A stretch of DNA of 64,000 nucleotides from an uncultured Microbacterium sp. GTDB lineage: Bacteria; Actinomycetota; Actinomycetes; Actinomycetales; Microbacteriaceae. Both the position numbers and the translations under genes were made by a program. The first letter of the stretch is position 1, and every line of letters starts with the position of its first letter. This document shows positions 1-64,000 of the stretch, piece by piece. Location: assembly GCA_913774665.1 (NCBI GenBank), contig CAJYHN010000010.1, positions 62,001 to 126,000 of the forward strand, given 5' to 3'. The notes beneath the pieces were generated by a model, which made no database searches, was not told where the DNA came from, and was given only the letters and a program-made list of their open reading frames with translations.

Positions 1-52
1 TCGATACGCGTCCACACGAGCGGCGCGCCGACGGAACGCGGGGCGGACGGGA

Positions 53-430
53 TCACGCAGCGCGGACGAACGACCGAGACGGCTTCGACGCGGAGGGAGC
101 GGTCCGCGACGGGACTGCCGTGGCAGCGGGCTCGTCGAGAGCGATGTCGAGGCTGAGGCCGCGCGAGGAGTTGGCGTCATTGGCCATCCGCTTCAGCAGG
201 TTCTGGTCGAGCGCCTCGGGCTGCTCGGAGTCGAAGACGAACCGCAGGGGGATGGACGGCTGCAGCCAGATCGTCGATCGTCCCACCGGCTCGTCGGCGC
301 CGTGCACCCAGGAGAGCGTGAAGCTCTCGCCGCGGCGCAACTTGGTGGCGACGACCACCTTGAGATGCGCCAGCATGCGGTCGTCGATGCGGATCGGCTC
401 GGTCGTCGTGCCGTAGTAGAGCTTCGCCAT
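53..430 (-). CDS. DUF7882-type small protein, copy 1
   Basis: This 125-residue protein belongs to a small family I associate with Microbacteriaceae. It opens MAKLYYGTTTEP and carries the core seen in the two other copies here: a D-R-x-L-[AS]-H-[LV]-[KR]-V-V block, then KLRRGE, a tryptophan or aromatic stretch, [ST]-[IL]-W and PSIPL-x-F-x-F. The C-terminal third is a low-complexity Ala/Pro/Ser tail missing from the other copies. Some public entries for such proteins are labelled ATP-dependent DNA ligase, but no ligase motif is present and the function is unknown. It is divergent from a MarR gene 80 bases away, which suggests control by that regulator. The family call is from memory of the pattern. 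Confidence 0.8.
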   Translation of the reverse strand: MAKLYYGTTTEPIRIDDRMLAHLKVVVATKLRRGESFTLSWVHGADEPVGRSTIWLQPSIPLRFVFDSEQPEALDQNLLKRMANDANSSRGLSLDIALDEPAATAVPSRTAPSASKPSRSFVRAA

Positions 431-467
431 GATGTACCCCTCTGCTCGTTGCTCGTTTGAGAACTTA

Positions 468-480
468 CTAGGTAGACTAG
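468..480. promoter_or_regulatory. Inverted repeat between DUF7882 copy 1 and MarR gene
   Basis: The 80-base divergent intergenic region contains CTAG-GTAGA-CTAG, a short inverted repeat that overlaps a possible -10 element (TAGACT). Its position between a MarR regulator and its divergent neighbour is typical for an operator. That it binds this MarR protein is inference. Confidence 0.35.
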
Positions 481-510
481 CGAATAGGCAAGCGAGATAT
501 TAGGAGACCG

Positions 511-1104
511 ATGTCTGAAGACAACGCGGCACCTCCGTCGTACTGGTACAGCGACAGCGCGGACGACGAGCGCGGAGCGCGCGTGATGGAGGCGATGCGC
601 GCGTACCGCTCAGCCGAGATGGCGATGCGTCGTCGCACGCAGGACTCCATGTCGATGGGCGAGAACGAACTCCTCGTCCTGCGCTTCCTCACGCGGGCCA
701 GTGGCACGGGCCGGGACGTGACCCCCATCGACCTCGCCCGCCATCTCGGAGTGTCGACGGCGTCCGTGACGGCCCTGCTCGATCGACTCGAGCGGTCGGG
801 GCATCTTCAGCGCACGCCGCATCCCTCCGACCGCCGCAAGGTGGTCATCACCTCCACTCCGCATGCCGACGAGGAGATGCGCGAGACCCTCCGATCGATG
901 CACGCGCGCATGATGCAGGCGACCCGTGGGATGTCCGAGAGCGAGACGGTGGCCGTGACGGCGTTCCTCCAGCGCATGCGGTGCGCTGTCGCCGATGCCT
1001 GCGAGGTCTCGGGTCGTGCCTGCTGTGCGCTGTTCGCTCCCCCGAGTTCCGTGCCCTCGATCGCTTCGACCGGCGCGGCAGCCACCCCCAGCGCGGCAGC
1101 CTGA
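511..1104 (+). CDS. MarR-family transcriptional regulator 1
   Basis: This 197-residue protein has a MarR winged helix-turn-helix. The central part reads DLARHLGVSTASVTALLDRL (recognition helix) followed by the wing HPSDRRKVVI, the diagnostic MarR DPSDRR-type motif. The start is the ATG preceded by TAGGAG at a suitable distance. The C-terminus is unusual: past the dimerisation helix, where the second MarR in this window ends, it adds about 30 residues with a cysteine cluster (C-x5-C-x6-CC). It probably represses itself and the divergent DUF7882 gene. The ligand is unknown, and a redox role for the cysteines is only a possibility. Confidence 0.88.
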   Translation: MSEDNAAPPSYWYSDSADDERGARVMEAMRAYRSAEMAMRRRTQDSMSMGENELLVLRFLTRASGTGRDVTPIDLARHLGVSTASVTALLDRLERSGHLQRTPHPSDRRKVVITSTPHADEEMRETLRSMHARMMQATRGMSESETVAVTAFLQRMRCAVADACEVSGRACCALFAPPSSVPSIASTGAAATPSAAA

Positions 1105-1245
1105 GGGCGGGGCTCCCTCGACCGGACGCAGGTGCCGCGTCTTCACGAACGACTCCGCCCTGGCCGGTCGTGCGGGGCCTGAGAAGGACCTTCCCGAGGC
1201 TCTTGACACCGGCGTTCGTCCAGCAGCGACGGAAATGGATTCTCG

Positions 1246-1950
1246 TCAGTCCGCGGCGCGCAGTGCTTCGGCGATCACCCGCGGATCGCCGAGGACGCGA
1301 AAGTGCCCTCCGCGCGCCAGGACGATGTTCCTCGCCCCCGCGAGCTCGCTCCCCTCGGGAATGTGGGGATCGAACGGGCCGAAGATCGAAACGATGCGGG
1401 TGTTCACCTCGGCCGAAGCGGCGAGCGCGCGCATCGTCGCGTCGCCCGAAGCGAAGGCGCGCAGCGAGGGGGTCGGCATCAGCCTGCTGTATCGCGACCC
1501 GCCGAACGGGGTGGCGACGGCGACCATCCCCCGCACGCGAGGGCCCGCGGGGCTGAACGCCATGACGTGCTTGCCGATGAGTCCGCCCTTGCTGTGCGCG
1601 ACCAGCAGAACGTCGTCGAGGCCGCGTGCGATCAGCACATCAGCCACGCGCCCCGCGGATTCGGCGATGGGTCGACGATTGCCGCCGAGTTCCGTCACGA
1701 CGTGGACGGGATGGCCGCGTTCGTGCAAGGCACGCGCGAGCGGCTCCATGAACCGCCACGTCTCGTAGATGCCCGGAAGCATGACGATCGGAGTCCGCTC
1801 CCCCGCAGCGAGGGAGTCGGGGGCGCCACGACCCCGCAGAGCGCGAAGCTGCGCCCGCACCGCGTAGACGTAGTCCTGTGCCCACCAGCCGACGTCGCGC
1901 ACGGCGGTGCGCAGTCGTTGCGGCAAGGTCGTCGCGGCATCCCTCGTCAT
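1246..1950 (-). CDS. Alpha/beta hydrolase, lipase-like
   Basis: This 234-residue protein has an alpha/beta-hydrolase fold. The nucleophile elbow reads AHSKGG, with the catalytic Ser in the G/A-H-S-x-G-G context of triacylglycerol-lipase-like and PGAP1-like hydrolases. An oxyanion-hole strand PIVMLPGIYETW precedes it and a late His lies in GGHFRVLGD. The start is the ATG at 1950; the open frame runs 17 codons further upstream but that stretch is not hydrolase-like. No signal peptide is evident, so a cytoplasmic esterase or lipase is likely. The substrate cannot be inferred and neighbouring genes give no clue. Confidence 0.82.
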   Translation of the reverse strand: MTRDAATTLPQRLRTAVRDVGWWAQDYVYAVRAQLRALRGRGAPDSLAAGERTPIVMLPGIYETWRFMEPLARALHERGHPVHVVTELGGNRRPIAESAGRVADVLIARGLDDVLLVAHSKGGLIGKHVMAFSPAGPRVRGMVAVATPFGGSRYSRLMPTPSLRAFASGDATMRALAASAEVNTRIVSIFGPFDPHIPEGSELAGARNIVLARGGHFRVLGDPRVIAEALRAAD

Positions 1951-2049
1951 GCCCCTATCGTGTCGCTCTCGGCACAACGAGACGGGCGGGTTGCCGCGCA
2001 CATCGGCTCGTGCGACACAACCCCGGGATCGCGGAAGGGGCGCCGACCG

Positions 2050-2055
2050 TACCGT
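2050..2055 (+). promoter_or_regulatory. -10 box of a leaderless gene
   Basis: TACCGT ends six bases before the ATG at 2062, placing the predicted transcription start at or next to the start codon. No Shine-Dalgarno sequence precedes the gene. Confidence 0.5.
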
Positions 2056-2061
2056 GTGGCC

Positions 2062-2304
2062 ATGGACATCTCAGACATCCGCTGGAACGAACCCGCCCGC
2101 CAGAAGATCCTCGACGACGCCGACGCCGTCCTGCGCGAGGCCGTCGTGGCCATCGCCCGGGACAGCGACGGAATCTCGTCGGATGAGGCCTTCGCGCAGA
2201 TCAACGCGCGCATCAAGGACCGCTTCATCGATTACGAGCCCGGCCCCGACATCCGCACCTACGCCGACGCGATCGCGGCGGGCGAGATCCCGACGACGTC
2301 CTGA
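2062..2304 (+). CDS. Small conserved-looking protein, unknown function
   Basis: This 80-residue acidic protein begins MDISDIRWNEPARQKILDDA and has predicted helices through an R/D/E-rich middle. The start is the ATG six bases after a TACCGT box, and codon usage is normal for this genome. It is followed by a GC-rich hairpin (2321-2348). I do not recognise a domain. It stands alone between a hydrolase on the opposite strand and another small gene. Confidence 0.68.
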   Translation: MDISDIRWNEPARQKILDDADAVLREAVVAIARDSDGISSDEAFAQINARIKDRFIDYEPGPDIRTYADAIAAGEIPTTS

Positions 2305-2320
2305 ACCCCGAGCGTCGAAA

Positions 2321-2348
2321 GCGGCCCCGCGAGAATCCACGGGGCCGC
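2321..2348 (+). terminator. Hairpin after the 2062 gene
   Basis: GCGGCCCCG pairs with CGGGGCCGC around a 10-base loop, 16 bases past the stop codon. There is no long T tract, as is common in actinobacterial terminators. Confidence 0.6.
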
Positions 2349-2454
2349 CTTCGTATCGGCTGGGAGAACGCGACCGGAGCCCGGCACCGACGTAGCCTTC
2401 CGGTACCCGGCCCCGGCATCGCCGGCACGGATGACGCCACTCTCGGCGTCCCCG

Positions 2455-2506
2455 ACGACTCCCGCCCGTCGAGCCCGTCCCCCACTCGGCTCCGGACGGG
2501 AGTCGT
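2455..2506 (-). terminator. Hairpin after the 2514-2702 gene
   Basis: ACGACTCCCGCCCG pairs with CGGACGGGAGTCGT (one mismatch) immediately past the minus-strand stop codon. The loop is long, about 24 bases. Confidence 0.45.
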
Positions 2507-2513
2507 CGTCCGC

Positions 2514-2702
2514 TTAGCGGTCCTCGCCGTATCCGCGGATGCTGCGCAGATCGTCCTTGAGGTCCTGCTGAGCGGGCTCGTCGTCGTGGACGGCGGCGTC
2601 CGCCGCACGTTGCTGCTGCGCCCCGGCCTTCTTCTCCTCCACGCCGGCGTCGGTGGCGCCATCCATGACGGGGGCGTCCTGCGTCTCTTCTCGATCGGTC
2701 AT
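2514..2702 (-). CDS. Small hydrophilic protein, unknown function
   Basis: This 62-residue, highly charged protein (MTDREETQDAPVMDGATDAG...) is rich in Asp, Glu, Ala and Gln and looks intrinsically disordered. A strong AGGAGG lies six bases before the ATG, and this is the main evidence that the gene is real. No domain is recognised. It sits between two minor genes and upstream, on the opposite strand, of the terC riboswitch region. Confidence 0.62.
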   Translation of the reverse strand: MTDREETQDAPVMDGATDAGVEEKKAGAQQQRAADAAVHDDEPAQQDLKDDLRSIRGYGEDR

Positions 2703-2981
2703 CGTCGTCCTCCTCGGAATAGGTCCTTCCCGGCATCCTGTTGCTTCCGCCCCCGCGCCGGCCGGGGCTTGCGCCATCCGGCCACCGGTGCTCAAGACCC
2801 GTGATGTCCGGGTGGCGCCGTTCGAGGGCGGCCCCTTCGACGTCGATGTCGGCGACGATCCGGTCGAGCCCTTTCGTCGCCGCCTTCCGCAGGCCTTTGG
2901 ACGTCGGAGTCCACCATCCACCCGAGGCCTAACACAGCGGATAGACCGTCGTCCAGTCCCGGAACGCGGAGCAGGATGCCG

Positions 2982-2987
2982 TAGAAT
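2982..2987 (+). promoter_or_regulatory. -10 box of the terC transcript
   Basis: TAGAAT sits seven bases upstream of the first conserved part of the putative riboswitch, so transcription would start near 2994, exactly where the leader RNA should begin. The -35 region is weak. The stretch 2703-2981 has no gene I can support. Confidence 0.5.
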
Positions 2988-2993
2988 CGGGCC

Positions 2994-3100
2994 CAGCAAG
3001 GGGAGTACTCCCACCGCGACGTTCTCGTCAATACGGATCACGCCATCGTGAGCCCGGGACGTCGGCCCATCTCGCCGGGTGGAGGAGACCTTGGTGTCCT
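2994..3100 (+). ncRNA. yybP-ykoY-type manganese riboswitch
   Basis: The leader of the terC gene contains AAGGGGAGTA near its 5' end and GGAGGAGACCTTGG near its 3' end. These match the two conserved internal-loop strands (GGGGAGUA and GAGACCUU) of the yybP-ykoY aptamer, which binds Mn2+. A GC-rich central arm separates them (GGATCACGCCATCGTGAG and flanking bases). Genes for TerC-like exporters are a known target of this riboswitch class. The downstream ribosome binding site (TTGGAGG) lies directly after the aptamer, so control of translation initiation is plausible. Boundaries are approximate. Confidence 0.75.
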
Positions 3101-3130
3101 GTCGTACACCTATTTCCCTTGGAGGCCGCC

Positions 3131-4153
3131 ATGGGCGTCACCCCCCTGATCTGGATCATCACGATCGCGATCACCATCGCCTTCTTCGTGTTCGAGTTCT
3201 TCGCGCACGTCCGAAAGCCCCACGAACCCTCGATCGCCGAATCCGCCCGCTGGTCGGCGTTCTACATCGGGCTCGCTCTCCTTTTCGGCGTCGGCATCGG
3301 AGTGTTCTCCGGCTGGACGTACGGCGGAGAGTACTTCGCCGGTTATCTGACCGAGAAGGCGTTGTCGATCGACAACCTCTTCGTGTTCCTGATCATCATG
3401 ACCGGGTTCGCCGTGCCGAAGATCTACCAGCAGAAGGTGCTGATGATCGGCATCGTGATCGCTCTGATCATGCGCGGTGCCTTCATCGCCGTGGGCGCCG
3501 CGCTCATCGAGAACTTCTCCTGGATCTTCTACATCTTCGGAGCCCTGCTGCTGTTCCTCGCCTATCGCCAAGCGTTCGCGCACGGTGAGAGCGACCCCGC
3601 GAACGGCAGATTCATGACACTCGTGCGCCGCGTCCTGCCCGTGAGCGAGGAGTACAACGACGACAAGCTGACCGTGCGCAAGAACGGTAAGCGATTCGTC
3701 ACCCCGATGCTGCTCGTGATCATCGCCATCGGCTTCATCGACCTCGTCTTCGCCGTCGACTCGATCCCCGCGATCTACGGCCTGACGAACGAGGCCTACA
3801 TCGTCTTCACCGCCAACGCGTTCGCGCTGATGGGGCTGCGCCAGCTCTACTTCCTCATCGGCGGCCTGCTGGAGCGTCTGGTCTACCTCGCGCAGGGTCT
3901 CGCGGTCATTCTGGCGTTCATCGGCGTCAAGCTCATCTTCCACGCTCTGCACGTGAACGAGCTGCCGTTCATCAATGGCGGCGAGCCGCTGCTGTGGGTG
4001 CCCGAGATCCCCATCTGGTTCTCGTTGCTGTTCATCGCGGCGACGGTGGCGGTGGCGACCTTCCTCAGCCTGCGCAAGACCCGCAACGACGACGAGAAGA
4101 AGAAGCGGGAGACCTTCGAGGGCGACAAGGTCATCCACGCTCCCGAAGACTGA
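3131..4153 (+). CDS. TerC-family integral membrane protein
   Basis: This 340-residue membrane protein of the TerC/Alx family has about eight or nine hydrophobic segments. Acidic residues lie within helices in conserved contexts such as EKALSIDNLFVF and FIDLVFAVDSIPAI, the family signature with membrane-embedded Asp residues implicated in metal transport. The start is the ATG at 3131, preceded by GGAGG; an in-frame ATG at 3119 would lie upstream of that site. The riboswitch in front supports a role in Mn2+ efflux, or in metalation of exported proteins as proposed for other TerC proteins. A terminator follows the stop. Confidence 0.9.
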   Translation: MGVTPLIWIITIAITIAFFVFEFFAHVRKPHEPSIAESARWSAFYIGLALLFGVGIGVFSGWTYGGEYFAGYLTEKALSIDNLFVFLIIMTGFAVPKIYQQKVLMIGIVIALIMRGAFIAVGAALIENFSWIFYIFGALLLFLAYRQAFAHGESDPANGRFMTLVRRVLPVSEEYNDDKLTVRKNGKRFVTPMLLVIIAIGFIDLVFAVDSIPAIYGLTNEAYIVFTANAFALMGLRQLYFLIGGLLERLVYLAQGLAVILAFIGVKLIFHALHVNELPFINGGEPLLWVPEIPIWFSLLFIAATVAVATFLSLRKTRNDDEKKKRETFEGDKVIHAPED

Positions 4154-4162
4154 CCTGGTGAC

Positions 4163-4192
4163 GAAGGGCCCGCGGCACGCTGCGGGCCCTTC
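4163..4192 (+). terminator. terC terminator
   Basis: GAAGGGCCCGC pairs perfectly with GCGGGCCCTTC around an 8-base loop, ten bases past the stop. It is followed by TCGTGATG with no T tract. Confidence 0.7.
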
Positions 4193-4253
4193 GTGATGTC
4201 TGCCGCATCACCGCGACGAACGCAACCCCGGCGAGCGCGCGATCGCCCCGCCC

Positions 4254-4259
4254 TACCGT
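4254..4259 (+). promoter_or_regulatory. -10 box of a leaderless gene
   Basis: TACCGT ends seven bases before the ATG at 4267. This placement argues for that ATG over the in-frame GTG at 4258, which overlaps the box. Confidence 0.45.
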
Positions 4260-4266
4260 GGCCGTC

Positions 4267-5232
4267 ATGACGCGATTCGGCTACACCCTCATGACCGAGC
4301 AGAGCGGCCCCAAGGCCCTCGTCGACTACGCCGTCGGTGCCGAGCGCGCCGGCTACGACTTCCTCGTCTCGAGCGACCATTACTCCCCGTGGCTCACCAG
4401 CCAGGGCCACGCGCCCTACGCCTGGACGGTGCTCGGGGCGGTCGCGCAGGCCACCGCCGACGTCGAGCTCATGACCTACGTGACCTGCCCGACCGTTCGC
4501 TACCACCCCGCCGTGGTGGCGCAGAAGGCGGCGACCCTTCAGCTTCTGTCGGACGGTCGCTTCACTCTGGGCCTGGGATCCGGCGAGAACCTGAACGAGC
4601 ACGTCGTGGGCGAGGGATGGCCCGCTGTTCACGCTCGTCAGGACATGCTCGTGGAGGCGATCGAGATCATCCGCGCACTGCACACGGGCGATCTCGTCAC
4701 CTACGACGGCGAGTATTTCCGCGTCGACTCCGCACGCGTATGGGATGCCCCCGACGGTGGCGTCCCGATCGGTGTCGCCGTGTCGGGCGAGCACTCGATC
4801 GAACGCTTCGCCCCGCTCGGCGACCACCTGATCACCACCGAACCGGACGGTGATCTGATCGCCGGATGGAATGAGCACCACGAGGGACCCTCCCGGAAGA
4901 TCGGACAGATCCCCATCAGTTGGGACCCGGACAAGGATGCCGCGGTCGCCCGCGCCCACGATCAGTTCCGGTGGTTCGCGGGTGGCTGGGCGGTCAACGC
5001 CGACCTTCCCACTCCCGCGGGCTTCGCGGGTGCGTCGCAGTTCGTGCGGCCCGAGGACGTCGCCGAGTCGATCGCCTGCGGCCCGGATCTCGATGAGCTC
5101 GCGGACAGCGTCCGTCCCTTCATCGACGCGGGTTTCACCGACATCGCGATCGTCCAGGTGGGCGACGAGCAGCAGCAGCGTTTCGTCGACGAGATCGCGG
5201 CACCGCTTCTCGAGAAGCTCCGCGCTCTGTGA
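4267..5232 (+). CDS. F420-dependent LLM-class oxidoreductase (TIGR03557-type)
   Basis: This 321-residue luciferase-like (bacterial TIM-barrel) oxidoreductase is close to F420-dependent glucose-6-phosphate dehydrogenase. Visible signatures are RFGYTLMTEQ at the N-terminus, the SSDHYSPW segment, the LGLGSGENLNEH phosphate/F420-binding loop, and the C-terminal FTDIAIVQVG strand. Length fits the family, about 315-330 residues. Members use reduced or oxidised cofactor F420 for hydride transfer; the substrate of this subgroup is not established. The gene is monocistronic between two hairpins. Another putative F420 enzyme lies at 7187-7564. Confidence 0.88.
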   Translation: MTRFGYTLMTEQSGPKALVDYAVGAERAGYDFLVSSDHYSPWLTSQGHAPYAWTVLGAVAQATADVELMTYVTCPTVRYHPAVVAQKAATLQLLSDGRFTLGLGSGENLNEHVVGEGWPAVHARQDMLVEAIEIIRALHTGDLVTYDGEYFRVDSARVWDAPDGGVPIGVAVSGEHSIERFAPLGDHLITTEPDGDLIAGWNEHHEGPSRKIGQIPISWDPDKDAAVARAHDQFRWFAGGWAVNADLPTPAGFAGASQFVRPEDVAESIACGPDLDELADSVRPFIDAGFTDIAIVQVGDEQQQRFVDEIAAPLLEKLRAL

Positions 5233-5237
5233 CGGGT

Positions 5238-5261
5238 CGGGGTGCGCCTCGGCGCACCCCG
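5238..5261. terminator. Bidirectional terminator between convergent genes
   Basis: CGGGGTGCGCC pairs perfectly with GGCGCACCCCG around a two-base loop. It lies between the stop codons of the oxidoreductase (plus) and the XRE regulator (minus) and could serve both. Confidence 0.7.
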
Positions 5262-5264
5262 ATG

Positions 5265-6170
5265 TCACGTGCGTCCGATGTATCCGGCCTCGGCGACCCA
5301 ACGCTCGAGCTTCCAGACGGGGAAGCGGAAGATCCGGGCGACGGTGACCACGTCGTAGTCCGCTTCGGCGACGGCCGCGACCGCGAATGCCCGGAGGGAG
5401 GGGAATTCCCGACCGGCGAGAACCCCCTCACGCAGATCGGAGAAGGTCCGCGGTTCGCGGGCGACACCCGCATCCTGAGCGATGCGGACGTAGCGCGAGG
5501 TGGGCGGGAGCGCGTCGCGCTCGGCCACGAGAGGATCCGTCGGCGGGGGGACCACGCGGTTCTCCGTCTGGACGATCGTGGCGGTGGACGCAGGGGAGAC
5601 GGCTGACGGCGCCGCCGGGCCGTTCCCGATCCACGGCACCGGCGGAAGGGCGCCTCCCGACGATTCCTCCGTCGGTTCGATCGAAGGCCCCGCGGGCGCG
5701 GCGTGCACTCGCGACGGAGTGGAGGCGGTCGTCTCCGGCGCCGGGGTGTGCTTCACCCACGGAGCGGCGGGGAGCTCTCCGCCCCAGGTCGCCTCGCTCG
5801 GCACGACGGAAGGGCTCGGCGTGGGCGGTGGCACGGGCGGAGCCGACGCCATCCACGGCGCCGGCGGGAGGTCCCCACCCCAGATCACCTCGCTCGGCAC
5901 GACGTACGGACTCGCGGGTTCTCGATCTTCCCTGTCCCGAGCCGTCTCGCCGAACAACTCCGACAGGTCGATCTCGAAGGCCTCCGCGAGAGCGACGAGG
6001 GTAGCGAGCGAAGCCGTCGTGCGACCGGATTCGATCGCTCGAACACGCGACTCCGAGATCCCGGCTTCGAACGACAGGGCCGTCACGGACAGGTCGCGCT
6101 CGCGCCGCAGTCGACGGACTCGGTCAGCGAGGGTGTTGAGAACGGCGTCGAGGCGGTCGTCGACGGACAT
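5265..6170 (-). CDS. XRE-family regulator with triplicated linker motif
   Basis: This 301-residue protein has three parts. Residues about 15-75 form an XRE/Cro-type helix-turn-helix (SVTALSFEAGISESRVRAIESG, then LATLVALAEAFEIDLSELF). A Pro/Ala-rich linker of about 125 residues carries the same motif three times, roughly P-[ST]-E-x2-[WS]-GG-x-LP-x-[AV]-PW. A C-terminal helical part (about 225-301) ends in FRFPVWKLERWVAEAGYIGRT and resembles a second small DNA-binding or partner-binding helical domain. The ATG at 6170 is chosen over an in-frame GTG three codons upstream because GGAGGA sits nine bases before the ATG and abuts the GTG. Targets are unknown. Confidence 0.8.
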   Translation of the reverse strand: MSVDDRLDAVLNTLADRVRRLRRERDLSVTALSFEAGISESRVRAIESGRTTASLATLVALAEAFEIDLSELFGETARDREDREPASPYVVPSEVIWGGDLPPAPWMASAPPVPPPTPSPSVVPSEATWGGELPAAPWVKHTPAPETTASTPSRVHAAPAGPSIEPTEESSGGALPPVPWIGNGPAAPSAVSPASTATIVQTENRVVPPPTDPLVAERDALPPTSRYVRIAQDAGVAREPRTFSDLREGVLAGREFPSLRAFAVAAVAEADYDVVTVARIFRFPVWKLERWVAEAGYIGRT

Positions 6171-6435
6171 CGAGGTCACTCCTCCACCTCAGAGCACGCG
6201 CGCGATGCTGCGCCCTGCACGGGAGATCTCCCTCGAGTCGAGGAACCCGCCTCGACCGCGCCGTCTGATCGTGCCGACACCGTTCTCCCCCTCCGGCACC
6301 AAGCCGTCGACTCATGTCCGGGGGAGACACTGAACACTATCGTGTCCGACGAGCGCCGTGTGGAACATCCCCTCTGGGGAACCGGTGCGGCGCCCGCTCC
6401 CCCGCCGCGGACTCACCGGGCCGACCGTTTCTTCT

Positions 6436-6927
6436 TCACGCGCCGTCGCGCAGGTCGCGGAAGAACGTGTCGACGTGGGCGCGCAGCGCGTCGACCCGTC
6501 GATCGCGAGCGGCCTCGGCGTCGTGTCCGAGATAGGCAGGCGGATCGAGCCGCCGCACGTTCCGCGAGCACTCGAAGCGCGCGCACACGAGGGTTCCGAC
6601 GGTGTTGCCCGCGCGCCCGGCCTTCCCCGCGCGGCGGGCCGCGAAGAACACGACGTCGTTCGGCAACGTCACATCGGAGCACCACGAGCACTGGGGGCGC
6701 GTGCGCGTCGGTTGCTCGGCTTGCCGCAGCTGAAGACCGACGGGGCTCCCCTCGATGTCGGCGACCACGAATCCGAGGAGCGGGGCCTTGGCGTCACGCC
6801 AACCGAAGTAGTCGAGGCGTTCCCAGGGCGTCTCGTCGAGGTCGCCGGGGATGACGATGGAGCTGCGCTCACGCGTGGAGACGTTGACGAAGCTGGAACG
6901 GAGATCGGAGGCGGAGAGAGCGTGCAT
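6436..6927 (-). CDS. FBP-domain treble-clef zinc protein
   Basis: This 163-residue protein resembles the FBP_C family, whose C-terminal treble-clef zinc finger is related to the EF-G-binding protein FusB. A four-cysteine site is visible: CSWC in PQCSWCSDV and C-x4-C in LVCARFECSRN. The N-terminal half includes LDYFGWRDAKAPLLGFVV. FusB-type proteins release EF-G from the ribosome in fusidic-acid resistance; actinobacterial homologues are uncharacterised, so a translation-factor link here is family-based inference. The start is the ATG in MHALSASDLR. The 260 bases upstream (6928-7186) hold no gene I can support. Confidence 0.78.
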   Translation of the reverse strand: MHALSASDLRSSFVNVSTRERSSIVIPGDLDETPWERLDYFGWRDAKAPLLGFVVADIEGSPVGLQLRQAEQPTRTRPQCSWCSDVTLPNDVVFFAARRAGKAGRAGNTVGTLVCARFECSRNVRRLDPPAYLGHDAEAARDRRVDALRAHVDTFFRDLRDGA

Positions 6928-7186
6928 GAAGAGTCCCGTCGATGAGCCGCGTTGCACGAGGCGGCGCGGCGACGAACGCGCGGTGGAACCACGCGATGAT
7001 GAGCCCGTCTCGAGAGGACGGACGAGGTGGGCGCGTGCGGCGAAGCCGAGCGCCCGCGCCGGTCACCCGGCGAGGGAAGCGGCGTGCACGACGCCTGTGC
7101 CGTCGGCGCTCCGCGCGCCGACGACCCCCTCACGCCCGGAGGGCATCGACGAGGTGAAAGGGGGCATGAACCCCACCATACGCCTG

Positions 7187-7564
7187 TCAGCTTCGGAAGG
7201 CGGCCGAGCCGAGAACGCGTTCGACGGTCATCTCCAGGACGACCCGATCAGGGTTGACCCGCGGCTGCCGGTAACGGGCGGCGTACAACGCGACCGCGTG
7301 GCTCACGGCATCCGGATCATCGCTCACCCGCGCCGCACCCTCGAAACTGATCCACTTCGCCCCATCGACCGAACAGAGGGAGGCCCGACCACTGCGCTCC
7401 GCGTTGAGGAACTTCTGCGTTCCCCGCGAACCGATGACACGGACCACACCGTCCTCATACGTGAAGCCGACCGGGACGGAATGGACGCGCCCCGACCGTC
7501 CGATGGTCGAGAGGGTCGCCAGGTGGTATTCGCGGAGGAACTCGAAGGCGTCGTCGGTCAGCAC
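7187..7564 (-). CDS. F420-dependent PPOX-class protein
   Basis: This 125-residue split-barrel flavin/F420-binding protein starts VLTDDAFEFLREYHLATLSTI, the usual opening of the PPOX-class F420-dependent family. Typical strands VHSVPVGFTYEDGVVRVIGS and RASLCSVDG follow. Family members reduce small substrates or biliverdin with F420H2. The start is a GTG whose bases overlap the stop of the upstream 2H-phosphoesterase gene (the run GTGCTGA), so the two are translationally coupled. Confidence 0.85.
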   Translation of the reverse strand: MLTDDAFEFLREYHLATLSTIGRSGRVHSVPVGFTYEDGVVRVIGSRGTQKFLNAERSGRASLCSVDGAKWISFEGAARVSDDPDAVSHAVALYAARYRQPRVNPDRVVLEMTVERVLGSAAFRS

Positions 7565-8100
7565 TGTTCCAGGGTGCCACGTCCCACGAGCTCCGTGACC
7601 GTCTTCGTCGCGGCATCCCAGCGACGGATGCCGACCGCTCGCGCTGCGAGATCCTCCCCGCCCCGTTCCTCGAGGACGCTGAGCGCGTCGCCGAGGCGCT
7701 CGAGAGGCACCCGCCGGGCGAGTGTCACGTGCGCCGTCCACGCGCCGGGAACCGTGTGATCGACGTCGGCCCCCGGCCCGGCGAGCTGGTGCACCCGGGC
7801 GTGCAGAGAGAGAAGCTGCTCCGTCGGGACCACGGAGCGCGCGATGACCCGGTTGCGTCCCCTCCCGAACAGGACGGGGGCCCCGAGGCGGAGGTCGAGA
7901 GGAAAAGCATCCTCCAGGGGGGCAGCATCGAACGGTGCCAGTTCCGCGCGAACGAGGAGGGTGACATGGGGGCGATTGCTCTCGCCGCGGTGACGGGCCT
8001 GACTGGGCAGACCGGCGCGGAGGAGGGCGTCCCATTCCGCGCGCACCGCGGAGTCCGTCTCGTCGTCGAAGACCAACTCCAGGCTGACCACACCCGTCAT
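7558..8100 (-). CDS. 2'-5' RNA ligase / 2H-phosphoesterase family protein
   Basis: This 180-residue protein has the two HxT motifs that define the 2H phosphoesterase fold: HVT in RPHVTLLV and HVT in WTAHVTLARR. Members hydrolyse or transfer 2',3'-cyclic phosphate ends of RNA or nucleotides; ligase activity is often not physiological. The start is the ATG at 8100. It lies seven bases after the DoxX gene and overlaps the start of the PPOX gene, so the three form an operon. A joint function is not apparent. Confidence 0.85.
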   Translation of the reverse strand: MTGVVSLELVFDDETDSAVRAEWDALLRAGLPSQARHRGESNRPHVTLLVRAELAPFDAAPLEDAFPLDLRLGAPVLFGRGRNRVIARSVVPTEQLLSLHARVHQLAGPGADVDHTVPGAWTAHVTLARRVPLERLGDALSVLEERGGEDLAARAVGIRRWDAATKTVTELVGRGTLEQC

Positions 8101-8107
8101 CGTCGCG

Positions 8108-8485
8108 TCACCGCGTGGACCACCACGCGGCCGCCACCAGGACCGGCTGGAAGAACAACCGCCCGAAACGCTTCTGGTCCGTGTCGAGCCCGAACGCCGA
8201 GCGGCCCTTGCGCCACTGGTCGATGTTGCCGGGGAAGATCGCCACGAAGAAGGCGGCGAGCGCGGCTCCGATCCGACGACGCTCCTTCGGGAGGACGAGG
8301 AGCGAGAGCCCGAAGGCCGCCTCCACCACCCCGGACGCCACGACAACCGCATCGCGGTCGAGCGGGCCGTTCTCGACCAGCACGTCGGGCACCTGCGCCT
8401 GGAAGTCGCGTCGAGCGAAGGTCAGGTGCGAGACGCCGGCGAACAGCATTGCCAGGGCGAGAGCCCAGCGCACGACAGATTTCAT
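8108..8485 (-). CDS. DoxX-like membrane protein
   Basis: This 125-residue protein has four hydrophobic segments: residues 5-20, about 45-65, 72-88 and 108-122. Its pattern is that of small DoxX-like proteins, including FAGVSHLTF near the N-terminus, a Glu in VVEAAFGLSLL, and NIDQWRKGRSAFG. The function of this group is poorly defined. It is the first gene of the DoxX / 2H-phosphoesterase / PPOX operon and has a leaderless promoter. Confidence 0.8.
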   Translation of the reverse strand: MKSVVRWALALAMLFAGVSHLTFARRDFQAQVPDVLVENGPLDRDAVVVASGVVEAAFGLSLLVLPKERRRIGAALAAFFVAIFPGNIDQWRKGRSAFGLDTDQKRFGRLFFQPVLVAAAWWSTR

Positions 8486-8491
8486 GGTGAA

Positions 8492-8497
8492 ACCGTA
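8492..8497 (-). promoter_or_regulatory. -10 box of the leaderless DoxX operon
   Basis: On the minus strand TACGGT ends six bases before the ATG at 8485. No Shine-Dalgarno sequence is present. Confidence 0.5.
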
Positions 8498-8645
8498 CGA
8501 CGGCGCTCATTCGAAGCGAGCAGGCTTGACGCACCCGTTCCACCGCTCTCGTGGCCATCGCTACGGCACGCATCCCGATTGCGCAACCCCAGGCCGCCGA
8601 CGGCGCAGGGCGGTTGACTGTCAACACAGACGAAGGGGGTGCATC

Positions 8646-8939
8646 GTGACCATGACCGATACCGCGATCCGCGACAGTCGAGAGCAGGATCTCGATGCCC
8701 TCCTCGTGCGCGCGGCCTCGGGCGACTGCGACGCCTTCGTCGAGTTCTACGACGCCACCTCACCCCGCGTGTACGCGGTGCTGCTCTCTCTCACCGGAAT
8801 CGCGGCGCGCGCCGACGCGCTCCTCGAGGGCATCTACGTCGAGGCGTGGGAGCGCATGCGCGGACGATCCGCTCCCCCGTGCCCCGGCATGGAGTGGGTG
8901 TCGGCGATCGCTCATCGCCACGCCACGGCGCAACGGTGA
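8646..8939 (+). CDS. Stand-alone sigma-70 region 2 protein (truncated ECF-like)
   Basis: This 97-residue protein resembles region 2 of SigK-like ECF sigma factors: LDALLVRAASGDCDAFVEFY, then PRVYAVLLSLTG, a region 2.2-like IYVEAWERMRG, and a region 2.4-like MEWVSAIAHRHAT. It stops there: linker and region 4 (-35 recognition) are absent, and no downstream frame restores them. The GTG at 8646 is chosen because AAGGGGG lies six bases upstream; the ATG at 8652 would be too far. A full ECF factor is about 180 residues. It may be a decayed gene or a short regulator that binds RNA polymerase without -35 contact. Confidence 0.62.
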   Translation: MTMTDTAIRDSREQDLDALLVRAASGDCDAFVEFYDATSPRVYAVLLSLTGIAARADALLEGIYVEAWERMRGRSAPPCPGMEWVSAIAHRHATAQR

Positions 8940-8942
8940 GCT

Positions 8943-9269
8943 TCAGTGGGTGTCGGCGACGAGCGCAGGGGTGCTGTCGCCGAGGTCGAGCGTGAGACCG
9001 CTCGACGAGTTCGCTGCGTTCGCCAGACTTTGAAGCAGGACGGGGTCGAGCGCCTCGGGCTCCGTGGACTCGAACACGAATCGCAGCGGGATCGACGGTT
9101 GGATCCAGAGGGTGCTCCGCCCGGCGGGTTCACCCGATGGATGCCGCCACGAGAGGGTGAAACTCTCTCCCCGACGCAGCTTGGTCGCCATGACGACCTT
9201 GACGTGGGCGAGGACCCGATCGGGGATGCAGATCGGGCTCGGAGAGTATCCGTAGAACAGTGAGCCCAT
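8943..9269 (-). CDS. DUF7882-type small protein, copy 2
   Basis: This 108-residue paralogue of the 53-430 protein shares VLAHVKVVMATKLRRGESF, S-T-L-W, PSIPLRFVFES and an N-A-NSS-x-GL segment. It starts at the ATG in MGSLFYGY, with GGAGG upstream. It is divergent from the second MarR gene and convergent with the sigma fragment, three bases apart. Function is unknown. It is closer to copy 1 than to copy 3. Confidence 0.8.
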   Translation of the reverse strand: MGSLFYGYSPSPICIPDRVLAHVKVVMATKLRRGESFTLSWRHPSGEPAGRSTLWIQPSIPLRFVFESTEPEALDPVLLQSLANAANSSSGLTLDLGDSTPALVADTH

Positions 9270-9455
9270 CGGTGTCTCCCTCCGGGTGATTCCGGTCCCC
9301 CGATCATACGAGTTCTGCGCGTCCGAGCACATGAACCGAAAGGGAAGTCTCGGCGTGATCTCCATTGTTGGACTCGAGCCGAAATGCATTGGTCGACTGG
9401 AATCTCGGCAACCTAACTACAATGCCTACACGGGGGCTCTACCCCGAGGAGATTC

Positions 9456-9911
9456 ATGACGCTCGAGACGCACAGCGACCACGCGATGACGGCGGCGCAC
9501 GCGGTCGAAAGGCTGCGCCTGGCGGAAGCCCGGCTCGCCCGACGACGGCAGACGGAGTGCGGCCCCAGTGAGAACGCCCGCGCGGCGATGCGTCTGATCC
9601 TGGAACGAGCCGACGCCGGAGTGACCGTCACCCCGACGGAGATCGCTCAGGCCCTCGAGATCTCCACCGCCTCGGTCACCGGGATGCTGGACCGCCTTCG
9701 CGCGGGCGGCTTGATCGACTTCGTCGCGAACCCCTCGGACCGCCGGAGCAAGTTCGTCGTCCCCTTGGACCGCGGCGCCGATCCGGATTCCATCGACCCG
9801 GTGACCGCCCGCATTCGCGAATTCGCTCTGGGCCTCTCGGACGACACCGCGGATCAACTGGCCGTGTTCCTGGACCGGGTGCGCGAGGTCGTCGACGCCG
9901 AGTGCGCCTGA
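9456..9911 (+). CDS. MarR-family transcriptional regulator 2
   Basis: This 151-residue MarR protein has the helix-turn-helix IAQALEISTASVTGMLDRLR and the wing NPSDRRSKFVV. AGGAG lies just ahead of the ATG. It shares its layout with the first MarR but lacks the cysteine tail. DUF7882-type genes lie on both sides, one divergent and one convergent, which suggests local co-regulation. The ligand is unknown. Confidence 0.88.
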   Translation: MTLETHSDHAMTAAHAVERLRLAEARLARRRQTECGPSENARAAMRLILERADAGVTVTPTEIAQALEISTASVTGMLDRLRAGGLIDFVANPSDRRSKFVVPLDRGADPDSIDPVTARIREFALGLSDDTADQLAVFLDRVREVVDAECA

Positions 9912-9917
9912 GGCGAC

Positions 9918-10238
9918 TCAGCCCATCGAGGCGGGTACCGCGTCGGGGTCGGGTTCGGGCGTGATGCTCAGCCCCTGCGGCGAACTCGCCTCGTCCATGA
10001 GATCTTCGACCCACCGACGATTGAGCTGCGGCGCTCGACTGCCGTAGAAGTGGAAGACGAGCGGAATCGACGGCGAGATCCACAGCGTGCGGGTCCCGCT
10101 GCCGTCTCCCATGGGGAATTGGAACATGAAAGGCTCGCCGCGGCGCAGCTTGTTCATGAAGACCACTCGGAGATGGGACAGGGTCCGGTCCTCGATGTCG
10201 AAAGAGTGCCCGAGGGTGTTGTAAACCAGTTTGCCCAC
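9918..10238 (-). CDS. DUF7882-type small protein, copy 3
   Basis: This 106-residue protein (GTG start, MGKLVYNTLG) is the copy most like the common form of the family: DRTLSHLRVVFMNKLRRGE, T-L-W, PSIPLVFHF and RRWVEDLMDEASSPQGL. It has no aromatic SWxH segment as in copies 1 and 2. The start codon lies six bases after a TAGACT box, so the mRNA is probably leaderless. Function is unknown. Confidence 0.82.
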   Translation of the reverse strand: MGKLVYNTLGHSFDIEDRTLSHLRVVFMNKLRRGEPFMFQFPMGDGSGTRTLWISPSIPLVFHFYGSRAPQLNRRWVEDLMDEASSPQGLSITPEPDPDAVPASMG

Positions 10239-10244
10239 GGTCTG

Positions 10245-10250
10245 AGTCTA
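10245..10250 (-). promoter_or_regulatory. -10 box of leaderless DUF7882 copy 3
   Basis: TAGACT on the minus strand is followed by six bases and the GTG start at 10238. Confidence 0.5.
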
Positions 10251-10300
10251 TATCGCTTCACCTCGTTAACTACCTCGGCGCCCGCCCCGTTCACCTCGAC

Positions 10301-10306
10301 TAGAGT
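10301..10306 (+). promoter_or_regulatory. -10 box of the leaderless GH6 gene
   Basis: TAGAGT is followed by seven bases and the GTG at 10314. There is no Shine-Dalgarno sequence, and the -35 region is not recognisable. Confidence 0.5.
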
Positions 10307-10313
10307 CCTGAAC

Positions 10314-11339
10314 GTGGCGAGATCACCCCGGCCGAGGCGGCCCCGACGGCGACTCCCGCGCGCTCTCCTCGTGGCCGGCGCGATCGTCGCCGTCGTCGCT
10401 CTCATCGCCGGAATCGGCGTCGTCGGGAGCCTGGTCACGAACCTCTTTCAGACGCTTTCGGCGAAGCCGCCTGCTGTGGGCACCCGCATCGTGGCGCCCG
10501 ACGAGTCGAAGGCCGCGCAAGCCGCACGCTCGGGTGAGGGGGATTCCGCGCAGGTCGCGGCCGCCCAGTGGCTCTCCACGCAGCCCACCACGTACTGGCT
10601 CACGCCGGAGATCGACCCCGTCGACGAGGTGTGGGACCGAATCGCTCACCTCGCGGCAGAGGCGCGCGACCAGAAAGCATCGATCTCGGTCGCCGTGTAC
10701 GGGCTCCCGGACCGCGATTGCGGCAATCATTCCGCGGGGGGCCTCGACCCCGCGTCGTACGCGCAGTGGACCAAGCGCATCGGTGATGCACTGCGCAACG
10801 CCTCAGACGTTCAGAAGATCGTCGTGCTCGAGCCGGACTCCATCGCCCTGTCCTCCTCGTGCGGGTCGGTGAGCGATCGCGCGGGTTATCTGCAGCAGGC
10901 GGTGCAGAACATCCGCGGGACGAACACTTGGATCTACATCGACGGCGGCCACTCGGCGTGGCATCCCGCCGCCGAGATGGCGCGTCTGATCCAGGCGATG
11001 GGAGTTCTCCCCGACGTCCGGGGCGTGGCCCTGAACGTCTCGAACTATCAGGACACCGCCGCGGAGTTCGCCTACGCCCACGAGTTGTCAGACCTTCTCG
11101 GCGGAACGCACGCCGTCGTCGACACCTCGCGCAACGGCGCAGGCCCCGCCGGGTCGGAGTGGTGCAACCCCTCGGGCCGTCTCGTGGGCAGCGCCGGCGG
11201 TTCCTACGGCGACGGTGTGGTCGACACCAACCTGTGGATCAAACCGGCCGGCGAGAGCGACGGCGAGTGCAACGGCGGGCCTGTCGCCGGTGCGTGGTGG
11301 CCGGCCGCAGCCGCAGAACTGACCCGCGATCAGCGCTGA
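10314..11339 (+). CDS. Membrane-anchored glycoside hydrolase family 6 endoglucanase
   Basis: This 341-residue protein has a basic N-terminus, one membrane anchor (about residues 15-45) and an extracellular GH6 domain. GH6 signatures are clear: VAVYGLPDRDC (with the Asp pair containing the expected catalytic acid), VLEPDSI, ALNVSNYQ, DTSRNG, WCNPSGR and LWIKPAGESDGEC. GH6 enzymes cleave beta-1,4-glucan with inversion. No cellulose-binding module is present, so scavenging plant cellulose is less likely than a role in trimming the cell's own glucan, as proposed for CslZ beside CslA in Streptomyces. A GT2 synthase lies about 2 kb downstream on the other strand. Confidence 0.9.
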   Translation: MARSPRPRRPRRRLPRALLVAGAIVAVVALIAGIGVVGSLVTNLFQTLSAKPPAVGTRIVAPDESKAAQAARSGEGDSAQVAAAQWLSTQPTTYWLTPEIDPVDEVWDRIAHLAAEARDQKASISVAVYGLPDRDCGNHSAGGLDPASYAQWTKRIGDALRNASDVQKIVVLEPDSIALSSSCGSVSDRAGYLQQAVQNIRGTNTWIYIDGGHSAWHPAAEMARLIQAMGVLPDVRGVALNVSNYQDTAAEFAYAHELSDLLGGTHAVVDTSRNGAGPAGSEWCNPSGRLVGSAGGSYGDGVVDTNLWIKPAGESDGECNGGPVAGAWWPAAAAELTRDQR

Positions 11340-11460
11340 CCCTCGGGTCGACCCCGACCATGTCGGGAAGTGTGTCAAAATTGCGCTCGTCGCGCTGCGA
11401 CACCGCGACTCGGGGGAGAACGCGGGCACGTTCCCGTGCGAAGCCGGAAGAGTGGGTGAC

Positions 11461-12399
11461 ATGAGCGACAGCACCGAGATGCTGAAGACAGCCGTGATCG
11501 TAGAAGACGATCCCGATATCCGCCACCTGCTGGTCGAGGTGCTCGAATCGGCGGGCTTCTCCACCGTGTCCGTCGGCAACGGGATCGATGGGGTGCGCGC
11601 GGTCATCGCCTACCAACCGCTCATCACGACGCTCGACGTGAACATGCCGGGCATCGACGGCTTCGAAGCCGCCCGCCGCATCCGCCAGCAGAGTGACACG
11701 TACATCATCATGCTCACCGGGCTCGAAGAAGAAGCCGACGTCGTCCTCGGCCTCGGCGCCGGAGCGGACGAGTACGTCGTGAAGCCCTTCCGCCCGCGCG
11801 AGCTGCGCGCGCGCATCGAGGCACTCCTGCGTCGCCCCCGGGGCGGAGAGTCGAGCGTCTCGTCGGCACCTCGTCAGGACAGCGTCGGCCCGTCCTTCCC
11901 GGCGGGCCGCTCCGAGGCCCCCAGCGTGCAGCCCGCCGCCACCGTTCCCACTGCGGCCGTCATCGTCCCGTCGTCACAGGGACCGGAGCCTCGAGAGCCC
12001 GTTCCGGGCGGAGAGGTCGTCCCGCGATCGGCACCGGGAGAGCTCACTCCGACCGGTGGCGCCTGGGTCGCCCACCGCGACCTGCTCCTCGACCCCGACA
12101 GTCGGCTCGTCCGGGTCGGCGGCGAGGAGCTCGACCTCACGCGGACCGAGTTCGATCTTCTCGCGACCCTCATGGAGTCGAAGCGACGCGTGCGCAGCAA
12201 GGCCGACCTCACCCTGGTGCTCCGCGGGGAGTCCTACGTGACGAGCTACTTCGTGGGCGAGGCGGACAAGCGCGCCATCGAGGCGCACATGACGAACCTG
12301 CGCCGCAAGCTCGGCGACAACCCCGCGAACCCGCGGTACATCGAGACCGTTCGCGGAGTGGGCTACCGGCTCACCTCGGAGCTGCTCGCCACTCCCTGA
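11461..12399 (+). CDS. OmpR/PhoB-type response regulator with long linker
   Basis: This 312-residue protein has a receiver domain (about 10-125), with the acidic pocket at E15-D17, the phospho-acceptor Asp59 in LDVNMPGIDGF, and Lys in VVKPF. A Pro/Ser-rich linker of about 80 residues follows, much longer than the usual 10-20. The C-terminal winged helix (about 205-310) has RRKLGDNPANPRYIETVRGVGYRL. The ATG at 11461 is preferred over a GTG nine bases upstream on ribosome-site spacing. The likely partner is the orphan sensor kinase at 16178; that pairing is inference. Confidence 0.9.
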   Translation: MSDSTEMLKTAVIVEDDPDIRHLLVEVLESAGFSTVSVGNGIDGVRAVIAYQPLITTLDVNMPGIDGFEAARRIRQQSDTYIIMLTGLEEEADVVLGLGAGADEYVVKPFRPRELRARIEALLRRPRGGESSVSSAPRQDSVGPSFPAGRSEAPSVQPAATVPTAAVIVPSSQGPEPREPVPGGEVVPRSAPGELTPTGGAWVAHRDLLLDPDSRLVRVGGEELDLTRTEFDLLATLMESKRRVRSKADLTLVLRGESYVTSYFVGEADKRAIEAHMTNLRRKLGDNPANPRYIETVRGVGYRLTSELLATP

Positions 12400-12415
12400 C
12401 GCCCCGCGCAGACGA

Positions 12416-12455
12416 CGGATGCCTCGACCCTCCCCAGGGCCGAGGCATCCGTTTT
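12416..12455 (+). terminator. Rho-independent terminator of the response regulator
   Basis: CGGATGCCTCG pairs perfectly with CGAGGCATCCG around a 14-base loop and is followed by TTTT. Confidence 0.8.
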
Positions 12456-12491
12456 CTCTGATGCGTTCGGGCGTATCAGACCGGGTGTCCG

Positions 12492-13961
12492 TCAGACCTT
12501 GAACCCGTGGTGGCGACGGACGAGCTTGGAGAACATGAGAAGCGTCTGAAGGACGGTGACGACGCCGACGATCGGCCAGCCGATCCACAGGATCGACGAC
12601 TGGATCATCGGACCGACCATCACCCAGATCACGGCGAGCGCGATCGCGACCGCGAACAGCACGACCATCGGAGTCCAGTGGCCGAGGCCGCCACCGCGCT
12701 CGGCCTTCGCCTGCATGGCCCAGTTGTCGACCTTCTTGCGCGACAGGAATCGGGTCCAGGAGCGCACGAAGTGGCTGATGCGGATCCACATGAAGATCTC
12801 GGCGGGGAAGAACAGGACCGCGAACAGCACGTCCGTGCGGTTGACGTTCTTCATCGTGCGGGCGATGCGCAGGTTCAGCAGCATGGCGATCACGGGCGGG
12901 ATGAGCCACAGCGGCGAGAAGACGAACGCGCCGATCGAGAGCGACCCTGCCAGCAGCGTGAGGAAGGCCACACGGACGAAGAGGTTGGTGAGCATACCGA
13001 AGTTCTCGAACCACCGCAGGCGCAGGTTGGGGTGGAAAGGCTGGCCCTTGGTGTCACCACGCTGGCCGGGCCACATGAGCTCGATGGCGCCGTAGGTCCA
13101 CTTCACCTGCTGGGCGTCATAGCCGGACAGCGTCGTCATGCCGCCCACGTCGGCGCGAGCGTACGGGCTGATCTTGGTGAGGTAGCCGGCGCTCTTGATC
13201 TGCAAGGACAACAGCGAGTCCTCCACCTCGGAGTCCTTCACCCAGGGAGTGTTCTGGTGGTTCTGCTTCATCGCGTCACGGAGGGCGTTCGTGGAGAAGA
13301 TCGAGAACTGGCCACCCAGGACGGCCATGTTGCGACCGCGGAGCATGTTCTGCAGGTTGAACGCCGCGAACTGCGTGCGCTGACCCGCGGTGAGGAACCG
13401 CGCGACGAGACCCTTGATGGGCTTGTCGTCGATCGTGTAGATCGCCGAGATTCCACCGATGCGCGAGTCGGAGATCGCCTCCGTCTCGAGGTACTCGACG
13501 GCCTTGGAGTCCGCGATGGTGTCGCCGTCGACGCCGAGGAGGTAGTCGTACCCCTCGACGAGCGAGTAACCGTAGTTGAGCGCGCCGACCTTCTTGTCGG
13601 GGTTCTTGCCGATGTCGTGCACGAAGACCTCGGTGAACTGCTCGCCGAGTTCGGTGTGCAGCTCGTGCGGTCCGCTGAACTCGGACGCGATCTTCACCGT
13701 GGCATCCGAGGTGTTGTTCACGACCACGTGGATGACGTCGGGCACACGGGTCTGAGCGAGGAGGGCCTCGATCACGTCCGCGATCGACTCCTCCTCGTTG
13801 TAGGCCGGGATGACGCAACCGATCGTGGAGCGGTGCACGGAGGTGTTCTCCAGTACGGCCGCGAAGTCGTCGGCGAAACCGTGCTCCCCAGCGCCCTCGA
13901 GTGCACGCTGGTGCATGTCGAAGTCCCTCGCGTGGGGGGTGAAGCTGCGCGCATCGGTCAT
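12492..13961 (-). CDS. Processive family 2 glycosyltransferase (cellulose-synthase-like)
   Basis: This 489-residue membrane GT2 opens its catalytic domain with IGCVIPAYNEEESIADVIEA. It shows DGD at about 145-147, GGQFSIFS, an E-D pair at about 247-248 in VEDSLLSLQIKSAGY, and QQVKW at about 284-288 in place of the canonical Q-x-x-R-W. These are the marks of processive synthases (cellulose, hyaluronan, PNAG). About four or five C-terminal membrane helices follow. There is no PilZ domain. The product is uncertain; the GH6 gene nearby favours a beta-1,4-linked glucan. The start is the ATG with AGGAAG eight bases upstream. Confidence 0.87.
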   Translation of the reverse strand: MTDARSFTPHARDFDMHQRALEGAGEHGFADDFAAVLENTSVHRSTIGCVIPAYNEEESIADVIEALLAQTRVPDVIHVVVNNTSDATVKIASEFSGPHELHTELGEQFTEVFVHDIGKNPDKKVGALNYGYSLVEGYDYLLGVDGDTIADSKAVEYLETEAISDSRIGGISAIYTIDDKPIKGLVARFLTAGQRTQFAAFNLQNMLRGRNMAVLGGQFSIFSTNALRDAMKQNHQNTPWVKDSEVEDSLLSLQIKSAGYLTKISPYARADVGGMTTLSGYDAQQVKWTYGAIELMWPGQRGDTKGQPFHPNLRLRWFENFGMLTNLFVRVAFLTLLAGSLSIGAFVFSPLWLIPPVIAMLLNLRIARTMKNVNRTDVLFAVLFFPAEIFMWIRISHFVRSWTRFLSRKKVDNWAMQAKAERGGGLGHWTPMVVLFAVAIALAVIWVMVGPMIQSSILWIGWPIVGVVTVLQTLLMFSKLVRRHHGFKV

Positions 13962-14104
13962 GGCGGTATCTTCCTGTCGGTTCTCGCGGCGTATCGGCCG
14001 AGTCCTACTCTGATAGGTTCGCCGCAAGGCGACCGCCGTACACGACCACCGTCGCCGCAAGATTTGCTCAAGATTGCGGCGGCACCCGAAGGAGACGTCC
14101 GTCC

Positions 14105-15184
14105 GTGATCGTCCTCGCCCTGCTGGCATCCATCGCCGCCGCGGGAGTCGCCCTCACGATGCTCTTCCTGGCGCACGGTCGACCCGAGGACGATCGAGGC
14201 GGAGCGCGCGCCGACATGGTCCGGTACTTCGGCCTGTCCGCGATCGCCGCCCTCGTCTGCGGGGCGATGAACGTCATGGAGACCGCGTGGGACTCCGTCG
14301 CCGCCGCGGCCGCCGGGAACGCGGCCAATATCATGGCGGTCGGGCTGTTGTGGGCCGGCGCCCGTCGGTTGAACGATCGCCGCGCGATCGGCGTTGTGAG
14401 CACGGGCGCGGGCGGTATCCTCCTCTTCGGCCTGACCTTCCTCGTCCCCCTCGACGATGCGACTCTTCTGAAGACGGTTGGGCTCGTCGTGTTCGCGGCG
14501 CTGTGCGCGCTGGAATGCGCGCGTCCTCCGGTCGGGCAGCTGGGTGGGGCCCGGCTGCTCTCCTGGACATTGAGCCTGTACGCCGCCTACAACCTCGCCC
14601 GCATCGCCGTCGCCGTCGTCTTCGGCATGGCGCCGCTTCTCCGGGCGGGTCCTGTCTCGTCCGAGACCACGGCGGCCGTCAGCGCGGTTGCGATCGCCCT
14701 GGTCTCCGTCGGCGCCGTCTGGATCGGTCGCCACCTCGACGACGACCCCGCGCCCGGGACGCGCGCCTACGCTCGAGGCGCCCTCCGCCGCGAGACCACA
14801 CGCCTGCTCTCGGAGCACTCCCTCGTCCGGGCGACCCTCGTCCGCGTCCCCGAGATCGACCTGATCCGCGCCGCTCACAGCGCCCAGCGCGGAGAGACGG
14901 TGCTGCGCACCGTGGCCGACGCCGCGGTGGACGCGGTTCCCGGCGCGGTGACCGGGGTGCCCTCACGCGACACGATCTTCGTCGTCGCCCCCGCGGTGAC
15001 GGACGCGGCCGAGGTCGAGGAGTCACTGCGGCGCGCGTTCGCCCGTCGGATGCCGTCGATCGATTACGACGACGTCCCCGATCTCGCCTTCGAGCACCAT
15101 CTGCTCACCGACGTCGAGGACCTCTCGTGGCTCATGGAGAGCCGGCGGTCGCGAACGCGTCGGACGCAGCCCGGAAACATTTGA
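14105..15184 (+). CDS. Membrane protein with degenerate GGDEF-like domain, copy 1
   Basis: This 359-residue protein has six or seven hydrophobic segments in residues 1-220, followed by a cytoplasmic alpha/beta domain of about 130 residues that has the size and place of a GGDEF domain. There is no GGD[E]EF motif and no RxxD inhibitory site, so cyclase activity is unlikely. It matches the layout of the 17845 protein. The start is a GTG with AAGGAG ten bases upstream. It is divergent from the GT2 synthase across 143 bases and convergent with a lipoprotein gene. It may sense or bind a nucleotide and act on the synthase, which is inference. The domain call rests on architecture and a faint pattern match. 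Confidence 0.6.
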   Translation: MIVLALLASIAAAGVALTMLFLAHGRPEDDRGGARADMVRYFGLSAIAALVCGAMNVMETAWDSVAAAAAGNAANIMAVGLLWAGARRLNDRRAIGVVSTGAGGILLFGLTFLVPLDDATLLKTVGLVVFAALCALECARPPVGQLGGARLLSWTLSLYAAYNLARIAVAVVFGMAPLLRAGPVSSETTAAVSAVAIALVSVGAVWIGRHLDDDPAPGTRAYARGALRRETTRLLSEHSLVRATLVRVPEIDLIRAAHSAQRGETVLRTVADAAVDAVPGAVTGVPSRDTIFVVAPAVTDAAEVEESLRRAFARRMPSIDYDDVPDLAFEHHLLTDVEDLSWLMESRRSRTRRTQPGNI

Positions 15185-15199
15185 GCCCGACGCGCGGGG

Positions 15200-16003
15200 T
15201 CAGCCCTGGTTGGTCGTCTGTCCCCAGCCGGGCGCGCGCCCGTTCGTGGTCGACGTGCCCGTGCTCTGACCGTTCGTCGCCTGTCCCTCGTCCGCGAAGA
15301 TCGCGATCGGGAGGTACTGGTACACGGTCTGCTGGCTGAAGGAGGTGTCGGTGTTGGCCGTCCCCTCGACGGCGACGTTCAACGCGAACTCCAGGGTGAT
15401 GCCGTAGGTGTCCGTCGGCAGCTGTCGGATCGACGTTGTCGGGACGAGCAGACCGCCCTGGAAGCTGTTCAGCAGCAGGCCGCGGTCGGAACGCAGGGTG
15501 TCCGAAGGGACGAGGGTGCGAGGGTCGGCGCTGAACTGGAACGGGCTCGATACCTGGCCGCTGGTCTGCGCCGTCTGCGAGGTGATCGAGATCGACGACA
15601 CGTACACGCGACGCTTCTGAGCGAGGACGGCCTTCTCATCGACGCGGTTGTCGACGATGTTGACCGCGAACCCGAGCTGCTTCTCGTTGGTCGCGGTCCA
15701 CTCCATCGTCCGCTTGGGATCGACCGCCCAGACGTCGAGGCGCAGCTCGAGGCCATCTGCGACTTCCGATGTCAGACGCACGGACCCGTCATAGGTGAAT
15801 TGCGAGTCGAAGGGCTTCGTGCCCGCCGACGACTGCGGCACGGGCGTCGGCACGACGACGGATGCGTTGCTGCCGGCCTGCCCGGGGAACTGTCCGATGA
15901 CATCGGAGATCTGGCTGCAGCCGGAGAGGAGCGTCGGGACGACGAGGGCGAAGGCGACGGCGGTGACGGCGACGCGTGCACGACGACGAGAGGGCATGCT
16001 CAC
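15200..16003 (-). CDS. Lipoprotein, copy 1 of a paralogous pair
   Basis: This 267-residue exported protein has a basic N-terminus, a hydrophobic core and a lipobox LLSGC. A Ser/Pro/Val linker and a beta-rich domain follow. It shares a pattern with the lipoprotein at 18961: M-[ED]-x-WTAT, a K-x-RVY[VL]-type strand, then a run of hydrophobic strands near the C-terminus. The GTG at 16003 is chosen because AGGAG lies six bases before it; an ATG two codons later is the alternative. It ends 15 bases from the convergent GGDEF-like gene. No domain name is recognised. Confidence 0.78.
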   Translation of the reverse strand: MSMPSRRRARVAVTAVAFALVVPTLLSGCSQISDVIGQFPGQAGSNASVVVPTPVPQSSAGTKPFDSQFTYDGSVRLTSEVADGLELRLDVWAVDPKRTMEWTATNEKQLGFAVNIVDNRVDEKAVLAQKRRVYVSSISITSQTAQTSGQVSSPFQFSADPRTLVPSDTLRSDRGLLLNSFQGGLLVPTTSIRQLPTDTYGITLEFALNVAVEGTANTDTSFSQQTVYQYLPIAIFADEGQATNGQSTGTSTTNGRAPGWGQTTNQG

Positions 16004-16163
16004 AGGTATCTCCTGAGGAACGAGCGCGAAACGCGCGAGAGGTCGATGATCGACCATCACGCTGCAGGATGCAGGCCTCAGGGGGAGTCTGACCGGGCGA
16101 CGCGATCGGAATCACGCGCGGCGAGCAGAGACAGGATGGCGCGCAGAAGACTACACCACTCTC

Positions 16164-16169
16164 TATACA
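16164..16169 (+). promoter_or_regulatory. -10 box of the sensor kinase operon
   Basis: TATACA ends eight bases before the ATG at 16178, giving a leaderless or near-leaderless transcript. GGAGA is also present but only one to two bases from the ATG. Confidence 0.4.
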
Positions 16170-16177
16170 CTCGGAGA

Positions 16178-17845
16178 ATGGCATCCTTGAGGAGCGTCCC
16201 TCCGGCGGTCCCTCCGGAGGGCATTCCCGACGACGACACGACGAATCCGGGCAGTCGCACGCGTTCGGTCTGGCTCCTGCAGCTGGTGCTGGGCGCCAGC
16301 GTCGTCATCACGGTGCTGCTGGTCCAGGCTCTCGAACCGTCCCTCTTCACTCTGTGGCCGTTCTCCTCGGGCGTCGGCGTCATCATCGCGCTCACCGCGA
16401 TCGCCATCGTCGTGCCCTGGCAGAAGCTGCCGCGCGCGGCGGTCGCGGCGATCCCGTTCGGCGACATCATCGGCATCGGCCTCCTGAGCTTCGGGACCGA
16501 CCTCCGCTTCGGCTACTTCTGGGTCTTTCCCATCATCTGGATCGCCACCCACTTCACCCTCGTCTACCTGATCTCGGCGATCAGTGCGGTCGGCGTCATC
16601 ATCGTCGTGGATGCCACGGTGAACGCGTCCGGCCCGGTGACGGCGCTTCGACTGATCGTCGTCCTCCTCTCCCTCACCTTCATCGCCATCACGTCCTATC
16701 TCTCGGCGCGGCAGACGAGGGCTTTCAAGCAACTGCTGCGGCGGCAGGCCAGCCGTCTCCAGGGGACCCTCCAACGCGTGTCCGGTCAGGAACGTCGTGT
16801 GTCGCAGATGCTCAACGGGCTCGATACCGGTATCGCCCGTCTGTCGGTGGACGGCGAGGTGCTCGCGCTGAACGACACCTACGTCGCCCTCTACGGGGTC
16901 GAGCGCGACGAACCGCAGCGCCCCGGGGCTGCGGTGGAGTACGCGACCCTGAGGGGGGAGCCCCTGCCGGAGGCTGAGCGACCCTTCGCGCGCGCGTCGC
17001 GGGGCGAGCAGTTCGACGACGAGCGCGTGTGGCTGTTCGACCCGCACGGCGAGTGGCACGCCCTGTCTGCGTCGACACGACGACTCATCTCTTCCGACGA
17101 ACCCGAGAGCACGCTGCTCATCGTTCACGACATCACCGCGCTGATCGAGTCGGAACGCGCCCGCGAGCGTCTCGCCGCAACGGTGTCTCACGAACTCCGC
17201 AACCCGCTGACCGCCATCATCGGCCACGCCGATCTCGCCCTTGACGATCCGAATCTCTCCCCCAAGGTCCGGGAGCAGCTCGAGGTGATCGCGGGAGCCG
17301 GCGAGAGGATGCAGAAGCTCATCTCCGAGATCCTTGCAACCTCTCGCGGGGTGTTCCGCGAGACCTCCTCCCCGGTCGCCGCCGACGCGAGCCGGATCAT
17401 CGCGTCCTCGCTGGCGTCGTTCCGGCCCGCGGCCGCAGCGCGTCGGGTGAGCGTCGTCGACGATCTGCCGGAATCGGCCGAGGTCGGCGGAGACGCCTTC
17501 CGCCTTCGTCAGGCGTTCGACAACATCCTGAGCAACGCCATCAAATACACCCCGGCCGGGGGATCTATCCGCATCTCGGGTGAGGTCTCGGCGGAGGACG
17601 TCATCCTCCACTTCGCGGACACGGGTATCGGCATCCACCCCGACGACCTCGAGCGCGTCTTCGACCCGTATTTCCGCGCGCAGTCCGTCCGTGAGAGCCC
17701 CACCCCGGGCACCGGGCTCGGCATGGGCATCATCCGCAGCATCGTCGAGGATCAGGGCGGTTCGCTCTTCCTCGAGAGCGAGCTGGGGGCGGGTACGACG
17801 GTCACGGTGATCCTCCCCACCCGCGTTGAAGCCGGAGCCGCCTGA
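16178..17845 (+). CDS. Membrane sensor histidine kinase with PAS domain
   Basis: This 555-residue kinase has about six membrane helices (residues 30-175), a short coiled linker, and a PAS-like sensor (about 205-325; MLNGLDTGIARLSVDGEVL). The HisKA helix has phospho-acceptor His338 in ATVSHELRNPLTAIIGH, and the HATPase domain has DNILSNAIKYTPAGG (N box), ADTGIGI (G1) and TGLGMGI (G2). The stop overlaps the next start by one base (TGATG), so the degenerate GGDEF protein is co-translated. The nearest response regulator is at 11461. The input signal is unknown. Confidence 0.92.
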   Translation: MASLRSVPPAVPPEGIPDDDTTNPGSRTRSVWLLQLVLGASVVITVLLVQALEPSLFTLWPFSSGVGVIIALTAIAIVVPWQKLPRAAVAAIPFGDIIGIGLLSFGTDLRFGYFWVFPIIWIATHFTLVYLISAISAVGVIIVVDATVNASGPVTALRLIVVLLSLTFIAITSYLSARQTRAFKQLLRRQASRLQGTLQRVSGQERRVSQMLNGLDTGIARLSVDGEVLALNDTYVALYGVERDEPQRPGAAVEYATLRGEPLPEAERPFARASRGEQFDDERVWLFDPHGEWHALSASTRRLISSDEPESTLLIVHDITALIESERARERLAATVSHELRNPLTAIIGHADLALDDPNLSPKVREQLEVIAGAGERMQKLISEILATSRGVFRETSSPVAADASRIIASSLASFRPAAAARRVSVVDDLPESAEVGGDAFRLRQAFDNILSNAIKYTPAGGSIRISGEVSAEDVILHFADTGIGIHPDDLERVFDPYFRAQSVRESPTPGTGLGMGIIRSIVEDQGGSLFLESELGAGTTVTVILPTRVEAGAA

Positions 17846-18960
17846 TGCCGTCGAACGTCCTGTCGAATCTCGGCTTAGCGCAGGCGACGGTGGCGACCCT
17901 CGGGACCGTGATGATCATCGGGTTGGGCTTCTTGCACCGTCCCTCTCGATCCGCGCTCCTGTGGTCGCTGGCGTTCGTGTTGGCGATGTCGAGCACCTGG
18001 GTCTCCATGACCGGGGCGATCCTCGAGGACGAGACCGTCCGTCGGGCCGGCCTCGGGCTGATGCTCGGGGCCCCCGCGCTGATCTGGTCGGGCTTCCGTG
18101 CTCGTCGCGGTGCGCGCGCGCTCCCCTGGGTCGGGGCCGCCCAGGCTGTGGCGACGGCTTTCGCGTTCGTCCTCGTCACCGATCCCAGCGCGTACGGCCT
18201 GGTGTTCCGCTTGGCTTTCGTCGGTTCCTCCGTCTTCGCGGGGCTCACCGTGTGGGAGTTGCGTCGCGCCGCCGACCGCCTCGAGCGCCTGGCGCTGCCC
18301 CTGACGATCGTCTCGGCCGCCTTCGTGGCGCTGGGGGTCGGAACGCTCATCTCGGGGCTCGCCGCGCCTACGACGTTGGGCGACCTCGAGCTCCCGCGTG
18401 TCCTCAACGGGCTCGGGATGCTGATCTTCTTGGTGTGCGCCACGGTCTCACTGCTGTACTTCACCTCGGTGTCCCCGAGTGGCCGGCGCGCGGCATCGAG
18501 CTGGCCGCACTTCGTCGTCACCGCCGCCGACCGCCTCTCTCGCGCGAAGCGCGCGCGCGAGGAATCGTGGGCCGTCTTGAGCGTTCGTCTCGACGACCCC
18601 GCCCAGTTGCGCAGCGCCGCGGGTGAGAGCGGCTGGCTCAGCCTGGTCGCTCAGTTCGAGGCGATCGTGGCCGATAGTTTTCCCGCCGAGGCCGACTTGG
18701 GTCGAGAGATCCGCGGCCGTGTGGTGGTCGTCGTCTCCCGCCCGGACTCTGTGCTGCGCGAGCACGTGCGCACCGCCCTGCGCAGGGTCACCGAACTCGA
18801 CGTCTCGGCCTTCGTCGACATCCAGCTCTCCGCAAGTGTCGGGTGGGTTCCGGCAGCGACGGGCGGTTACGACCTCACCTCGCTCATCAGTGCCGCGGAC
18901 GAGGCCGCTGGCGAAGCGACGCGCCACGGCGGCGACAGGTGGGAGCGCGTCAGAGCCTGA
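17845..18960 (+). CDS. Membrane protein with degenerate GGDEF-like domain, copy 2
   Basis: This 371-residue protein has about seven membrane helices (residues 12-215), then a cytoplasmic domain that keeps the late GGDEF-fold features, namely a SASVGW strand and AADEAAGEATRHGGDR, like the ADxALYxAKxxGR helix. At the place of the GGDEF loop it has EIRGRVVVVV, so the active site is absent. It is coupled to the sensor kinase by a one-base overlap. Known degenerate GGDEF domains act as nucleotide receptors or protein-interaction modules; either is possible here. Confidence 0.68.
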   Translation: MPSNVLSNLGLAQATVATLGTVMIIGLGFLHRPSRSALLWSLAFVLAMSSTWVSMTGAILEDETVRRAGLGLMLGAPALIWSGFRARRGARALPWVGAAQAVATAFAFVLVTDPSAYGLVFRLAFVGSSVFAGLTVWELRRAADRLERLALPLTIVSAAFVALGVGTLISGLAAPTTLGDLELPRVLNGLGMLIFLVCATVSLLYFTSVSPSGRRAASSWPHFVVTAADRLSRAKRAREESWAVLSVRLDDPAQLRSAAGESGWLSLVAQFEAIVADSFPAEADLGREIRGRVVVVVSRPDSVLREHVRTALRRVTELDVSAFVDIQLSASVGWVPAATGGYDLTSLISAADEAAGEATRHGGDRWERVRA

Positions 18961-19599
18961 TCAGCCGCCGGCGCCGGCGTCTCCGCCACCCGCGATCGCC
19001 ACGGTCAGCGAGTCGCTGGCCGTCTGTTTCGCGAACTCGTTCGACGTGGGGGTGGTCTGAACCAAGAACTCAAAGGTGAACTGAAGGGTGACAAATGTCG
19101 CCCCAGCGGGGACCTCTCCGACATTGAACGTCTGCGAGTAGCTGTACGGCGAGAGGACGAGATAACCCGGGGCATCCGTCTGGTCGCTCTGGGGCGAGAG
19201 CGCCGAGAACGACTGTGACGCGTTGCCCGGTACCGCCGTCATCGTGGCCCGCTGCAGGTACACCTTCTGCCCGTCGTTGGGCGTGACCGTCGTCTCCATC
19301 GACAGGTTGACCGGCTTGAGCGCTGTCGCCGTCCAGCGGTCCATGGAGAGCGTGGACCAGTAGTTCACCGCGGCGGCAACGGATCCGGCCGTCAGCGAAC
19401 GTTGCGTCGAGCCGCTCGACAGATCGTTGCGGACGGGCTGCGGGGCCGCCGTCATCGTCGCGGTGGGCGAGGCGGACGCGGTCGCTTGACCTCCGCCCTG
19501 AGCCCACGGAGGGGCTCCGCACCCGGTGAGACCCAGGACGGCCGTCACCGCCACGGCCGTGCCGAACACCGCTCTGCGGCGACGCGCTGCGAGACGCAT
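18961..19599 (-). CDS. Lipoprotein, copy 2 of a paralogous pair
   Basis: This 212-residue lipoprotein starts MRLAARRRRAVF and has a lipobox LTGC. A low-complexity Ala/Ser/Thr linker precedes a beta-rich domain with MDRWTATALKPVNL, QKVYLQRATMT and VTLQFTFEFLV. It resembles the 15200-16003 lipoprotein in order of motifs. GGAGGA precedes the ATG. Its stop codon directly abuts that of the convergent GGDEF-like gene, with no spacer. The function is unknown; the surface location and cluster suggest a polysaccharide or envelope role. Confidence 0.76.
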   Translation of the reverse strand: MRLAARRRRAVFGTAVAVTAVLGLTGCGAPPWAQGGGQATASASPTATMTAAPQPVRNDLSSGSTQRSLTAGSVAAAVNYWSTLSMDRWTATALKPVNLSMETTVTPNDGQKVYLQRATMTAVPGNASQSFSALSPQSDQTDAPGYLVLSPYSYSQTFNVGEVPAGATFVTLQFTFEFLVQTTPTSNEFAKQTASDSLTVAIAGGGDAGAGG

Positions 19600-19670
19600 G
19601 AATCCTCCCCCGGACCGTTTCCCCCAGTGTAGGTGGCGTGGGAGCGGGCACGGTCGCAGCGGCCGCCACC

Positions 19671-19676
19671 TAAGGT
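19671..19676 (+). promoter_or_regulatory. -10 box of the leaderless DUF4012 gene
   Basis: TAAGGT is followed by six bases and the GTG at 19683. Confidence 0.5.
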
Positions 19677-19682
19677 GTTCGG

Positions 19683-21446
19683 GTGACGCGCCGCCTCCCC
19701 TCTTCCCGCGCGGGCTCCCTCTTCGCGGGGGCCGTGATGACGGTCCTGATCCTCGGACTGCTCGCCACCGCATGGATCGGCGTACGTGCCGCTGCCGCGT
19801 ACGGCCACCTGCGGGCGGCGGAGTCAGCGGTGGCCACCTCGGCATCCTCGCTCGACGACCCGTCCACGGCGATCTCCACCCTGACCTCGGTGGGTGCGGA
19901 GACCTCCGCGGCGCGGGCTCTGACGAGCGACCCCGTCTGGACGCTCGCCGAGGCCCTACCGTGGGTCGGACCGCAACTCGCCGCGGTGTCGACCACGACG
20001 GCGGCCGTCGACACCGCGGTGAGCCACGCTCTCGCACCGCTCTTAGCGGCATCCGCCGGTCTTTCCGTCGACGCGCTACGGCCGGTCGACGGTGTGATCG
20101 ACGTCAGCCGCATCGCCTCGATCGCGCCCGCGGCGGAGTCCGCGCGCGCCGGTCTCGCGCACGCCGCAGACGAGGTCGCCGCCATCGATCGCGCCCCGCT
20201 GATCGGCCGCGTTGCCGACGCCGTGTCCCACTCCGCGCAGGTGCTCCGACGCGCCGCCGACGCGGCCGACGCGCTCTCCCGTGCGACGCGTCTCGTCCCC
20301 GCGATGCTCGGCGCCGAGCGGCCGCGTTCGACGCTCGTGCTCTTTCAGAACAATGCCGAATGGCGCTCGCTGGGTGGCGTCGTGGGCGCCGTCGCTCAGC
20401 TCGACGCCCGCGACGGGCGGATGACCTTGACCGCGCAGGCGTCCAGCACCGACTTCGCGGCCATGGGCGATGCCCCCGTTCTCGACCTGCCCGCCGACGT
20501 GGTCGGCATCTACGACACACGGCCCGCCCGGTTCATCCAGAACACCACCCAGGTACCGGACTTCTCCGTCGGGGCGCCCGTCGCGCGCGAGATGTGGCGA
20601 CGACTCTCGGGCAGCACCGTCGATTCCGTGGTGACCCTCGACCCGGTCACGCTGTCGTATCTCCTCCGGGCCACGGGACCGGTCACCCTGCCGTCCGGAG
20701 ACCAGCTGACGGCGGACAATGCGGTGTCGCTCCTGTTGAGCGACGTCTACAAGAGGTTCCCCGACCCGCGCGCGCAGGATGCGTTCTTCCAGAGCGCCTC
20801 GGCCTCGGTGTTCCAGTCGCTTGCGGAAGGCAGGTTCGACCCGGCCGCCCTGATCGACGCCGTCTCACGCGCGGGTGCAGAGCGCCGTCTGCTCGTCTGG
20901 AACGCGGATGCCGGCGAGCAGGCGATCCTGAACGGAACCACGCTGCAGGGCGCACTGCCGACATCCGACTCGGCGCGCAGCACGTTCGGCGTCTACCTGA
21001 ACGACGGTACGGGCTCGAAGATGGATTACTACCTGCGCCCGGACGTCGAGACCGCGTGGTGCGGCGACGATCGAGCGTCACTTCACGTCTCGCTGCGCAA
21101 CGACGCGCCCGACGCGGCGTCCCTCCCCCGCTACGTGACCGGTGGGGGCGATTACGGCGTTCCCGTCGGCGAGGCGCTCACCGGCGTCTACGTCTACCTG
21201 CCTCCGGGCGCCGAGCCGGTGGATCGACGGACGACCACGACGGGCGCGACCGCTCCCGGTTTCGCCGACGGCGTCCATGACGGACGGTACGTGGTCAAGT
21301 GGTCTGCGCAGGTGGGTCCCGGGCAGTCCGCGGAGCTGGATCTCGAGGTGAAGATGACTCGCACCCCGGTCCTCGACGCCGTGTCGACCCCGACCCGCGA
21401 CAGCGGCGACGTTCCCCGCACGGGCGGCTGCCGGTTCCCCGGATGA
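19683..21446 (+). CDS. DUF4012 cell-envelope protein
   Basis: This 587-residue protein has one N-terminal membrane anchor (about residues 12-40), a helical stretch to about 215, and then the DUF4012 domain. That domain includes the characteristic LVLFQNNAEWRSLGG and a VVTLDPVTLSYLLRATGPVTL segment. DUF4012 proteins are widespread in Actinobacteria and often lie in exopolysaccharide clusters; their biochemical role is not settled. A late hairpin (21453-21479) may end the transcript. The context of GT2, GH6 and two-component genes supports an envelope glycan role. Confidence 0.88.
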   Translation: MTRRLPSSRAGSLFAGAVMTVLILGLLATAWIGVRAAAAYGHLRAAESAVATSASSLDDPSTAISTLTSVGAETSAARALTSDPVWTLAEALPWVGPQLAAVSTTTAAVDTAVSHALAPLLAASAGLSVDALRPVDGVIDVSRIASIAPAAESARAGLAHAADEVAAIDRAPLIGRVADAVSHSAQVLRRAADAADALSRATRLVPAMLGAERPRSTLVLFQNNAEWRSLGGVVGAVAQLDARDGRMTLTAQASSTDFAAMGDAPVLDLPADVVGIYDTRPARFIQNTTQVPDFSVGAPVAREMWRRLSGSTVDSVVTLDPVTLSYLLRATGPVTLPSGDQLTADNAVSLLLSDVYKRFPDPRAQDAFFQSASASVFQSLAEGRFDPAALIDAVSRAGAERRLLVWNADAGEQAILNGTTLQGALPTSDSARSTFGVYLNDGTGSKMDYYLRPDVETAWCGDDRASLHVSLRNDAPDAASLPRYVTGGGDYGVPVGEALTGVYVYLPPGAEPVDRRTTTTGATAPGFADGVHDGRYVVKWSAQVGPGQSAELDLEVKMTRTPVLDAVSTPTRDSGDVPRTGGCRFPG

Positions 21447-21628
21447 GTCGGACGCCCCGACCTGGTGAAGAACGGGGCGCCCGCGCGTGAAAGACCCCCG
21501 GGCGCACCGTGTCGCGATGCGCGCATCCTGAACACTTCATGAGGAGAGCGTTCGTGCTGACGTCGTCGATCGGCTACGCGCTCGGAGCACTCCCTCCACA
21601 CGACCTCGCCAAGCAGATGGGGCACATC

Positions 21629-22177
21629 ATGAAGACCACAATCATCCGGACCGTCGCCGCGATCTCTCTGGCAGCGGCCGCGCTGCTGGTCCCGGCGACC
21701 GCCAACGCCTACACCGATCCCGCGGTCGTCATTGCGACCCCCGCGGTCGTCACCCCCGGCGGACAGACGACGTTCACGACGAACACCGCGCCCTTCCAGG
21801 GCGACGAGGAGGTGCTCATCTCGGTGACCGGCGTCAACGCCAACGGTGTGACCCTCGCCTCGGTCGTGCAGACGAACAACTCGCTCCGCACGAAGGCCGT
21901 CAACGGCAAGCTCATTGTTCCCTTGAGGCTGCCCGCGAACGCCGCGGGTACCTACAATCTCACCCTCACCGGCACGAGGAGCGGCACCGTGCTGCACTCC
22001 ACCATCACGGTGACCGGCTCCGCGAGCACCCCCGCCAAGGGCGGCCTCGCCATCACGGGCTTCGATGCCGGCAGCACGGCGGGCCTGTGGATCGCGGGCG
22101 GCGGACTCGTCGTCGCCGGTGGCGCGGTGGCCGTCGGCGCCCTCGTCCGCCGCCGTCGAGCCGCCGCGAACACCTGA
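21629..22177 (+). CDS. Secreted LAXTG-type cell-wall-anchored protein
   Basis: This 182-residue protein has a signal peptide (MKTTIIRTVAAIS... cleaved near TANAYT) and an Ig-like beta domain with V-T-PGGQTTF and GTYNLTLTG strands. It ends in a sorting signal: LAITG, a hydrophobic helix, then RRRRAAANT. LAXTG is the motif of class E sortases in high-GC Actinobacteria. No sortase gene is in the window. The ATG at 21629 gives a clean signal peptide; the open frame continues upstream without one. Confidence 0.82.
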   Translation: MKTTIIRTVAAISLAAAALLVPATANAYTDPAVVIATPAVVTPGGQTTFTTNTAPFQGDEEVLISVTGVNANGVTLASVVQTNNSLRTKAVNGKLIVPLRLPANAAGTYNLTLTGTRSGTVLHSTITVTGSASTPAKGGLAITGFDAGSTAGLWIAGGGLVVAGGAVAVGALVRRRRAAANT

Positions 22178-22181
22178 CACG

Positions 22182-22226
22182 AGAACGATGGAGGGGGCCG
22201 TCTTCGGACGGCCCCTCTATCGTTCT
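22182..22226. terminator. Bidirectional terminator, convergent genes
   Basis: A long hairpin has outer arms AGAACGAT/ATCGTTCT and inner arms GGGGCCGTC/GACGGCCCC around TTCG. It lies between the LAXTG gene (plus) and the EEP gene (minus) and ends in TTC-rich sequence. Confidence 0.75.
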
Positions 22227-22230
22227 TCCC

Positions 22231-22923
22231 TCACAGGGCGGCGGGACCGTGTCCCTGCGTCACCTCGGCCGTGATGAGGATGGGCAAGTGGTCACTGAGC
22301 CCCTGGGGCAGCGTCTTGATGTGCGCGATGTCGAACCCGATCGAGGTCGCGAAGTCGTAGTGGCCCCGGAAGAAGCGGTAGCGAGTGTAGGTGCGGGCAT
22401 CGCTGAGGGTGAGCTCGTACCCCTGGTCCCGTACTTTCTGCCCCAGGTTCTCTTTGAACACCGGGTAGTTGTAGTCCCCCACCATCAGCGCGGGCAGACC
22501 GGGGCCGAGGTTCTGCAGTTCGGACAGAGCGGTGCGGATCTGGTGGCGGCGCAGGGAGTTGAGCGCCGTCAAGGGCGCCGCGTGGAACGACGCGACGATG
22601 ATGTCGCGCCCGCCGTCGATGTCGCGCAGCCGCACGCCCAGCATGCGCTCCTCCGCGGGCTTGAGGACGTAGTCGTGCAGGGACTTCTTGAGCCCGATGG
22701 CACGGACCTCTTCGGCACGGAACGTGTTCTCGCGGTAATAGACGGCGAGACCCAGGCGGTTGCGTTGCGTCGCCTCCGCGAGCCGGAGCCCACCGATGTG
22801 CTCGGGGATGTCGGTGGAGTCGCACTCCTGCAGGCAGAGCACGTCGACCTCGTGCGTGTCGACGAGGGCGACGAGCTCACCGGCGGCGCGGTGCTTGTTG
22901 AGGTTGTACGAGATGACCTTCAT
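22231..22923 (-). CDS. Endonuclease/exonuclease/phosphatase family protein
   Basis: This 230-residue EEP-fold protein shows the expected motifs in order: VISYNLNKH (Asn), LCLQECD (metal-binding Glu), ASFHAAPL (His), VGDYNYP (the GDxN catalytic pair) and LSDHLPIL (SDHxP). All catalytic positions are intact. It lacks a signal peptide, so a cytoplasmic phosphodiesterase or nuclease role is likely; the substrate is unknown. The ATG at 22923 is preferred over a GTG at 22932 because the -10 box TATGCT abuts the GTG. Confidence 0.86.
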   Translation of the reverse strand: MKVISYNLNKHRAAGELVALVDTHEVDVLCLQECDSTDIPEHIGGLRLAEATQRNRLGLAVYYRENTFRAEEVRAIGLKKSLHDYVLKPAEERMLGVRLRDIDGGRDIIVASFHAAPLTALNSLRRHQIRTALSELQNLGPGLPALMVGDYNYPVFKENLGQKVRDQGYELTLSDARTYTRYRFFRGHYDFATSIGFDIAHIKTLPQGLSDHLPILITAEVTQGHGPAAL

Positions 22924-22932
22924 GGCCCACAC

Positions 22933-22938
22933 AGCATA
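22933..22938 (-). promoter_or_regulatory. -10 box of the EEP-family gene
   Basis: TATGCT on the minus strand ends nine bases before the ATG at 22923, leaving a leader of only about three bases. Confidence 0.45.
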
Positions 22939-22992
22939 CGACCGGCGTCGAGGCGCGAGGCGAGGGTTGCGCTCTCCCCGTCCGAGGCGAAT

Positions 22993-23850
22993 TCAGGATG
23001 CCGCGTCGTCGGCGTCGCGACGGTTGCGCGTCTGCTCGGCCCGGGCGGCGAGCAGCTCGTCGGCGGGGTAGCCGACCTCGGCCAGCACGAGACCGCGCGC
23101 TGCCAGCACCTTGGTCTCCGGGATGCGCAGGCGGGCATCCCGAATGGCGACGACATCGTCGATTCCGATGCGCCCCTCCCCCACGGCGACGCACGCGCCG
23201 ACGAGGGCGCGCACCATGCTGTGGCAGAAAGCGTCCGCGCGCACGTTGGCGACCAGCACGCCGTCGTCATCGCGCCGCCAGTCGTACTCGAGCAGCGTCC
23301 GGATCGTCGTGGCCTCCTCGCGCGCCTTGCAATACGCGGCGAAATCGTGAAGTCCGATCAGGCGCCCCGCGGCGGCATCCATCGCCTCGACATCGAGCGT
23401 GCTGCGCAGCGTGGTCGTCCGCAGCCGGTCGAGGGGGTCGTAGCCGGTCGTCGCGTCGGCCAGACGGTAGCTGTACCGGCGCCAGACGGCCGAGAACCGT
23501 GCGTCGAACCCGTCGGGAGCGATCGCTGTGCGGCGCACGGTCACGTCCGGATACGCACCGAGGACGCCTCGCACGCGGCCGGCGAGGGCGGCGACGGCGT
23601 CCCCCTCATCGTTCTCGCGCCGGCGGCGTGGCAGACGGGCCGTCTGCTCTTCGTCGAGGTCGAGGTGAGCGACCTGTCCGGTCGCGTGCACGCCCGCGTC
23701 TGTACGCCCGGCCACGATCAGTCGCGGCGATCCCCCGACGATGCGCTCGAGCGCGGTCTCGAGGTCGCCCTGCACCGTGCGCAGCCCGGGCTGACGGGCC
23801 CAGCCGCGGAAATGCGAGCCGTCGTAGGAGATGTCGAGACGGATGCGCAC
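22993..23850 (-). CDS. truA: tRNA pseudouridine(38-40) synthase TruA
   Basis: TruA (285 residues) converts U38-U40 of the tRNA anticodon arm to pseudouridine. The signature AGRTDAGVHATGQV holds the catalytic Asp at about position 51. Other family segments are ISYDGSHFRGWARQPGLRTVQ at the N-terminus, FSAVWRRYSYRL and FCHSMVRALVG. The start is a GTG. Position directly downstream of rplQ is the usual place of truA, but here a terminator and a leaderless promoter make it a separate unit. Confidence 0.95.
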   Translation of the reverse strand: MRIRLDISYDGSHFRGWARQPGLRTVQGDLETALERIVGGSPRLIVAGRTDAGVHATGQVAHLDLDEEQTARLPRRRRENDEGDAVAALAGRVRGVLGAYPDVTVRRTAIAPDGFDARFSAVWRRYSYRLADATTGYDPLDRLRTTTLRSTLDVEAMDAAAGRLIGLHDFAAYCKAREEATTIRTLLEYDWRRDDDGVLVANVRADAFCHSMVRALVGACVAVGEGRIGIDDVVAIRDARLRIPETKVLAARGLVLAEVGYPADELLAARAEQTRNRRDADDAAS

Positions 23851-23856
23851 GCCTCC

Positions 23857-23862
23857 AGCCTA
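23857..23862 (-). promoter_or_regulatory. -10 box of leaderless truA
   Basis: TAGGCT on the minus strand is followed by GGAGGC and then the GTG start at 23850. The GGAGG is too close to the start to serve as a normal ribosome site. Confidence 0.5.
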
Positions 23863-23915
23863 CGAGCGGCGAGGGGTGCTCGCGAACGCGAGCGGGCGAC
23901 AACCGTGCGCGAACG

Positions 23916-23950
23916 ACGAAGCCCCCACCCTGATCGGGTGAGGGCTTCGT
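23916..23950 (-). terminator. Terminator of the rpoA-rplQ operon
   Basis: ACGAAGCCC and AGGGCTTCGT form the outer stem and CCACCC/GGGTG the inner stem around a short loop, 15 bases past the rplQ stop codon. Confidence 0.75.
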
Positions 23951-23964
23951 ACGAGCGAGAAGGC

Positions 23965-24513
23965 TCAGGCCTTGGCGTCGTCCTGGACGGCGTCGGCGGC
24001 GGCGGCCTCGGCGGCAGCGCCTTCCTCGGGCGACTCGGCGCCGGCCTCGGCGGCCTCGTCGTTCGAGGGCTCCTCGGCAGCGGCCTCGTCGGCAGCGGCC
24101 GGGGCGGCAGCGGCAGCGGGGGCCGCAGCGGCCTTGTTCGACGCCTTCTTCGCGACGGGCTCGAGCACGAGCTCGATCACGGCCATGGGGGCGTTGTCGC
24201 CCTTCCGGTTGCCGACCTTGGTGATGCGGGTGTAGCCGCCGTCACGCTCGGCCACCAGGGGCGCGATCTCGGTGAAGAGGGTGTGCACGACCTCTTTGTC
24301 GCCGATGACGCTCAGCACGCGACGACGCGCGTGGAGGTCGCCACGCTTGGCGAACGTGATGAGGCGCTCAGCGAGCGGACGGAGGCGCTTGGCCTTCGTC
24401 TCGGTCGTCTTGATCGACTTGTGCGTGTAGAGGGCTGCCGCGAGGTTCGCGAGAAGCAGACGCTCGTGGGCCGGGCCGCCTCCGAGGCGGGGACCCTTCG
24501 TGGGCTTGGGCAT
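23965..24513 (-). CDS. rplQ: 50S ribosomal protein L17 with Ala/Glu-rich tail
   Basis: L17 (182 residues) has its core in residues 1-120: [20 protein letters not shown], then [21 protein letters not shown]. The C-terminal 60 residues are almost only Ala, Glu, Asp and Pro, a disordered acidic extension frequent in Actinobacteria; E. coli L17 has 127 residues. It is the last gene of the alpha operon, 42 bases after rpoA. Confidence 0.96.
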
Positions 24514-24555
24514 GTCTTATTACTCCAGGAGAAGGTTCGGTCGGGTCCGACGGGG

Positions 24556-25545
24556 TCAGACGGTTTCTTCGTCGTAGCCGCTGTAGAACTGAGCGCCGTC
24601 GAAACCGGGCACCGAGTCCTTGAGCGACAGGCCGAGGGAGGTGAGCTTGTCGCGCACCTCGTCGACCGACTTCTGACCGAAGTTGCGGATGTTCATCAGC
24701 TGCGTCTCGGAAAGGGCGACCAGCTCCGAAACGGTGTTGATTCCCTCGCGCTTGAGGCAGTTGTACGAGCGGACCGACAGATCGAGGTCTTCGATCGGCA
24801 TGGACAGCTCGTTCGAGAGGACGGTCTCGACCGGCGCGGGACCGATCTCGATGCCCTCGGCCTCGACATTCAGCTCGCGGGCGAGGCCGAAGAGCTCGAC
24901 GAGGGTACGACCGGCGGAGGCCACGGCATCGCGCGGGGCGATCGAGGCCTTCGACTCGACGTCCAGCACCAGCTTGTCGAAGTCGGTGCGCTCACCCGCA
25001 CGGGTGGCGTCGACGCGGTAGCTGACCTTGAGCACGGGCGAGTAGATCGAGTCGATCGGGATCTGACCGGCCTCGGCGTACTCGTTGCGGTTCTGGGTCG
25101 CCGAGACGTAGCCGCGGCCGCGCTCGATCGTCAGCTCGAGCTCGAACTTGGCGGTGTCGTTGAGCGTCGCAATGACCAACTCGGGGTTGTGCACCTCGAC
25201 ACCCGCGGGAGCGGAGATGTCGGCGGCGGTGACCTCACCGGCGCCGGTCTTACGCAGGTACGCCGTGATGGGCTCGTCGCGCTCGCTCGAGACGACCAGC
25301 TGCTTGATGTTCAGGATGATCTCGGTGACGTCTTCCTTCACGCCCGGGATGGTGCTGAACTCGTGCAGGACGCCATCGATGCGGATGCTCGTGACGGCCG
25401 CGCCGGGGATCGACGACAGGAGGCTGCGACGCAGCGCGTTGCCGATCGTGTAACCGAAGCCGGGCTCCAGCGGCTCGATGACGAAACGGCTGCGGAACTC
25501 CCCGATCTTCTCCTCGGTCAGAGTGGGACGCTGTGCGATGAGCAC
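24556..25545 (-). CDS. rpoA: RNA polymerase alpha subunit
   Basis: This 329-residue subunit has the dimerisation/assembly N-terminal domain ([28 protein letters not shown]) and a C-terminal domain with [19 protein letters not shown] and [12 protein letters not shown], which contacts UP elements and activators. The start is a GTG with AAAGGAA upstream. A strong hairpin (25683-25715) separates it from rpsK and may tune its level relative to the ribosomal genes. Confidence 0.97.
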
Positions 25546-25682
25546 TATGTGTTCCTTTCGATCACGTGCCCGCTATATGACACGTGTAATGGGGTGAGGT
25601 GTTGAGTTGTACTCGCGGGATGCCGCGTGACCTCGAAGGCCGAGCGCGGGATCCGGAAGTCTGAATCGCGCGAGAGCGCGGC

Positions 25683-25715
25683 GTTCCCGGGGAGCGACGA
25701 GCACTCCCCGGGAAC
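25683..25715 (-). terminator. Intra-operon hairpin between rpsK and rpoA
   Basis: GTTCCCGGGGAG pairs perfectly with CTCCCCGGGAAC around a 9-base loop, nine bases past the rpsK stop. It could be an attenuating terminator or a processing/stability element. Confidence 0.55.
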
Positions 25716-25723
25716 GAGACGCA

Positions 25724-26122
25724 TCAGACGCGGCGACGCTTGGGCGGACGGCAGCCGTTGTGGGCCTGCGGCGTCACGTCCTGGATCGAACCGACCTCGA
25801 GGCCGGCCGCGGTGAGCGAACGGATCGCGGTCTCACGACCCGAACCCGGACCCTTCACGAAGACGTCGACCTTCTTGACGCCGTGCTCCTGCGCCTGGCG
25901 AGCGGCCGACTCCGCGGCCATGCCGGCGGCGTAGGGCGTCGACTTGCGCGAGCCCTTGAACCCGACACCGCCGGACGAAGCCCAGCTGATGACGGCACCC
26001 GAGGGGTCGGTGATCGAAACGATGGTGTTGTTGAACGTCGATTTGATGTGGGCCTGACCCACGGCGATGTTCTTCTTTTCCTTGCGGCGCGGCTTGCGCG
26101 CGGCGGACTTGGCCTGTGCCAT
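25724..26122 (-). CDS. rpsK: 30S ribosomal protein S11
   Basis: S11 (132 residues) contains [39 protein letters not shown] and the C-terminal [15 protein letters not shown], all family hallmarks. It lies at the platform of the small subunit. It is 36 bases downstream of rpsM in the alpha operon. Confidence 0.98.
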
Positions 26123-26158
26123 GTGCGTTCTCCTGAATCCTGACGCTCAGCCCGCGGC

Positions 26159-26532
26159 TTAGCGCGCCTTCTTCTTGCCGGCGACGGTGCGCTTGGGGCC
26201 CTTGCGGGTACGCGCGTTCGTCTTCGTGCGCTGACCGCGCACCGGGAGGCCGCGGCGGTGGCGCAGGCCCTCGTAGGAACCGATCTCGACCTTGCGGCGG
26301 ATGTCGGCGGCGACCTCGCGACGGAGGTCACCCTCCACCTTGTAGGTGCCCTCGATGTGGTCGCGGAGCGCGACCAGCTGGTCATCGGTGAGGTCCTTGA
26401 CGCGGATCTCCTGGCTGATGCCAGTGGCGTTCAGGATCTCGACGGAGCGGGTGCGACCCACGCCGTAGATGTAAGTAAGTGCGATCACCACGCGCTTGTC
26501 GCGCGGGATGTCGACGCCGGCGAGACGTGCCA
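26159..26532 (-). CDS. rpsM: 30S ribosomal protein S13
   Basis: S13 (124 residues) reads [21 protein letters not shown] at the start and ends in a very basic tail ([19 protein letters not shown]). It sits in the head of the 30S subunit and contacts tRNA and L5. The ATG start codon occupies 26531-26533, so the end given here may be one base short. The longer upstream frame is not S13-like. Confidence 0.96.
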
Positions 26533-26676
26533 TGCGGCTCTCCTCAGAGTGTCGTGGAGGTGTGAAGCAGGATCGGTGCTCGGGCCTCCGACCCGAGGTG
26601 TCCCCCAACCGCTCTCGCGGACGGGATCTGATCCTGCCGTTGTGTATTCAGTTGGAAAAGGTGTCGAGCTGGAAGC

Positions 26677-26793
26677 TCAGCCCTGGCGCTGCTTGTGGCG
26701 CGGGTTGCTCTTGCAGATCACCATCACGCGCCCGTGACGACGGATCACCTTGCAGTGGTCGCAGATGGGCTTGACGGAGGGGTTGACCTTCAT
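26677..26793 (-). CDS. rpmJ: 50S ribosomal protein L36
   Basis: This 38-residue protein begins [20 protein letters not shown] and ends NPRHKQRQG. The zinc ligands C-x2-C (CDHC), a third Cys in VICKSNP and a His in RHKQR are all present, so this is the zinc-binding (C+) form. It lies between infA and rpsM as usual. Confidence 0.96.
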
Positions 26794-26854
26794 GATGTTC
26801 CTGATTTCGCTGTCTTCGAGACCGCGGAAGCGGCTCGTTACTTCTCGGCCGGAC

Positions 26855-27076
26855 TCAGCGGTAGCGGTAGACGATACGACCCCGGGTGAGGTCGTAGGGG
26901 CTCAGTTCGACGACGACGCGGTCCTCCGGGATGATGCGGATGTAGTTCTGCCGCATCTTGCCCGAGATGGTCGCAAGCACTTTGTGCCCGTTCGTCAGCT
27001 CGACACGGAACATCGCGTTGGGCAGTGCTTCGGACACCGTGCCCTCGATCTCGATGACACCGTCTTTCTTCGCCAT
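26855..27076 (-). CDS. infA: Translation initiation factor IF-1
   Basis: IF-1 (73 residues) is a single S1/OB-fold domain: [20 protein letters not shown], then [18 protein letters not shown] and the C-terminal [10 protein letters not shown]. It binds the A site of the 30S subunit during initiation. It is the first gene of the infA-rpmJ-rpsM-rpsK-rpoA-rplQ unit, with its own promoter at 27173-27201. Confidence 0.98.
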
Positions 27077-27172
27077 AAACTCGCTCACGCTCAGTTGCAG
27101 ACCGGCCGGTCTGCGGTGGATGGGGATTCGGTACTTCGACACGCCAATGAAGGCGCAACGCACCAAAGATCA

Positions 27173-27201
27173 AGCATACGTGGTATTGCCCGACCCGGCA
27201 A
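27173..27201 (-). promoter_or_regulatory. Promoter of the infA-rplQ operon
   Basis: On the minus strand TTGCCG (-35) and TATGCT (-10) are 17 bases apart, 97 bases from the infA start. This gives a leader of about 90 bases that includes the palindrome CAGACCGGCCGGTCTG. Confidence 0.65.
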
Positions 27202-27217
27202 CTCACCGGGAGTGACG

Positions 27218-27922
27218 TCAGCCGTTGAGGCGGGCGACGATGTCCTTCTGCGGGTCACCCGACAGGTCGGTCTGGTTCCGCAGAACGGTGCCGTTGACGG
27301 CGATCGTCGGCGTGGCCACACTCGTCGCATTCGGCTGCACCGGGGTCTTCTGCGTCATCGCCGTCACGAACTTCGTGTAGGTGCCCGACGTGATGCAGGA
27401 GGAGACGGCATCCGATGCTCCCGCCGACGTGGCGATCGAAGCGAGGGTCGCGTCATCGAGGCCCGCGGTGTTCTCCTTGGGCTGCTGCGCGTAGAGCGCC
27501 TTGACGAACGCCGGGATGTTCGCGGAGTTGTCCACGGCGACGCAGTACGCGGCGTTGGCCGCCCGCGTCGAGTACTGGGTGCCCTGGGAGAGACGGTCGA
27601 GGATGGCGATCGGGTGGATCTTCAAGGTGATCGTGCTGTCGTCGACGAGCTGTTGCAGGGTCGGACCGTACGCCTGCTCGAACGAGTTGCACACGGGGCA
27701 CATGAAGTCGATGTAGGTGTCGACGGTCTTCTCACCCGATCCGACGGAGATCGCACCGGTCTCGGTGTCGACCGCGGAGGCCTGCGGCAGCGTGCCGGGC
27801 GAGGTCGCCTGGCTGTTGGCGAACCACACCACTCCCCCGACGATCAGGACCACCACCAGCGCGGCGGCGGTCACCCCGATCGCGAACCAGTTGGTGGTCT
27901 TCCGCGCTGCGGCCATCATCAT
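27218..27922 (-). CDS. DsbA-like thioredoxin-fold membrane protein
   Basis: This 234-residue protein has an N-terminal membrane anchor (about residues 12-35) and an extracytoplasmic DsbA-family domain. The active site is CPVC in YIDFMCPVCNSFEQAYG, and a cis-Pro loop is expected in VATPTIAVNG. It likely acts in oxidative folding of secreted proteins or as a disulfide reductase. It overlaps the stop of map by one base (TGATG), so it is translated with the secY-adk-map genes. Three Met codons in a row leave the exact start open by two codons. Confidence 0.87.
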   Translation of the reverse strand: MMMAAARKTTNWFAIGVTAAALVVVLIVGGVVWFANSQATSPGTLPQASAVDTETGAISVGSGEKTVDTYIDFMCPVCNSFEQAYGPTLQQLVDDSTITLKIHPIAILDRLSQGTQYSTRAANAAYCVAVDNSANIPAFVKALYAQQPKENTAGLDDATLASIATSAGASDAVSSCITSGTYTKFVTAMTQKTPVQPNATSVATPTIAVNGTVLRNQTDLSGDPQKDIVARLNG

Positions 27923-28761
27923 CAGTCGATCTCCTTCGGCACGACACCGAACGGCGCCAGTTTTTCGGCACCGCCATCATGCGCGGTGAGGACCCAGATC
28001 CCTCCATCATGCACGGCGACACTATGTTCCCAATGGGAGCCGGCTGTGCCGTCGACGGTCGAGACGGTCCACCCGTCGTCCTCGGTGAATGTCTCCTGGT
28101 CGCCGATGACGACCATGGGCTCGATCGCGACGGCCAGGCCGGGACGCACCTCCGGTCCGCGGTCCGAGACGGCGTAGTTGAAAATGCTCGGCGACTCGTG
28201 CATCTTGCGACCGATGCCGTGACCCACGTAGTCCCGCAGGATGCCGTAGCCCCCCGCGGGCGCATGCTCCTGGATGTACTGCTCGATCGCCGCCCCGACC
28301 TCGGAGAGGTGACTGGCGCGGCTGAGCGCGGCGATCCCCGCCCACAGCGACCCCTCGGTCACCTCGGACAGGCGCTGACGCGGAGCCACGAGTTCTTCGG
28401 GCGCCTCTCCCGGCACGATCATCGTGAACGCGGAATCGCCGTTCCATCCCCGGAACTCCGCTCCCGCATCGATCGAGAGGATGTCGCCCGCCTGTAGGGG
28501 ACGATCATTCGGGATGCCGTGCACCACCTCTTCGTTCACGGAGGCGCAGATCGTGTGCCGATAGCCACGCACCATCTGGAAGTTGGACACCGCTCCGCGC
28601 GCCGTGATCAGCGCGGACGCGGCCGCATCGAGCTCGAGGGTCGTGACGCCCGGCGCGATCAGCGCGCGAACGGCATCCAGCGCATCGGCGGTGATGAGTC
28701 CGGGTTCGATCATCGACCGCAGGTGCGCGGGCTTCTTGTAAATCGAGGAGCGAAGCCCCAC
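27922..28761 (-). CDS. map: Methionine aminopeptidase type I
   Basis: MetAP (279 residues) removes the initiator Met. Metal ligands appear in order: Asp in SIDAGAEFRGWNGDSAF (two Asp), His in YVGHGIG, Glu in AIEPMV and Glu in the C-terminal TVDGTAGSHWEHSV region. The substrate-site His is in NEEVVHGIP. The start is a GTG (VGLRSSIYKKPAHLR) one base after the adk stop; upstream ATG codons would run into adk. Confidence 0.95.
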   Translation of the reverse strand: MGLRSSIYKKPAHLRSMIEPGLITADALDAVRALIAPGVTTLELDAAASALITARGAVSNFQMVRGYRHTICASVNEEVVHGIPNDRPLQAGDILSIDAGAEFRGWNGDSAFTMIVPGEAPEELVAPRQRLSEVTEGSLWAGIAALSRASHLSEVGAAIEQYIQEHAPAGGYGILRDYVGHGIGRKMHESPSIFNYAVSDRGPEVRPGLAVAIEPMVVIGDQETFTEDDGWTVSTVDGTAGSHWEHSVAVHDGGIWVLTAHDGGAEKLAPFGVVPKEID

Positions 28762-28762
28762 G

Positions 28763-29359
28763 TCACGCGGCCGGGGTCGCAGTGATGCCGCGCGCTTCGA
28801 GAGCAGCGAAGATCCGAGCGGCGACCTCGTCGAGGCTGCCCACCCCATCGATCTCGTCGACGATGCCTCTCGTGCCGTAGACATCGAGGATGGGAGCCGT
28901 CTCGCGCTCGTAGATACCCAGACGGGTCGCGATGGCCTCTTCGGTGTCGTCGGCGCGGCCCTGCTCGGCGGCGCGGGCGGTCAGACGCGACAGCGACTCG
29001 TCTCGAGGCACCACGAGTGCGATCACGGCGTCGAGGGACTCGCCGCGACCCTCGAGGAACTCATCGAGGTGCATGACCTGCGCGAGGTTGCGGGGATACC
29101 CGTCGAGGAGGAACCCCTCGGCGGCGTCATCCTGCGCGAGACGATCGCGGACGACGGCGCTGGTCAGCTCGTCGGGAACCAGGTCGCCGCCATCGATGAT
29201 GGACTTCACCTGCAGGCCGAGTTCCGTGCCGTCCTTGACGTTCGCGCGGAACACGTCGCCCGTGGACACGACCGGGATGCCGAGGGCTTCTCCGACGCGG
29301 ACGCCCTGGGTTCCCTTGCCCGAGCCCTGCGGCCCGACGATCAGAAGGCGAGCGGTCAT
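28763..29359 (-). CDS. adk: Adenylate kinase
   Basis: Adk (198 residues) interconverts ATP, AMP and ADP. The P-loop GPQGSGKGTQG, the AMP-binding DGYPRNLAQ, and the LID arginines near RAAEQGRADDTEEAIATRL are visible. The LID is short without a zinc site, as in other actinobacterial enzymes. Its ATG overlaps the secY stop by four bases (ATGA). Confidence 0.97.
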   Translation of the reverse strand: MTARLLIVGPQGSGKGTQGVRVGEALGIPVVSTGDVFRANVKDGTELGLQVKSIIDGGDLVPDELTSAVVRDRLAQDDAAEGFLLDGYPRNLAQVMHLDEFLEGRGESLDAVIALVVPRDESLSRLTARAAEQGRADDTEEAIATRLGIYERETAPILDVYGTRGIVDEIDGVGSLDEVAARIFAALEARGITATPAA

Positions 29360-30678
29360 CGCAGCAGCCCTTCGTAGTGGCGCTGCTGAAGCTGCGCGTC
29401 GATCTGCTTCACCGTCTCGAGGCCGACACCCACGATGATGAGGATCGAGGCTCCGCCGAAGGGGAAGTTCTGGTTGGCGCCCACGGTGGCCAGCGCCACC
29501 AGCGGCAGCAGCGCGATCAGACCGAGGTAGATCGAGCCCGGCAGCGTGATGCGGGTGAGCACGTAGTCGAGGTACTCGGCAGTGGGGCGACCGGCGCGGA
29601 TGCCCGGGATGAACCCGCCGTACTTCTTCATGTTATCGGCGACGTCGACCGGGTTGAACGTGATCGCAACGTAGAAGTACGCGAAGCCGATGATCAGGAG
29701 GAAGTACACGAGCATGTACAGCGGGTGATCGCCACGCGTCAGGTACTGGGAGATCCAGGTCACCCACGGTGCCGGCTCCTGGCCCGCCTGCGGCTGATTG
29801 AACTGGGCGATGAGCGCCGGGATGTACAGCAGCGACGAGGCGAAGATGACCGGCACGACACCGGCCATATTGACCTTGATCGGGATGTACGTGTTCGTGC
29901 CGCCGTAGGTGCGGCGTCCGACCATGCGTTTGGCGTACTGCACCGGGATTCGACGCTGCGACTGTTCGACGAACACCACGAGGGCGACGATCACGATGCT
30001 GACGGCGAGCACGAGGAGGAACACCTCGACGCCGCGGGCGTTCAGGATCGAGATCATGGCGCCGGGGAACGTGGCGGCGATCGAGGTGAAGATGAGGATC
30101 GACATGCCGTTGCCGACGCCGCGCTCGGTGACGAGCTCGGCGAACCACATGACCAGGCCGGTGCCGGCGGTCATCGTGATGATCATGAGCAGCTGCGCCC
30201 ACCAGATGTCGTTGGTGAGCAGCTGCTGGCACTCGGGCACGCCGGCGGAGCCGAAGAGCTGGCCCGAGCGCGCCACCGTGACGAGGGTCGTCGACTGCAG
30301 AAGAGCGAGCGCGATCGTGAGGTAGCGGGTGTACTGCGTGAGCTTGGCCTGACCCGCCTGGCCCTCTTTATAGAGGGTCTCGAAGTGCGGGATGACCACG
30401 CGCAGCAGCTGCACGATGATGGTCGCCGTGATGTACGGCATCACTCCGAGAGCGAAGATCGACAGCTGCAGCAGAGCGCCACCGGAGAACAGGTTGACCA
30501 GCGACAGCAGACCCTCGGTACCACCCGACTGATTCAGACACTGCTGAACGTTGGGGAAGTCGACGAAGGGTGTCGGCACGTGGGCACCCAGCCGGTAGAT
30601 GGCGATGATGCCCAGCGTGAAGGCGATCTTCCGCCTCAGGTCGGGCGTGCGGAAAACCCGCGCGATGGCGCTGAACAA
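29356..30678 (-). CDS. secY: Protein translocase channel subunit SecY
   Basis: SecY (440 residues) forms the ten-helix translocation channel. It has FTLGIIAIYRLGAHVPTPF (TM1), the periplasmic plug region, the cytoplasmic loop SQRRIPVQYAKRMVGR, and GIRAGRPTAEYLDYVLTRI. A TTG start at 30678 is chosen because GGAGGA lies seven bases before it and the encoded LFSAIARVFRTPDLRRK matches the usual SecY N-terminus. The upstream frame is not conserved-looking. Confidence 0.96.
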   Translation of the reverse strand: MFSAIARVFRTPDLRRKIAFTLGIIAIYRLGAHVPTPFVDFPNVQQCLNQSGGTEGLLSLVNLFSGGALLQLSIFALGVMPYITATIIVQLLRVVIPHFETLYKEGQAGQAKLTQYTRYLTIALALLQSTTLVTVARSGQLFGSAGVPECQQLLTNDIWWAQLLMIITMTAGTGLVMWFAELVTERGVGNGMSILIFTSIAATFPGAMISILNARGVEVFLLVLAVSIVIVALVVFVEQSQRRIPVQYAKRMVGRRTYGGTNTYIPIKVNMAGVVPVIFASSLLYIPALIAQFNQPQAGQEPAPWVTWISQYLTRGDHPLYMLVYFLLIIGFAYFYVAITFNPVDVADNMKKYGGFIPGIRAGRPTAEYLDYVLTRITLPGSIYLGLIALLPLVALATVGANQNFPFGGASILIIVGVGLETVKQIDAQLQQRHYEGLLR

Positions 30679-30743
30679 GGGAGATTCCTCCAGAACGATC
30701 TCGGCACGCGACAGGGCGCACACCACATCAGACTAACCCAGAA

Positions 30744-30773
30744 GGGGCCGACGGCCGTAAGGCCGCCGGCCCC
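30744..30773 (-). terminator. Hairpin between rplO and secY
   Basis: GGGGCCG-A-CGGCC pairs with GGCCG-C-CGGCCCC around GTAA. It may reduce read-through from the ribosomal genes into secY. Confidence 0.6.
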
Positions 30774-30787
30774 CTCGGGGTCGGGCG

Positions 30788-31321
30788 TCAGTTGACGGAG
30801 CCGCCAGCGGCGACGATCTTCTGCTCAGCGGAGCCGGAGACCTTGTCGACCGAAACGGTCAGCGCGACCGAGATGTCGCCGGTGCCGAGCACCTTGACCT
30901 TCTCGTTCTTGCGGACGGCGCCCTTGGCCACCAGGTCGGCGACGGTCACGTCGCCACCCTGGGGGTAGAGCTCGCCGAGCTTGTCCAGGTTCACGACCTG
31001 GTACTCGACGCGGAACGGGTTCTTGAAGCCGCGGAGCTTCGGGGTGCGCATGTGCAGCGGCATCTGCCCACCCTCGAAGCCGACCTTGACCTGGTAACGG
31101 GCCTTGGTTCCCTTGGTACCGCGACCCGACGTCTTACCCTTCGAGCCCTCACCGCGACCCACACGGGTCTTGGCGGTGCGGGCGCCCGGGACGGGACGCA
31201 GGTGGTGGACCTTGAGCACGCCGGGGCGCGCCGCGGGGGCTTCCTTCTTCTCGGCCGTCTTACGGGCCGATGCCTTCTTCGGGGCGTCGACCGTGGCGGT
31301 CTCGTCCTTGTTGGCAGCCAT
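30788..31321 (-). CDS. rplO: 50S ribosomal protein L15
   Basis: L15 (177 residues) has an added N-terminal 35-residue Lys/Ala-rich stretch before the conserved [39 protein letters not shown] and [20 protein letters not shown] follow. Its ATG overlaps the rpmD stop by one base (TAATG). Confidence 0.97.
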
Positions 31322-31506
31322 TAGTCGATCTCCTCAACCTTGACGAGGTGGGCGACGGTCTTGACGTAACCGCGCGTCTGCGCGTCGTCGGGACGGACGA
31401 CCGAGTCGCCGATCCGCTTGAGACCGAGCGAGCGCAGCGTGTCACGCTGGTTCTGCTTCTCGCTCACCTTGGACTTGATCTGCGTGACCTTCAGACGCTC
31501 GGCCAT
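31321..31506 (-). CDS. rpmD: 50S ribosomal protein L30
   Basis: L30 (61 residues) reads [20 protein letters not shown], then [14 protein letters not shown] and the C-terminal [12 protein letters not shown]. The size is typical of bacterial L30. It is overlapped by rpsE upstream and rplO downstream. Confidence 0.97.
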
Positions 31507-32186
31507 CAGGCACCTACCTTCTGAGCGGCGGCCTCGGCGCGCACGAGGCGGGCCGGAGCGACCTGGTCGAACTCCAGGCCACGGCGGGCGGCCACGGCGC
31601 GGGGCTCCTCGAGCGACTTCAGTGCCTCGACGGTCGCGTGCACGATGTTGATCGTGTTCGACGAACCGAGCGACTTCGAGAGGACATCGTGGATGCCGGC
31701 GCACTCGAGGACGGCACGGACGGGACCACCGGCGATAACACCGGTACCGGCGGCGGCGGGGCGCAGGAGCACCACACCGGCAGCGGCCTCACCCTGGACC
31801 GGGTGGGGAATGGTCGAGCCCGAGCGGGGAACGCGGAAGAAGTTGCGCTTGGCCTCTTCGACACCCTTCGAGATGGCGAGGGGGACTTCGCGGGCCTTGC
31901 CGTAACCGACACCCACGACGCCGTTGCCATCGCCCACGACGACGAGCGCCGTGAAGCTGAAGCGACGGCCACCCTTGACCACCTTCGACACGCGGTTGAT
32001 CGTCACGACGCGCTCGAGGAACTGGCTCTCGTTGCGGTCGCGCGAACCACGGTCGCGCTGGTTGGTGTTGCGCTCGCGACCACCGCGACGCGGCTCGCGC
32101 TCACGCTCGGCGGGGGCCTGAGCCGCAGCCGCACCCTCAGCCGGTGCAGTCTGCTCGGTCACTTCGGTCTCCTTGTTGTCACTCAC
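31506..32186 (-). CDS. rpsE: 30S ribosomal protein S5
   Basis: S5 (226 residues) has a disordered N-terminal extension of about 50 residues (Glu/Ala, then [15 protein letters not shown]) before the canonical [21 protein letters not shown] and [20 protein letters not shown]. coli S5 has 167 residues. The start is GTG within GTGA, overlapping the rplR stop. Confidence 0.97.
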
Positions 32187-32542
32187 AGGTTCAGCCCTCC
32201 TTCGCGAGCTCCGTCGGCGATCGCGGCGACACGACCGGCGTAACGGTTTCCGCCGCGGTCGAACACGACGTCGGACACGCCGGCGGCCTTCGCACGCTCG
32301 GCGACGAGCTCGCCGACCTTGCGGGCCTTGGCGGTCTTGTCACCGTCGAAGCCGCGCAGGTCGGTCTCGAGGGTGGAGGCGGAGGCCACGGTGTGGCCCT
32401 TGCTGTCGTCCACGACCTGGACGAAGACGTGGCGGGCGGAACGCGTCACCACGAGGCGGGGGCGCAGCTCGGTACCGACGATCTTCTTGCGAAGACGAAG
32501 GTGGCGACGCGAGCGAGCGACGGACTTTGTCTTGACAGCCAT
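32183..32542 (-). CDS. rplR: 50S ribosomal protein L18
   Basis: L18 (119 residues) binds 5S r[24 protein letters not shown] and the C-terminal [26 protein letters not shown] are standard. It overlaps rpsE by four bases and follows rplF by two. Confidence 0.98.
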
Positions 32543-32544
32543 GG

Positions 32545-33081
32545 CTACTTACCACTCTTTCCGGCCTTGCGGCGCACGACCTCGCCCGCGTACCGCACAC
32601 CCTTGCCCTTGTAGGGCTCGGGCTTGCGGATCTTGCGGATGTTGGCGGCGGCCTCGCCGACGGCCTGCTTGTCGATGCCGCTCACGGTGACCTTGTTGTT
32701 GCCTTCGACCGTGAGGGTGATGCCGGCGGGCGGGTCGATCAGGACGGGGTGCGAGAAGCCGAGGGCGAACTCGATCGAGCTCCCCTTCTGCGCCACGCGG
32801 TAACCCGTACCGACGACCTCGAGGCCCTTGGAGTAGCCCTCGGTGACACCGATGATGTTGTTGTTGATGAGGGTGCGGGTCAGGCCGTGGAGCGACCGCG
32901 ACTCGCGCTCGTCGTCGGGACGCGTGACGAGAACCTGGTTCTCTTCGACCGCGACCTCGAGGGGCTGGGCAACGGTGAGCGCGAGCTCGCCCTTGGGGCC
33001 CTTGACGGAGACCTCCCGGCCGTTCACCGAAACGGTGACACCGGCGGGGATGTCGATGGGAAGACGTCCAATACGCGACAT
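32545..33081 (-). CDS. rplF: 50S ribosomal protein L6
   Basis: L6 (178 residues) begins [15 protein letters not shown] and has the two-repeat fold. The C-terminal conserved segment is [17 protein letters not shown]. It sits near the GTPase-associated centre. Confidence 0.98.
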
Positions 33082-33087
33082 GTCAGA

Positions 33088-33486
33088 TCACCACACGTAG
33101 GCGAGAACTTCTCCGCCCACGCCCTTCTGCTCGGCCTGACGGTCGGTGAGGAGACCGGAGGAGGTGGACAGGATGGCGACGCCGAGGCCACCGAGGACCG
33201 TGGGGACCTCGGTCGACTTCGCGTACACGCGGAGGCCGGGCTTCGACACGCGCTTGATGCCGGCGATCGACCGCTCGCGGTTCGGGCCGTACTTCAGCGT
33301 CATGTTGAGGGTCTGGCCGACGCGAGCGTCTTCGACGCTCCAGTCGGCGATGTAACCCTCCTGCTTGAGGATGGCGGCGATGTTCGTCTTCAGCTTGGAG
33401 CTCGGCATCGACACGGAGTCGTGGTGCGCCGAGTTCGCGTTGCGCAGACGGGTCAGCATGTCTGCGACCGGGTCTGTCATCGTCAT
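33088..33486 (-). CDS. rpsH: 30S ribosomal protein S8
   Basis: S8 (132 residues) starts [20 protein letters not shown] and ends in [26 protein letters not shown], both diagnostic. It binds central-domain 16S rRNA and represses the spc operon in E. coli. A hairpin lies between it and rplE. Confidence 0.98.
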
Positions 33487-33548
33487 GTGTTGCTTCTTTC
33501 GATCATGAGGTTTCGGCTGCCGTTACGCGACAGTCGACCTTCGATGAG

Positions 33549-33572
33549 GGGCCCCCGGAAACCCGGGGGCCC
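33549..33572 (-). terminator. Intra-operon hairpin between rplE and rpsH
   Basis: GGGCCCCCGG pairs with CCGGGGGCCC around a 4-base loop, directly past the rplE stop. The rplE-rpsH boundary is where S8 autoregulation acts in E. coli, so a regulatory or processing role is possible. Confidence 0.5.
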
Positions 33573-33578
33573 GAGGTG

Positions 33579-34169
33579 TCAGGCCTGCGCGTCGGCCGAC
33601 TGGAAGGGGAAGCCGAGCTGGCGGAGCAGCGAGCGACCCTCGTCGTCGGTCTTGGCGGTGGTGACGATGGTGATGTCGAAACCACGCACGCGGTCGATGC
33701 GGTCCTGATCGATCTCGTGGAACACGGACTGCTCCTGGAGACCGAAGGTGTAGTTGCCGTTGCCGTCGAACTGCTTGGCCGACAGTCCGCGGAAGTCGCG
33801 GATGCGGGGCAGGGCGAGGTTGACGAGGCGGTCCACGAACTCCCACGCGCGGTCGCCGCGGAGGGTGACGTGCGCACCGATGGCCTGACCCTCGCGCAGC
33901 TTGAACTGCGCGATGGACTTGCGGGCCTTGGTGACGATGGGCTTCTGACCGGTGATCTTGGTGAGGTCGTCGACCGCACCATCGATCACCTTGCTGTCAC
34001 GAGCCGCCTCACCGACACCGGTGTTCACGACGACCTTGACCAGACCGGGGATCTGCATGACGTTCTCGTAGCCGAACTCGTCCTGCAGCGCCTTCTTGAT
34101 CTCGGCGTTGTACTTCTGCTTGAGGCGGGGCTGGATCTTGCCAGCCGCCGCGGCAGTCGAGGTGCTCAT
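33579..34169 (-). CDS. rplE: 50S ribosomal protein L5
   Basis: L5 (196 residues) binds 5S rRNA in the central protuberance. It contains [23 protein letters not shown]-like [15 protein letters not shown], and [21 protein letters not shown] short N-terminal extension ([12 protein letters not shown]) is present. Confidence 0.98.
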
Positions 34170-34171
34170 GT

Positions 34172-34531
34172 TCAGAGGTCCTTGCCTGACTTCTTCGCGA
34201 AGCGCACGCGGACGGTGCGCTTGACGCCGTCCTTCACCTGCTCCTCGACGCGGTGACCGACACGGGTCGGCTTCTTGGTCGAGGGGTCGACGATCGCGAC
34301 GTTGGAGATGTGGATCGGAGCTTCGAAGGTCTCGATGCCGCCGGTCTTGGTGCCGCGCTGGGACTGGCCCACGCGGTTGTGCTTGGTGACGTAGTTCACG
34401 CCCTCGACGATGACGCGGTTCTGCTCGGTAAGGACCTCGAGGACCTTGCCCTGCTTGCCGCGGTCGCCGCCGCGCTCGGGCTTGGCACCCGAGATGACCT
34501 GAACCAGGTCGCCCTTTTTGATTTTCGCCAT
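34172..34531 (-). CDS. rplX: 50S ribosomal protein L24
   Basis: L24 (119 residues) has the KOW motif [20 protein letters not shown] and [20 protein letters not shown]. It is an assembly-initiating 23S-binding protein. It lies two bases from both neighbours. Confidence 0.98.
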
Positions 34532-34533
34532 GA

Positions 34534-34902
34534 TCAGATGACCTCCGGGGCGAGCGAGACGATCTTCATGAACTTCTTGTCACGAAGCTCACGGCCGACC
34601 GGTCCGAAGATACGGGTGCCGCGGGGCTCCCCGTCGTTCTTCAGGATCACGGCGGCGTTCTCGTCGAACTTGATGTACGAGCCGTCGGGACGGCGGGTCT
34701 GCTTGACGACGCGGACGACGACGGCCTTGACCACGTCGCCCTTCTTGACGTTTCCACCCGGGATCGCGTCCTTGACCGTGGCGACGATGACGTCACCCAG
34801 GCCGGCGTAGCGACGGTTGGAGCCGCCGAGCACGCGAATGGTGAGCAGCTCCTTGGCGCCGGTGTTGTCGGCGACCTTCAGCCGGGATTCGTTCTGAATC
34901 AC
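34534..34902 (-). CDS. rplN: 50S ribosomal protein L14
   Basis: L14 (122 residues) starts [40 protein letters not shown] and [16 protein letters not shown] are conserved. It is the first gene of the spc group; only 35 bases separate it from rpsQ, so S10 and spc are probably read as one transcript. Confidence 0.98.
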
Positions 34903-34937
34903 TTTTTACTCCTTGGATTCCAAGCAAGCCGCGAGGC

Positions 34938-35264
34938 TTACTTGGCCTTCTCGAGGATCTCGACCAGGCGCCAGCGCTTGGTGGCGCTCAGCGGACGGGT
35001 CTCGTTGATGACGACGAGGTCGCCGATGCCCGCCGAGTTGGACTCGTCGTGCGCCTTGACCTTCGAGGTACGGCGGATGACCTTGCCGTAGAGCGGGTGC
35101 TTCACACGGTCCTCGACCTCGACGACGATGGTCTTGTCCATCTTGTCGCTGACGACGTAGCCACGACGCGCCTTGCGGTAACCGCGGGCGTTCTCGTCGC
35201 GAACGTCGTTCTCGGAGTGCTCGTGACCGGCGACCTGCGCCTCGGCCTTCTTCGCGGTAGCCAT
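34938..35264 (-). CDS. rpsQ: 30S ribosomal protein S17
   Basis: S17 (108 residues) has an N-terminal extension of about 30 residues, then [33 protein letters not shown] and [15 protein letters not shown]. It overlaps rpmC by one base. Confidence 0.98.
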
Positions 35265-35575
35265 TACTCCGCCTCTTCCTTCGCGGCGTCGTCAGCGGAG
35301 TCCGCCTTCTTCGCCTTGCTCTTCTTCGCCTTCGTCGCCTCGACCGGGGCCGGGGTGGCGCGGATGCCGAGCTCGCGCTCACGGATCACGGTGTACAGAC
35401 GCGCGATGTCACGCTTGACTGCACGGATGCGACCGTGGCTCTCGAGCTGGCCGGTGGCCGACTGGAAGCGCAGGTTGAACAGCTCTTCCTTGGCCTTGCG
35501 CAGCTCCTCGACGAGGCGCTGGTCTTCGAACGTGTCGAGCTCGCTCGGGGCGAGCTGCTTGGTGCCGATCGCCAT
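35264..35575 (-). CDS. rpmC: 50S ribosomal protein L29 with basic/acidic tail
   Basis: L29 (103 residues) keeps the two-helix core (residues 8-72: [20 protein letters not shown], then [17 protein letters not shown]). A 30-residue tail rich in Lys, Ala and Glu follows. E. coli L29 has 63 residues. It lies near the exit tunnel where trigger factor docks. Confidence 0.97.
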
Positions 35576-35994
35576 TACGCGTCGCCCTCCTCGCGCTTGA
35601 TGATGCGTGCCTTCAGGGGCAGTTTGTGAATTGCTCGGGTCAGAGCTTCGCGAGCGAGCTGCTCGTCGACGCCCGCGACCTCGAAGAGGACGCGGCCCGG
35701 CTTGACGTTCGCGACCCACCACTCGGGGGAACCCTTACCGGAACCCATGCGGGTTTCGGCGGGCTTCTTCGTCAGGGGGCGGTCGGGGTAGATGTTGATC
35801 CACACCTTTCCGCCACGCTTGATGTGACGCGTCATGGCGATACGAGCGGACTCGATCTGACGGTTGGTCACGTAAGCGGGGGTGAGCGCCTGGATCCCGA
35901 ACTCACCGAACGACACCTGGGTGCCACCGGTGGCCTGGCCCGAACGGCCGGGGTGGTGCTGCTTGCGGTACTTGACCTTGCGGGGGATGAGCAT
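35575..35994 (-). CDS. rplP: 50S ribosomal protein L16
   Basis: L16 (139 residues) starts [53 protein letters not shown] and [10 protein letters not shown] are conserved. It helps shape the A-site tRNA pocket. Confidence 0.98.
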
Positions 35995-36752
35995 TACGCC
36001 GACGCTCCTTCTGCCACGGGGGCCTCGTTACGAGGGCCACGACGACGGTCGCCACCGCGGTCGTCACGACCGCGGGACTTGGGCGCGTTGGCCTGCTCGC
36101 GGGCGAGCTCCTTGTTGGTGAGGTCGCCCTTGTAGATCCAGACCTTCACGCCGATGCGGCCGAAGGTGGTCTTGGCCTCGTAGAAGCCGTAGTCGATGTT
36201 CGCGCGCAGGGTGTGCAGGGGCACACGGCCTTCGCGGTAGAACTCCGAGCGGCTCATCTCGGCGCCGCCGAGGCGGCCCGACACCTGGATGCGGACACCC
36301 TTGGCACCGGCACGCTGCGCGCCCTGGAGGCCCTTGCGCATCGCGCGGCGGAAGGCCACGCGAGCGGTGAGCTGCTCCGCGACACCCTGAGCGACCAGCT
36401 GAGCGTCGGCCTCGGGGTTCTTGACCTCGAGGATGTTCAGCTGGATCTGCTTTCCGGTGAGCTTCTCGAGGTCGGCACGGATGCGCTCGGCCTCGGCGCC
36501 GCGGCGACCGATCACGATGCCCGGACGGGCGGTGTGGATGTCGACGCGGACACGGTCACGCGTGCGCTCGATCTCGATGTTGCTGACACCGGCGCGGTCG
36601 AGCGAGGTGGTCAGCAGGCGACGGATCTTGATGTCCTCGGCGAGGTAGTCGGCGTAACGCTGACCGGCCTTCGTCGAGTCCGAGAACCACCGCGACACGT
36701 GGTCGGTCGTGATGCCGAGGCGGAAGCCGTACGGGTTGACTTTCTGTCCCAT
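35994..36752 (-). CDS. rpsC: 30S ribosomal protein S3
   Basis: S3 (252 residues) starts [20 protein letters not shown]. It has a KH domain with [19 protein letters not shown] and a C-terminal RNA-entry domain, then an Arg/Gly/Asp-rich tail ([14 protein letters not shown]). It overlaps rplV and rplP by one base each. Confidence 0.98.
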
Positions 36753-37150
36753 TACTTGCTCGCCTTCTTGTTGGCGCGAGCCGGGGCCGCTTCAGCGGTC
36801 TCGGGCGTCGCGAGCACGACCGTGATGTGGCTCGTGCGCTTCTTGATCTGGAAGGCGCGACCCTGAGCGCGGGGCTGGAAACGCTTGAGCGTCGTGCCCT
36901 CGTCGACGTACGCGTTCTTCACGTACAGGTCGGCGTCATCCAGGTACTCGTTCGTCTTGTCGGCCGTGACGCGAGCGTTCGCGATGGCCGAGGCGACGAG
37001 CTTGTAGATCGGCTCGCTCGCGCCCTGCGGCGCGAACTTCAGGATCGCGAGGGCCTCTTCGGCCTGCTTGCCCTTGATGAGGGCGACGACGCGACGAGCC
37101 TTCTGAGGGGTCACGCGGATGTGTCGCACACGTGCGATGGACTCCACCAT
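36752..37150 (-). CDS. rplV: 50S ribosomal protein L22
   Basis: L22 (132 residues) has [38 protein letters not shown] and the beta-hairpin loop [18 protein letters not shown], which lines the exit tunnel and is a macrolide-contact site. The sequence looks wild type there. Confidence 0.98.
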
Positions 37151-37172
37151 TTCTCTCTCCTCCTCGGTCGCC

Positions 37173-37454
37173 TTAGCGGCGACGGCCCTTCTTGTCGTCC
37201 TTCACGTGGCCGCGGAAGGTGCGGGTGGGCGAGAACTCGCCCAGCTTGTGGCCGACCATGGTCTCGGTCACGAACACGGGGATGTGCTTGCGACCGTCGT
37301 GCACCGCGATGGTGTGTCCCAGCATGGCGGGGATGATCATCGAACGGCGCGACCAGGTCTTGATGACGTTCTTCGAACCGGCTTCGTTCTGCGAGACGAC
37401 CTTGCGAAGCAGGTGCTCGTCGACGAAGGGGCCCTTCTTAAGGCTGCGAGGCAT
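37173..37454 (-). CDS. rpsS: 30S ribosomal protein S19
   Basis: S19 (93 residues) starts [40 protein letters not shown] and [14 protein letters not shown] are family signatures. It pairs with S13 in the 30S head. Confidence 0.98.
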
Positions 37455-37466
37455 CTTCCTCTACTC

Positions 37467-38306
<840 letters not shown>

Positions 38307-38330
38307 TGTTCTTGTCCTCTATCCCGACCG

Positions 38331-38630
38331 TCAGCCGACAGACGTGAAGATGTCGATGGTGCCCGACTTGAGCGACACGATGGCGCGCTTGGTGTCCTTG
38401 CGCTTGCCGATGCCGAAGCGGGTGCGACGGGCCTTGCCGACGCGGTTGATCGTGTTGACCGAGGCCACCTTGACGCCGAAGATCTTCTCGATGGCGAGCT
38501 TGATCTCGGTCTTCGACGAACGGGGGTCCACCAGGAAGGTGTACTTGCCCTCGTCGATGAGCGAGTAGCTCTTCTCCGAGACGACCGGCTTCAGGATGAT
38601 GTCGCGCGGGTCCTTGTTGACGGTGGTCAT
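38331..38630 (-). CDS. rplW: 50S ribosomal protein L23
   Basis: L23 (99 residues) contains [40 protein letters not shown] and [10 protein letters not shown]. It is the trigger-factor/SRP docking site at the exit tunnel. It overlaps rplD by four bases. Confidence 0.98.
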
Positions 38631-39289
38631 GCCGAGACCTCCTCGGTGGCTGCGGACTTCGACGCGACGAACGCGTCGTAGGCGGCCTTGGTGAAGACGA
38701 TGTCGTCGGAGACGATCACGTCGTAGGTGTTCAGCTGGCCGACGGTCAGCACGTGGACGTACGCGAGGTTGCGGACGCTCTTGATCGTCAGCTCGTCGTC
38801 ACGGTCGATGACCACGAGGACGTTCTTGACGGCACCGAAGGCCTTCAGCGCGGCGGCAGCGGCCTTGGTCGAGGGGGCACCCTCGATGGCGAAGCTGTCG
38901 ACGATGTGCAGACGCTGCCCACGAGCACGGTCGCTGAGCGCACCCAGGAGGGCGGCCGCGATCATCTTCTTGGGGGTGCGCTGGCTGTAGTCGCGGGGCT
39001 TGGGGCCGTGGACGATGCCACCACCGGTCATGTGCGGTGCGCGGATGGAGCCCTGGCGGGCGTTACCCGTGCCCTTCTGCTTGAAGGGCTTGCGACCGGC
39101 ACCGGACACCTCGCCACGACGCTTGGTCGAGTGCGTGCCCTGGCGAGCCGCGGCGCGCTGCGCCACGACGACCTGGTGGATCAGCGGGATGTTCGTCTTG
39201 ACGTCGAAGAGCGCGGCGGGCAGCTCGACAGAGCCGGCCTTCTTGCCGTCGGCCTTCACGACGTCGAGCGCGAGAGTCGAGTCAGCCAT
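38627..39289 (-). CDS. rplD: 50S ribosomal protein L4
   Basis: L4 (220 residues) shows [19 protein letters not shown], the tunnel loop [17 protein letters not shown], and a Rossmann-like C-terminal domain. In E. coli L4 represses its own operon through the S10 leader; here the leader is about 300 bases but its mechanism is unknown. Confidence 0.98.
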
Positions 39290-39291
39290 GA

Positions 39292-39951
39292 TCAGGCACC
39301 CTTCACTGCGTTGCGGACGTAGACGATGCGGCCACGAGCACCGGGGACGGCGCCCTTGACGAGCATGAGTCCCTTCTCGGCGTCGACGGCGTGCACCGTG
39401 AGGTTGAGGACGGTCACGCGCTCGCCACCCATACGGCCGGCCATGCGCATGCCCTTGAAGACGCGGCTCGGGGTCGACGAGGCGCCGATCGAGCCGGGCT
39501 TGCGGTGGTTGCGGTGCGCACCGTGGGATGCGGAGACGCCCTTGAAGTTGTGACGCTTCATGACACCGGCGGTGCCCTTGCCCTTGCTGGTGCCGACGAC
39601 GTCGACCAGCTGGCCGGCCTCGAACAGACCGTCGACGGTGAGCTCCTGGCCCAGCGCGTAGTCTGCGGCGTCAGCCGTGCGCACCTCGGTGAGGTGGCGA
39701 CGGGGGGTGACACCCGCGGCGTCGAAGTGAGCCGTGAGCGGCTTGTTCACCTTGCGGGGGTCGATCTGGCCGTAGCCGATCTGAACGGCGTTGTAGCCGT
39801 CCTTCTCGAGCGAGCGCAGCTGCGTCACGACGTTCGGCGCGACCTCGATGACGGTGACGGGAACGAGCTTGCCGTTCTCGTCCCACACCTGGGTCATGCC
39901 GAGCTTGGTGCCGAGGAGGCCCTTGGAGATCTTGGAGTTGATGTCAGCCAT
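39292..39951 (-). CDS. rplC: 50S ribosomal protein L3
   Basis: L3 (219 residues) has [34 protein letters not shown] and the central-extension segment [19 protein letters not shown] that reaches toward the peptidyl-transferase centre. The ATG at 39951 is the standard MADINSKIS start; the longer upstream frame overlaps rpsJ. Confidence 0.97.
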
Positions 39952-39959
39952 GTCGAACC

Positions 39960-40268
39960 TCAGAGCTTGATCTCGATGTTGACATCGGCAGGAAGGTCGA
40001 GGCGCATCAGCGAGTCGACGGCCTTGGGCGTCGGGTCGATGATGTCGATGAGGCGCTTGTGTGTGCGCATCTCGAAGTGCTCGCGGCTGTCCTTGTACTT
40101 GTGGGGCGACCGGATGACGCACACGACGTTCTTCTCGGTCGGAAGGGGAACCGGGCCCACCACGGTGGCGCCGGCACGGGTCACGGTGTCGACGATCTTG
40201 CGCGCCGACGAGTCGAGCCCGGCGTGGTCGTACGACTTCAGGCGAATGCGGATCTTCTGTCCCGCCAT
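39960..40268 (-). CDS. rpsJ: 30S ribosomal protein S10
   Basis: S10 (102 residues), also NusE, contains [34 protein letters not shown] and [12 protein letters not shown]. It is the first gene of the S10 operon and takes part in transcription antitermination. Its transcript begins about 300 bases upstream. Confidence 0.98.
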
Positions 40269-40580
40269 TGTCTGCTCTCTCTCTTTCTCGCGTCTTACCC
40301 GACCTGGGGCATTGGACGCACGGTGGCGCTATCGCGCCCTGGCACTTCCCCTCGCTTTCGCGAGAGATGCTGCACCGCTGTTCAGCTGTGAAACCGGATG
40401 CCATGGCATCCGGCCCGCCCCTCGCACGCACGCACGCGAATCTCACGAGGAGATGAAGGGGGTTCGGTGTGGTGTTCTGCTGCCCGCGGCCCAGGACCCT
40501 GCGCTGACGCGCCGCCTGTGCACTGCCGAGACAGTGATCCTGGCGCACGCCGAGCGCGCACCGGAATGTGGAACTGGACT
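40269..40580 (-). other. Long 5' leader of the S10 operon
   Basis: From the predicted start near 40574 to the rpsJ ATG there are about 305 bases without a gene on the coding strand. The leader contains GGATGCCATGGCATCC as a perfect palindrome (near 40396-40412) and several GC-rich inverted repeats. It may hold a leader regulatory structure. I recognise no published motif. Confidence 0.55.
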
Positions 40581-40609
40581 AGTCTACGTACCGCTCGGGC
40601 GAGTCGCAA
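40581..40609 (-). promoter_or_regulatory. Promoter of the S10 ribosomal operon
   Basis: On the minus strand TTGCGA (-35) and TAGACT (-10) are exactly 17 bases apart. It is the only good sigma-70-like match in the gap upstream of rpsJ. Confidence 0.7.
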
Positions 40610-40661
40610 ACCCGGGCGTGTCGCGCCCGGCCGATGCTCAGCAAACAGCGGTCCGAACCAC

Positions 40662-40697
40662 AGCGGCACCGCCCCGATCCTCGGGGACGGTGCCGCT
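40662..40697 (-). terminator. Hairpin after the Rv0909-like gene
   Basis: AGCGGCACCG pairs perfectly with CGGTGCCGCT, with inner CCCCGA/TCGGGG arms, 15 bases past the minus-strand stop codon. Confidence 0.75.
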
Positions 40698-40711
40698 TCG
40701 CGCTGCGTTCG

Positions 40712-40927
40712 TCAGGCGTTGCCGATGTGCTTGTCGACGTTCGCCCGGGTCTCGTCGACCTTCGCGTGGTGTTCGGCGGGGACGACCTTCTTGATGGCGT
40801 CGGCCGCTCCATCGAGCACCTTGTCGCTGACTTCTTCGGCCTTCTCGCTCTTCAGAGCCTCTTCGATCTTGTCGCGGTTCTCATCCAGGAGCTTCTTGCC
40901 CTTGGCGATGATGTCGTCCACTCCCAT
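40712..40927 (-). CDS. Rv0909 / MT0933-like small helical protein
   Basis: This 71-residue charged helical protein (MGVDDIIAKGKKLLDENRDK, ending DETRANVDKHIGNA) resembles the MT0933_antitox family named after Mycobacterium Rv0909. No toxin gene is next to it: tuf is on one side and the S10 leader on the other. AAGGAG is six bases before the ATG. Family assignment is by pattern; an antitoxin role is doubtful without a partner. Confidence 0.65.
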   Translation of the reverse strand: MGVDDIIAKGKKLLDENRDKIEEALKSEKAEEVSDKVLDGAADAIKKVVPAEHHAKVDETRANVDKHIGNA

Positions 40928-41057
40928 GCGCATCTCCTTCGCTGACACGGCCGGCGATCCACCGACTCTGGCCTCATTGTCGTCGCGGACGGGCGCAGAA
41001 CGGAACCCCCGGGCTCGGACATCGCGCCCGCGGCAGAATCCGCCGCGGGAACGACAA

Positions 41058-41081
41058 AGGCCGGGCCCGAAGGCCCGGCCT
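41058..41081 (-). terminator. tuf terminator
   Basis: AGGCCGGGCC pairs perfectly with GGCCCGGCCT around a tetraloop, 25 bases past the tuf stop. On the minus strand it is followed by TTTGTCG. Confidence 0.8.
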
Positions 41082-41105
41082 GTGCCGAGTGAAGTCTGGA
41101 AGGAC

Positions 41106-42299
41106 TTACTTGAGGATCTTGGTGACGGTACCGGCACCGACGGTGCGGCCACCCTCACGGATCGCGTAGCCGAGGCCCTCTTCCATGGCGATCGGCTGGA
41201 TGAGCTCGACCGACATCTCGGTGGTGTCACCGGGCATGACCATCTCGGTGCCCTCGGGCAGCGTGATGACGCCGGTCACGTCGGTGGTGCGGAAGTAGAA
41301 CTGCGGGCGGTAGTTCGTGAAGAACGGGTTGTGGCGGCCGCCCTCTTCCTTGGACAGGATGTACGCCGTGCCCTCGAAGTTGGTGTGCGGGGTGACCGAA
41401 CCGGGCTTCACGACGACCTGGCCGCGCTCGACGTCGTCACGCTTGGTGCCGCGGAGGAGCAGACCACAGTTCTCGCCGGCCCAGGCCTCGTCGAGCTGCT
41501 TGTGGAACATCTCGATACCCGTGACCGTGGTCTTCTGCGTCGGGCGGATGCCGACGATCTCGACCTCGGAGTTGATCGCGAGGGTACCGCGCTCGGCGCG
41601 ACCGGTGACGACCGTTCCACGACCGGTGATGGTGAAGACGTCCTCGATGGGCATGAGGAAGGGCTTGTCCTTGTCACGCACCGGGTCGGGGATCGACTCG
41701 TCGACGGCTTCCATGAGCTCGACGATGGCGTTGACCCACTGCTCGTCGCCCTCGAGAGCCTTGAGGCCCGAGACGCGGACGACGGGGGCGTTGTCGCCGT
41801 CGAAGTCCTGCGACGACAGCAGCTCGCGAACCTCGAGCTCGACGAGCTCCAGGATCTCCTCGTCGTCGACCATGTCGCTCTTGTTCAGCGCGACCAGCAG
41901 GTAGGGAACGCCGACCTGCTTGGCGAGCAGAACGTGCTCACGGGTCTGAGCCATCGGGCCGTCGGTGGCGGCGACCACGAGGATCGCGCCGTCCATCTGA
42001 GCGGCACCGGTGATCATGTTCTTGATGTAGTCGGCGTGACCGGGCGCGTCGACGTGAGCGTAGTGACGCTTCGGGGTCTCGTACTCGACGTGCGAGATGT
42101 TGATCGTGATACCGCGCTGACGCTCTTCCGGCGCCGAGTCGATCGACGCGAAGTCGCGCTGAACGTTGGTGGCCGACGGGAACTTGTCGGCGAGCACCTT
42201 CGAGATGGCAGCGGTGAGCGTGGTCTTGCCGTGGTCGACGTGACCGATCGTTCCGATGTTCACGTGCGGCTTGGTCCGCTCGAACTTGGCCTTAGCCAC
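41106..42299 (-). CDS. tuf: Elongation factor Tu
   Basis: EF-Tu (397 residues) delivers aminoacyl-tRNA to the ribosome. GTPase motifs are [10 protein letters not shown] (G1), RGITIN (G2), DAPGHADY (G3) and NKSD (G4). Domains 2 and 3 follow, with [13 protein letters not shown]. The start is GTG with GAGGAGG upstream. A stem-loop and 160 bases separate it from fusA, so it may also have its own promoter. Confidence 0.98.
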
Positions 42300-42405
42300 T
42301 GGGTCCTCCTCAGGACGTTGGTTGCGAGGTCTCGGGCACTGGATTGCGACCGGTTCTTCGCGGGGATGGTTCTCAGATTACTAGAGAGTCGGTATTCAGT
42401 TTGAG

Positions 42406-42449
42406 CGGATGCCGGGAACCTGAGCAGAACCCGGGGTTCCCGGCATCCG
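42406..42449 (-). terminator. Hairpin between fusA and tuf
   Basis: CGGATGCCGGGAACC pairs perfectly (15 bp) with GGTTCCCGGCATCCG around a 14-base loop, 12 bases after the minus-strand fusA stop. The mRNA then continues through about 105 bases to tuf. Confidence 0.7.
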
Positions 42450-42460
42450 TGAGAGCGGTG

Positions 42461-44575
42461 TTACTCGCCCTTGTTCTTCTGGATGATCTCGTCGGCGACG
42501 GCCTTCGGGACATCGGCGTAGCTGTCGAACTCCATCGAGTAGACGGCGCGACCCGAGGTCTTCGAGCGCAGGTCACCGATGTAGCCGAACATCTCGGACA
42601 GCGGCACGTTGGCCCGGACGACCTTGACGCCGGCGGCGTCTTCCATCGACTGGATCTGGCCACGACGCGAGTTCAGGTCGCCGATGACGTCGCCCATGTA
42701 CTCCTCGGGAGTACGGACCTCGACGGCCATGATCGGCTCGAGGATCGTGGGGTTCGCCTTGCGGACGGCCTCCTTGAAGCCCATCGAGCCGGCGATCTTG
42801 AACGCCATCTCGGACGAGTCGACATCGTGCGAGGCACCGTCGAGCAGGATCGCCTTCACGCCCACCATGGGGTAGCCGGCGAGCACGCCGACGTTCATGG
42901 CGTCCTGGAAGCCCTGGTCGGTCGGCGAGATGTACTCGCGCGGGATACGACCACCGGTGACCTTGTTCTCGAACTCGTAGGTCTTGTCGGCCGTGACCTC
43001 GAGGGGCTCGATCGCGAACTGGATTTTCGCGAACTGACCCGATCCACCGGTCTGCTTCTTGTGCGTGTAGTCGTGACGCTCGACCGACTTGCGGATGGTC
43101 TCGCGGTACGCGACCTGCGGCTTTCCGACGTTGGCCTCGACCTTGAACTCGCGCTTCATGCGGTCGACCAGGATGTCGAGGTGCAGCTCGCCCATGCCCT
43201 TGATGACGGTCTGACCGGTCTCGGCGTTCTGCTCGACGCGGAACGTCGGGTCTTCCTCAGCGAGCTTCTGGATGGCGACACCCAGCTTCTCCTGGTCGGC
43301 CTTGGTCTTGGGCTCGATGGCGACCTCGATGACCGGCTCCGGGAACGTCATCGACTCGAGGACGACCTGGTTGGCCGGGTCGCACAGGGTGTCACCGGTG
43401 GTGGTGTCCTTGAGGCCGATGACCGCGTAGATGTGACCGGCGGTGACCGAGTCGACCGGCATCTCCTTGTTGGCGTGCATCTGGAAGATCTTCCCGATGC
43501 GCTCCTTCTTACCCTTGGTCGCGTTGACCACCTGGGCACCGGAGTCGAGGTGACCCGAGTACACGCGGATGTAGGTGAGGCGACCGAAGAACGGGTGCGT
43601 CACGATCTTGAACGCGAGAGCCGCGAAGGGCTCCTCGCGGTCGGCGTGGCGCTCGATGACGATCTCTTCGTCCTTGGGGTCGTGGGCCTCGATGGCCGGC
43701 ACGTCCAGGGGCGAGGGGAGGTAGTCGACGACCGCGTCGAGCATGGGCTGCACGCCGCGGTTCTTGAACGCCGAACCGCAGAGCACGGGGTAGAGCTCCG
43801 AGGCGATCGTCATCTTGCGGATGGCGCCCTTGATCTCGGCGACCGTGAGCTCCTCGCCACCGAAGAACTTCTCGAGGAGGGCGTCGTCGGATTCGGCGAC
43901 GGTCTCGAGGAGCTGCTGGCGGTACTCGGCGGCCTTGTCGGCGAGGTCGGCCGGGATCTCCTGGATCTCGTACTTGGCGCCCATGGTCACGTCACCCTTG
44001 GCGTCGCCGGGCCACACCAGTGCGCGCATCTCGACGAGGTCGATGACGCCGACGAAGTCGTTCTCGGCACCGATCGGCAGCTGGATGACCAGCGGCTTGG
44101 CCTTCAGGCGGTTGACGATGGTGTCGACCGTGAAGTAGAAGTCGGCGCCCAGCTTGTCCATCTTGTTGACGAAGCAGATGCGGGGGACGTCGTACTTGTC
44201 GGCCTGACGCCACACGGTCTCGGACTGGGGCTCGACGCCCTCCTTGCCGTCGAAGACGGCGACGGCACCATCGAGCACGCGCAGCGAGCGCTCGACCTCG
44301 ACCGTGAAGTCGACGTGACCGGGCGTGTCGATGATGTTGATCTGGTTCTTGTCCCAGAAGCAGGTCACGGCAGCGGAGGTGATCGTGATGCCACGCTCCT
44401 GCTCCTGCTCCATCCAGTCGGTGGTCGCCGCACCATCGTGCGTCTCACCGATCTTGTGGTTGACGCCCGTGTAGAACAGGATGCGCTCGGTCGTCGTGGT
44501 CTTGCCGGCATCGATGTGGGCCATGATGCCGATGTTGCGGACCTTGTGAAGGTCGGTGAGCACGTCTTGTGCCAC
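42461..44575 (-). CDS. fusA: Elongation factor G
   Basis: EF-G (704 residues) catalyses translocation. It has [19 protein letters not shown] (G1), RGITITSAA (G2), DTPGHVDF (G3) and NKMDKLGAD (G4), then domains II-V with [22 protein letters not shown] at 44575 is used: AAGGAAG lies six bases upstream and [17 protein letters not shown] is the usual start. Confidence 0.97.
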
Positions 44576-44621
44576 GGGTGTCTTCCTTACCTGTTGGGAG
44601 GTTGATGCCGGGCCCATCGGA

Positions 44622-44652
44622 GGGTCCGCGACCGGGGTGCGGTCACGGACCC
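44622..44652 (-). terminator. Hairpin between rpsG and fusA
   Basis: GGGTCCGCGACCG pairs with CGGTCACGGACCC (one mismatch) around a 5-base loop. It is a possible partial terminator or processing site inside the str operon. Confidence 0.5.
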
Positions 44653-44662
44653 TCCGCGGGTT

Positions 44663-45133
44663 TTACCAGCGGTAGTGCGCGAAGGCGCGGTTCGACTCGG
44701 CCATCTTGTGGGTGTCTTCGCGGCGCTTGACCGCGGCACCGAGGCCGTTCGAGGCGTCGAGGATCTCGTTCTGCAGACGCTCGGTCATCGTCTTCTCACG
44801 ACGACCCTTCGCGTAGCTCACGAGCCAGCGCAGCGCGAGGGTGTTCGCGCGGTGCGGCTTGACCTCGACGGGAACCTGGTAGGTCGAGCCACCGACGCGG
44901 CGGCTCTTGACCTCGAGGGTGGGACGGACGTTGTCGAGCGCCTTCTTGAGCGTGGCGACGGCGTCCTGGCTGTTCTTCGCCTCGACACCCTTGAGGGCGT
45001 CGTAGACGATCGACTCGGCGATGGACTTCTTGCCGTCGACGAGGATCTTGTTGACCAGCTGGGTGACGACGGGAGCGCCGTACACCGGGTCGTTGACGAC
45101 GGGACGCTTCGGGGCAGGACCCTTACGAGGCAT
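44663..45133 (-). CDS. rpsG: 30S ribosomal protein S7
   Basis: S7 (156 residues) starts [56 protein letters not shown] and the C-terminal [14 protein letters not shown] are conserved. It nucleates assembly of the 30S head and lies five bases downstream of rpsL. Confidence 0.98.
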
Positions 45134-45138
45134 GTTTC

Positions 45139-45507
45139 TCAGCCCTTCTTCGCGCCGTAGCGGCTGCGAGCCTGCTTACGGTTCTTGACAGCCTGGGTGT
45201 CGAGTGCACCGCGGACGATCTTGTAACGGACACCGGGGAGGTCCTTGACGCGACCGCCGCGAACCAGCACGAGCGAGTGCTCCTGCAGGTTGTGGCCCTC
45301 GCCGGGGATGTAGGCGGTGACCTCGGTGCCGTTGCGCAGCTTCACGCGGGCGACCTTGCGCATGGCCGAGTTCGGCTTCTTGGGGGTCGTGGTGTACACG
45401 CGGGTGCACACGCCGGCCTGCTGGGGGTTCGACTTCAGCGCGGGAGCCTTGGTCTTCGAGACCTTCGGCGAGCGGCCCTTGCGAACCAACTGCTGAATGG
45501 TTGGCAC
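45139..45507 (-). CDS. rpsL: 30S ribosomal protein S12
   Basis: S12 (122 residues) shapes the decoding centre. [38 protein letters not shown] and [18 protein letters not shown] are visible. The streptomycin-resistance positions are wild type: Lys in TPKKPNS and Lys in RVKDLPG. The start is GTG ([11 protein letters not shown]) with AAGGAG upstream. Confidence 0.98.
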
Positions 45508-45787
45508 GTTCTCTCCTTGATTGGCTGGACGTTCCCTCGCGGTGGCGCCCAGGGTGCTGCACGGTGACAGCGTCGTGTCTCCCCCGTCATGTCGCGCATC
45601 TTGCGATTCGTGACGTGTCGGGCTCACGTGTGATCCACCGCGCGACAGAATGATCTAGCGCGATTCGTGGTGGATATGCCGTGGGGGCGACCTGTTCGCA
45701 GGCCGATCCCTGAGATGGTGCGAGCGTTGATCCGAACGACACACCCGGAGGCATGACGCACGGCGCGCGTGAACGCACACCCGGTCA
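45508..45787 (-). other. Long 5' leader of the str operon
   Basis: About 270 bases lie between the predicted transcription start near 45781 and the rpsL GTG, with no supported gene. I recognise no named RNA motif. Confidence 0.5.
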
Positions 45788-45816
45788 ATGATACGCGTTC
45801 CCCCGGACGTGGGCAA
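45788..45816 (-). promoter_or_regulatory. Promoter of the str operon
   Basis: On the minus strand TTGCCC (-35) and TATCAT (-10) are 17 bases apart. Geometry is the same as at the infA and S10 promoters. Confidence 0.65.
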
Positions 45817-45861
45817 ACGAGTACGGGTCCGGTCACTGGGAGTATCCCGGATGCCGCGCCC

Positions 45862-47004
45862 TCAGCCGGTCAGCAGCAGGACGGCCCCGACGATCGAGGC
45901 GACGAGCACCACCGCGACGACCGAGACGAGCACGATGACGCGTCCGGCACCCCGGTTCGCGCGCGGACGGACCGTCCCGACGTCCGTGGACGACGGCGCT
46001 CGGACGGCGACGACGCGCTCCACCCGCGCGGGCGCCTCGCGTCGCGGTTCGTACGACTCTCTAGCGAGGGCGGCGGGCACACGGGCATCGCGAACGGCTC
46101 CGTCGAGCACCGTTTCCGTCCGCCCCCCTCCCGCCTCGCGGCGACGACGGCGCGAGCCCGAGGCGGTCTCGTCGTCGACGTCCGCGGCGGGACGGGCGCG
46201 GGTGACCTCGTCGACCGGATCCGGACCGGAGCTCCGGCGACGGGTGAGCTCGTCGGGGACGACGCCCTCCAGCTCGTTCGTCGATGGGCTCCGCGTCGCG
46301 TCGTCGGGAACGTCGGCCTCGATCGGGGGTCGCGTGGAGGCGCGCCGCGGAGCCGTGGTGCCCACCTCGTCGTCGGCCGGGCCGGCCAGGCCGGGGAGGA
46401 CGGGTCCATTCTGAGGCGAGGCGCGGGTCGCGTCGTCGGGGGCCTCACGCCGCGAGACGACTGTCGCACCGTCGGGAAGGTCCACCCGCCCTCGCGGAGT
46501 CTCCTCCGCGGGCAGCTCGGCGCGCGACACGACCGTCTCGTCGTCCGGAAGCTCCGCCGGCACACCCGAAGGCCCACCCACCGGCGCCTCCCGGCGCGAC
46601 ACGACCGTCACGTCTTCCGGAAGCTCCACCGACGAACCCGAGGAGTCCTGGACCGGCGTACGGCGCGACACGACCGTCACATCGTCCGGAAGCTCCACCA
46701 GCGGACCCGAGGAGTCCTGCACCGGCGTCCGGCGCGACACGACCGTCTCATCGTCCGGAAGCTCCACCGACGAACCCGAGGGGTCCTGCACCGGCGTCCG
46801 TCGCGAGACGAACGTCTCGTCCTCGAGGAGGTCGGGCGCAGACAGATCCGTGTCGTGGTCCTCGCTGTCCCGACGGGAAAGGACCGTTTCGTCGGCGACC
46901 TCGTCGTCCTCCTCCACTGGCGGCGGGGTCGGCCAGGATCGGAGTCGCCCTGACCACAGCGTGACCTCGTCGGGGTCGTCCGGGCGGTCGTACGGGCCGC
47001 TCAC
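45862..47004 (-). CDS. Membrane protein with tandem acidic-Thr (phospho-acceptor-like) motifs
   Basis: This 380-residue protein is disordered over most of its length and ends in one membrane helix (about 355-378). It carries at least a dozen Thr residues in acidic contexts: DETVLSRR, DETFVSRR, DETVVSRR, DVTVVSRR (twice), DETVVSRA, GATVVSRR, then DDAT, DELT, DEVT and DETA variants. Six of these sit in tandem 23-residue units. Such sites resemble substrates of actinobacterial Ser/Thr kinases and ligands of FHA domains. A kinase and an FHA protein are in the same operon, the latter overlapping it by GTGA. The start is GTG. I know no named family; the role as a phospho-scaffold is inference. Confidence 0.75.
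   Translation of the reverse strand: MSGPYDRPDDPDEVTLWSGRLRSWPTPPPVEEDDEVADETVLSRRDSEDHDTDLSAPDLLEDETFVSRRTPVQDPSGSSVELPDDETVVSRRTPVQDSSGPLVELPDDVTVVSRRTPVQDSSGSSVELPEDVTVVSRREAPVGGPSGVPAELPDDETVVSRAELPAEETPRGRVDLPDGATVVSRREAPDDATRASPQNGPVLPGLAGPADDEVGTTAPRRASTRPPIEADVPDDATRSPSTNELEGVVPDELTRRRSSGPDPVDEVTRARPAADVDDETASGSRRRRREAGGGRTETVLDGAVRDARVPAALARESYEPRREAPARVERVVAVRAPSSTDVGTVRPRANRGAGRVIVLVSVVAVVLVASIVGAVLLLTG
46440..46830 (-). repeat. 69-bp in-frame tandem repeats
   Basis: About five to six units of 69 bp (23 codons) encode variants of D-x-TVVSRRTPVQDSSGxxVELP. The three central units are nearly identical in DNA (for example CGACACGACCGTC followed by CCGGAAGCTCCACC), while the flanking units are more diverged. 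The similarity suggests recent copy-number change. Boundaries are approximate. Confidence 0.75.
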
Positions 47005-48560
47005 GCGTCGCTCCGCGAGAGGCGCACCTCCGCGTCACCGAGGAAGAAGCGCTCACCGGCTTCGATCTCCTCGCCCGGAGGGGCCTCGACCTCGGTACCC
47101 ATGAGCGTGGCGAAGAGGACGCCGTTGGTGGAGTGCAGATCGGTGACGTACCAGGTGTCGCCGCGGAGCTCGAGGCGCGCGTGGGTCTTGGAGACCGTCC
47201 GCGTCTCGTCGGAGATCGGCACGAGCTGCGCATCCGGATAAGCGGGGTCGGGGCCGGGACGGCGCCCCAGGATGACCACCGCGGAGGTGAGATCGACGGG
47301 TGTGCCGCTCGGCGGTACGAGAGCCCACGGAATCCGCTTGCGGCGCGTGACCACGGTCCGGTCGAGGGCATCGAAATCATCCTCTGCCGACGCTGCCGGA
47401 ACCTCGGGCTGCGTATAGAGCGCCGACACCGACGTGCGCGCGGAGCGGGGGGAGCCGGCATCCGGAGCCTCCGCCACCGCGGAGACCGCCTCGGACAATT
47501 CGGGGAACTCGTCGAGGGCCGCGGCCACCGAGGGGCGAGGAGCGGGCACCGCGTCGGGTGCGGGGCGGGTGAGGGGCACGTCCGCGATGGGCGCGGATGC
47601 GGCACCCTGCGGGGAACGACGAGGCGGGTTGGCCCAGGGAGCGACGGAGTCGGACTCCTCCTCGACCTCGTCGGTCGGAGCGGGCGAGGGCGTCGGTGCG
47701 ACCACGGGCGGTGCCCAGGTGGGGACGGCAGCGGGCGGGTCGGCGACGTGGGAGCGATGAGCCTCGGGCGCCGCGGACGGAACCGGCGGGGTGGCAGGGG
47801 CGGCCGCGGGACGGTCGTCCTCGACAGGCGAGCCGTCGCGCAGGGCGTCGAGGACGTCGAAGACGGACGTCGCCGGCGCCGCGTCGCGGGCCTGCCAGGA
47901 CTGCTCGTCCTCCGCACGAGGAGGCTCCGCCGCGGGCGCGGGGACGTGAGCCGGCGGAGCCCAGTCGTTCGCAGACGGAACCGCGTCGGCGAGCGAGGGG
48001 GACGGAGCGGCGAAGGGAAGGGTGACCGGGGCGGTCACCGGCGCGGGCGGTGCAGAGGGAGTCGCGGCATCCGGGGCAGGAGCCGAGGGGTCCTGTTCCG
48101 GGGTCCACCCGCCGATGAGCGGGACGTACGGGCCGTCGAAGTCCTTACCGCGCCGAACGGGCGCGGAGTTCTCGTCGGGGCGGCTCGTGCGACGCTCCCC
48201 GCGCCACCGCGCGGATCCGAAGCCCAGGATGCTCGCCCAGATGAGGGGGAACAGCGCCCCCAGGACGGTGAAACCCGCTCCCACCCCGAACCCCGTGTTG
48301 ATGCGGTGCACCGCCACGATGAAGACCACGATGTAGGCGATCCCCCCGAAGATGGGCACGAGGTTCAACAGGATCAGCCACGGCGAGAACCCGCCGATCT
48401 TGAGCACGGTGGCCACGTTCAGGAACGGCACCCACGCCTTCCAGGCGGGTTCTCCGACCTTGCGGAAAAGGGCCGCGAGGGCGAGCGCGAGCCAGACGTA
48501 CAGGACGACGACGAGGGCGAAAGACGTCGCCCCGAGCACCACCATGGTCGAATCGTTCAT
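47001..48560 (-). CDS. Membrane protein with C-terminal FHA domain
   Basis: This 519-residue protein has three parts. Residues 1-120 hold about four membrane helices with FRKVGEPAWKAWVPFLNV, like DUF5684-type membrane proteins. A disordered Pro/Ala-rich linker runs about 125-390 and ends with LDRTVVTRRKR, a copy of the Thr motif of the next gene. The FHA domain (about 415-515) has ILGRRPG, SKTHARLEL and HSTNGV, so the phospho-Thr-binding Arg, Ser, His and Asn positions are present. It overlaps both neighbours by four bases. It may read phosphorylation of its neighbour or of itself; this is inference. Confidence 0.86.
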   Translation of the reverse strand: MNDSTMVVLGATSFALVVVLYVWLALALAALFRKVGEPAWKAWVPFLNVATVLKIGGFSPWLILLNLVPIFGGIAYIVVFIVAVHRINTGFGVGAGFTVLGALFPLIWASILGFGSARWRGERRTSRPDENSAPVRRGKDFDGPYVPLIGGWTPEQDPSAPAPDAATPSAPPAPVTAPVTLPFAAPSPSLADAVPSANDWAPPAHVPAPAAEPPRAEDEQSWQARDAAPATSVFDVLDALRDGSPVEDDRPAAAPATPPVPSAAPEAHRSHVADPPAAVPTWAPPVVAPTPSPAPTDEVEEESDSVAPWANPPRRSPQGAASAPIADVPLTRPAPDAVPAPRPSVAAALDEFPELSEAVSAVAEAPDAGSPRSARTSVSALYTQPEVPAASAEDDFDALDRTVVTRRKRIPWALVPPSGTPVDLTSAVVILGRRPGPDPAYPDAQLVPISDETRTVSKTHARLELRGDTWYVTDLHSTNGVLFATLMGTEVEAPPGEEIEAGERFFLGDAEVRLSRSDA

Positions 48561-51067
48561 GTCGTGTCGCGTTCCACTAGGGCGGTGGAGCGCTTCCCCC
48601 TCTCGTCGCGGTGCGGCGACCCCCGCCGCGAAGGGCGTGGAGCGAGGAACCGCAGGAACGATCTCAACGATACGGCCGCGCGCAGGCGCCGCCAGAAGCC
48701 CCGCTCACGGGTGAGAGTACGACGTTCCTCGTCGACGATGCGCCAGAACGCCTCGACCTCGTCGGAATCCACCTGCTCCGACGAGAACACGGCCCGGTCG
48801 GCACCCTCGGCGAGGAGCGTTCCGGAGGGCGTGGCGAACGCCTCCGCCACCTCGCGACGCGTCGGTGCGCGCGGGACGGTGCGACCCGCATCGACGCCCG
48901 CGTCCACGTACTCGTCCCAGCCTCCCGCGATGGCCGTCCGCGGATCCGCGTCGCGGCGGCGCCCACGACGGCGCACCGCCTTGGCGATGACGATCGCGAG
49001 GAATGGGCCGAAGAGCACGAGCAGGACGAGCAGCGAGATCCCCGCGATCCGCAGACTCGCCCACAGCCAGGCGAGGTCCACCCCGTCGTCGGTGCGCGGG
49101 TCGTCGTTCTGAGCGTTGTCCTCCTGGACCGGCTCGGGGGGAACGACCTCCTGAACGGTGTCGGGACGCACCTCCGTGACGTTCTCGGGATCCTGCTGCT
49201 GAGTGACCTCGAGGCTCGGCGACTGCTCCCACTGCGGTGTGACGTCGATGGGAGCCCACCGACCGTCGGATCCCTGCACCTCGGTCCACGCGGTGAGATC
49301 GCGCGCTCGACACTCCCCCGCCTCGCAGGTGGACAGCTTCGCATCCGTGGACACCAATCGCGTCCCCACGACCACCCGAGCCGGGAAGCCGAGCTCGTGG
49401 GCGATGAGCGCCGCGGCGACGGCGAACTGCTCGTCATCGCCGACGGCGGCGACGAAGTTGCCCGAGGCGGCGGCTCGCGGGTCGTCCTCTCGCTCGAGGA
49501 GACGCTCGAACATGCGGTCGATACGGGCCAGGGAGTGTCCGGACGCGCTCGGCTGGAGCTGGTATCCCTGCAGACCGGCCGCCCACTTCGGCGTCGGCCC
49601 ACCCTCCGGGGCGAGGCTGTGGCTGAGGTAGCCCCGCTGACGGAGCATCTGGACCAGGCTCTGCAGAGCCGCGCCGTCGGTGCCGCCGGCGTGCTCCTGG
49701 ACCCAGCGACGGAGGTTGTCGCCCCCGGCGACGCCGTCTCCCGCGCCCGGAGGCGTCATCGTGGCGAGATCGTCGGTGACGGGCTCGACGGCGTCGAGTC
49801 GGTAGCGATCCCCCTCGACGAGACCGCCGTCAGCGGTCTGTACGCCCGCCTCGGCGTCGGAGCTGTAGTAGAACCGGTCGGCGAGAAGGCCGCGACGGTC
49901 TCCCTCGAACGTGGCCGAGGCGAGACGGCCGGCGGTCGGCATCCAGATGCCTCCGAGACCGACGATCTCGACCTCCGCCTCGATGGGCCTGCCCTCCCCC
50001 GCATCGCGCGTCGACGGAAGGCGCACGAAGCCGGCACCCTCGTTGCCGGAAGCCCGGAAGATCTCGCCGTCGTAGGCGTCGAGGGTCGCGATGCGGATGC
50101 GTTCGGGCTCCGCCCCCGTCCCGTCGACACGGAACAGCACCTGGTCGGAACGCGCGTCGGAGAACATCGAGCGGTACTCCGACAGGGGACTCACGGCCTC
50201 GGCGATCAGCCGCTCCGGCCCGGCAGCCGATCGGAGGACCTGGCGATCCGCGTCGCGCGCGGCCGCGGGGACCACGGCGACCGTGACGGCCACCGCGACC
50301 ACGAGCATTCCCGCGCCCAGGCCCAGCCGTCGGCGATCCGCGCGCGAGCGTCCAGGTCCCACGGGAACGGCCGAGACGTCGCTTGCTCGACGCAGGGCGC
50401 GTCCGCGCTCGTCCTGCGCCCTCCAGGCCAGCCACAGCACCGAGACCAGCAGGGCGCTGAGGCCCACGAACGTCTCCACCGGCGCGGGCAGGTCGAACGA
50501 GCCGATCGACAGGGGCGCGCTGGTCGAGGTGCGCCCGAAGAAGAGGCCGAACCCGGTCATGCCCAGACCGCCCACCACCGCGAACGGCGCCCATCGATCG
50601 CCGCGGGTGGCGAGAGCGAAGGTGAGGGCGGTCCCCACGAGGAAGATCACCAGCGCGGGGATCAAGAGGTTGCGGTAGGCCCCCACCGGCAGGTCGACGG
50701 TGACGAGGTCCTTCCAGGCGACGATGACGCCCGCGAACGACTCGCCCAGGCCCCGCAGGACGTCGAGAGGAGAGGTGAGTCGCGAAGGGACGGCCAGCGG
50801 AACGGAGAGCACCGTGAACGCCCCCAGCAGACCGGCGGCGAGGATCCACCCGCTCCACCGGCGCCAGGACACGACCCCCACCACGGCTCCGGCGACGATG
50901 ACCGACACCGCCACCAGGAGCAGGAAGGAGCCCGACGCGTAGACCGGCCACGCGGCGACGGTGGCCAGCGCGACCGACAGCACGGTGTACACGGCGGCGG
51001 CCGCGTAACGCGACAGGTTCGTCTCGCGCCGACGCGTCTTCGCGCGCGCGCCCCGCCCCCCGCTCAC
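48557..51067 (-). CDS. Transglutaminase-like membrane protein, catalytic residues replaced
   Basis: This 836-residue protein has about seven N-terminal membrane helices (residues 20-265) and an extracytoplasmic region with a transglutaminase-like core (about 525-620). A late helix (about 670-695) and a cytoplasmic tail follow, the TgpA/DUF3488 layout. The core reads GDDEQFAVAAALIAHELGFP where active members have GDCEQFA, and DLTAWTEVQ where they have HAWVEV. Cys is replaced by Asp and His by Thr, while the Asp of APIDVTP remains. It is therefore probably a pseudoenzyme. It is co-encoded with MoxR and DUF58, its usual partners. The start is GTG. Confidence 0.82.
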   Translation of the reverse strand: MSGGRGARAKTRRRETNLSRYAAAAVYTVLSVALATVAAWPVYASGSFLLLVAVSVIVAGAVVGVVSWRRWSGWILAAGLLGAFTVLSVPLAVPSRLTSPLDVLRGLGESFAGVIVAWKDLVTVDLPVGAYRNLLIPALVIFLVGTALTFALATRGDRWAPFAVVGGLGMTGFGLFFGRTSTSAPLSIGSFDLPAPVETFVGLSALLVSVLWLAWRAQDERGRALRRASDVSAVPVGPGRSRADRRRLGLGAGMLVVAVAVTVAVVPAAARDADRQVLRSAAGPERLIAEAVSPLSEYRSMFSDARSDQVLFRVDGTGAEPERIRIATLDAYDGEIFRASGNEGAGFVRLPSTRDAGEGRPIEAEVEIVGLGGIWMPTAGRLASATFEGDRRGLLADRFYYSSDAEAGVQTADGGLVEGDRYRLDAVEPVTDDLATMTPPGAGDGVAGGDNLRRWVQEHAGGTDGAALQSLVQMLRQRGYLSHSLAPEGGPTPKWAAGLQGYQLQPSASGHSLARIDRMFERLLEREDDPRAAASGNFVAAVGDDEQFAVAAALIAHELGFPARVVVGTRLVSTDAKLSTCEAGECRARDLTAWTEVQGSDGRWAPIDVTPQWEQSPSLEVTQQQDPENVTEVRPDTVQEVVPPEPVQEDNAQNDDPRTDDGVDLAWLWASLRIAGISLLVLLVLFGPFLAIVIAKAVRRRGRRRDADPRTAIAGGWDEYVDAGVDAGRTVPRAPTRREVAEAFATPSGTLLAEGADRAVFSSEQVDSDEVEAFWRIVDEERRTLTRERGFWRRLRAAVSLRSFLRFLAPRPSRRGSPHRDERGKRSTALVERDTT

Positions 51068-52440
51068 GAGGTCGCCCCCCGCACCAGCAGACCCGAGAGG
51101 TCGTCGAGCGTGCCGATGGTCAGCACCGTCAGGCCCGCGATGTTCTGCATCCGCGGATGCGCGCGCTCGTCGCAGATCACGGCGGCGACGGCCGTGTCGG
51201 CCGAGAACGCGAGGGCCGCTTGGCGCAGACGGGTGAGCGGCACCGTGGCGCCCACGACGACGAAGGCGATCGAGAGGCGTTCGTTCGCCTCGGATGCCAA
51301 TCGGCAGACGTCCTCGACCGGCATGGTGTTCTCGTGCCGCTCGATGGCGCTGAAGCCGTCGAGCATCGTGCGCGGGGCCACGACGGGGATGTGGCGGATG
51401 GCGCGCAGGCGCCCCTTCACGACACGCGGGATCTCGGACCCGGTGACGATGTCGATGTCGCGTGCGTCGCGCACGGCCCGCAGGCCCAGGGAGGCCGCGG
51501 CCGAGACGGCGAGCTCGTACTCGTCGGCATCGGTGTACTCCTGCGTCGCCGCGGCGAGCACGACCGCCATCCTCGAGCGGCGCGACTCTTCGTACTGTCG
51601 CACCATGAGCCGGCCCGTCTTCGCGGTGGACTTCCAGTGCACCTGACGGCGGGAGTCCCCGGGAACGTACTCGCGGATGGCGTGGAACGACATGTCCGCA
51701 TCGACCAGCCGGCGCGTGGCGTTGCCCTCGAGGTCGCGCACGAGGCCCGCGCTCGTGGACGGCAGCCCCACCGTGCGCGGGTGCACGAAGAGGTCGTGCA
51801 CGTCGTCGAAGGCGTGCTCCCGGCGGAGCAGGCCCACGGGGTCGCTGCGCACCGTCGTGACGGGCCCGACACGGACGACCCCGCGCGGGAGCGGGGGGAT
51901 CTCGAGCGGTTCTGTGGAGCTCTGCCCCGGGCGGAGGAAAGGCACCCCGAACTCCACGAGGCCACGGCCGACGGGGATGTCGAGGCGACCGGGCAGGGCG
52001 GGACGCGCGCTCTCGTTGCGCACCACGATCTGCCCCGTCACACCGTTACCGGCGGTCACGCGCTCGTGCTCGAGCGCCAGATCGACCTCGTAGGCACGGG
52101 CGCCGAATAAGAAGGGCACGCTCATGACCAGGAGGATCAGCGCCGCGCTCCCCGCGACCATCCACTCGACCCACCCGAACAGCATGCCCAGCAACAGGCC
52201 CACGGTCGCGGCGAGCACGACCACGGCCCCGGCGGGACGCACGGTCCGACCCGCCCATCGCACCGCGGCGGCGACGGCCTCGGTCGTGATCCGCCACCCC
52301 TCCGCGATCTGGACCACCGCGCGCACGATGCGGCGCTGCCGACGGACCGAGGTCGACGTGATCGAGGTGCGCGAGCCGGTCACCATCGTGCCCGCGGAGG
52401 TCCGCGTGAGACGCGACTCGGTCAGATTCAGATCGGGCAC
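51064..52440 (-). CDS. DUF58 membrane-associated protein
   Basis: This 458-residue protein has two membrane helices near residues 70-110, a beta-rich part, and the DUF58 signature AIREYVPGDSRRQVHWKSTA followed by LMVRQYEE. A vWA-like C-terminal half follows. DUF58 proteins pair with MoxR ATPases in clusters thought to act in envelope-protein maturation. The start is GTG. Its stop overlaps the transglutaminase-like gene (GTGA). Confidence 0.9.
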   Translation of the reverse strand: MPDLNLTESRLTRTSAGTMVTGSRTSITSTSVRRQRRIVRAVVQIAEGWRITTEAVAAAVRWAGRTVRPAGAVVVLAATVGLLLGMLFGWVEWMVAGSAALILLVMSVPFLFGARAYEVDLALEHERVTAGNGVTGQIVVRNESARPALPGRLDIPVGRGLVEFGVPFLRPGQSSTEPLEIPPLPRGVVRVGPVTTVRSDPVGLLRREHAFDDVHDLFVHPRTVGLPSTSAGLVRDLEGNATRRLVDADMSFHAIREYVPGDSRRQVHWKSTAKTGRLMVRQYEESRRSRMAVVLAAATQEYTDADEYELAVSAAASLGLRAVRDARDIDIVTGSEIPRVVKGRLRAIRHIPVVAPRTMLDGFSAIERHENTMPVEDVCRLASEANERLSIAFVVVGATVPLTRLRQAALAFSADTAVAAVICDERAHPRMQNIAGLTVLTIGTLDDLSGLLVRGATS

Positions 52441-52486
52441 GACTCACCCCCCGAGCGGGGTGCGGACGCCACGGGACGCGCCACCG

Positions 52487-53452
52487 TCAGGCGCTCTCGC
52501 GCTGCGAGGGCGGCTGGGTGTCGAGGAGCACCTGGCCGATGACGGCCTCTTGCGTGACCCCGTCGAACTCGGCCTCGGGGTGCAGGATGAGCCGGTGCGC
52601 CAGCACCGCGACGGCCAAGGCCTTGACGTCGTCGGGGGTGGCGTACGTCCGCCCCTGCGACGCGGCACGGGCGCGCGTGGCGCGCGTGAGGGCGAGGGCC
52701 CCTCGGATGCTCACGCCGAGGCGGACCTCGTCGGCCGTGCGGGTGGCATCCACGAGACGCGCGATGTAGTCGAGCACGAGCGCGTCGACGTAGACGGATG
52801 CCGCGAGGTCGGCCATTCCGACCAGGGCCTGCGGCGTGATGATCGCGCGCAGCTCGGCCGTGGCGACGGGCGCACCGTCGAGGATGCGGACGGTCGCCGC
52901 GTGGTCGGGGTACCCGAGCGAGGTGCGCAGCAGGAAGCGGTCGAGCTGGGCCTCAGGGAGACGATAGGTTCCCGCCTGCTCGACGGGGTTCTGCGTCGCG
53001 AGGACGAGGAACGGAACGCCCACCTCTCGAGAGACGCCGTCGATGGTGACCTTGCCCTCTTCCATGACCTCGAGGAGCGCCGACTGGGTCTTGGGGCTCG
53101 CGCGGTTGATCTCGTCGGCCAAGACGATGTTCGCGAAGATCGGGCCGGTGTGGAACTCGAAGGACCCCGTCTTCTGGTCGTAGACCGTGATGCCGGTGAT
53201 GTCACCGGGGAGGAGGTCGGGGGTGAACTGGATGCGCGTGTTCGTGCCCTGGACCGACGAGGCGACCGCGCGCGCAAGAGAGGTCTTACCGGTCCCGGGG
53301 ACGTCCTCGAGGAGGACGTGGCCGTCGCTGAGCATGGCGGTGAGCACCAGCTCGACCACGTGCCGCTTGCCGAGGACGGCGCGCTCGACGTTGTCGGCGA
53401 TCTGCGAGAAGGTCTGGGAGAACCAGGTGGCCTGCTCCTGGGTGATCGTCAT
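52487..53452 (-). CDS. MoxR-family AAA+ ATPase
   Basis: This 321-residue ATPase has Walker A in LLEDVPGTGKTSLARAVAS, Walker B in ADEINRASPKTQSALLEVME, sensor 1 in LATQNPVEQAGTYRLPEAQLD (LATQNP core) and a lid domain with VSIRGALALTRA. MoxR proteins act as chaperone-like ATPases with vWA/DUF58 partners. The start is the ATG with AAGGAT upstream. It is 47 bases from both neighbours, the widest gap in the operon. Confidence 0.94.
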   Translation of the reverse strand: MTITQEQATWFSQTFSQIADNVERAVLGKRHVVELVLTAMLSDGHVLLEDVPGTGKTSLARAVASSVQGTNTRIQFTPDLLPGDITGITVYDQKTGSFEFHTGPIFANIVLADEINRASPKTQSALLEVMEEGKVTIDGVSREVGVPFLVLATQNPVEQAGTYRLPEAQLDRFLLRTSLGYPDHAATVRILDGAPVATAELRAIITPQALVGMADLAASVYVDALVLDYIARLVDATRTADEVRLGVSIRGALALTRATRARAASQGRTYATPDDVKALAVAVLAHRLILHPEAEFDGVTQEAVIGQVLLDTQPPSQRESA

Positions 53453-53501
53453 GTCGAAATCCTTCGGTGGGCGAGAGCGGGAATGGGGATGCCGGGAGGG
53501 C

Positions 53502-56500
53502 TCAGGACGAGGGGGGCGGGGCGGGCGTGCCGGGCTTGCACCCGCCGCCGAAGTCGGTCGACGCGGAGTCGAGGTTCCAGCCCTGAGCGGACCAGTCGAC
53601 GGTGACGCGGATGTTCTCGACACGAGTGGTGCCGACCGGCACGCTCGTCGCCGGCGCACCCTCGGCGACGCTCAGCCGCTTGCCGTCCTTGTCGTAGTAG
53701 CGGGCGTTGTCGTAAGAGAAGGTCACCTTGGCCTTGTCGTTGCTCGACGAGCCGCTCGCGCTGAGCGTTTTGCCGCCCTCGCAGCTCTCGACCTTCCACG
53801 AGGCTTGCACCTGATAGGGGGCGCTTCCGTTGGCGGGCGTCACGGCGCCGTACTGCGACTGGGTACCCCACACCTGGTGCTGGAAGTAGACCTGGATCTC
53901 CGGATCGCGATCGAAGACAGTGGTACCCGGGCCCCAGTTGACGAATTTCTTGTCGTTGAAGCGCGGCGGCGGATCGCCGTCGTTGATGCGGTCGATGCGC
54001 CAGCGCGCTTCATTGCCGTCGATCGTCGCCTTCGAGCCGACCCGGAAGGTGTACCCCTTCGGCGCCGCCTTGCTCTGCTGGGCATCGACCTGCTGGTCCA
54101 TGCTCACCGAGCCGTACGACCGCCCGTTGAACCACGACTCCGCGCACATCGTGAACGTGTAGGTCTCGCCGTCGCCGAGCGCGGTGAACCTCTGGGTGTC
54201 ACCGCCGCTGCGGGGGATGCAGGGCAGCCCCTTCTGCACGATGTTGAACCGCACTTCGGAATCCGTACCGTTCTGCTGCGCGGTCGCGCGGGCGTCGACG
54301 GTCGAGGTGCCGTTCCCGTTCGAGGTCGAGGTCAGCGTGAGGGTCGGATTGGTCGGCGCCCCGACGCCGTGCGCGATCGCGCTCAGCTGGTTGCCCGCCG
54401 AAGCACCGCCGAGCCCCGGAGGCACGGTGAAGCGGGAGATCGGGGTGACGGTGACCTGCGTCGACGAGTTGGAACCCACGCGGAAGCGAGCGACCTGCAC
54501 GACGTCCTGATTGCGGCCGACGCTCACCTGGATCTTGTCGCCCGCGGCGCTCGCGATCTCGAGGGTCCCCGTCTCGGCGCTGTCGACGCCCTTGATGACG
54601 AGGTCGGCGAGGTTCCCCTCTCCCCCGGTCTGCGTCGGCGTGAAGTCCATTCCCTTGGGCGCGTTCGGCGGGCGGTACGCCCACCCGGTCGTGCGCACCG
54701 CCGTCTTGGACTCGCCGACGCTGTTGACCGCGGTCACGACGTACTCGCGCTGTTCGCCGTTGGGAGCGGCGATCGGCGGGCAGGTGCCGTCCGCGCCGCA
54801 CTGGCCGACGACCGCGCCGTTGGACCGCACGGTGAAACCCGAGATCGCGGGGTAGGCGCGTCGCGCCTCGCCCGGGTCCACGCGGAGGGTGAGCGAGCCG
54901 TCGGCGTAGGCGGTCTGTCGCACACTCCCCGGCGGGCGCGGGAATCCGAGCAGGTCGAGCACCACGCGGGCGTCGCGCGTGGACGCCGTCGTGCGCCCCT
55001 GTGCGTCTCGGAGCGTGACACTCGCGCTGCAGGTGGCACCGGGGGCGTCATCGCTCCACGAGGCGACGATACCCGAGGCCGAGGCGACGCCGAAGCTCAC
55101 GCCGGCGCAGGCGGCGGTCGGACGCACGTCCACGACCTCGAGGGGCGTGCGCGGGAGTGGATTGACCTCGCCGCTGGCTCCGATGACGCCGATGGTGCAG
55201 CTCGAGCCCGAGGCCTGCGAGCACTGCTGCGAGGTGGTGCCTCCCTGGGGAAGGGTGGAGGGAGCAGCACCCACGCGCAGCACCAGGCGGGCCGGGGCGA
55301 CGGCGTTGTGGCTCGTCACGGAGATGATCGCGGCGTTCTCGGTGCCGGGAACGGAGCGGTCATTGCCGGTGACGGTGACGATCGATCCGTCGAGGGACAC
55401 GCCGAACGCGGATCCGCCGTAGTCCAGGGCGTAGCGGATGCCGGCCCAGTCCTCGCGACCCAGCTGCCAGCTGGTCATGTTGCGCAGATCGAAGGTGGCC
55501 GTCTCGCCGGGCCCGACCGTCAGGGCTCCGGGCTTGAGCACCGGCTGGGGGTCGCGCGCGACGACGCCGATGGGCACCGAGACCACCGTCCAGTCCTCTG
55601 TGCCCGCGATGCGCACCGGCACCTGGCAGGCATCGGTGTAGGGGGAGCCGGCGCCCGCGTCGTAGCGGACGACCGTCCCCGAGACGGAGCACCGCCCTTC
55701 GGCGCGCACCCCGGTCGCCGAGACATCGGTGCCGACCTCGAGCGTCGCACGGCGCGGGAGCGCGATGAGCCCCGCCATGTCGAACTCGACCGAGGCGAGC
55801 TCGTCCACGCGCTGAGCGGCGCCCGGGCGCAGGGAGAGACTGAGGTCGTCGTCACCGGGGACGCGCAGGAAGGCGTAGGTGGTCACATCGGAGTCGCCGA
55901 CCCGGCCGGTGATGGCGAACGGGATCACGCGTCGCGTCGCGGGCAGGGTGCCCGAGATCTGGCGACCGTTCAACGTGACGTCGGCGGGCTGCCCCCAGAG
56001 CGAGACATCGAGGTCGCCGACCTCTCCCCCGGACCACGTGGCCTTGCCCGCGAGCACATCGACGCCGGAGGTGAAGTCGTCGCGGTTCTCGACGGTCAGC
56101 ACGGTGTCGGTGACGACGGGATAGTCCGGCACGTTCTCGCGGACGACCTTGACCACGATGAGACCGCGTCCGGTGTTGCCCGAGTCCGAGGCGACGTCGT
56201 AGAGGAACGACATCGTCCCTGGCTGTTCGCCGGCCTTGATGACGACGCCGGTGTCGGACACCGCGTCGATGTACCCCTTGAGGCGGGCGTACTCGGGGTT
56301 GTCGCTCTCGTCGACGAGCTTCTCGGGCAGGTCGGGCCGGACGCCGGTGAGAGTGAGACGCCCCTGCGTGGGGTCGATGTCGTTCGCGAGGGGGCTCACG
56401 CGGATCGTACGGTCTGCGCCGGCCTGCACCTGCACGTAGTCGGTGAAGGTGATGGGACTGGGGTTGGCCTGCGCGTCGAGCACGCCGATGCGGACCGTCC

Positions 56501-59453
56501 CCTCTCCCGTGGCGCCCGAGGAGTCCGAGACGCGGTAGCGGAAGGACACCTGACCACGGTCACCGGGGACCGAGGAGTACAGGATGCTGGACCCGTCCGG
56601 CGAGATCGAGGCGGTGCCGCGGTTGGGCTGCGCGACGATGCGGTCGAGCGTGACGGCGTCGCCGTCGGGGTCGACGCCGAAACCCTTGAAGTCGATCGAG
56701 GTGGTGCCGCCGCTGAGGACGCGCCCCTCGAGGGTGTCGGGCAGAGGGGCGCGGTTCGCTTCTCCGCCCAGGACCGTGACGTGGACGGTCGCCTCATCCC
56801 AGAGAGCCGGAGTACCCGTCGTGTAGACGCGATAGGTCACCTCGTACGAACCCGGCGTGGTCGGGGCGAGGTAGCGCAGGACTCCCCCGGAGGTGAAGGC
56901 GAGGGCGTCACTCGCCGGCTGGGCCTGCACGCTCGAGGGGTCGAGCGTCGGGCGTCCGCCGGCCGGTGAGATGTCGTTGTCGAGGACGGGGATGTCGATC
57001 TGCGCGCCCACGCGCACCGTGACGTTGTCATCGACCGCGATCGGAGCGATCTCGGGAGCCGGCGGGAGCAGGTAGACCGTCGCCTCGCCCGTCACCCTCG
57101 AGCCCTCGTCGTCCGTTCCGTCGCTGACGGTGTAGGCGACGGTTCCGAGAAGCCCCGCGGAGCCGTCAGCGGTGCTGCCCGAGACGCGCAGGTCGTTCTG
57201 ACCCACGGTGTCGACGGTGAGCGAGGCGCCCTCTTGCGCCGTCCCGACCACGTCGCTCAGCAGGAGCACGCGACCGGTGGGGTTCGACACCGCGCTGAAG
57301 ACGTCGAGCGTCGCGTCCTCCTGCGGCCGGACGAACGCGACGACCGGGGAGGTCGCCAGCTGCGCCGGCGCGTCGGCGGGGAGCAGGGTGATGCGCGCGG
57401 TCCCCGTCGCGTCGCGACCACCGCCGTTGACGGTGAAGTCGACACGGTAGACGCCGGGCTGATTCGCCGAGAAGTCGAACGTGGTGCTGCCGCCGACCAC
57501 CGTCGCGGTGGCCGTGGCGTCGTCGAGGACCCGGACCGAGGTGAGGCTGACGTTACCGGCGGTCCCGGTCACGTGGGGGCCCACATCGACCGCCACCGAG
57601 GACCCGACGGTGTCGATCGTCGCGAAGGACTGGACGGCGAGCGTGGGATCGGGAGCCACGCGGATGACGAGGGGTTTGGTCGTCGCTGCCCCCTCGGTGT
57701 CGGCCACGGTGACGTCGAGCTGGATGTTCTGCTCGCCGCCCGAGCCGTCGTCGGCATGCTGGTAGACCACGTCTCCCGCGGGGGTCGCGGCGACAGTGCC
57801 CACGCCGCCGGGGTTGTCCACCGAGAGCAGCAGCAGCGGGTCGCCGTCGGGGTCCACCCAGCCGGGGAGGACGGGGACCGTGATGGTGCCGCCGCGAGCG
57901 ACCTCGGGGGTCGGCCAGGGCTGCAGGCACTTGTCGACGCCGCACCAGACGGGCGCCGCGTTCGACGAGGGCGGCGAGACCGAGAGGGTCACCGAGGTGG
58001 GGGCGGAGTTCAATCCGTCGGCCGCGGTGCCGTCGGTGACCGCGTACGAGAAGGTGGCGCTGCCGGTCGCCCCCGGCGCGACGCGCACGGCGAGACGCTG
58101 ACCGGCGTCGGTCACGGTGAGCGTTCCGAAGCCCGGGTCGAGTCCCGTGACGCTCTCGGCGATGATGCTGAGGACGTCCTCGTTGGGGTCGTGGTCGTTC
58201 AAGAGCACGGGAAGCGTCGTGAGACGACCGGGCCGCACGCCGAACGCATCGGGTTCGGCGATCGGCGGCTTCGGGTCGAGGACGACGCTCAGCTTCTCAT
58301 CGCTCTGCACGGCGGTCTGCTCGGTGCGATCGTCGAGCGACCAGTTCTGGCTGGACGCGACGAGGGCCCCGTCGGGCACGGTCCAGACCCACCCCGTGCG
58401 CGTCTCGTTCAGGATCACGGCGTGGTCGGTCGCGACGAAGACCGGCCGCCGCTGGTCGGGCATGGTCGCTCCGCCGTAGTCGAGACCGGTCTCGCCCTCA
58501 TCGGAGCGCCACAGCGTGCCGCGTGCGTCCCCCGGCAGGAGCCAGGCGGCGTACGCGACGCCCTGGTGCGACAAGGGGCGGGCGGGCTGGCCGAGGACGT
58601 TGCCTCCGCCGCCGACCTCGCGCCGGGGCTCCGAACCGTCTGCCGGGATGCTCCACAGCGACTGGTCGTCGGCGACGTACACCGCCCGTGCGTCGGCGTC
58701 GGCATCGGCGACCACGAGCTGGTCGGCCGCGTCGATGGTGACCGGGTCCGCGCCGCGCACCCACACCCGGCCTGCGTCCGCGTCGACGAGGACCCAGGTG
58801 TCCCCGGCCGCCGAGAGGACGGGAGCAGCGATCTCCGCCTCGAGCGCATCACGGCCGCGCACTTCGTCTGCGTCGATGTCGTACCGGATGACGGAGCCGT
58901 CGGCGGACGAGTAGGCGAAGAGCATGCCGCGGGCGTCGAGGGCGATGGCATCCGCGGTATAGGACGGCGCGTTCTCGTCCTGCGAGGTGTCGAAGGGGTC
59001 GAGCTCGGTGGGCTTCTGCCCCGCCTGGCTCAGGCGGCTCGCGAAGAGCGTGCCGGTGTCGGTGCGGTACACCGCGTAATCGCCCGCCGTGACCACCGAG
59101 GTCGTACCCGGCGGGGTGTCGGGGGCCGCCTCGAGCTGGTCGTCGGAGAGGTCGACGGGCTGGGCCTCGTTGATCCGGGTGAGCTTGCTGAAGCTGTCGG
59201 TGAAGAGGTAGGCACCGTCACCGCTCTGCACCACCTGGCTGGGGTTGCCCGCGGTGCGCACGGTGTCGAGTTCGCCGACGGTGGTGTTCACGCGCGCGTA
59301 GCGCTGGCCGTCACCGGTCTGCAAGGCCCACACCGACGTGTCGACCTCGGGGGTCTGCTGGGCGTCGAGACCGGGCCACACGATGCTCGCCGTGATGACG
59401 AGGGCGGCGGCTGCGAGCGTCGAGGCCAACCCCGCGATCGTCCTGCGCTTCAT
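53502..59453 (-). CDS. Giant surface protein: propeller-like, Ig/cadherin-like and Fn3-like domains
   Basis: This 1983-residue protein has an N-terminal membrane anchor (about residues 5-25). Residues about 40-450 look like a beta-propeller of short repeated strands (for example GDGQRYARVNTTVGELDTV, YAVYRTDTGTLFASRL). From about 460 to 1430 there are many Ig/cadherin-like modules with recurring NDxDP, V-x-VLxND and FxYxVSD motifs. Fn3-like domains follow to about 1750, then a C-terminal beta-rich domain with a Cys pair. It overlaps the kinase gene by ATGA. It is probably a wall-spanning adhesin or sensor; the ligand is unknown. Domain limits are estimates. Confidence 0.85.
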   Translation of the reverse strand: MKRRTIAGLASTLAAAALVITASIVWPGLDAQQTPEVDTSVWALQTGDGQRYARVNTTVGELDTVRTAGNPSQVVQSGDGAYLFTDSFSKLTRINEAQPVDLSDDQLEAAPDTPPGTTSVVTAGDYAVYRTDTGTLFASRLSQAGQKPTELDPFDTSQDENAPSYTADAIALDARGMLFAYSSADGSVIRYDIDADEVRGRDALEAEIAAPVLSAAGDTWVLVDADAGRVWVRGADPVTIDAADQLVVADADADARAVYVADDQSLWSIPADGSEPRREVGGGGNVLGQPARPLSHQGVAYAAWLLPGDARGTLWRSDEGETGLDYGGATMPDQRRPVFVATDHAVILNETRTGWVWTVPDGALVASSQNWSLDDRTEQTAVQSDEKLSVVLDPKPPIAEPDAFGVRPGRLTTLPVLLNDHDPNEDVLSIIAESVTGLDPGFGTLTVTDAGQRLAVRVAPGATGSATFSYAVTDGTAADGLNSAPTSVTLSVSPPSSNAAPVWCGVDKCLQPWPTPEVARGGTITVPVLPGWVDPDGDPLLLLSVDNPGGVGTVAATPAGDVVYQHADDGSGGEQNIQLDVTVADTEGAATTKPLVIRVAPDPTLAVQSFATIDTVGSSVAVDVGPHVTGTAGNVSLTSVRVLDDATATATVVGGSTTFDFSANQPGVYRVDFTVNGGGRDATGTARITLLPADAPAQLATSPVVAFVRPQEDATLDVFSAVSNPTGRVLLLSDVVGTAQEGASLTVDTVGQNDLRVSGSTADGSAGLLGTVAYTVSDGTDDEGSRVTGEATVYLLPPAPEIAPIAVDDNVTVRVGAQIDIPVLDNDISPAGGRPTLDPSSVQAQPASDALAFTSGGVLRYLAPTTPGSYEVTYRVYTTGTPALWDEATVHVTVLGGEANRAPLPDTLEGRVLSGGTTSIDFKGFGVDPDGDAVTLDRIVAQPNRGTASISPDGSSILYSSVPGDRGQVSFRYRVSDSSGATGEGTVRIGVLDAQANPSPITFTDYVQVQAGADRTIRVSPLANDIDPTQGRLTLTGVRPDLPEKLVDESDNPEYARLKGYIDAVSDTGVVIKAGEQPGTMSFLYDVASDSGNTGRGLIVVKVVRENVPDYPVVTDTVLTVENRDDFTSGVDVLAGKATWSGGEVGDLDVSLWGQPADVTLNGRQISGTLPATRRVIPFAITGRVGDSDVTTYAFLRVPGDDDLSLSLRPGAAQRVDELASVEFDMAGLIALPRRATLEVGTDVSATGVRAEGRCSVSGTVVRYDAGAGSPYTDACQVPVRIAGTEDWTVVSVPIGVVARDPQPVLKPGALTVGPGETATFDLRNMTSWQLGREDWAGIRYALDYGGSAFGVSLDGSIVTVTGNDRSVPGTENAAIISVTSHNAVAPARLVLRVGAAPSTLPQGGTTSQQCSQASGSSCTIGVIGASGEVNPLPRTPLEVVDVRPTAACAGVSFGVASASGIVASWSDDAPGATCSASVTLRDAQGRTTASTRDARVVLDLLGFPRPPGSVRQTAYADGSLTLRVDPGEARRAYPAISGFTVRSNGAVVGQCGADGTCPPIAAPNGEQREYVVTAVNSVGESKTAVRTTGWAYRPPNAPKGMDFTPTQTGGEGNLADLVIKGVDSAETGTLEIASAAGDKIQVSVGRNQDVVQVARFRVGSNSSTQVTVTPISRFTVPPGLGGASAGNQLSAIAHGVGAPTNPTLTLTSTSNGNGTSTVDARATAQQNGTDSEVRFNIVQKGLPCIPRSGGDTQRFTALGDGETYTFTMCAESWFNGRSYGSVSMDQQVDAQQSKAAPKGYTFRVGSKATIDGNEARWRIDRINDGDPPPRFNDKKFVNWGPGTTVFDRDPEIQVYFQHQVWGTQSQYGAVTPANGSAPYQVQASWKVESCEGGKTLSASGSSSNDKAKVTFSYDNARYYDKDGKRLSVAEGAPATSVPVGTTRVENIRVTVDWSAQGWNLDSASTDFGGGCKPGTPAPPPSS

Positions 59454-60586
59454 CGGAGGACTCCCGTGGCGAACAAGGCGGCGACGACGACGGCCCCCGC
59501 GGTCACCAGCGTCGCCGAGGCGAGGACCCACGGAAGCGCCTTCGAGCCGGTCGAGGCGGGCGAGGCGATGTCGGTGTCTTCGTCGCGCACGTAGCCCGCC
59601 ATGCCGGAACTGCCGCGGAGCTTGCGCCCACCCTCGCGCTCGATGCGCGACCGGGCCGGGCCCCGCAACGTCCCGTCGGCGAAATCGACCGCTCGGGCGG
59701 CGGGCGCCCACTCCGCGGCGGGGACCTCGAGCGGTGTCGAGGGCAGGCCGGCCTCGACCTGGACGGCCTGGATCGCCTCGCCGAACTCGCGTGCGCTGGC
59801 GTACCGGTCGGCGGGGTTGCGGGACATCGACTTCGCGAGCACCGCCTGCAGCGAGGCGGGGACGTCGTTGCGGGTGATGTCGGTGTAGGTCGCGCGGGCG
59901 ATGCGGCGTCGCAACTGCTCGCGGGAGTTCTGCCCCTTCTCGCGTCGCTCGAACGGGCTCTGCCCCGCCAGCAGCGAGTAGATCGTGGCGCCGAGGCTCC
60001 ACACCTCGCTGGACACGGTTCCGGCCGTCTGCTCGGCGACCACCTCGGGCGCGCTCCATGGCACCGACATCGCCAGCATCTCGTCCGCCCCCTGTCGTAC
60101 GAGGGACGAGGAGATGCCGAAGTCGGCGAGGACGGGTGCTCCGAACGTCGTGACGAGGATGTTGCTCGGCTTCACGTCGCGGTGGATGAGTCCCGCGTGG
60201 TGCGCCGATTCGAGGGCCCCCGACATGCGGACGCCGATCGAGAGGACCTCGGGCACGGGGATGCGCTCGACGCGGTAGCGCTGAGCGAGCGAACCCGGAC
60301 AGAACTCCATGACGATGTAGGGCCGGCCGTCGGCCGAGATCCCCGCCTGGTACACGGTGACGATCGAGGGGTGGGCCGAGAGATGGGCGAGGACGTCGGC
60401 TTCGGCATTGAACATGCGCAGCAGATCGGTGTCGCGCACATCGCTCGGAAGCACCTTGACCGCGACGTCGCGGCGCGGCATGTCCTGCCCGTACAGGAAG
60501 ACGTCCGCGAAGCCTCCGGAGCCCAGCGGTCGGATGTACGCGAGCCCGGGCAAGATGGGCGGCGAAGACGGCAGGCGCTGCGGCAT
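59450..60586 (-). CDS. Membrane Ser/Thr protein kinase (PknB-like catalytic domain)
   Basis: This 378-residue kinase has an intact catalytic domain (about 15-270): GSGGFADVFL loop, VAVKVL Lys, HRDVKPSNILV, LADFGIS and SAPEVV. The activation segment (SLVRQGADEMLAMSVPW) is atypical, without the usual TxGTP. A linker with DEDTDI leads to one membrane helix (about 350-375) and almost no outer part, so no PASTA sensor. The surface protein encoded next could supply sensing. The ATG at 60586 follows GGGGGAGGGGG. It is the first gene of the operon. No phosphatase gene is present nearby. Confidence 0.92.
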   Translation of the reverse strand: MPQRLPSSPPILPGLAYIRPLGSGGFADVFLYGQDMPRRDVAVKVLPSDVRDTDLLRMFNAEADVLAHLSAHPSIVTVYQAGISADGRPYIVMEFCPGSLAQRYRVERIPVPEVLSIGVRMSGALESAHHAGLIHRDVKPSNILVTTFGAPVLADFGISSSLVRQGADEMLAMSVPWSAPEVVAEQTAGTVSSEVWSLGATIYSLLAGQSPFERREKGQNSREQLRRRIARATYTDITRNDVPASLQAVLAKSMSRNPADRYASAREFGEAIQAVQVEAGLPSTPLEVPAAEWAPAARAVDFADGTLRGPARSRIEREGGRKLRGSSGMAGYVRDEDTDIASPASTGSKALPWVLASATLVTAGAVVVAALFATGVLR

Positions 60587-60688
60587 CGAGCCCCCTCCCC
60601 CGTGAGACGCGCCCGCGACTCGATAAGCGGACAACCCGTCGATGCTAACAAAAGCACGGCGCCCCGCTGCGCCCTTGTGAACAGAGCG

Positions 60689-61351
60689 TCAGGATGCCGG
60701 AGGCTCCACGTCGCGCGGATCGAACGGCGCATCGAGCGAGCGGGTGAGGTCGTCCAGGAGCGCGGCGATCTGCGGTTCGACGAATTCCGCCACCGCCGCC
60801 TGGATCCGGAGGCGGTGATGGAGAAGGACCGTGCACACTTCGCGGCCGATCATGTTGGCGTAGTCGTCGGCGAGGCCCACCTCCTGTCGCAGCGCCGCCT
60901 TCGCGGCATCCGACAGCGGGGGAAGAGCGGGGATGGCCGCGTCCTCTTCGGCCGCGAGGCCCGAGAGGGTGAAGAGGAAGGGCGACCCGGGCTCGGGGTC
61001 GGGGTCGAGCGGCATCCCGTCGAACTCGGGTTCGAGCCCTTCGGCCGGACGGTACGAGCGTCGTCGGTTGCGCTCGGCCTGCTGGTCGAGCTCGGCCTGC
61101 AGCATCGGGAGATTGCGAGACGTGTACTCGGCGACCGCATGATCGACGATCGCCTTCACCCGCGTCGACAGTCCGTGTTGCACCCCGTGCGGGACATCGG
61201 ACCCGAGACCCGCAGCCGACAGAACCGGCGAGCCGAAGCACCGGCGGCACGGAGCGACACGACCGCGGTGGTTCGCGGGCTCCCAGCGGGGCAGCCAACG
61301 GAGCCAGGCGTCCACCGCCTGACCGACCTGGCTCTCGAGCGACCGCTCCAC
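60689..61351 (-). CDS. Conserved-looking protein, unknown function
   Basis: This 220-residue soluble protein has an N-terminal HRGRVAPCRRCFGSP segment (a C-x2-C that may bind metal), a central Pro/Asp/Glu-rich linker and a helical C-terminus. I recognise no domain. The start is a GTG seven bases after a TAGCGT box. It lies upstream of the kinase operon in the same direction, 102 bases away. Confidence 0.62.
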   Translation of the reverse strand: MERSLESQVGQAVDAWLRWLPRWEPANHRGRVAPCRRCFGSPVLSAAGLGSDVPHGVQHGLSTRVKAIVDHAVAEYTSRNLPMLQAELDQQAERNRRRSYRPAEGLEPEFDGMPLDPDPEPGSPFLFTLSGLAAEEDAAIPALPPLSDAAKAALRQEVGLADDYANMIGREVCTVLLHHRLRIQAAVAEFVEPQIAALLDDLTRSLDAPFDPRDVEPPAS

Positions 61352-61358
61352 ACCCCCT

Positions 61359-61364
61359 ACGCTA
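61359..61364 (-). promoter_or_regulatory. -10 box of the leaderless 60689-61351 gene
   Basis: TAGCGT on the minus strand is followed by seven bases and the GTG at 61351. Confidence 0.4.
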
Positions 61365-61420
61365 GCCCGACACGCCCGGGAACACGCGGATGCGGACGGA
61401 CCCGCGCGTCACGGGACGCA

Positions 61421-61903
61421 TCACGGGCCCTCGTCCTCGTCTTCCCAGCGCCAGCGTGGGCCCGTCGTGCGAGCCCGCACGAGCAGGATGCCGAAGAGCC
61501 CCGCGAGCACGGCTGCGCCGGCCACCACCGGACCGGGGAATCCCAGCGCGACGCTTTCCGCCGCGGCGACGCCCCGAACCGGATCGGCCCCGCTGACGAG
61601 AGCGCCGAGCACGACCCCGAGCACTTCGCCCAGATACGCCGCGATCGCGCACGGAACGGCGGTCAGCCACCCGGGCGGGTCGACCCGGAGGCCCCACCAC
61701 AGTGTCGCCGCGAAACCCGCGAGGGCCAGCACCTGACCGATGACGCCGGGGACGGCACCAAGACCGCGGACGGGGATGACATCGGCGTCGACGACGAGGC
61801 TCGTCACCCCGAGGCCCGCGATCGAGAGGGTGATGAAGACGACGGACGCGAAGACGACAGCGACCGGCGGGGAAACCCCCGCCGGTCGCTGTTCGTTGGT
61901 CAT
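61421..61903 (-). CDS. Small four-helix membrane protein, unknown function
   Basis: This 160-residue protein has four hydrophobic segments (about 15-35, 50-70, 80-105 and 120-145) and an acidic C-terminus (WEDEDEGP). It is ten bases downstream of the 61914-63005 gene, so the two are probably co-transcribed. A perfect 15-bp hairpin covers codons 5-15, which makes the assigned ATG somewhat uncertain. It resembles small actinobacterial DUF6113-type proteins, but I am not certain of the family. Confidence 0.65.
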   Translation of the reverse strand: MTNEQRPAGVSPPVAVVFASVVFITLSIAGLGVTSLVVDADVIPVRGLGAVPGVIGQVLALAGFAATLWWGLRVDPPGWLTAVPCAIAAYLGEVLGVVLGALVSGADPVRGVAAAESVALGFPGPVVAGAAVLAGLFGILLVRARTTGPRWRWEDEDEGP

Positions 61904-61913
61904 CGACTCCGGC

Positions 61914-63005
61914 TCAGCGCTGCGTGAGCTGAGGGCCGGCCTCGAGGGTGCGCTCGTACTCGCGCTGGGCTTCGGCGTTGATCTCGGTCACACGGCGACC
62001 GCGTGCCGACACCCACGAGCCGAACCAGATGGTCAGTTCGCGCCCGAGGACGAACGCGACGATCGCGAGCGGGGCGAGGACGTTGTTCTTCAGCAGCTCG
62101 ACCGACTCGCGCGGGGTGATCTCCCAGAACGGCGCGGCGAAGAGGGCTCCCAGCAGGTGCCCGGCCCACGCCACGACGCCGACGACGAGGCCCCAGACCA
62201 CCCAGTGACCCCAGCGCCCGCGGTTGATCAGGGCGCCGAGGAACCAGAACCCGAAGTAGAACGCCACGGTGGGCACCCACAGGCCCCACGTGGTCAGCGC
62301 CGAGAGAGCCGCTTGACCGAGGTCGGCGGTGGCGGTGCGGCCGGTCAGCAGGCCCAGGCCGAGGGTCGCGGCGAGGTAGAGCACCGCGAAGACCAGAGCG
62401 GCGAGAAGACCGATCGCTCCGGCCGCGCCCCGGTTGTTGCGGGGGCGAGGGGCTTCGGGCGCCTGCACGAAGATCGGCTGCGCCCCGCCCACCGTGCGGG
62501 TGGGCTCCTCGGCGGCGGGAGCGGCTGCGGCGGCCGCGGCGGCGCCGGCGGCGGGGTACGCCGTCGTGCTCGCGTCGTCGTAGCGCGAGGTCGCGGTCGT
62601 GTCGTCGTGACGGACGTCGTCGCGGCGGACGTCGTCGCGAGCGGGCTCTGCGGAGGCGGCGTATGCGGCCCAGCGGGCGTCTTCGTCGTCGAGGTCGACC
62701 GAGCCGGCGGATGCCGAGGAACCCTGCGGGGCGACCGGCGATGCGTCGTGCACCACGGGAGCCGCGTGCTCGCTGCGGGCCGTCGTCGAAGCGACGTCGG
62801 CGCGCGCGTGCTCCTCGCGCTCGTCCCACGCGGCTTCGGCCGCCGCGGGGTCGACCGCGTCTCGGCGGGCGGCCTCGGCGTCGGCGAGACCCTCATGGGC
62901 TCGGCCGACGACGTCCTGCGCTTCGTCCTTCGGCTCGACGACGGGGTCGCCGTACGAAGCCTTCGGTTCAGCGACGGGGTCGCTGCCCGACGTGTTGTCG
63001 CTCAT
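61914..63005 (-). CDS. Membrane protein with long disordered acidic N-terminus
   Basis: In this 363-residue protein, residues 1-185 are low complexity (Ala, Asp, Glu, with D-R-R-D-D-V repeats and an Ala run), followed by four membrane helices (about 195-330) and a basic C-terminal helix. AGGAGA precedes the ATG. I recognise no functional domain; the layout is common in Microbacteriaceae membrane proteins of unknown role. Confidence 0.68.
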   Translation of the reverse strand: MSDNTSGSDPVAEPKASYGDPVVEPKDEAQDVVGRAHEGLADAEAARRDAVDPAAAEAAWDEREEHARADVASTTARSEHAAPVVHDASPVAPQGSSASAGSVDLDDEDARWAAYAASAEPARDDVRRDDVRHDDTTATSRYDDASTTAYPAAGAAAAAAAAPAAEEPTRTVGGAQPIFVQAPEAPRPRNNRGAAGAIGLLAALVFAVLYLAATLGLGLLTGRTATADLGQAALSALTTWGLWVPTVAFYFGFWFLGALINRGRWGHWVVWGLVVGVVAWAGHLLGALFAAPFWEITPRESVELLKNNVLAPLAIVAFVLGRELTIWFGSWVSARGRRVTEINAEAQREYERTLEAGPQLTQR

Positions 63006-63111
63006 GGGGTCTCCTCACGCGGTGCTTGCCGCGCAAGGCTAACCCGGGCGCCCCGCGGCGACGCGCAGGCGTGCCGGGGATGTCCTTCTCGACCGTGTCG
63101 GTGGGGCGGCT

Positions 63112-63117
63112 TAGGGT
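63112..63117 (+). promoter_or_regulatory. -10 box of a leaderless lipoprotein gene
   Basis: TAGGGT is followed by six bases and the ATG at 63124. Confidence 0.5.
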
Positions 63118-63123
63118 GTTCCC

Positions 63124-63711
63124 ATGTCCGCTCGCCTGCTCCGTCCGGCCGTCGCGGCGGCTCTCGCCGGTGCCGCCCTCCTCGCGCTGAGCGCGTGCGC
63201 CCCCGCCGCGGACGACGCCGCGCCCTCCCCCTCGGCACCGGTCGTGTCGTCCAGCCCGACCCCCATCCCGACGATCACTCAGACGGCGCCGGCCGTCCGC
63301 ATCCCCGCCGACTGCCGCTCGATGCTCTCGGCCGACGTCCTGGCTCAGCTCGGCCAGACCCCTCTGAACGACCCCTCGCTCGGAGCCTCGGGCGTGCAGT
63401 CCGACGGCTCGCTGATCTGCATCTGGCGCGACCCGGCGGCGGACACGACCGGGCTCGTCACGCACATCTCGCGCATGGATCGCGGCCCCGCACTCGACAT
63501 GCTGAACGGCCTCGTCGATACCCAGGGCTTCAGCTGCTACACCCCTGACGCCGGGACGCGCTGCGAGAAGACATGGATCAACCCGACCTACCCCGTCAAC
63601 GACGGTCGGACGCTCTACTGGCGCGACGGTGTGTTGATCGACACGCAGTACTCGAACCTCGCCCCCACGGGATACACCGGCAGCATCATCGCCTCCGTCT
63701 TCGGCGGCTGA
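63124..63711 (+). CDS. Small lipoprotein, unknown function
   Basis: This 195-residue protein has a lipobox LSAC after a typical signal peptide, a Ser/Pro-rich linker and a domain with four Cys residues (ADCRSML, LICIW, GFSCYTPDAGTRCEKTW). The last motif recurs in the convergent gene 22 bases beyond its stop. No named domain is recognised. A leaderless promoter precedes it. Confidence 0.75.
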   Translation: MSARLLRPAVAAALAGAALLALSACAPAADDAAPSPSAPVVSSSPTPIPTITQTAPAVRIPADCRSMLSADVLAQLGQTPLNDPSLGASGVQSDGSLICIWRDPAADTTGLVTHISRMDRGPALDMLNGLVDTQGFSCYTPDAGTRCEKTWINPTYPVNDGRTLYWRDGVLIDTQYSNLAPTGYTGSIIASVFGG

Positions 63712-63732
63712 ACCCGCGAGCGGGCCGTCTCG

Positions 63733-64000
63733 TCACTCGCCGAAGAAGGCGTGGGATGCCACGATCGCGGCGTATCCGTCGGGCATCCACCCGGAGAGCG
63801 ACGACGACACCCATCGGTCGGCGCGCAGATCGTGGACCTCGAGAAGCTCGCCCGAGGCGCGTTCGCAGTGCGTGGTGTCGGCCGCGACCGAGCACGCGAA
63901 ACCCTGTGCGGCGAGGGTGGTCGAGACAGCTGCAGCCCCCTCCGTCGTCACCGTCGAAACGGTCGTCTCGATCGAACGCCCGGCTTCGCCCCGCCAGTGG
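63733..64000 (-). CDS. Partial gene, probable paralogue of the 63124 lipoprotein
   Basis: This minus-strand frame is open to the window edge, so its start is missing. It ends with AQGFACSVAADTTHCERASG and an SGWMPDGYAAIVASHAF segment. These parallel GFSCYTPDAGTRCEKT and TGYTGSIIASVF of the convergent lipoprotein, with the same Cys spacing. At least 88 codons are present. A secreted location is likely by analogy but cannot be seen here. Confidence 0.6.
   Translation of the reverse strand, partial: HWRGEAGRSIETTVSTVTTEGAAAVSTTLAAQGFACSVAADTTHCERASGELLEVHDLRADRWVSSSLSGWMPDGYAAIVASHAFFGE

Follow-up and report, generated by a model that had tools for sequence, protein, structure and literature searches.

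A PFNA-type operon in Microbacterium with a threonine-array gene in the phosphatase slot and a putative phospho-Thr/FHA switch

We describe a PFNA-type operon outside bifidobacteria, in Microbacterium, in which a gene for a threonine-array protein (ORF7) occupies the phosphatase slot. In the reading that we favour, with a probability of roughly 0.6, a phospho-Thr/FHA switch would control an envelope machine, and the array would copy the switch peptide in multivalent form.

Operon content and kinship with PFNA

The seven minus-strand genes lie at 45862–60586, where a sequence-only reading of the window (the whole stretch of 64,000 nucleotides analysed here) had put them, and all the domains that it named are present, Pfam assigning a kinase domain (PF00069), Ig/cadherin-like repeats in the giant protein, MoxR (AAA_3), DUF58, TgpA_N plus Transglut_core, and DUF5684 plus FHA (Table 1). 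Its count of five overlapping or nearly overlapping junctions out of six needs correcting: four overlap by 4 bases, and at the remaining two the genes are separated by 49 and 46 bases, computed with the MoxR ATG start at 53452. The tight gene spacing would fit co-transcription; promoter and terminator scans of the window gave a signal near background level, and Rfam and tRNA scans gave nothing.

Table 1. Coordinates of the operon genes and of the sites discussed (window positions).
Feature	Position	Strand	Details
Membrane Ser/Thr kinase, 378 aa	59450..60586	-	One C-terminal TM helix; catalytic Lys, HRD and DFG intact
Giant surface protein, 1983 aa	53502..59453	-	N-terminal hydrophobic anchor or signal, beta-propeller, Ig/cadherin-like repeats
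Giant residues 26-440, predicted beta-propeller and start of Ig stalk	58134..59378	-	Structure prediction, mean pLDDT 90.6
MoxR AAA+ ATPase, 321 aa	52487..53452	-	Pfam AAA_3
DUF58 membrane protein, 458 aa	51064..52440	-	Two predicted TM helices
TgpA-like polytopic protein with degenerate transglutaminase domain, 836 aa	48557..51067	-	TgpA_N + Transglut_core
Asp545, catalytic Cys position of TgpA-like protein	49433..49435	-	Alignment
Thr592, catalytic His position of TgpA-like protein	49292..49294	-	Alignment
DUF5684 + FHA protein, 519 aa	47001..48560	-	Three TM helices in DUF5684 (hydropathy)
Thr402 of conserved acidic-Thr site (ALDRTVVTRRKR) upstream of FHA domain	47355..47357	-	Conservation among FHA proteins
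Tail-anchored Thr-array protein ORF7, 380 aa	45862..47004	-	No Pfam match at E 0.01
Array of seven motifs resembling the FHA self-site	46444..46899	-	Thr 40, 64, 87, 110, 133, 157, 181 of ORF7
C-terminal TM helix of ORF7, residues 356-374	45883..45939	-	Hydropathy scan

The PFNA operon of Bifidobacterium is described as pkb2-fn3-aaa-atp-duf58-tgm, with prpC, a hypothetical gene and fha added in some species (PMC8430577). The window shares with it five core genes in identical order on one strand and an FHA gene, and its kinase, MoxR, DUF58 and TgpA-like proteins and the propeller region of its giant all match family f41, which we take to be Bifidobacteriaceae from gene order and a WSx[PD]S motif in three of eight giants. 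Because the propeller region aligns to f41 loci (L197 and L201, at 20–23% identity), membership in the PFNA kind goes beyond gene order; judged by sequence homology, the window operon is a PFNA homologue and not a new kind. The operon is no novel assembly, and the interpretation given in the sequence-only reading survives in part, through gene clustering, Thr conservation and compatible topology. Of the refuting conditions named in that reading, separation of the genes and loss of the Thr motifs among orthologues were both checked, and neither held.

As that reading had it, the kinase lacks an extracellular sensor of its own: its single membrane helix spans residues 354–372 of 378 in a hydropathy scan, leaving about six residues outside, compared with the 124–135 residues that follow the helix in the six f41 kinases measured. 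According to a review, the B. longum kinase Pkb2 is active, with its own MoxR as a substrate (PMC8430577). The hydropathy scan also allows the kinase domain, the FHA domain and the array all to sit in the cytoplasm.

A conserved Thr site before the FHA domain

An acidic-Thr site, 27–29 residues before the first FHA strand, is kept in all 68 parsed Microbacterium FHA proteins (window plus 67 loci), an unfiltered count in which one locus (L080) was not parsed. In alignment A1, whose 53 rows (the window and 52 of 79 stretches) were pre-filtered for the site so that conservation counts lean upwards, Thr occupies 51 rows, an acid at −2 occupies 50 and V, I or L at +2 occupies 47, and the pThr pocket residues G-R, S-x-x-H and N-G are invariant. 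Such sites fit the acid at −2 and the hydrophobic residue at +2 of the self-peptide pattern reported for FHA proteins (PMC6733907), and have mostly Ala, Thr, Val or Ser at +3, where the published pattern is hydrophobic. Beyond the 80 Microbacterium loci, six of 33 parsed FHA proteins lack the site under a loose pattern, one of which (L208) has it on inspection.

The fold matches of the FHA region include GarA, OdhI and DgcB with its own phosphopeptide, the top match being human CEP170, and a sequence search of solved structures with this region returned no match. In sequence, the Thr site resembles the self-bound phosphopeptides of GarA, OdhI and DgcB. In the AlphaFold2 model, confidence at the linker site is low and the site does not dock onto the FHA domain; since the model carries no phosphate, we regard this prediction as neutral rather than negative for self-binding.

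The ORF7 array resembles the FHA self-site

The acidic-Thr motifs noticed in ORF7 are real and are conserved among its orthologues as Thr rather than Ser. The pattern [DE]xTx[VILM]x1-2R occurs 161 times over 55 orthologues, which are related and do not amount to 55 independent cases, compared with 5.7 (sd 2.3) in composition-preserving shuffles, and its Ser version seven times compared with 5.1. With shuffles and Ser control so far below the Thr counts, a chance origin was set aside. At the DNA level, an exact pattern for the motif had no match in the window and a looser one had four sites (none in the reversed control), two in ORF7 and two in frames not taken for genes.

A matrix built from FHA self-sites alone picked 107 of 872 Thr in the 55 ORF7 proteins (shuffles, 3.7; maximum 12 of 500) and two of 745 Ser. 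Control proteins yielded few hits: 1/1129 in the kinase, 3/2167 in MoxR, 5/2474 in DUF58, 4/3251 in TgpA, 47/13281 in the giant and 9/1922 in the rest of the FHA protein. Raising the cut to the strict value derived from the self-sites (13.35 bits) leaves only two of 872 array Thr, and the array sites are therefore similar, not identical, to the self-site. By this sequence comparison, the ORF7 array mimics the FHA protein's own Thr site. The residue gap before RR is loosely matched between FHA site and array within genomes, a comparison that is phylogenetically confounded.

Among the loci examined, ORF7 turned up in the Microbacterium lineage alone; it is missing altogether from seven of the 80 Microbacterium loci and, in 10 of the 55 proteins, has no site at a 4-bit cut, so that it is not essential to the system. 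These counts bear on the model of the sequence-only reading, in which ORF7 serves as the principal substrate and as the platform for FHA clustering, MoxR and DUF58 remodel the cluster, and the FHA self-site is secondary. Multiple Thr-specific motifs and a matching topology speak for that model, but the seven loci without ORF7 do have an FHA gene, with the self-site kept in all six that could be parsed, and ORF7 is restricted to one lineage. We consider the model rather unlikely; the most constant substrate-like site is the FHA protein's own, which had been missed, and the array is less likely to be the foremost substrate.

More doubtful still is a role for ORF7 as a disordered tail-anchored spacer, with repeats that arose by duplication and drift and are not phosphorylated. 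Repeat number and spacers do vary even among the nearest relatives (window, L036 and L017), as such a spacer would allow, but Thr is kept and Ser avoided (161 versus 7 motifs), and the specific likeness to the FHA self-site is rare in control proteins. A literature search for a Microbacterium phosphoproteome found no phosphorylation data.

An array in place of a phosphatase

The operon has no phosphatase gene, as the sequence-only reading stated, and three PP2C genes lie elsewhere in the window's genome. In the nearest sister lineages a PP2C phosphatase gene adjoins FHA in the slot of ORF7, compared with none of 80 Microbacterium loci, a count resting on the 68 loci that contain the whole FHA gene, a few of them cut soon after. 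Two state changes suffice on a tree, one swap of PP2C for the array and one loss; the tree came from a quick search with ten PP2C-bearing rows picked for that state, 16 rows omitted and L207 scored as having neither gene from its near-identity to L075, and its direction, phosphatase first, rests on PP2C adjoining FHA in other families. The missing operon phosphatase is probably a derived loss. Absence as such is not special to Microbacterium, since 27 of 53 other core loci have no PP2C on the operon strand.

Relocation of the operon phosphatase within the genome was also considered and set aside. No pairing of nine operon PP2Cs with the three PP2Cs encoded in the window's genome exceeds 45% identity, whereas the L174 operon enzyme is 53–59% identical to six of the nine, 44–46% to two and 33% to one; one of the three (C13:286265) is 51% and 48% identical to PP2C genes upstream of the kinase in the paralogous operons L127 and L133. 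Loss thus appears likelier than relocation from these comparisons but is not proven, because the identity distances overlap. In each of the six other Microbacterium genomes compared, gene positions put a PP2C gene no more than about 5 kb from a second match to DUF58, and such a second operon could provide those genomes with a phosphatase in trans; a second DUF58 match is absent from the window's genome.

Distribution and the giant protein

The genes stay together across the loci compared: the core genes are clustered in 53 of 60 loci fetched outside Microbacterium, with 13 family labels, these loci having been chosen from DUF58 matches and not as a random sample. The families carrying the operon are largely not gut residents. 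Three papers describe the PFNA operon as confined to Bifidobacterium, reported from the gut; our data turn what looked like an immune-sensing peculiarity of bifidobacteria into a system common to many actinobacterial families, so that its candidate general function changes.

The predicted propeller of the giant has fold matches among propellers such as 1l0q and BamB. In the sequence-only reading the giant may sense contact with the wall or matrix. The proposal made for bifidobacteria, that the operon senses immune signals by way of its giant, would fit the homology to PFNA and the TNF-alpha binding reported for a bifidobacterial FN3 fragment (PMC8430577), but the presence of the operon in Microbacterium and many other families and the failure of all five WS sites in the window's giant to fit WSx[PED]S make such host communication very improbable, and we set a host-specific function aside.

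A degenerate transglutaminase domain

The Cys-His-Asp triad positions of the TgpA-like protein are D545, T592 and D608. Among 78 aligned Microbacterium TgpA-like proteins, window included, 77 have Asp and one has Glu where the catalytic Cys would be, and the His position is never His, whereas Cys and His are kept in the three further transglutaminase-fold proteins identified in the window's genome. From this alignment, the protein is catalytically degenerate, both residues being lost, and the annotated transglutaminase of the operon is unlikely to be an enzyme. That it is an output enzyme crosslinking or cleaving surface proteins, as its Transglut_core match and P. aeruginosa TgpA (conserved triad; purified domain assayed and reported as a Ca2+-independent transglutaminase, PMC3507681) could suggest, is hardly credible given the loss of Cys and His in 78 of 78, and an active transglutaminase was set aside. 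Among the papers listed on transglutaminases beside MoxR and DUF58, no title or abstract opening mentions an inactive TgpA, and a sequence search of solved structures with the TgpA-like protein gave two matches of no use (E 0.27 and 0.34).

As a separate observation, the metal site of DUF58, too, may be degenerate in the clade to which the window belongs.

A possible mechanism

In the phospho-Thr/FHA switch that we favour, the membrane kinase would be the writer and the FHA protein the reader, with the propeller-Ig surface giant, the MoxR ATPase, DUF58 and the TgpA-like protein forming the envelope machine. The kinase would phosphorylate the invariant Thr just before the FHA domain, which would bind this phospho-Thr in its own chain or a neighbour's, by analogy with GarA, OdhI and DgcB, and binding would set the state of the MoxR/DUF58/TgpA complex, the TgpA-like protein acting perhaps as a binding or structural pseudoenzyme. 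The Microbacterium lineage would have lost the operon phosphatase gene, its slot being taken by a tail-anchored multi-site Thr protein that, once phosphorylated, may compete for FHA proteins and gather them at the membrane.

More tentatively, and with less than even odds in our view, an eraser was exchanged for a sponge: the phosphatase gene would have been replaced once, at the base of the lineage, by an array with up to nine FHA-site mimics, so that multivalent competition or membrane clustering, and not a dedicated phosphatase, sets the strength and duration of the signal on an envelope machine with a pseudoenzyme transglutaminase. This reading is weakened by the PP2C-bearing second operons of six other Microbacterium genomes. 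The analysis singles out, as one testable phosphosite, the Thr that precedes the FHA domain, and draws attention to a bacterial Thr array that is naturally multivalent; the position of this array in the phosphatase's place offers a natural experiment on how phospho-signals end.

Comparison with known systems

Relative to PFNA, the window operon has a kinase with no extracellular tail, no phosphatase, a membrane-bound FHA protein with DUF5684 and an extra Thr-array protein, and its giant lacks the cytokine-receptor motif (WS-PS, WS-ES or WS-DS). GarA and OdhI are soluble proteins, and DUF5684 places the window's FHA domain on a membrane protein. DgcB is cyclase-linked (PMC6733907). All three share with the window an acidic-Thr-hydrophobic site shortly before the FHA domain and a canonical pThr pocket, but in the window a second protein repeats a similar site.

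Repeated acidic-Thr sites are also found in MDC1, whose SDT repeats are read by the FHA domain of NBS1. When phosphorylated, these repeats recruit NBS1 (PMC11642328); MDC1 is a eukaryotic nuclear protein, and its likeness to ORF7 is drawn with no claim of sequence relation.

In the T6SS Thr phosphorylation pathway the phosphatase is PppA. None of the nine window proteins scanned is a type VI component. As in the PpkA kinase/Fha pathway of type VI secretion (abstract of PMC3953482), a kinase and an FHA protein would control an envelope machine by phospho-Thr, but here the machine would comprise MoxR, DUF58, the TgpA-like protein and the surface giant.

Organization and distribution of the operon

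Successive genes of the seven-gene operon overlap by four bases at four junctions and are separated by 49 and 46 bases at the other two, and ~350 bases lie between the operon end and rpsL. The nearest named relative of the window's Microbacterium is M. testaceum (L036), with 98% identity over the DUF58 protein.

Positions of the operon, its array sites and neighbouring or related features (window positions unless a locus or genome is named)
Feature	Position	Strand	Description
Seven-gene operon	60586 to 45862	minus	In order: membrane Ser/Thr kinase; giant surface protein (giant; 1983 residues); MoxR; DUF58 protein; TgpA-like protein (Transglut_core match); DUF5684-FHA protein (FHA protein); protein without Pfam match (array protein)
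Seven self-site-like Thr, array protein	Thr 40, 64, 87, 110, 133, 157, 181		Matrix at 4 bits
Stretch towards rpsL, rpsG, fusA genes	45139-45861		Directly after operon; rpsL in the fetched stretch of 48/80 Microbacterium loci (best 80 of 104)
DUF58 protein	51064-52440		VVLAAATQE, without the Asp of some more distant relatives (VVLDTS-like)
220-aa protein	60689-61351		No Pfam match; ~100 bases upstream of kinase; 70/80 Microbacterium loci (best 80 of 104), elsewhere only 3/60 loci, all of the same genus
Second FHA protein (L009)	G000:C10:340938-341090		Like build by eye: N-terminal hydrophobic helices, C-terminal FHA
Hypothetical gene between PP2C and FHA, bifidobacteria-like operon	L199:14428-15237		Similar ends NPRCYPGLKRWLA and NPNTYPALLDWLA; Ala/Gln/Pro-rich middle

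Microbacterium-type loci were collected by DUF58 search of genome contigs, keeping the best 80 of 104 relatives, many of which end at a contig edge. In these 80, tblastn found the TgpA-like protein and MoxR in 79 each, FHA in 77, the giant in 76 and the kinase in 71. One such operon, with 72% DUF58 identity, lies in a record titled Planococcus (L073), probably a contaminant or mislabelled. A DUF58 match at E 1e-25 or better occurs in 181 of the order's 297 genomes and in 52 of its 92 genera; by itself such a match is no proof of the operon. We fetched 60 further stretches around DUF58 matches outside the 80 loci, and giant, MoxR, DUF58 and TgpA-like genes occurred together in 53, spanning 13 family labels that include the window's own family and one from another order (f29). 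On the DUF58 strand of these 53 core loci were a kinase (43), FHA (34) and a PP2C phosphatase (26). Among the remaining seven, four to five (L140–L143, L205) had MoxR-DUF58-TgpA without the giant, and MoxR was the sole core gene without a match in L135 and L195.

Homology to the bifidobacterial PFNA operon

A review describes pkb2-fn3-aaa-atp-duf58-tgm (PFNA) as unique to bifidobacteria, some species of which also have prpC, fha and a hypothetical gene (PMC8430577). The mycobacterial moxR operon is noted to resemble it (PMC12067865). Both published layouts occur in family f41, the five-gene one in L194 and L196–L198 and kinase-giant-MoxR-DUF58-TgpA-PP2C-x-FHA in L199 and L203. WSKPS or WSADS stands near residue 1580 in three of four longer f41 giants and in none of four shorter ones, and f41 genomes measure 1.7–3.1 Mb. 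From both layouts, the WS motifs and genome size we infer that f41 is Bifidobacteriaceae. Because the propeller region of the window giant aligns with f41 giants, the window operon matches PFNA by homology and not by gene order alone. Two genomes of a sister genus, G094 (L124, L127, L130) and G117 (L125, L128, L133), each carry three paralogous PFNA-type operons differing in kinase tails and FHA types.

A conserved acidic-Thr site precedes the FHA domain

Upstream of the FHA domain in the window protein stands ALDRTVVTRRKR, an acidic-Thr self-site whose Thr is kept in 68/68 parsed Microbacterium FHA proteins (the window plus 67 of the best 80 of 104 loci; L080, with a disrupted FHA gene, was unparsed). 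Its pattern is [DEG]xT[VIM][VIAM] followed by basic residues, and Thr lies 28 residues from the first FHA strand in 62 proteins, 29 in five and 27 in one, unlike the preceding linker, which varies in length. Across 53 aligned FHA sequences from several families, pre-filtered for an acidic-Thr site, 51 keep the Thr, 50 carry an acidic residue at −2 and 47 have V/I/L at +2. Outside the 80 loci, 33 operon FHA proteins could be parsed, and a loose pattern placed a self-site within 60 residues in 27 of them; for the other 27 loci the parsing rule gave no FHA gene, although some have one elsewhere in the stretch. Read by eye, the second FHA protein, L009, is paralogous to that of the operon and lies in a possible type VII-like locus, ~11 kb from L008, an RDD-like FHA gene followed by an apparent FtsK/EccC-type gene.

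A Thr array stands in the phosphatase slot in Microbacterium

Judged by position, the window and 57 other labelled rows have the seventh gene. Seven of the best 80 of 104 loci (L069, L075, L077, L079, L080, L084, L086) lack it; only a short candidate was found in L082, L054 is cut and L040 was left uncalled. The gene product carries the array at its N-terminus, an Arg-rich stretch, and a helix at its C-terminus. Over 55 array proteins the acidic-Thr pattern occurred 161 times against 5.7 in shuffles, and its Ser version seven times against 5.1. With a matrix built from 41 distinct FHA self-sites, 107 of 872 array-protein Thr reached 4 bits (shuffles 3.7, maximum 12 in 500), as did two of 745 Ser; 36 representative proteins gave 62 self-site-like Thr against 2.4 in shuffles. 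Same-operon control Thr passed at 1/1129 (kinase), 3/2167 (MoxR), 5/2474 (DUF58), 4/3251 (TgpA), 47/13281 (giant) and 9/1922 (remainder of the FHA protein). Ten of the 55 array proteins had no self-site-like Thr at 4 bits. Since only 2/872 passed the strict cut of 13.35 bits set by the self-sites, array sites are similar to FHA self-sites, not identical. On inspection, the L199 hypothetical protein was not a Thr array.

PP2C comes after FHA in the ten loci used from sister lineages, whereas none of the best 80 of 104 Microbacterium loci, 68 with a whole FHA gene, shows this arrangement. Among the loci compared, the array was seen in Microbacterium only. The states of the 76 rows on a DUF58 tree (10 PP2C, 58 array, eight neither) need two changes against a shuffled mean of 17.2, which we interpret as a single swap followed by one loss. 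Microbacterium is not alone in having lost PP2C, because the operon strand shows none in 27 of the other 53 core loci. The window genome has three PP2C genes, each at most 45% identical to nine operon PP2Cs compared; one shares 51% identity with a PP2C of a paralogous operon. In six other Microbacterium genomes (G335, G217, G395, G414, G301, G314), each with a window-type operon as judged by DUF58 identity, a PP2C lies no more than ~5 kb from an additional, more distant DUF58 match. This is probably another PFNA-type operon, which may encode a phosphatase there. The window genome, with one DUF58 match only, lacks such an operon.

Kinase, giant, DUF58 and TgpA-like proteins

Kinase catalytic residues are present in 72/72. 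Because the outside tail is short (0–9 residues in the window's type versus 94–135 in others) and 54/72 kinases have no Thr between DFG and PE motifs, a partner may provide the input to the kinase. The giant is predicted to start with a beta-propeller. The DUF58 position lacking Asp, a possible metal site, varies across families. In 78 Microbacterium TgpA-like proteins, window included, the transglutaminase-fold Cys position holds Asp (77) or Glu (one), and Ser, Thr, Ala or Val stands in place of His, with the catalytic Asp kept in all; the three further proteins of this fold found in the window genome have both Cys and His. At the 60 further loci Cys was found in 0/59 with data and His was kept in 15; since these include five without giant, the loss extends beyond PFNA.

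Proposed mechanism and comparison with known FHA switches

Going beyond the sequence facts, we infer that the kinase would phosphorylate the FHA self-site, which the FHA domain would then capture in cis or between neighbours; capture would alter a MoxR/DUF58/TgpA complex acting on the surface giant. The Microbacterium array, membrane-located and in the former phosphatase slot, would compete for, or gather, FHA domains. MoxR may be a second kinase target, because bifidobacterial Pkb2 is reported to phosphorylate its MoxR (PMC8430577).

Structure prediction modelled the FHA domain with confidence and the linker with low confidence, and the domain's fold matches were headed by CEP170 and included FhaA, MDC1, GarA, OdhI and DgcB. 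GarA, OdhI and DgcB self-peptides are described as having a hydrophobic residue at −3, Glu at −2, Ser at +1 and hydrophobic residues at +2 and +3 (PMC6733907). The operon FHA site fits these at −3 (L, F, I or V in 37/53 aligned sequences), −2 and +2; it differs at +1 and shows little agreement at +3.
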